A stretch of DNA of 20,271 nucleotides from Anaerolineales bacterium (GTDB taxonomy: Bacteria > Chloroflexota > Anaerolineae > Anaerolineales > Villigracilaceae). The notes beneath the pieces are model-generated. The model did no database searches, had not been told where the DNA came from, and worked only from the letters and a program-made list of their open reading frames with translations. The DNA lies in the NCBI GenBank assembly GCA_016928525.1, contig JAFGKO010000221.1, positions 1 to 20,271 of the forward strand. Direction: 5' to 3'. Positions 1 to 20,271 of the stretch are shown here, in pieces; the first letter of the stretch is position 1, and each line of letters opens with the position of its first letter. The translations under genes were made by a program, and so were the position numbers.

Positions 1-629
1 ACTGCGATGAAGGGGGAAAGATGGTAAGAATCGTTAGAAAGACCTTCCAGCAGGTCGAGTTCATCTTTTGCGCTGGTGGCGTCCAGGTAAATGGCAGTCA
101 GGGTGGTGGGTGGGATGCGCTTGATCCAGGCGTAGTTGACCATGTGCAGCCCCTTCCAGACGATTTCGATGCCGCCGCCGAATTCCCCGAAGGACGAGCC
201 GTTGCCAACAATGCGGCCGATCTCGCCATTGGGACCTCGCCCGCAGCAGTTGACGCCTGATCCAGCCGTGACATTGACGCCGATCCCGTGCGTGGTGCCC
301 GCCAGCAGACCATTGACACCGTCGTTGACCACGTCCACGGGGCAGGGCAAACCCAGCCTGGCGATGGCTTCGAGATGCGGTTCCCGGTCTGACGGGAAGT
401 CGTAGCCCGCCACGCCGAAGCCTCCACCAGCAATCTGGGCAGCGGTCACGTTTGCCATCTGGCTGGCTGCCTCGAAGGATTGCTGCAAGACATTTGCCAA
501 CCCATCGTATCCGACGACCTGGTGGTTGCCACTCCCAGCTTTTCCGAAGCCGATGCAGCAACCAGTTTCATCCGCAATCAAGGCGTGGGTTTTGGATGAA
601 CCAACGTCGATGCCGAGAAAATATTTCAT
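1..629 (-). CDS. BadF/BadG-type N-acetylglucosamine kinase-like protein (C-terminus beyond the window)
   Basis: The minus-strand frame is open from an ATG at 629 to the window edge, giving 209 codons of the N-terminal part. It is an ASKHA-fold kinase. Visible motifs are the phosphate-1 loop GIDVGSSKT (residues 6-14), VNDGVNGLLAG (101-111, with the probable catalytic Asp103) and the phosphate-2 region TAGSGVNCCGR (121-131). This layout fits the BadF/BadG/BcrA/BcrD group that includes eukaryotic-type GlcNAc kinases and bacterial glucosamine kinases. The expected reaction is ATP-dependent 6-phosphorylation of an amino sugar in the cytoplasm. Its ATG lies 6 nt after the stop of the upstream transporter gene, so it is the distal member of the operon. 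The neighbouring ChbG-type deacetylase and GH4 glycosidase support an amino-sugar substrate, but specificity cannot be read from half a protein. The related benzoyl-CoA-reductase activators are unlikely in this context. Confidence 0.85.
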   Translation of the reverse strand, partial: MKYFLGIDVGSSKTHALIADETGCCIGFGKAGSGNHQVVGYDGLANVLQQSFEAASQMANVTAAQIAGGGFGVAGYDFPSDREPHLEAIARLGLPCPVDVVNDGVNGLLAGTTHGIGVNVTAGSGVNCCGRGPNGEIGRIVGNGSSFGEFGGGIEIVWKGLHMVNYAWIKRIPPTTLTAIYLDATSAKDELDLLEGLSNDSYHLSPFIA

Positions 630-635
630 ATCAGG

Positions 636-1994
636 CTACCCCTCGCCTCTGGCTTCCTTCTTTGCTTCTAATGTTTCACGGATATCCGCCAGTTTTTTGC
701 TGTGTAAGGGATATAGCCAGAGTAGGAAGATCGCCAGCAGGAAGCCGATAGTGGTGGGAACGGTCAGGAAGATGCGAAAGCCCAGATCAACGGTAGCAGG
801 CTGAACGTCAAGAAGCGTATCGTAGCCAAAGGCGGGCATGACCAGGCCAAACACGCTCGAGACCAGCAGTCCACTTAAGGTGATGAGAAATCCACTCATC
901 CCGAAATACATCCCCGCCCGTTGATGGCCGGTCTTGACTTCGTCCTCATCTACCACTTCGGTCATAATCACATCGCCAATCAGCACCAATCCACCTAGAC
1001 CGACGCCAAGCACGACGGCGGCGGCGTAGGTGAAGGCCAGACTGGGTGAAAAACCCATCGGTACGATGCCAAGGATCATAACGGCGTTGGCGAACATGAG
1101 CGTGCGGCGGCTGTCAAGTTTGTTGGCGACCCAATTGCGCCAGGGATAGAGCGTGAGCATGGCCACCAGGAAGGCGATGCCGAGGATAACGGTGGCGAGA
1201 CCTTCGTCGACTTTCAAGCTGTATTTCAGGTAGAACAGTATGCCCGTCTGGAGCGTGCCCGTGGCAAAGAATCGCATGGCCTGGGCGCCAGCCGCAGTGA
1301 GATAACTCCGATTGAGGAAGGTGGCTTTGAGCGCTGCCCCGAAGGGAAAGCTGGTATCAGTTTTCAAATCTTTCCGCTCAAACAGAAACGGGTAGCCCAC
1401 GTAAATGGCGATGACTGAAATGACCGAGAGCAAAATCGCCATGCCTGACCAGCCCAGCATGCTCGAAAGTAAGGGTGGCAAGGCAGCACCTAAAACTAAC
1501 GCGATCGTCTGGAAGATGTTCATCTTGGCGGCTACATCCGTCCGCTCACGATAGGTATCAAACATTTCGGGTAGCAAGCCGTAATAGCCTGTGGCGATGG
1601 CGGTGTACAACCCTTCCCAGATGACGATCATCGTGCCGAAATAAACCAGCAGGGCTACAGGATTATCCTTGCCGTCGAAGGGGGCGGTGAAAATGAGCGA
1701 AAAAGCGACCGCATACGGCAGCCCGCCGAAGAGCACATATGGGATGCGTCGTCCCCAGCGGGAGCGGGTGCGATCGGAGAGATACCCTAGCGCGGGATTG
1801 TTGAGCGCATTGTAGATGGTGTAAAAGAACCAGAACGTAGAGTACCAGGTCACGGGCAGGTTCTTCACGTCCACAATGTAGAAGGCGATCACGCCCGCAA
1901 TCGCTTCGGCAATCGTCGCCACACCCAGGCTGACGAGCGAGTACATGATTCGGGTTTTGGTGCTGGTGGCAAACTCAGATGTAATGGCGGCCAT
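636..1994 (-). CDS. GPH-family MFS sugar transporter with both cation-site aspartates replaced
   Basis: A 452-residue protein with about 12 hydrophobic segments. The GPH/MelB-family signature DRTRSRWGRRIPY lies at residues 74-86, in the loop after helix 2. Family members move glycosides, pentosides or hexuronides with Na+ or H+. In MelB the helix-2 pattern WDAINDP carries the two cation-binding aspartates. Here the aligned pattern is YNALNNP (61-67), so both are Asn (N62, N66), while the second GPH protein of this operon keeps both. The start follows an AAAGGA ribosome site, and the gene is 32 nt from the upstream deacetylase. Membership of the family is clear; substrate is inferred from context only (a disaccharide or amino sugar). 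The Asn pair suggests transport that is not cation-coupled or is coupled differently. Confidence 0.88.
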   Translation of the reverse strand: MAAITSEFATSTKTRIMYSLVSLGVATIAEAIAGVIAFYIVDVKNLPVTWYSTFWFFYTIYNALNNPALGYLSDRTRSRWGRRIPYVLFGGLPYAVAFSLIFTAPFDGKDNPVALLVYFGTMIVIWEGLYTAIATGYYGLLPEMFDTYRERTDVAAKMNIFQTIALVLGAALPPLLSSMLGWSGMAILLSVISVIAIYVGYPFLFERKDLKTDTSFPFGAALKATFLNRSYLTAAGAQAMRFFATGTLQTGILFYLKYSLKVDEGLATVILGIAFLVAMLTLYPWRNWVANKLDSRRTLMFANAVMILGIVPMGFSPSLAFTYAAAVVLGVGLGGLVLIGDVIMTEVVDEDEVKTGHQRAGMYFGMSGFLITLSGLLVSSVFGLVMPAFGYDTLLDVQPATVDLGFRIFLTVPTTIGFLLAIFLLWLYPLHSKKLADIRETLEAKKEARGEG

Positions 1995-2026
1995 AGTTTT
2001 TCCTTTGGTGGATGGTGGGTAGCGCG

Positions 2027-2920
2027 TTATTGATTTCTCAGCGCATCTCGGATGGCGCGATAACCAATCAACTGAATGCCGGAGTCTTTGATGAAATTTT
2101 TCAGTTCATTGCTCATAAAGGCATTGTAATTTGCGACCCGCGCTTTCCAATCGGGGCAGATAGCACGTAATTCAGGCGTGTCAATGGACGGATGGAATAG
2201 AAAGTGCGTAATACCAACAGGCACTTCACTCAACAACTTTTTGGCAACGCCAATATGATCATCGTCGTGCTCCAATGGCATAGCGAAAAGCCCATCGAGC
2301 ATGGGTAGCCCTTGATTTTCAAGTTGATCCAGAATTGGTGTATACATCGCCAGTGCTTGCTCATCAATGCCCATCATATCGAATCCTTTCGCGCTGGCGC
2401 GCGGCAACATGTTGGGGATCAACCGACTCATCCCTGCTTGCAAATAGAGCTGCACAAATTTTGGATTGATGATCGTTCCCATATGCGAATCGATGTGTGT
2501 GACATCAACCCCAGCCGCGAGGGCGCGCTCGACCTGGAGATTCAGTTCTACTTTGACCGCTTCAACATTCGCAGACTCGACGGCAGCTTCTACATATTGA
2601 TGGAAAAATCCCTGCGCATCGATCAAGCCCGAGGCTGGATCTCGTGTCGAGACAGGTTCCCAGCGATAGGTATCCCATTCGGCGTTAAGCGTGGCGTGCA
2701 CCCCCAGGTCCATTTGGGGATTTTGACGCGCCATTTCCGCCGCGGCGAGAAACCATGGGCATGGAACCATTACCGTGCCAGATGTTATTGTGCCAAACTC
2801 CCATAGGTCTTTGTAAGCCTGCACGGAGGCATGGCACATGCCAACGTCATCAACGTGGATGATAACCAGACGGTCGGTTTCGGAATAGCCTAGTTTTTTG
2901 AGAAGGCGATTTGGGGCCAT
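2027..2920 (-). CDS. ChbG/YdjC-family carbohydrate deacetylase
   Basis: 297 residues when started at the ATG at 2920, which follows an AAAGGA ribosome site. An in-frame upstream start at 2962 would add 14 residues encoded by a repeat-like spacer and is disfavoured. Family motifs are visible: HVDDVG (22-27) with the Asp pair D24/D25, LGVHATL (72-78) with H75, and THIDSHMG (141-148) giving H142, D144 and H146. These fit the metal-binding and catalytic residues of ChbG/HpnK-type enzymes, which remove N-acetyl groups from chitooligosaccharides or hopanoid-linked GlcNAc. No signal peptide is seen, so the substrate is cytoplasmic. In E. coli, ChbG acts before a GH4 enzyme (ChbF) on chitobiose phosphate. 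Here a GH4 gene is the next gene upstream, which supports the same partnership. Confidence 0.85.
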   Translation of the reverse strand: MAPNRLLKKLGYSETDRLVIIHVDDVGMCHASVQAYKDLWEFGTITSGTVMVPCPWFLAAAEMARQNPQMDLGVHATLNAEWDTYRWEPVSTRDPASGLIDAQGFFHQYVEAAVESANVEAVKVELNLQVERALAAGVDVTHIDSHMGTIINPKFVQLYLQAGMSRLIPNMLPRASAKGFDMMGIDEQALAMYTPILDQLENQGLPMLDGLFAMPLEHDDDHIGVAKKLLSEVPVGITHFLFHPSIDTPELRAICPDWKARVANYNAFMSNELKNFIKDSGIQLIGYRAIRDALRNQ

Positions 2921-3087
2921 TACTTTTCCTTTGTATGAATTCGTCCTGAGCGGAGCGACCATAGGGAGCGCAGTCGAAGGGCGCTTCGACTACAGAACTT
3001 CGCTGCGCTTCGTTCTTCCGCTCACCTGTGCCGCACCATACCATCCGTGCCGGATGGCACGGGCAGGTGCAGGCGCAGCGAGGAAGA
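2921..3087. repeat. Palindrome-rich spacer, repeat-like
   Basis: A 167-bp spacer between the GH4 and ChbG genes, the longest gap in the operon. It contains a perfect 8-bp hairpin (2972-2979 with 2984-2991, loop GGCG), two mutually exclusive 7-bp hairpins (3041-3047 with 3051-3057, and 3045-3051 with 3056-3062) and an enclosing CACCTG/CAGGTG pair (3023-3028 with 3064-3069). The motifs GTCCTGAGCGGAGCGAC and CAGTCGAAGGGCG resemble a dispersed palindromic sequence I associate with Chloroflexota and other environmental genomes. That resemblance is from memory and unverified. No T-run follows, so it is not a classical terminator; RNA processing or transcript stabilisation is possible. Confidence 0.6.
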
Positions 3088-4389
3088 TCATTTGAAAAAC
3101 TGCGGCAGCCACTGTTTATTTGTCTCCAGCATATCATCCAGCACTTCCTGTACCTTATCGGCGCTCGGCCCGAGCGGATGCGCCAAGAGCGCCTGATACG
3201 CGGCGTTCCTATCTCCGTATACGGCGGCCTGAACAGTGAGTATCTCATACATCTTGACCGAGGCAATCAGTCCAAAGCAGGCTAGGGGCAGCGGGTCCGC
3301 AGGAAGCGGGTGGATGCCAGACCTGTCCACTTTGGCCGGCATTTCCAACACCCAGTCCACGGGCCAATCTTTTACGGCTCCATTATTTCGTACGTTGACA
3401 GTATGGATTTGCCCGAGATCGTTGTAGTGCGAGTCGATTAGTTGGGTAGCCAGGGTCGAGTAATAAGCGCCACCCCGCTTCATCAAGTTATCAGGAGGCT
3501 CGGTCAGGGCGGAATCGGCATACTCCCGCAGTAAATCCTTCTCGATCTCCATAACTTCTTCGGCACGGGAAGGCGGCCATTTCTCTTGAGATTTGAGCTT
3601 TTTATCGGTGTAGTAGAAATATTGGAGATAGTAGTTGGGCATCATGCCGAGCGATTCGAGCGTGCGGATGTCCCATTCAGGTTCTTCTTCCTGTTTCGTC
3701 ATCTCGACGAAAGCGGGAAAGATTTGCGGCCACATCTCTTCGCCATCGACCGTGAAGCCATAGTGCCAAGTGAGATGGTTGAGACCGAGCGTTTTCAGCA
3801 CGGCGCGCTCGTCAGCAATATAACCTTGTGAAGGTTCGAAAACCTTCGCAAGGTTTTCGAGAATTTCCATTTTGGTGGTGATGCCCACGTTGCAAACCCC
3901 CACCGCTGGGATATCTGCCGCATGGCGGTTGAGCGCCTCGGTGACCAGCCCGGCCGGATTGGTGAAATTCGCCAGCAATGCGCCCGGGGCAACTTCACGG
4001 ATGTCTTTGGCGATATCCAGAATAACAGGGATGGTGCGTAATGCCTTGGCCATGCCGCCCACTCCCGTTGTCTCCTGCCCAATCAGGCCGTGACGTCTAC
4101 CCAGGTACTCGTCCCCACGACGGGCGGGCATCATCCCGATCCGAAATTGGGTGATGATATAGGATGCCTCCGCAATCGCCTCCCGCTGGTCCAGCGAAAG
4201 CACCACTTTGAATGGTTCGCCTTTAGCCTTGACCATACGCTGTGCAAATCCGCCGACGATGTCAAGGCGCTCTTTGTCGATGTCCATCAGCCATAGTTCT
4301 TTGAGCGGCAGGCGGTCGGTCCTGGCAAGAAAACCGTTGACCAGTTCTGGGGTGTAGGTCGAGCCGCCGCCGATGACTGTGATTTTCAT
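3088..4389 (-). CDS. GH4 NAD+- and metal-dependent glycosidase (6-phospho-beta-glucosidase/diacetylchitobiase type)
   Basis: 433 residues, the usual GH4 length. The N-terminus VIGGGSTYTPELV (5-17) is the NAD-binding Rossmann turn with the GH4 STYTPE signature. Further marks are NPAG (144-147), GVCNVGI (164-170) with the metal-ligand Cys166, and GLNHLTW (202-208) with the metal-ligand His205. GH4 enzymes cleave by transient NAD+-linked oxidation at C3 and need a divalent metal. The CN motif and STYTPE turn place it nearer to 6-phospho-beta-glucosidases and ChbF than to alpha-galactosidase MelA. It overlaps the upstream ceramidase-like gene by 4 nt (ATGA), so the two are translationally coupled. 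Because no PTS is present, either a kinase in the operon makes a phosphorylated substrate or this member acts on an unphosphorylated glycoside; the sequence alone does not decide this. Confidence 0.88.
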   Translation of the reverse strand: MKITVIGGGSTYTPELVNGFLARTDRLPLKELWLMDIDKERLDIVGGFAQRMVKAKGEPFKVVLSLDQREAIAEASYIITQFRIGMMPARRGDEYLGRRHGLIGQETTGVGGMAKALRTIPVILDIAKDIREVAPGALLANFTNPAGLVTEALNRHAADIPAVGVCNVGITTKMEILENLAKVFEPSQGYIADERAVLKTLGLNHLTWHYGFTVDGEEMWPQIFPAFVEMTKQEEEPEWDIRTLESLGMMPNYYLQYFYYTDKKLKSQEKWPPSRAEEVMEIEKDLLREYADSALTEPPDNLMKRGGAYYSTLATQLIDSHYNDLGQIHTVNVRNNGAVKDWPVDWVLEMPAKVDRSGIHPLPADPLPLACFGLIASVKMYEILTVQAAVYGDRNAAYQALLAHPLGPSADKVQEVLDDMLETNKQWLPQFFK

Positions 4390-5744
4390 TTTGACATCAT
4401 CTCCTTCTCCTTATTCCACAGGTCCTTCAGCACCTTACTCGTCGCTTCAAGCGCAATTTGCTCGCAGCCTGCCTGCAACCTGCCGGGGTACCGGTAGGCC
4501 AGCGGCGCTATATCCACTTCATAACCGCCCTCCTCGTGTGACTCCTCCGTGTGTAGGTAACTGATGCAGCCATCGCTCACACTGGCGAACAACGTATGAG
4601 CGGCGGGCGAGGCAGCCTTGACCTTCATCCCAATTTCGGTAAACGTTTCTGCCCCAAATGTAACCAGCGCTAAGTCACCGATGCGCACAGCGTTGATCCG
4701 CATTGGCACTGACCAGAACCCGTCCTTTGCTTCGATGACCGATTTCCACGGATAGCGCTGGTTGAGCAGGATGTCTGCAAATACGGCCATAAAACCCGGC
4801 ATCTTGGCAAGTGATAACAAGGGCTTACCATAATTTTTGGGCGGACGAGATGTTATGGCACGTGTCTCGGTAGGGAACCAGGCCTCGACACGCTCGATGT
4901 TGAGCGGCATCCCTCGCATCTCATCACCCCCCGAGCCTGCTGCCGCCAAAACGGCCTCTGCCACGCTCAGGCCTTGTTCTGTTACTTTCTCAAACGCGCG
5001 CGCGTCCTCCCAATACATATCGGGGTTGATGTTCGCCGCTGCTCCCTGGAGGAAGAGAGCCATTCCACCGAGCTCTTGTTCGACTTTGTCGCGCATCACG
5101 CCGATCCAATCGGCGGAGACCAGCAGGTTATCCGGCCCAAGCACCGTGCCGTGACAGGCGTAATTGACAATGGTCGCGATCCGCGTTCCCTCCTTATCCC
5201 CTTTGCGTCGACCTACGTCAGTCAAAACGCTGACCACCTGCACGGACTTATCCCGCGCGCCCTCGGTGTTGCGACCGATCTCCATGTGTCCATCGGGCAT
5301 TTTCTCGCGGCGGTTGATGCCCACATCTGCTTGGCTGTGCGAATATTCCAAACGCGCAGGCAAAAGATTCTCTTGCGCCTCTTTTACCGCTTCACCGATG
5401 CGATCCACTAGCAAGTTGATGTAATCCCGATTCTTACGCGGCGATTTTTCGTCCGCGTAAGCGATGGGGCCGGAATGGGTATGAGAACAGCACAACAGTA
5501 CCTCGGTCGGGGCGAGGCGAGCACGGACTCTGTCCACGATGAACTCGTTGATGGTCAGGATGTCCAGTGCGACGATAGCGATGCGCGTCGTCCCATCCGT
5601 GAGAACGAGAGCGGTGGCGGTCAGGTCGTCGTGAATACCGATATTGCCCTTCGAACGGTCGCCATAGCCGATGAGGAAGATGCCCTTTGGCGGGCTGATT
5701 ATTTGGCGGGCAATGCCAGCGAGAAGAGAGGGTTCGATGGTCAT
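4386..5744 (-). CDS. Neutral/alkaline ceramidase-fold hydrolase, cytoplasmic, atypical active site
   Basis: 452 residues matching the neutral/alkaline non-lysosomal ceramidase family. SHTHSGP (87-93) gives the first zinc-ligand region (H88/H90), NYACHGT (194-200) gives H198, and E366 or E370 with Y408 are candidates for the remaining ligands. In true ceramidases a GDxSPN segment holds the nucleophilic Ser. The aligned stretch here is AANINPD (236-242), with Asn in place of the Ser. There is no signal peptide, although characterised ceramidases are secreted or membrane proteins. It is therefore probably not a ceramidase but a cytoplasmic amide or ester hydrolase on a metabolite. It is coupled to the GH4 gene by a 4-nt overlap and lies 62 nt after the second GPH symporter gene. 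The start is supported by a GGGGAGAAAA ribosome site. Family assignment is firm; function is unknown. Confidence 0.8.
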   Translation of the reverse strand: MTIEPSLLAGIARQIISPPKGIFLIGYGDRSKGNIGIHDDLTATALVLTDGTTRIAIVALDILTINEFIVDRVRARLAPTEVLLCCSHTHSGPIAYADEKSPRKNRDYINLLVDRIGEAVKEAQENLLPARLEYSHSQADVGINRREKMPDGHMEIGRNTEGARDKSVQVVSVLTDVGRRKGDKEGTRIATIVNYACHGTVLGPDNLLVSADWIGVMRDKVEQELGGMALFLQGAAANINPDMYWEDARAFEKVTEQGLSVAEAVLAAAGSGGDEMRGMPLNIERVEAWFPTETRAITSRPPKNYGKPLLSLAKMPGFMAVFADILLNQRYPWKSVIEAKDGFWSVPMRINAVRIGDLALVTFGAETFTEIGMKVKAASPAAHTLFASVSDGCISYLHTEESHEEGGYEVDIAPLAYRYPGRLQAGCEQIALEATSKVLKDLWNKEKEMMSK

Positions 5745-5806
5745 GTTTTCTCCCCCCAGTTTACGTTTTGCGTTTCAAGGTATCCGCACATCGTAAAAGG
5801 TACCAT

Positions 5807-7129
5807 TCAATTCATCTCCAGGTTTTTCCTGGTCTCTTCCAGCGTGTCACCGATGCGATATTTTTGGAAGAGGAAGAGTCCAACAAAGACGAATACGGCC
5901 ATCACAGGGAACGCCAGCCGTACGCCAAGCGGATTTGCCTGGGTGTAGCCAAAATTCTCCAGCAGTAGGGGCAGGATCAGGGTTCCGACTGACGTGCCGA
6001 GACCGATGGCGAAGGAAAACGTTCCGTAGTAGATAGCCTCGCGGCGACGTTGTGTCAGCATTTCGTCGTAGTCAACCACATTGCCCATCATGGCATAGAT
6101 CAGGATCAGGTAACCGCCGAGGGCTGTCCCGATCAACGCCACGAAGATGTAGGCCTGTAGGGAGATGGTGGTCGAGTCCATTGCGCCGATGAGAAAGCCG
6201 AGCGCGAAGATGATGCCAAGCAGGAGCATGCTGGCATTGAGTAAGGCGCGCTGGCTGTGCTTGCGATTGAGCCATGTCCAGACCGGACCGGTGAGAGCGA
6301 TAAAGATGATCAGCACACCTTGGTAGATGCCCACGTCGCCTTCGGTCTGGCGCAGGACCAGTGTAACGAAATAGGGGAAGTTCGCCAGCACCATCTGGTA
6401 GGCGATGTGAACAGAGAGCGTGGAAAAAAACAGGATGAGGAACTGCTTGTTTTGGAAGGTGGCTTTGATACCTTCCATCGCAGCCATCGGCTCACCGAGC
6501 GGGCGGTCGGTTTCGCGCAGGCCGAGCAGGGTGACATAGATGGTGAAGACACCCACCCCACCCACGACCGCGCCCATTGCCACCGGCCCGATACTGCTGA
6601 AAAGGGGCGCGGCAACCAGCGACCCGACTAGCACGCCGACGATCCCGAAGAAACCCTTCCAGTAACTTAAACCGAGACGGGCGTGAGTCTCTGGCGCCAT
6701 TTCGGGCATGGAGGCGTCATAGGGAATGCCCACCAGGCTGTAACTGGTATGATAGATGAGAATGATGACTATGAAATAGATACCGTTAAGAAGATAATTG
6801 GTGAGACTCGGCGGAGTCCACAACAGGATAGCACCCAACAGGATGAAGGGCGAAGCAAAGATCAGGAAGGGGCGGCGGCGTCCCCAGCGCGAGCGCAGGG
6901 TATCAGAGTAATGCCCGATGAACGGGTCGATGGCAGCATCCCAGAAGGTGGCGATGAGCAGGAGGATGCCCATTGTTATTGCAGGCATGTAGGTGGGACG
7001 GCCCGAATCGGGTGGCGGGGCATAGAAGTACAACAGCCAGGTGCTGATGGTGATGGCGAGGATGTTCAGCCCTGCCGAGGCGCTGGAATAGAGAGCGACA
7101 CGCCAGAAGGGGAGTTTATTGTTGTCCAT
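5807..7129 (-). CDS. GPH-family sugar:cation symporter
   Basis: 440 residues, polytopic. The GPH signature SDTLRSRWGRRRPF spans residues 75-88. The preceding helix-2 motif FWDAAIDPFIG (62-72) retains both acidic positions (D64, D68) that bind Na+ or H+ in MelB. It should be a cation-coupled importer of a glycoside, pentoside or hexuronide. The gene begins 17 nt after the PIG-L deacetylase stop, with a ribosome site AAGGAGAAAA, and is followed by the ceramidase-like gene, so its substrate is probably the compound those hydrolases act on. Having two GPH proteins in one operon is unusual; the motif differences suggest that the two copies do different jobs. Confidence 0.88.
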   Translation of the reverse strand: MDNNKLPFWRVALYSSASAGLNILAITISTWLLYFYAPPPDSGRPTYMPAITMGILLLIATFWDAAIDPFIGHYSDTLRSRWGRRRPFLIFASPFILLGAILLWTPPSLTNYLLNGIYFIVIILIYHTSYSLVGIPYDASMPEMAPETHARLGLSYWKGFFGIVGVLVGSLVAAPLFSSIGPVAMGAVVGGVGVFTIYVTLLGLRETDRPLGEPMAAMEGIKATFQNKQFLILFFSTLSVHIAYQMVLANFPYFVTLVLRQTEGDVGIYQGVLIIFIALTGPVWTWLNRKHSQRALLNASMLLLGIIFALGFLIGAMDSTTISLQAYIFVALIGTALGGYLILIYAMMGNVVDYDEMLTQRRREAIYYGTFSFAIGLGTSVGTLILPLLLENFGYTQANPLGVRLAFPVMAVFVFVGLFLFQKYRIGDTLEETRKNLEMN

Positions 7130-7146
7130 TTTTTCTCCTTAGCCTT

Positions 7147-7893
7147 TCAGAATCCGCAATGCAGTGCTTTGGGGTGTAACACCTTGAGCGGTTCGCCACG
7201 TTCGAATTCCAGGCCTGCGGCCACCTGGCGAGATTTCATGTCCAATCCCATGACCAACATATCCATGTCATCGGGTTCGAATTGAGCCTGATAACAACGA
7301 ACGGCGGCGATTTTGTCATCCCAGGTCGAGGTGACGTCTGGGACAGTGTTTGGCTCACGGGTGTAGTAGAAGACGATGCCGTTGATGTCATGCCCCTCGT
7401 AGGCAGAATCAATTGCTGGGTCGGAAGAAGCGATTTTTGTCAGACCTGCGAACATGACCGCTTCAGTCGTCACCAACCCTGTCTGGATGTGGTCGCGATG
7501 CGCTTCGTAGGTTAACCAGGGATCAGGAGTGAAAACGAAGTCGGGTTTGATTTGGCGGACGTACTTGAGGACGTCACTGCGCACTTCAAAATAATCATAT
7601 TTCCCCGCATCAGGATACCCAAGCCAGTATTGCTCTTTGACACCGATGATTTCTCCAGCGGCGAACTGGTCCCGTTTGAGCGCTTCGGCGGCTGTTTCAG
7701 GCGAGAGTGAATTGTCCACCACCCCCATCAGGTCGTTGGTGACGGTGAGATAGAAAATTTCCGCGCCGTTTTGCTGGAGTTGTTTGAGAATCCCCGCAGC
7801 GGCGATGTCGTTGTCATCGTAATGGGGTTGGACGCACAAAACCCGCCTGGCGGAGAAGATATCGGGAGTGGGGAGGATGGTTTCGATGGTCAT
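7147..7893 (-). CDS. PIG-L/LmbE-family N-acetyl deacetylase
   Basis: 248 residues from the ATG at 7893, which has a GAAAGGAA ribosome site. A longer reading from 7950 would run through a terminator-like hairpin and is rejected. The family's first motif, normally PHPDD, appears as PHYDDND (23-29), keeping H24 and D27 but with Tyr at the usual Pro. The second motif HRDH (132-135) supplies the other zinc ligand. The family removes acetyl groups from GlcNAc-containing substrates such as GlcNAc-PI, mycothiol and bacillithiol precursors, and diacetylchitobiose. The neighbours (two GPH transporters, GH4, ChbG) point to a sugar-catabolic role rather than thiol synthesis. There is no signal peptide. 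It is the second predicted sugar deacetylase in the operon, unrelated in fold to ChbG. Confidence 0.85.
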   Translation of the reverse strand: MTIETILPTPDIFSARRVLCVQPHYDDNDIAAAGILKQLQQNGAEIFYLTVTNDLMGVVDNSLSPETAAEALKRDQFAAGEIIGVKEQYWLGYPDAGKYDYFEVRSDVLKYVRQIKPDFVFTPDPWLTYEAHRDHIQTGLVTTEAVMFAGLTKIASSDPAIDSAYEGHDINGIVFYYTREPNTVPDVTSTWDDKIAAVRCYQAQFEPDDMDMLVMGLDMKSRQVAAGLEFERGEPLKVLHPKALHCGF

Positions 7894-7929
7894 AAATTCC
7901 TTTCGATAAAGGCTAAAGGCGGAAGGAAA

Positions 7930-7954
7930 AAGGATGAATGGGGATTTCATCCTT
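7930..7954 (-). terminator. Intrinsic terminator or attenuator after the oxidoreductase gene
   Basis: A perfect 9-bp inverted repeat (7930-7938 with 7946-7954, 7-nt loop). Read on the minus strand the stem runs straight into TTTCC, with five T in a row counting the end of the stem. It lies between the Gfo/Idh stop (7968) and the PIG-L start (7893). It splits the operon into a promoter-proximal ABC half and a distal deacetylase/GPH half. It probably gives partial rather than complete termination, since no new promoter is obvious downstream. Confidence 0.6.
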
Positions 7955-7967
7955 CATAACTCATCTT

Positions 7968-8972
7968 TCACCTTTTCAATTCTACAACCTTGCCCGTTTT
8001 TGCGCTCTCATAGGATGCATCGACAACTTTCATATTCACCAATCCTTCCGCCCCGCCAGGGACAGGCATTCTGTCCGTTTTAATGCACTCAATAAAATAA
8101 GCCATCTGGGCGTTATACATGGACTGTGGGCAATGCTCGGTACGAGGGAATTCAAAACCCGCATCGATCACATCCAGTTTTTCTTCTTTCATGTTGGGCA
8201 GTTCTAACCTGGTCGGGAATAGTTGACCGAAACCCTGCGTGCCGTACAATTGTGTGGCTGCTTCTGGTCCGTCCGAGTGTGGCTGCCACCAACCGGATTC
8301 GATGTAAGATGTCGCTCCGTTATCCCAACTAACAATAATTAGGCCGGTGTCATCTACATCGAAATCTGTGTAGTAGGTGCCAATCTTGGCGTATACCGAA
8401 ACGGGCTGCGGGTCACCAAGCAGAAACCTGGCCGTATCCAGCGCATGAATGCCCATGTCTGCCAACGCGCCTCCGCCTGCCAGTACTTTTTGTGTAAACC
8501 AACCCGAGGGTCCCCAGTGGGTATGCACGCCGTAGCCTTTCGTGCGGATGATTTTGCCCAACTTGTCGGATTGCTCCTTGAGCCAGAGCACATCCTTGTC
8601 AAAGCGCCAGCAGTGCGCCACCATCAGCGTCGCCCCAGATTTCTGACTGGCGGCGATCATCGTCTCAGCTTCAGCAGCATTCATCGCCATCGGCTTTTCG
8701 ACCATCACATGTACGCCCCGCTCCAGCGCCGCAATCGCCTGTGGAGCATGTAAAAAGTTCGGTGTACAAATCACCAACGCATCCACACTGACATCGTCCA
8801 GTAACTGCTCTACCGATGTATAACAGCACTTCACGCCGAACTTCCCTGCAAAGGTCTTCGACTTGTCCGAGAACTTCTCGACCACGGCGGCAAGTTCCAC
8901 ATCGGGCTGGCTCAATGCCGCTTGGGCATGGATGTTGGCGATATAGCCTGCACCACTAAACACAATTTTCAT
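7968..8972 (-). CDS. Gfo/Idh/MocA-family NAD(P)-dependent oxidoreductase
   Basis: 334 residues. It has an N-terminal Rossmann fold with GAGYIA (7-12), the family EKP motif (VEKPMAMNAAEAE, roughly residues 91-103) whose Lys is in the active site, and a C-terminal alpha/beta domain with GGGALADMGIHALD, which contains the conserved Asp/His pair. Members oxidise or reduce hydroxyl groups of free or glycosylated sugars and inositols, and some cleave glycosides through a keto intermediate. The start overlaps the ProX-like gene stop by 4 nt (ATGA). In this operon a 3-keto-glycoside or sugar-epimer step is plausible, but the exact substrate cannot be read from the sequence. Confidence 0.88.
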   Translation of the reverse strand: MKIVFSGAGYIANIHAQAALSQPDVELAAVVEKFSDKSKTFAGKFGVKCCYTSVEQLLDDVSVDALVICTPNFLHAPQAIAALERGVHVMVEKPMAMNAAEAETMIAASQKSGATLMVAHCWRFDKDVLWLKEQSDKLGKIIRTKGYGVHTHWGPSGWFTQKVLAGGGALADMGIHALDTARFLLGDPQPVSVYAKIGTYYTDFDVDDTGLIIVSWDNGATSYIESGWWQPHSDGPEAATQLYGTQGFGQLFPTRLELPNMKEEKLDVIDAGFEFPRTEHCPQSMYNAQMAYFIECIKTDRMPVPGGAEGLVNMKVVDASYESAKTGKVVELKR

Positions 8973-9478
8973 ATCTGCTCTCCCGCCTCCCTGCTAAAAA
9001 AGTGCGGCACATACCCGGTCACCGCAAAGAAACGCTCCAACTGCGCCTTTGACAGTACCAGCGTGGCCGTATTGACCAGCGGGTGACACAGGAATTGGTC
9101 CTCGCCCCAAACCTCCTCATCGATCCACAACTTTATCTTATGTTCCGTATCGTTTACCAGCCCCATCATCGTCACTGAGCCGTGGCCTACGCCAAGCAGG
9201 CGCATTAGGTCAGTTTCCGAGCCGAAGCGCAAGTGTGAGACACCCAGTTGCGCCTTCAAATCGTCCAGCCGGACGGTTTTTTCGCAATCCGTCACCACCA
9301 AAAAGTAATGCCGCTTCTTCTTGTCGCATAGGAACAAGTTTTTGGTGCTTACAGCAGGCATATCTGGACGATGCAACGCTGCCTCCGCGCAGGTAAACAC
9401 AGCGGGATGTTCGATGCGCTGATAGGTGAAGCGATTGGTATCCAGAAAATCGAGAAATTCCTGTTCTGATACGATCAT
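8969..9478 (-). CDS. Prolyl-tRNA editing protein ProX/YbaK-like (aminoacyl-tRNA deacylase)
   Basis: 169 residues with a single YbaK/EbsC/ProX-type editing domain. Visible family marks are EHPAVFTCAEA near the N-terminus, TKNLFLCDKKKRHYFLVV with the conserved Lys that positions the substrate, LRFGSETDL, and LGVGHGSVTMMGLVND with the GSVT loop. These proteins hydrolyse mischarged Ala- or Cys-tRNAPro in trans in the cytoplasm. The gene is out of keeping with its sugar-metabolism neighbours, but it is firmly inside the operon. It overlaps the next gene by 4 nt, and its ATG lies 1 nt after a 16-codon mini-ORF. The length matches stand-alone ProX (about 165-170 residues). Confidence 0.87.
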   Translation of the reverse strand: MIVSEQEFLDFLDTNRFTYQRIEHPAVFTCAEAALHRPDMPAVSTKNLFLCDKKKRHYFLVVTDCEKTVRLDDLKAQLGVSHLRFGSETDLMRLLGVGHGSVTMMGLVNDTEHKIKLWIDEEVWGEDQFLCHPLVNTATLVLSKAQLERFFAVTGYVPHFFSREAGEQI

Positions 9479-9531
9479 GTTATTTGAGCTTCATCAGGTA
9501 GGTGATGGGCAGGTTCCAGATTTTATCCATG

Positions 9532-10431
9532 CTAATTATCCATGGCCAGCGCAATCGCTCCCAGCACGCCCGAGCGGTTGCCCAAAGCGGGAGGAACAAT
9601 GTAATCTTCGATATTGTCGGTAAGCAATTCATGATTCAGATAGTTATTGAGAAGCTGAAGTACTTTCCGCCTTGTTTTTTCCAACAAGAATCCTTTCTGC
9701 ATGACACCACCACTGATTACGATCTTCTTGGGAGCAAAAGTGAAAATGTAGTTTGCAAGCGCAAATGCAAGGTAACCTGCCTCGAGCTCCCAGAATGGGT
9801 CACCGTTTGCAATGATTTCTGCGCGTTTCCCCATGCGTGCCTGGATGGCCGGGCCGGAAGCCAACCCTTCGAAACAATCGCCGTGGTAGGGACAGGCTTC
9901 TCGAAAGGGATCCAGTTCCAGGTCATGCGGGATGCGGATGTGTCCCATTTCGAGGCTGACGAGACCGCGAAATGGTTTGCCTCCCACGATGAATCCGCCC
10001 CCAATCCCCGTTCCAATCGTGAGATAAAGCGATGGATCGAGTCCTTTGCTGGCGCCCCATTTGAATTCGCCCATGGCTGCTGCGGCGACGTCCATATCCA
10101 TTGCAATAGGGACTTTCAACTGTTCACGCAACATGCCAAGGATGTTCGTGTTTGCCCAGCCGGGCTTGGGCGTGGTTGTAATGAAGCCGTAAGTGGGTGA
10201 ATTGGGGTCAATATCAACAGGGCCAAAGGAGCCAAGGCCGATGCCATGCAGTTGTCTTAGATATGGGGCACAGAAATCGCATACCCGCTGGATGGTTTCT
10301 GCGGGCGTAGTGGTCGGAAAGCGAATCTCGTCCACGATAGTTTCGGGGTCGCTACCCACCGCGCAGACAAATTTCGTCCCGCCGCCTTCGATACCGCCGT
10401 ATAACAACGCCTCGTTTGTTTGAGAAGGCAT
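9532..10431 (-). CDS. ROK-family sugar kinase (fructokinase/mannokinase type)
   Basis: 299 residues. The N-terminal phosphate loop is YGGIEGGGTKFVCAVG (11-26). The ROK zinc motif is complete: H164 in EMGHI, then C180, H183 and C186 in CPYHGDC, followed by GLASGPAIQ (189-197). The first residues and the CPYHGDC form match Bacillus-type fructokinases (YdhR/GmuE) more than glucokinases. The catalytic segment reads MDMDVAAAAMGE (111-122), where the common form is DVNAAALGE: the Asp is kept (D114) but the usual Asn is Ala. It should phosphorylate a hexose released by the GH1 enzyme encoded immediately upstream (gap 28 nt). The ribosome site is AAAGGAT before the ATG. Confidence 0.87.
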   Translation of the reverse strand: MPSQTNEALLYGGIEGGGTKFVCAVGSDPETIVDEIRFPTTTPAETIQRVCDFCAPYLRQLHGIGLGSFGPVDIDPNSPTYGFITTTPKPGWANTNILGMLREQLKVPIAMDMDVAAAAMGEFKWGASKGLDPSLYLTIGTGIGGGFIVGGKPFRGLVSLEMGHIRIPHDLELDPFREACPYHGDCFEGLASGPAIQARMGKRAEIIANGDPFWELEAGYLAFALANYIFTFAPKKIVISGGVMQKGFLLEKTRRKVLQLLNNYLNHELLTDNIEDYIVPPALGNRSGVLGAIALAMDN

Positions 10432-10459
10432 ACTTTCTGTATCCTTTCAGTGCTCAGAA

Positions 10460-11785
<1,326 letters not shown>

Positions 11786-12922
11786 TTATTCCTTTAAGCC
11801 GGTCAGTTTGATGCCCTGGATGAAGGTTTTCTGGGCAAAGAAGAAAGCGATCACGATCGGAACAGTGAAGACGGTCGCGGCTGCCATCAATTGGTTCCAG
11901 ACCATGGTGCGTTGACTCTGGAAATCCTGCAAGCCAAGCGCCATAGTGAAGTTTTTCGGGCTGGTCAGGAAGAGCAACGGACCAGTGAAATCATTCCAGG
12001 CCCACAGGAAGGTAAAGACGGTGACTGTGGCAAGTACGGGCACGGACAGGGGGAGTACGATGCGGGTGAAGATCTGCCATTCGGATGCCCCGTCAACGCG
12101 AGCTGCATCGCACATCTCTTCGGGGATGGTACGGAAGAACTGTCGTAGCAGGAACACGTCATAGGCGTTGGCAAAGAAAGTAGGGATGATGAGCGGCAGG
12201 AAGGTGTTGCCCCAGCCGAGAAAGTCGTTGAAGAACAGGTAAATTGGGATCATGGTGACCTGGAACGGCAGCATCATAGTCGCCAGGATGATGACAAACA
12301 GGATATCGCGGCCTGGGAATTTTAAGCGTGCAAAAGCGTAAGCAACCGGCGTGTTGGAAAGGAGCGTGCCAACGATCGAGAAAAAGGCGATGACCAGGCT
12401 GTTCTTAAAATAGACCCAGAAGCTGGCCCCGATGCCCGGCCGGCTACCCCGTTCCATAGCATCTGGAAAATTTTGCCAGTTGAATCTGACTTCCATGATA
12501 GGTTCAGCGATTTTGATTGTGCCCTGTTGGATTTCATATTCCATTGGTTGACCGGGATTTGCCGGGTCGATAAACGTACCGACTCCCTCCACGATTTTGA
12601 CAGCTGCTAACTGCTTCACGCCACTCTCTGTCTGGACATTATAGAGTGGGAGTTGCTCGCCATTTACATCTACACGGACATTATCATACGGTAACCAACG
12701 CGGTGGCGTGTGGAACACATCCTGGTTGGATTTAAAGGCTGTTAACAACATCCACAAGAACGGGATCAGGAAAAATAGTCCAATAAAGTTGATGAGAGCA
12801 TGGCTGAATAGAGACTTGAAAAAAATTCTAACTTTGCGAGCCCGCAAACGTTTGCGGTATTCTTCGTCAGTTCCAGGGGAAACTTGAAGGCCAGGATAGG
12901 GGGTAGGATAATTTGTTGCCAT
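11786..12922 (-). CDS. ABC sugar permease, MalG/UgpE type (CUT1), with an extra extracytoplasmic insertion
   Basis: 378 residues, about 90-100 longer than typical MalG-type CUT1 permeases. A first membrane helix (about residues 43-62) is followed by a hydrophilic, beta-rich stretch (about 80-145) before the usual NWxNF element and the five-helix core. The EAA loop that docks the ATPase is EEMCDAARVDGASEWQIF. The C-terminus ends in the usual QGIKLTGLKE form. It pairs with the other permease and the lipoprotein to import an oligosaccharide. It begins 4 nt after the preceding permease stop with only a weak ribosome site, consistent with coupling. The insertion faces outward and could contact the binding protein. 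Confidence 0.9.
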   Translation of the reverse strand: MATNYPTPYPGLQVSPGTDEEYRKRLRARKVRIFFKSLFSHALINFIGLFFLIPFLWMLLTAFKSNQDVFHTPPRWLPYDNVRVDVNGEQLPLYNVQTESGVKQLAAVKIVEGVGTFIDPANPGQPMEYEIQQGTIKIAEPIMEVRFNWQNFPDAMERGSRPGIGASFWVYFKNSLVIAFFSIVGTLLSNTPVAYAFARLKFPGRDILFVIILATMMLPFQVTMIPIYLFFNDFLGWGNTFLPLIIPTFFANAYDVFLLRQFFRTIPEEMCDAARVDGASEWQIFTRIVLPLSVPVLATVTVFTFLWAWNDFTGPLLFLTSPKNFTMALGLQDFQSQRTMVWNQLMAAATVFTVPIVIAFFFAQKTFIQGIKLTGLKE

Positions 12923-12926
12923 GCCA

Positions 12927-13871
12927 TCACCCTGCGTAATAGGTAAAGCGCTCGCTGACTTTCAGTAGAAGAAGCGTGCAGATCAAAATAACAATGAACA
13001 ACACCCAGGCCATCGCAGATGCATATCCCATTTTGAGCCACAGAAAACCATTCTGGTACAGATAGACGCTGTAAAAGAGTGTTGAATTTAATGGGTAACC
13101 AAGGCTTTGGGTGCCACGAAAAACATAAGCCTGCGCAAAGTACTGGAACATGGCGATCACGCCTGTGATCAAGTTGAAGAGAGTGATTGGTGAGATCATG
13201 GGAATCGTTACATGCCACAGACGTTGCCACCAGCTCGCTCCGTCCAGTTCGGCGGCTTCGAGCAAACTGACGGGCACATCCTGCAAGCCGGAGAGATATA
13301 TAACGATCGTGCCGCCCATGCCCCACATTCCCAACAAGATCAGCCCAGGTTTGGACCAGGTCGGATTGCTCATCCAATTTGGGCCCTGGATCCCGATATA
13401 CCCCAACACCGTATTAAGGATACCGGTTTGTGGGTTGAGTATCCAAAGCCAGAGAATGGTGCTTGCCACGGTGGGGACGATGGAAGGCAGGAAGTAGATC
13501 ACACGGTAGATGGATTGACCGCGCACTTTCAGGTTAAGCAACACAGCGCAAAAGAAAGATGTCAGTAATGTCAATGGAACGCCGATGGCAACCATATAGA
13601 GCGTGTTGGAAAGCGACTTCCAGAAATTATCGTCTGTTAACAGATTGGCATAATTCTGCAACCCAATCCATTCATTTGGCTGCCTGGGATGATAAATGGT
13701 GAAGCTATAAAAGAACGAAGCCACCATCGGATAAAGAGTGAAAACCAGGAAACCGATTGTCCAGGGGAGCAGGAACAGCATCCCGGTCCTGAAATTGACG
13801 CGGTCGCGATGACCCCATTTCGGCAACCGGGGAGGCCAGGTCCATTTTCTCTTGATGTGAAGTTCTTGCAT
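12927..13871 (-). CDS. ABC sugar permease, MalF/UgpA type (CUT1)
   Basis: 314 residues with about six membrane helices. The N-terminus carries the usual basic cytoplasmic leader, then LLPWTIGFLVFTLYPMVASF as first helix and the family element GLQNYANLL. The EAA loop is VSLLEAAELDGASWWQRLWHVTIP, seen near residues 212-236. It forms the heterodimer with the MalG-type permease. No ATPase gene is present in the operon, which is common for CUT1 systems sharing an MsiK/UgpC-type ATPase encoded elsewhere. The start has a good AAGGAG ribosome site 74 nt after the binding-protein stop, across a terminator-like hairpin. Confidence 0.92.
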   Translation of the reverse strand: MQELHIKRKWTWPPRLPKWGHRDRVNFRTGMLFLLPWTIGFLVFTLYPMVASFFYSFTIYHPRQPNEWIGLQNYANLLTDDNFWKSLSNTLYMVAIGVPLTLLTSFFCAVLLNLKVRGQSIYRVIYFLPSIVPTVASTILWLWILNPQTGILNTVLGYIGIQGPNWMSNPTWSKPGLILLGMWGMGGTIVIYLSGLQDVPVSLLEAAELDGASWWQRLWHVTIPMISPITLFNLITGVIAMFQYFAQAYVFRGTQSLGYPLNSTLFYSVYLYQNGFLWLKMGYASAMAWVLFIVILICTLLLLKVSERFTYYAG

Positions 13872-13903
13872 GACTTCTCCTTCCTGCTTAAGAGAGTAGA
13901 GAA

Positions 13904-13931
13904 AAGAGGGCGGCGTTGCTACCGCCCTCTT
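13904..13931 (-). terminator. Intrinsic terminator or attenuator between binding protein and permeases
   Basis: A perfect 10-bp GC-rich stem (13904-13913 with 13922-13931, 8-nt loop). On the minus strand it is followed by a T-rich tail (TTTTCTC, counting the last stem bases). It sits 15 nt after the binding-protein stop and 33 nt before the permease start. Such hairpins usually cut read-through so that binding protein exceeds permease, and they also protect the upstream mRNA 3' end. Confidence 0.75.
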
Positions 13932-13945
13932 GGGTTATTACTTCG

Positions 13946-15247
13946 CTACTTGAGAGCCTCTTGCAATTTTGGTTCAAACTCTGCCTGGAGTTCATCCAAC
14001 AGTGGTTTCGGATCAGCGCCAGTATGTACGACTTGCTCGTAAACTAAGCTATAGGCGTCATTGAGTTCCAATGAGATTGGAGTGGTGATGATATAGGTTG
14101 CGTTCGGGCTGGACATCAGGTCTGTGAAGACCTTGAACTTGGGATTCTCCGTGAAACACGGGTCCTTAGCAGCGGTTTTGCTGGTAGGTAGGTTGGCGTT
14201 GAAGCAGAACTCCTCGGCCACAATTTCCGGCGACATCATCCAGGCCAACAGTTTGGCAGAAGCATCTTTATTCTTTGCACCGGCCGGGATGACAGCAACT
14301 GTACCCTGAACAACAGCTGTGTTTGCCTGTTCCGGATGGTCGGCCGGGGGCGGGAAGGGCGCCACACCATAGCTGGCTTCAGGCTTGAATGCGCTGATAA
14401 AGTTCGGACCGGTCATCCATTCACCGTCCACGTACATGGCCATCTTGCCAGTATAGAAGGGATAGTCAGCTGACATATACGCGTCAGCCCAACCGGATGA
14501 CAACGCCAGAACTTCATCTGCACCGTACTTGGTGTAGAACTGCTGCTGCCAGAGCAGGGAATCGATCATGGGCTGGCTGTTGACAGTTAGTTGGGTGCCG
14601 TCTTCGCTGTACCAGAAACCACCGAACATACGAACGTAAAGATCGCTATGATCCCAACCCTGATCCGGCAGGAAACCAACTTGCGTAAGCTTGCCATCTG
14701 CGTCGCGCAGTGTCATTTTGTCGGCAAATTCGGCTAGATCTTCCATTGTTTTGGGCGGAGTTTCGGGATCCAGCCCGGCAGCCTCGAACATATCCTTGTT
14801 CCAGAACAGGGCATACATGTCTGTTCCCCATGGCAAGCATAGGATTTGATCGCCAGATTTGCATTGCTCCAGTGGCGCTTCGAAGAAGTCATTCAGGTCG
14901 ATGCCGCCGGTTTTGATAATGTCCGACAGTTCTGTCACCAATCCTTCCTTAGCATAGGATTTGACCAGATCGCCGCCGGAGAGCACCAAGACGTCGGGTG
15001 GTTCTGAGCCCGTCAGCGAAGGAAGGATTTTGTCTTCCTCAAGCGGCGCAGTGACCTCAACCTTTATGCCCGATTCAGCGGTGTATTTATCGAACAGTTC
15101 CTGGATCTGCTGTGGGTTGTCGCCCCACTGGATCCACACGCGTAGCAGTTCTGGCTCTTTGGCGGCTGGCTGTCCGCCACCACAGGCAGCCAACAGCATC
15201 GAAGCCAGGACAAAAATAGAAATCAGGATGTAAAGTTTTTTGTGCAT
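13946..15247 (-). CDS. ABC sugar-binding lipoprotein (CUT1 extracellular solute-binding protein)
   Basis: 433 residues from the ATG at 15247, chosen because of a strong GGAGGAG ribosome site directly before it; an upstream in-frame start at 15271 has none. The N-terminus is a lipoprotein signal: KK, a hydrophobic core, and the lipobox LLAAC with C22, followed by a GGG linker. The mature part has a typical type-2 periplasmic-binding fold: LRVWIQWGDNPQQIQELFDK at the start, PDVLVLSGGDLVKSYAKEG, LPWGTDMYALFWNKDMFEAAGLD and DGEWMTG motifs. It captures an oligosaccharide outside the membrane for the two permeases. The order LacI, binding protein, permeases is standard for locally regulated CUT1 operons. 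The sugar cannot be read from the sequence; the GH1 neighbour suggests a beta-glucoside. Confidence 0.92.
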   Translation of the reverse strand: MHKKLYILISIFVLASMLLAACGGGQPAAKEPELLRVWIQWGDNPQQIQELFDKYTAESGIKVEVTAPLEEDKILPSLTGSEPPDVLVLSGGDLVKSYAKEGLVTELSDIIKTGGIDLNDFFEAPLEQCKSGDQILCLPWGTDMYALFWNKDMFEAAGLDPETPPKTMEDLAEFADKMTLRDADGKLTQVGFLPDQGWDHSDLYVRMFGGFWYSEDGTQLTVNSQPMIDSLLWQQQFYTKYGADEVLALSSGWADAYMSADYPFYTGKMAMYVDGEWMTGPNFISAFKPEASYGVAPFPPPADHPEQANTAVVQGTVAVIPAGAKNKDASAKLLAWMMSPEIVAEEFCFNANLPTSKTAAKDPCFTENPKFKVFTDLMSSPNATYIITTPISLELNDAYSLVYEQVVHTGADPKPLLDELQAEFEPKLQEALK

Positions 15248-15283
15248 GTTCTCCTCCGAAAAAAGATCCATTTGGATTTGCGT

Positions 15284-15304
15284 TTAGGATGGTTGTAAAG
15301 GCAT
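15284..15304 (-). other. Possible 6-codon leader ORF ahead of the binding-protein gene
   Basis: In the 78-nt gap between the LacI stop and the binding-protein start, the minus strand shows a near-perfect Shine-Dalgarno AAGGAGGTGA about 10 nt before an ATG that opens a 6-codon ORF (MPLQPS, then TAA). The binding protein has its own separate GGAGGAG site downstream. Either this is a translated leader peptide or a standby ribosome site. The Shine-Dalgarno strength is directly visible; translation is inferred. Confidence 0.35.
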
Positions 15305-15325
15305 TTTCCTGGTCACCTCCTTGCG

Positions 15326-16387
15326 CTAAACGAACTTGCTCTGAAGCAATCCCTGCGATTGGGCAAGTGGACAGCCACAGGATTCGCGGATGACAATCTC
15401 GGTCTGCAACAGAACAAAGGCCTCTGCCTGTTGACCGCGAATCAGGCGCACCAATTGCCGGACACCTTCCCTGCCAACCTGCTCGATCGGGGCACGGACC
15501 GTAGTCAAAGCTGGTCGCAGATAACGCGCGATGGGAAGGTCGTCAAATCCGACCACCGCTACATCTTGAGGAACGCGTTTCCCTGCATGAATTAATGCCG
15601 AAATTACCCCGGCTGCTGTGTCATCGTCACCACCGAAAACAGCATCAAATTCGACACCTTCGATCAACAATTCCTGTAGGGCTACATGGGCTTCTTCTTC
15701 ATTAAACCCACCCATTGCAACTAGCGAAGGGTCAAAAGGTATCCCGTTTGCTTGCAAGGCTTCGCGGTAGCCGCGCTCGCGCCATTCGGAATCTTCGTTG
15801 CCTTCTGGGCCGCGCAAAAAAATAATCCGGCGGCGGTTGTGGGCTTGAATGAGATGTTCCACAATCATCTGCGCGCCGGATTTGTTCTCGATGGTGACAG
15901 AAGGGATGTTCAGAGGGGAGGGGGGTGATTGATATAAAAGGACAGTGGGAAAGTTGAGCGAATACAAACGGCTGAGCTCTTTTTTGTCAATGCTTTGGGT
16001 GAAAACGATCAAACCATCGGTATTGTGTTCCCCTAGCGGGCGGTGCGGTACAGGTTTAGAAGCATGTGGGATGTGGCTGGTAGCGTGGATCAGCAGGTCG
16101 TAACCGGCGGCTTGCGCTTCCGCTTCGATGCCTCGCAGGAGCGGGGAAAAGAAAGCGCCCCCAATCTCAGGCAGAAGCAACCCTAATGTTTCCGTGCGAC
16201 GACTGGCCAGCACACGAGCTGCCGCGCGCGGAACAAAGGCCAGTTCCTTGATGGCTTCTTGAACTCGTAGTGCTGTCTCGCTTGCAACAGGTGTTGTCCC
16301 ATTGATCACGCGACTGACCGTAGCAATCGAAACCCCCGCCTTTTCGGCAACATCTGAAATTGTGGGTTGCTGTTTCTTGGAAAGCAT
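15326..16387 (-). CDS. LacI-family transcriptional repressor, local regulator of the sugar operon
   Basis: 353 residues from the ATG at 16387. An in-frame start at 16429 would lie inside the promoter and operator and is rejected. The N-terminal HTH is ISDVAEKAGVSIATVSRVI (10-28). The hinge helix region reads AAARVLASRRTETLG, then comes a periplasmic-binding-like sensor domain with PSVTIENKSGAQMIVEHL and VAVVGFDDLPIARYLRPALT. It should bind the inverted repeat 4 nt upstream of its own start and release it when a sugar or sugar phosphate is bound. As first gene of the operon it represses itself together with everything downstream. No good Shine-Dalgarno precedes the ATG, because that space is taken by the operator, so repressor synthesis may be kept low. 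Confidence 0.92.
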   Translation of the reverse strand: MLSKKQQPTISDVAEKAGVSIATVSRVINGTTPVASETALRVQEAIKELAFVPRAAARVLASRRTETLGLLLPEIGGAFFSPLLRGIEAEAQAAGYDLLIHATSHIPHASKPVPHRPLGEHNTDGLIVFTQSIDKKELSRLYSLNFPTVLLYQSPPSPLNIPSVTIENKSGAQMIVEHLIQAHNRRRIIFLRGPEGNEDSEWRERGYREALQANGIPFDPSLVAMGGFNEEEAHVALQELLIEGVEFDAVFGGDDDTAAGVISALIHAGKRVPQDVAVVGFDDLPIARYLRPALTTVRAPIEQVGREGVRQLVRLIRGQQAEAFVLLQTEIVIRESCGCPLAQSQGLLQSKFV

Positions 16388-16390
16388 TGG

Positions 16391-16419
16391 ATGTAAGCGT
16401 TTTCTGAAAGCGCTTACAT
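16391..16419. promoter_or_regulatory. LacI-family operator (paired half-sites)
   Basis: A perfect 9-bp inverted repeat, ATGTAAGCG (16391-16399) and CGCTTACAT (16411-16419), separated by 11 bp. Inside it, 16405-16418 reads TGAAAGCGCTTACA, a full match to the LacI/CcpA-type consensus TGWAARCGYTWNCA. 16392-16405 (TGTAAGCGTTTTCT) matches all but the last base. The two 14-bp sites share one base, so two repressor dimers could not easily bind in the same mode at once. The element begins right after the -10 box and ends 4 nt before the repressor ATG, so bound repressor would cover the transcription start. Confidence 0.9.
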
Positions 16420-16448
16420 AGTATAGCAAATCTAAGAGTGAGAGTCAA
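16420..16448 (-). promoter_or_regulatory. Sigma70-type promoter of the sugar operon
   Basis: On the minus strand TTGACT (16448-16443) and TATACT (16425-16420) are separated by exactly 17 nt, each one base from consensus. The predicted start is near 16413, inside the operator, giving a 5' leader of about 26 nt before the LacI ATG. This is the only promoter of this quality I see ahead of the operon, so it probably drives all fifteen genes, with internal hairpins adjusting levels. Confidence 0.85.
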
Positions 16449-16571
16449 TTACTTGTGGAAAATTTTAAGATTTTGTAAATATGAAGACATTTTCAGAACC
16501 AGATCGACTTCTTCGAGATACCTTCAGCTGATTCCGAACCGAGCCGAAATTCCAGCAGCTTCGACAGCAAC

Positions 16572-16778
16572 GTGTCTTATACTGTGTCATTGATTAAACT
16601 GAACGAAGCCCCAATGGTCACCGCCCAACTGACCGATGTGGAACATGATGCTATACAGATCGGCATGCTGGTGGAAATGGTCACCCGCAAAATGCGCAAT
16701 GAGGGTAAAAAGCGGAGGATGATTGTGTACGGGTATAAATTCCGACCTTCGCTACATCAACCCCAACCTACAGCGTAA
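16572..16778 (+). pseudogene. C-terminal fragment of a DUF35 OB-fold protein
   Basis: A 68-codon frame whose product reads as the final OB-fold half of the DUF35 family (Zn-ribbon/OB-fold acyl-CoA-binding partners of thiolase-like enzymes). It contains AQLTDVEHDAIQIGMLVEMV and ends in the typical VYGYKFRP. The N-terminal zinc-ribbon with its two CxxC pairs is missing. The frame upstream of about 16569 does not resemble the family and meets a stop at 16482. The only start is a GTG without a ribosome site. It is therefore a remnant of a gene truncated at its 5' end. No thiolase or other lipid-metabolism gene lies nearby, so the parent locus has been lost or rearranged. It abuts the sugar-operon promoter, so the deletion or insertion point lies between about 16450 and 16570. 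Confidence 0.65.
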
Positions 16779-16804
16779 GCGTATCACTACAAAGATCACC
16801 CCAA

Positions 16805-16833
16805 ACTCCCCGTGTTTTGAAAAGACGGGGAGT
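16805..16833. terminator. Bidirectional terminator-like hairpin
   Basis: A perfect 9-bp stem (16805-16813 with 16825-16833, 11-nt loop). It is followed on the plus strand by GCTTTATT and on the minus strand by TTTGGGG. It lies between the convergent ends of the DUF35 fragment (+) and the CPBP protease gene (-) and would serve both. The T-tracts are modest. Confidence 0.6.
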
Positions 16834-16877
16834 GCTTTATTCCCAAAGAGCCAAGAACCACTCTATATGAGCCTTTC

Positions 16878-17771
16878 TCACTCTTCGATTACATACCGCC
16901 ATTCTTCTGCCGGTCGACGAGAGAGCCGCGAGGGTCCATAGGAAATGACCACGATGACAGCTGCCAAAACAACTAAACCCGTCATGGTATTATCAATCAG
17001 CGGATTTGCACTATGATCGATTGCAAAGATCTGCGACCATGTGTTCGTTGCTCCATGCAAAAGGTACGCCAGAAGGACACTCCCGCGCGTGTGGTTATAC
17101 ATCCATGTAAAGAGAATGGTCAGGCTGACGGTCGAGATCAAAAAACCGGTGAAACTGGCGCCCGCCTGCGATGTACCCGTCAAAGTGAAAAACAACGGCA
17201 GGTGGAACAAAGCCCAGATCACGCCGAGGATTAAGCTGGATGTCAAAGCGGTATATTTCGCCTGCAATCGCGGTAATGCGAATCCGCGCCAGGCAAGTTC
17301 CTCTCCGTTGACCAGGCTGATCGCGAGGAACATCATCGCAATGGATATCATCATTTCCAAGGGATTGGAAAACTTCGGGAAATTTTCCGAGAGAAAAGGC
17401 AGGGCAGAACCGCCAAATGAATTGGACAATCCGATTGCACCAGCGCAAACCGCAGCGTAACCAAATATCGCAAAGATGTACCAACGAAATCCAACTTTCG
17501 CAATCAACAACTTACCGAACAAGGTACGAATGCCTTCCGTACCCTTTGTTATTCCAGTGATGATCACCGCCGCCAGGGTCGGCATATATCCCATCACGAT
17601 CATCCAGGGAACGGACAGGCGGAACGGTAAAATATCATGTGAGCCGAGCGCATCTACGATCATGAAAGGCCAGGTTAAACCCAATACAAGTAGAAAAAAA
17701 GCCGTCAGCGGATATTTATGTATCAACGAACGTGAGTTGGATTTATCGGACAGTAATACTGAAGCAGTCAT
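16878..17771 (-). CDS. CPBP-family intramembrane glutamic protease (CAAX/ABI type)
   Basis: 297 residues with about eight hydrophobic segments. The three family motifs are complete and in order: EELAWRGF (157-164) with the catalytic Glu pair and Arg162, FHLPLFF (189-195) with His190, and HGATN (239-243) with His239 and Asn243. This is the Rce1-like metal-independent membrane protease family. Bacterial members act in peptide maturation, bacteriocin immunity and stress signalling. It follows the cupin gene by 63 nt on the same strand and may be co-transcribed. The start has an AAAGGAATG ribosome site. Substrate unknown. Confidence 0.88.
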   Translation of the reverse strand: MTASVLLSDKSNSRSLIHKYPLTAFFLLVLGLTWPFMIVDALGSHDILPFRLSVPWMIVMGYMPTLAAVIITGITKGTEGIRTLFGKLLIAKVGFRWYIFAIFGYAAVCAGAIGLSNSFGGSALPFLSENFPKFSNPLEMMISIAMMFLAISLVNGEELAWRGFALPRLQAKYTALTSSLILGVIWALFHLPLFFTLTGTSQAGASFTGFLISTVSLTILFTWMYNHTRGSVLLAYLLHGATNTWSQIFAIDHSANPLIDNTMTGLVVLAAVIVVISYGPSRLSRRPAEEWRYVIEE

Positions 17772-17834
17772 TTTTCATTCCTTTCAAAACATTATTTTCA
17801 ATGGACACAATATACGAATCCAGCGTTACACAGT

Positions 17835-18323
17835 TCATAACCAGGATCCATTCGGAAAATAGTTATCGTATTTTTCGTACAACGCAAACAATTTGCTCAT
17901 CTCCTTTGGAGGCCAGCTCGGCTCCAGTTGCACCAGCGCCGCCAGTTCCTTGAAATACTCTTCGAAGCCGCCAGGTGAGAGAAAGGTCAGAAAACGAGCT
18001 GGCTCTTCCTCCGGATTGGAAAATGTGTGCAGCACGCCCGTCGGGATGTACACCATCGAGCCAGGTTCGCCTTTAAAAACTTCCTCGCCCATGTGAAAAG
18101 TCACCCTGCCTTCCAACACGTAAAATACTTCACTGGTCACCTTGTGCCAATGCAACGGCGGACCCGCGAACATGGGCGGCGCACTGTATTCGAGCAACGC
18201 CCACTCGCCCGCTGTATCTGCGCTCGAAACTTTGTAGGAAAGGTCTACCCCTAAAAACGAGAGTGTGGGGCCTGTGCCGGGTTTGAGTAAGCGCGGCTGT
18301 GATTGAAAAGTTTGATTGATCAT
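17835..18323 (-). CDS. Single-domain cupin protein
   Basis: 162 residues from the ATG at 18323, which follows AAGGAGAC. A longer reading to 18821 would lie antisense to the XRE gene and is rejected. Cupin motif 1 is present as PPLHWHKVTSEVFYVLEG (55-72), giving metal ligands H58, H60 and E65. Motif 2 has P94 and H99 (IPTGVLHTFSN). The type is common among quercetin-dioxygenase-like and small-molecule-binding cupins with Fe, Mn or Zn. The gene is divergent from an XRE-type regulator and shares about 100 bp of upstream DNA with it, so that regulator or its intact ancestor may have controlled it. Activity cannot be stated from sequence. Confidence 0.85.
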   Translation of the reverse strand: MINQTFQSQPRLLKPGTGPTLSFLGVDLSYKVSSADTAGEWALLEYSAPPMFAGPPLHWHKVTSEVFYVLEGRVTFHMGEEVFKGEPGSMVYIPTGVLHTFSNPEEEPARFLTFLSPGGFEEYFKELAALVQLEPSWPPKEMSKLFALYEKYDNYFPNGSWL

Positions 18324-18423
18324 ATGTGTCTCCTTTGTTGTTCGCATGATACGCGTTGTACTTTGACATTGGGTGACGGCAAGTAACACAAAAAGTGACA
18401 CAACCCTGATACAATCCTGCGCG
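18324..18423. promoter_or_regulatory. Divergent regulatory region with helically phased TGAC-type repeats
   Basis: The shared upstream region of the cupin (-) and XRE/ATPase (+) genes. Four similar pentamers follow one another in the same orientation: TTGAC (18363), GTGAC (18373), GTAAC (18383) and GTGAC (18395). Start-to-start distances are 10, 10 and 12 bp, about one helical turn. A TACAAT box at 18410-18415 lies 8 nt before the XRE ATG and could give a nearly leaderless transcript. I found no matching -35 at 17 bp, so activator binding at the repeats is a possible substitute. Confidence 0.4.
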
Positions 18424-19071
18424 ATGGACGCTGATACGTTCGGAGTCTGGATCAAACAACGTCGCAAAAGACTCGATCTCACACAAGAGATGCTTGCCCA
18501 GCGCGTGGGTTGTTCCCTTTCCGCCATTCGCAAGATCGAAAACGATGAACGCCGTCCATCGCGCCAGATCGCCGAATTGCTGGCTCTCCATTTGGAAGTC
18601 CCAACCGAAGAGCGGACTCTTTTTCTCAAGATTGCCCGCGGCGAGGGCAGTATCCAACGCCTGATTAGCGCCTCAACCCTTACCGAGAAACTGGTCGCTG
18701 CTCCTGAATCTTTTTCCATCCCTTCAAATATTCCTGTATCAACATCCCCATTCATCGGTCGCCAACAGGAGAGCGAAAGCGTCGCTCGCATGTTGACCGA
18801 TCCGCGCCAGCGTCTCATCACTATCCTCGGACCGGGCGGAATCGGTAAGACTCGTCTGGCTATGCAAGCGGCAAGTACACAACTTGCAACATTTCAAGAC
18901 CATGTGTACTTTATTCAACTTTCTGTCTTTAACACAACAGACTCCATCCTGCCAGCTATCGCATCCACGTTAAATATCCCATCTGCGAATACAGAAGAAC
19001 TCAAAACACGTCTGTCCGATTATCTGCGAGATAAAAATAATACATCAAAGTCCTTCATATGTTGGTACTGA
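18424..19071 (+). pseudogene. XRE-HTH/P-loop ATPase regulator, truncated before Walker B
   Basis: 215 residues from the ATG at 18424. Residues about 6-60 form an XRE helix-turn-helix (IKQRRKRLDLTQEMLAQRVG, then SAIRKIENDERRPS). After a linker comes FIGRQQESESVARML and the Walker A loop ITILGPGGIGKTRL (near residues 138-151), as in NB-ARC/AfsR-like regulators of several hundred to about a thousand residues. The protein should continue with a Walker B LVLDNFE-type motif, but after LSDYLRDK the frame runs into about ten unrelated residues and stops. Coding beyond this point belongs to a TIR gene fragment. The protein is therefore a stump; the HTH could still bind DNA. It is divergent from the cupin gene. 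Confidence 0.75.
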
Positions 19072-19096
19072 CACAATACAACTCGCTCATGGGAAG

Positions 19097-19675
19097 TTGC
19101 CTAAAGTTTTCTTGCGATGTTGCGGCTTGAGTGATTGGGAGATCGAATCTGCAAAACTTTATGTCCCCGACCTGAATAACCAAGAGATAGACGATATTTT
19201 GTACAAGATACATGATCTGCGTGCTCACCAATCTTTACAAATTTCCCCACTTTTCATCTCATATAGCCGTGCCAACAGTAATTTTGTTGAAAGGATGGAA
19301 GGACAACTCAATGTAAAAGGCATCCGCTTCTGGCGTGATATCCACCACGCTACCGCCGGCCCTCTGGAAAAACAGATCGATAGGGCAATTCGGCATAACC
19401 CCACTGTGTTGCTAGTCCTGTCCGAGAACTCCATTAAGAGCGATTGGGTGCAGCATGAGGTACGCTTCGCGCGAGAGTTGGAGAAGGAAACTGAGCGTCA
19501 TGTTTTGTGCCCCGTGGCCCTCGATGATAGTTGGAAGTCAAGTCCCTGGCCTAAGCGGGTCATGGAACAGGTCATGGAGTACAACATCCTTGACTTTTCC
19601 AATTGGGAAGATGGAGACGAGTTCGAGAAGCAGTTCAAAAAGCTGATCGATGGGTTGGATTTGTTTTACAAGTAA
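19097..19675 (+). pseudogene. TIR-domain protein, missing its N-terminus
   Basis: 192 residues. Residues about 51-190 are a bacterial TIR domain: PLFISYSRANSNFVERM (strand A/box 1), GIRFWRDIHHATAG (box 2 region) and SENSIKSDWVQHEVRFA, where E121 is in the position of the catalytic Glu of NAD-cleaving TIRs. The end ILDFSNWEDGDEFEKQF...DLFYK is typical of this subgroup. The preceding VFLRCCGLSDWEIESAKLY stretch normally follows a longer N-terminal region, which is absent. The only start is a TTG without a ribosome site; upstream the same frame is open but unlike any protein until a stop at 18971. The gene is probably a 5'-truncated relic, though the TIR domain itself is complete. Such proteins are linked to anti-phage defence or NAD depletion. 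Confidence 0.75.
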
Positions 19676-19726
19676 TAGGTGGAAGGGAAGGTATTCGATC
19701 GCGCACCTGCCCCGGACGAAAGATCA

Positions 19727-19960
19727 CTACAGGTGAATAAGCGGGGAACCGCGCGCCCATAGGGGCGATGTTTTTTGGTACATTTGTATGCTTTTGCACT
19801 CTCTCATTAAAGCCAACCGCCCCGTAGCTGCGCAGGCATAAAGGGGCGGCGGGCCATTTGGAGTGTTTATGGCACCCAAAATCAAAGCCATGAACATAAT
19901 ACAGGCGAGGAAATAAAAAGTCAACGAACAGATTCGTAAGGTGAGGCTCGCTTTTTTCAT
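19727..19960 (-). CDS. Doubtful small membrane ORF
   Basis: 77 codons from an ATG at 19960. The N-terminus (MKKASLTLR, then about 20 hydrophobic residues ending in ALILGAI) looks like a membrane or signal helix, and the rest is unstructured and unfamiliar. There is no ribosome site ahead of the ATG, and the 3' half lies in palindromic, repeat-like DNA. I list it only because the hydrophobic helix is distinct; it may well be a chance frame. Confidence 0.2.
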   Translation of the reverse strand: MKKASLTLRICSLTFYFLACIMFMALILGAINTPNGPPPLYACAATGRLALMRECKSIQMYQKTSPLWARGSPLIHL

Positions 19961-20123
19961 GGAACCGGCTACGAATTCGATTCTTGCAAGGCCTGGGGTG
20001 TTACATATTAGACCTCTTGCATAAGGGCTCTCGTCGCCGTACCCCAATACGGGGCACTTTCCCCGGCGGCGAGGACGCCGCCTAGCAGCTTGTCGGAGAG
20101 GAAAGAAAACACCCAAATTGCCG

Positions 20124-20145
20124 GCCTGGATTGGCAAATCCAGGC
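20124..20145. repeat. Perfect 9-bp hairpin
   Basis: GCCTGGATT and AATCCAGGC flank the 4-nt loop GGCA. There is no T-run on either side, so it is not a terminator. It lies within the repeat-like right-hand region. Confidence 0.6.
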
Positions 20146-20219
20146 TAAGACGAAGCGAAAAACTGTCGAAATTAGGGGTTGTCCAAAAAGGGTAAAAGGG
20201 GGCAGAAAAAGCAAAAGGC

Positions 20220-20252
20220 AAAAAAACTGGCGGTCACTGGAGCGCCAGTTTT
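20220..20252 (-). terminator. Strong intrinsic terminator for a gene beyond the right edge
   Basis: A perfect 10-bp stem (20223-20232 with 20243-20252, 10-nt loop). On the minus strand it ends in seven consecutive T (20226-20220). This indicates a minus-strand gene ending just right of the window. On the plus strand only four T follow, all of them part of the stem, so it is mainly one-directional. Confidence 0.8.
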
Positions 20253-20271
20253 CGTAAATTGTGTGCCATGC

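Follow-up and report, generated by a model that had tools for sequence, protein, structure and literature searches.

Gene content and layout of the operon

The window (the whole stretch of 20,271 nucleotides that was analysed) contains a run of 15 genes, all on the minus strand, leading from a LacI regulator to a BadF-type kinase. From the first gene of the run onwards, the features are:

15326..16387, minus strand, LacI-family regulator, first in the run (Pfam LacI 1.7e-16, Peripla_BP_3 2.3e-34)
13946..15271, minus strand, ABC sugar-binding protein (Pfam SBP_bac_1 2.2e-35)
12927..13871, minus strand, ABC permease 1 (Pfam BPD_transp_1 1e-18)
11786..12922, minus strand, ABC permease 2 (Pfam BPD_transp_1 2.1e-25, residues 192-371 of 378)
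10460..11782, minus strand, GH1 beta-glycosidase (Pfam 9.6e-169)
9532..10431, minus strand, ROK-family sugar kinase (Pfam 3.6e-57)
8969..9478, minus strand, YbaK-type aminoacyl-tRNA editing domain protein (Pfam tRNA_edit 4.8e-25)
7968..8972, minus strand, Gfo/Idh/MocA dehydrogenase (Pfam 1.5e-29)
7147..7893, minus strand, PIG-L (CE14) deacetylase (Pfam 4.3e-20; longest ORF 7147-7950)
5807..7129, minus strand, GPH symporter 2, GPH2 (Pfam MFS_2 4.3e-67)
4386..5744, minus strand, ceramidase-fold zinc hydrolase CER1, predicted cytoplasmic (Pfam Ceramidase_alk 2.1e-18)
3088..4389, minus strand, GH4 enzyme (Pfam 4.6e-57, GH4 N and C domains; PDB 1s6y 4.9e-98)
2027..2920, minus strand, ChbG/YdjC deacetylase (Pfam YdjC 3.6e-48; longest ORF 2027-2962)
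636..1994, minus strand, GPH symporter 1, GPH1 (Pfam MFS_2 1.5e-55)
3..629, minus strand, BadF/NagK-type sugar kinase with BadF/BcrA domain (Pfam 1.3e-15; truncated at its 3' end by the window edge)

Thirteen of the 14 intergenic gaps measured -4 to 74 bp, the GH4 gene (3088-4389) overlapping the CER1 stop by 4 bp; the GH4/ChbG gap was 167 bp and contained a 14-mer that occurs once in the window and was absent from the related loci L001-L016. The start of the regulator is an inner ATG picked by eye within ORF 15326-16429, and beside this gene lies a promoter-like site at 16448-16420 (10/12 match, with TG), from a scan that was near chance overall (15 sites found, 12.5 expected). By eye, the starts at 2920 (ChbG) and 7893 (PIG-L) looked better than those of the longest ORFs, because an AAGGA-type site lies just upstream of each. 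In ABC permease 2 a long stretch precedes the permease domain. Rfam at gathering scores and a tRNA scan of the window both came back empty, and no PTS domain was found among the 19 window proteins scanned.

The preliminary description had read three co-directional amide/ester-hydrolase families in this operon, interleaved with two GPH transporters, a GH4 enzyme and a GlcNAc-kinase-like gene. The Pfam matches listed above bear this out, and no signal peptide was visible by eye in PIG-L, CER1 or ChbG, again as described.

The three hydrolase families and their enzymatic company

The YdjC domain of ChbG scored 165 bits (cut-off 29.7), with a PDB match to 8jqe at 1e-41, and the motifs HVDDVG and HIDSH are present, which we take to be the metal motifs of the ChbG/YdjC family. 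The protein remained below the chitin disaccharide deacetylase equivalog (58 bits versus 227) and below its nearest equivalog, carbohydrate deacetylase (157 bits versus 400). The PIG-L protein was found to be nearest to archaeal diacetylchitobiose deacetylase, Dac (PDB 3wl4, 2e-45; 8bgo, 3.7e-44). Among solved structures, four Dac-type chains, two named Dac and two 'uncharacterized', scored 150-158 bits and the next one 52 bits, placing the protein closer to Dac than to BshB/MshB. Its domain scored 73 bits (cut-off 28.2) and carries PHYDD and AHRDH, corresponding to the HxDD and second His motifs tabulated in PMC4101496.

The product of ChbG is GlcNAc-GlcN according to PMC9402603, and the Pyrococcus PIG-L enzyme is described in PMC9779004 as acting on the non-reducing end only and accepting GlcNAc-GlcN; the ChbG/PIG-L pair could therefore simply finish chitobiose. 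The earlier suggestion that additional deacetylases imply an unusual substrate thus finds no support in these two. The presence of three deacylases was likewise rejected as proof of a triply acylated sugar, since two of them are known kinds of chitobiose deacetylase with opposite ends. The suggestion of an undescribed step survives through the third family, the ceramidase fold, which does point to one.

The GH4 enzyme is closest to 6-phospho-beta-glucosidases among solved structures. It contains the CN motif of this family, which reads CNVG in the window and in L001, L003, L004 and L008, where CNVP is usual. A full-length relative of the kinase in L003 matches MurNAc/GlcNAc kinase 8zo3 (1.8e-19).

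CER1 carries the motifs HTHSGP and CHGT and resembles the neutral ceramidases of Pseudomonas aeruginosa and human in catalytic-domain fold and zinc ligands. H88, H198, E366 and Y396 align with the zinc-ligand residues of 2zws, which we take to be two His, Glu and Tyr, and are kept in 45, 45, 44 and 44 of 45 sequences. It differs from these enzymes in having 452 residues and no visible signal peptide, and in Asn240, which aligns with the serine of GDVSPN in 2zws, presumably the neutral ceramidase serine motif (column Asn 32/45, Ser 3/45). The C-terminal domain is also missing, as modelled residues 3-447 match residues 1-491 of the 630-residue 2zws chain with nothing left over. The score against the NCBIfam neutral ceramidase equivalog was 44.6 bits (cut-off 1200).

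Close relatives of CER1 carry the source name 'neutral ceramidase', and ceramidase-domain proteins are present in records of many bacterial groups. Modelled CER1 nevertheless has neither the extra domain of the lipid enzyme nor the motif serine, and the group is probably misnamed. To our knowledge, no activity is known for any of these ceramidase-fold proteins. CER1 at 300 bits or more is rare, occurring in five of 396 class genomes (G003, G005, G166, G336, G382).

Recurrence in related loci and genomes

Related loci (L) and genomes (G) were compared, namely the eight closest loci (L001-L008), with flanks of up to 10 kb per side and some shorter contigs, and 45 distant loci (L009-L053). Family and structure scans of neighbours covered selected genes, and gene models in the neighbour controls were the longest open frames. 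Among the eight closest loci, PIG-L lay near the CER1 gene in five (four of chitobiose-deacetylase type, one divergent), GH4 in five and ChbG in three; since these neighbours recur in other genomes, the grouping in the window is not due to chance. Apart from the window, L001 was the one close locus (1/8) in which all three hydrolases occurred. ChbG was on another contig in G003 and G006, and the PIG-L proteins of G002 reached 24-27% identity only. The co-occurrence proposed at the outset was thus found for pairs of families, which repeatedly share operons, but there is no fixed trio, so that a joint pathway of all three stands in part and their adjacency tends towards the sporadic.

PIG-L was near CER1 in 7/14 regions with CER1 of at least 250 bits, regions that are not all independent. 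Its background, 14 places in eight genomes of 29.2 Mb summed, predicts a PIG-L gene within 10 kb for about 1% of random genes, so the association is above background. CER1 and Dac-type PIG-L co-occur in two genomes (p 0.0008; p 0.03 without G003, the sample centre, which was chosen for CER1). No cassette genes were found in L009 and L010, with relatives 55-56% identical to CER1. A general link of PIG-L, ChbG and GH4 to the ceramidase domain was rejected, none being adjacent in the 45 distant loci; the sole one found in their flanks was a PIG-L in L011. In the class of L011 (297 genomes) nine further matches covered the C-terminal acetyltransferase-like part only, so the fused gene of L011 is a single case in its class.

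GPH2 adjoins CER1 in all eight close loci (a fragment in L007) and in 11/14 regions with CER1 of at least 250 bits. In the control it filled 6/13 adjacent slots versus 2/77 others (p 7e-5, related loci taken as independent; L003 entered via CER2, the ceramidase-fold paralogue of CER1, and L007 via the fragment). GPH1 was kept in seven and the Gfo/Idh/MocA dehydrogenase in five of the eight close loci, the YbaK-type protein in L003 and L004. GH1 and ROK were rejected as cassette members, neither being found in the flanks of these eight.

In relatives that possess CER2 and a DegT aminotransferase, both genes come on the far side of the kinase or of GPH1; the window itself breaks off within the kinase gene. 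Their DegT is nearest to L-glutamine:2-deoxy-scyllo-inosose aminotransferases (6e-76), and Gfo/Idh/MocA relatives adjoin a DegT gene in L147, L152 and L153. DegT occupied 6/44 adjacent slots versus 12/422 others (p 0.004, related loci taken as independent). Among 91 distinct ceramidase-fold ORFs (stop-to-stop frames, many on fragments without visible neighbours), 16 had a co-directional DegT gene no more than 150 bp away, leaving out L015 and L016, where it is equally close on the opposite strand. CER2 and DegT are common to three genomes (p 0.04). A SIS protein follows DegT in two related operons, the one in L112 matching GlcN-6-P deaminases among solved structures.

That CER1 always accompanies DegT was rejected, G003 and G005 having neither CER2 nor the relatives' DegT at cut-offs of 1e-40 and 1e-130. 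Only G336 of the five class genomes with CER1 of at least 300 bits has both at these values, so in most CER1 works without them and the DegT link belongs to CER2. Conversely, a ceramidase-fold gene was present in 3/24 DegT regions, some of which end early; the DegT step thus does not need one. The DegT pairing of ceramidase-fold relatives is the best lead on the third family, clear for CER2, not for CER1.

Proposed pathway and rival readings

Gene content, order, folds, motifs and neighbour recurrence were directly seen. From these, with confidence a little short of even, we read the operon as encoding cytoplasmic, non-PTS catabolism of an N-acetylated chitobiose-type disaccharide, with N-deacylation by CER1 and, in relatives that have CER2 and DegT, further CER2 and DegT/Gfo-Idh steps. 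The disaccharide would be imported by the ABC and GPH systems; judging from homology, ChbG would remove the reducing-end acetyl and PIG-L the non-reducing-end one. The BadF kinase would phosphorylate the sugar in place of a PTS, and the GH4 enzyme, a family using NAD/metal oxidation-elimination, would split the phosphorylated disaccharide; the SIS GlcN-6-P-deaminase-like protein of related operons could complete the route. CER1 may be a zinc amidase whose ceramide features have been lost and which takes an N-acyl group off an amino sugar or aminocyclitol entering via GPH2. Where present, CER2 would N-deacylate an amine compound, DegT would then take the amine off and the Gfo/Idh dehydrogenase would reduce the resulting ketone.

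A bolder version, which we consider distinctly doubtful, holds that ceramidase-fold proteins without lipid features carry out the opening half of an undescribed module, deacylation followed by transamination. They would act on N-acylated amino sugars or aminocyclitols, with 2,3-diamino sugars and inosamine glycosides as examples, DegT removing the freed amine and the Gfo/Idh dehydrogenase closing the cycle. The window operon would then be the version that first opens a disaccharide, with two chitobiose-type deacetylases, kinase and GH4. The absence of CER2 and the relatives' DegT from G003 and G005 lowered the weight on both the main and the bolder reading.

Those same genomes, with CER1 and PIG-L, favour a plain chitobiose operon, in which ChbG and PIG-L suffice for chitobiose, and the route can do without CER1, an O-deacetylase or some other hydrolase. 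The rarity of CER1 in the class agrees with this, as does the coverage of both acetyls by two deacetylase families (PMC9779004 and PMC9402603). The constancy of GPH2 beside CER1 (11/14), however, suggests that CER1 has its own substrate, and the CER2-DegT pairing is left unexplained; this reading is possible, if on the unlikely side. Use of peptidoglycan or N-glycan fragments, with GlcNAc-MurNAc or the chitobiose core as the disaccharide, is improbable. The kinase relative is nearest to MurNAc/GlcNAc kinase, CER1 has GH38 alpha-mannosidase genes nearby in L003 and L010, and peptidase genes accompany the cassette in L002 and L005, but these peptidase and mannosidase genes are inconstant, MurNAc-6-P etherase was not named among the annotated proteins (without a dedicated search), and the L112 SIS protein resembles GlcN-6-P deaminases instead. 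A mere gathering of scavenging genes, three hydrolases with unrelated substrates sharing only regulation, would fit a trio complete only in the window and one close locus, with PIG-L or ChbG missing or on another contig elsewhere; against the excess of PIG-L near CER1 over background it appears very improbable.

The Escherichia coli chb operon comprises the ChbBCA PTS, the GH4 enzyme ChbF and ChbG. The window likewise combines a ChbG-family deacetylase and a GH4 phospho-glycosidase in one chitobiose-type operon, but has ABC and GPH importers and a sugar kinase rather than a PTS, with PIG-L and ceramidase-fold genes in addition. With the archaeal Dac-GlmA chitin pathway (Thermococcus, Pyrococcus) it shares the Dac-like PIG-L and, in relative L112, the SIS gene, whereas GH4 and a kinase stand in place of the exo-glucosaminidase. 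The relatives' DegT recalls aminoglycoside synthesis, in which BtrD is a PIG-L enzyme too (PMC4101496), but the company of importers, glycosidase and kinase points to breakdown. Some searches of the literature collection used turned up nothing relevant. That ceramidase-fold proteins so often occur with sugar symporters, amino-sugar deacetylases and DegT gives the group a testable function, and the operon points to a PTS-free chitobiose route in Anaerolineae.

Operon layout and gene identities

By domain annotation, a single run of 15 genes lies on the minus strand of the window, in the order LacI, ABC binding protein, two permeases, GH1, ROK, YbaK-type, Gfo/Idh, PIG-L, GPH2, CER1, GH4, ChbG, GPH1 and a BadF-type kinase that is incomplete at the window edge. 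The genes followed here are:

636..1994 (-), transporter gene GPH1
2027..2920 (-), ChbG
3088..4389 (-), GH4
4386..5744 (-), CER1, a cytoplasmic ceramidase-fold zinc hydrolase
5807..7129 (-), transporter gene GPH2
7147..7893 (-), PIG-L

The preliminary description had placed PIG-L, CER1 and ChbG correctly, the starts at 2920 and 7893 included. Intergenic gaps range from -4 to 74 bp in 13 of 14 cases; the remaining and longest one, before ChbG (2921-3087, 167 bp), carries a GAGCGCAGTCGAAG-type motif, a pattern with one match in the window and none in loci L001-L016 of other genomes. About 190 residues precede the permease domain of the ABC permease at 11786-12922. On the plus strand, a short ORF with an HTH and an NB-ARC-like ATPase (18373-19071) is followed by a TIR-domain ORF (19097-19675); the two may be components or remnants of a STAND-type system.

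The GH4 protein matched 6-phospho-beta-glucosidases most closely, which fits a kinase replacing the PTS. A full-length relative of the truncated kinase (in L003) matched the MurNAc/GlcNAc kinase 8zo3 at 1.8e-19. The top match of Gfo/Idh was aldose-aldose oxidoreductase (131 bits), followed by glycoside dehydrogenases (DgpA, 111-112 bits).

Recurrence of the CER1 neighbourhood

A contig scan of genomes for ceramidase-fold genes yielded 53 loci, the nearest of which suggest an Anaerolineae-like source for the window. In the closest set (L001-L008, 62-79% identity, L007 being a 3.3-kb fragment) GPH2 adjoins CER1 in 8/8, and the available flanks hold GPH1 in seven, PIG-L (once divergent), GH4 and Gfo/Idh in five each, the kinase in four, ChbG in three, and GH1 and ROK in none of the eight. 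The three deacylase families, proposed earlier to act jointly, proved sporadic as a trio, occurring together only in the window and L001 within this set, whereas pairs of them were not random. Of 396 genomes from the same class, five had a CER1 scoring at least 300 bits and four a PIG-L resembling archaeal diacetylchitobiose deacetylase (Dac-type), with two genomes in common (p 0.0008; p 0.03 without G003, on which the sample was centred). ChbG lies on a separate contig in G003 (49% identity) and G006 (46%), and G002 has PIG-L proteins at 24-27% identity only. Genome G336 divides the genes over three contigs. One has ChbG, GH4 and GPH1, another has CER1 next to Gfo/Idh and a PIG-L in divergent orientation, and on the third CER2, a second ceramidase-fold gene, is accompanied by a kinase, a different GH4, DegT and SIS.

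Ceramidase-fold genes were also seen in other settings. In a Spirochaetales record (L011:10016-12016) the domain is joined to an acetyltransferase-like C-terminus (weak NCBIfam matches), flanked by a GPH symporter on one side and GATase1-like, GH84 and PIG-L genes on the other. At a second G003 site (L092:8533-14581), the run that comes after ABC permeases contains three genes of the ceramidase fold together with a PIG-L in divergent orientation. CER2-type genes are immediately followed by a GH35/GlmA-like glycosidase gene (L116:2986-7156) or by a 359-residue gene (L120:10907-11983, equal to L050:11206-12282) whose product matches acyl-CoA:6-aminopenicillanic acid acyltransferase (PF03417), another amide-handling family. 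ADP-ribosylglycohydrolase-family genes adjoin a ceramidase-fold gene (L013:11405-12226) and a PIG-L gene (L118:9282-9914), and GH38 alpha-mannosidase genes lie close to CER1-type genes in different phyla by record title (L003:741-3911, L010:1646-4777).

CER2 and the DegT aminotransferase

In L003, L004, L006 and L008, CER2 follows GPH1 or the kinase and DegT comes next; the three CER2 proteins aligned share 22-24% identity with CER1. DegT also lies within 2.6 kb of CER2 in L111, L112 and L113. Its best matches are 2-deoxy-scyllo-inosose aminotransferases, which score as high as 259 bits, versus 190 for the next group. CER2-linked DegT had matches in 27/396 class genomes, 24 of which gave regions for neighbourhood counts.

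Genes found with DegT in the 24 regions
GH4 and kinase: 10 (L118, L145, L149, L150, L151, L152, L154, L158, L163, L164)
Gfo/Idh (at least 450 bits): 5 (L118, L145, L147, L152, L153)
Ceramidase-fold: 3 (L111, L112, L113)
PIG-L: 2 (L111, L118)
ChbG: 2 (L113, L157)

Since the deacylases are sparse here, ceramidase-fold, PIG-L and ChbG proteins are accessory to a GH4-kinase-DegT core. A SIS gene comes after DegT in L112 and L145, and the L112 SIS protein matches GlcN-6-P deaminases.

DegT shares the strand of a ceramidase-fold gene and lies no more than 150 bp away from it at 16 loci, out of 91 distinct ceramidase-fold ORFs (L003, L004, L006, L008, L029, L035, L038, L043, L044, L047, L049, L070, L081, L082, L084, L113), among them, by record title, Lentisphaerae, Lentisphaeria, Latescibacterota, Hydrogenedentota, Gemmatimonadetes and the PVC group. 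In 45 distant loci, DegT occupied 6/44 adjacent slots versus 12/422 others (p 0.004, related loci counted as independent). A search on this pairing in the literature collection used brought up only an unrelated paper. A fixed step linking CER1 itself to DegT is disfavoured, as G003 and G005 both carry CER1 with PIG-L and neither CER2 nor a DegT of the CER2-linked type was found in them.

Proposed pathway

Most likely, the operon serves PTS-free import and opening of a putative substrate, an N-acetylated amino-sugar disaccharide. ChbG and PIG-L would deacetylate opposite ends of the disaccharide, and the kinase and GH4 would cleave it. An additional amide is the probable target of the ceramidase-fold proteins, which would act as N-deacylases. 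At sites that combine CER2 with DegT and Gfo/Idh, the freed amine may be swapped for a ketone, which may then be reduced. PMC6668481 describes an equivalent aminotransferase-dehydrogenase logic for MosB with IolG, a pair that works on inositol and in the making direction.
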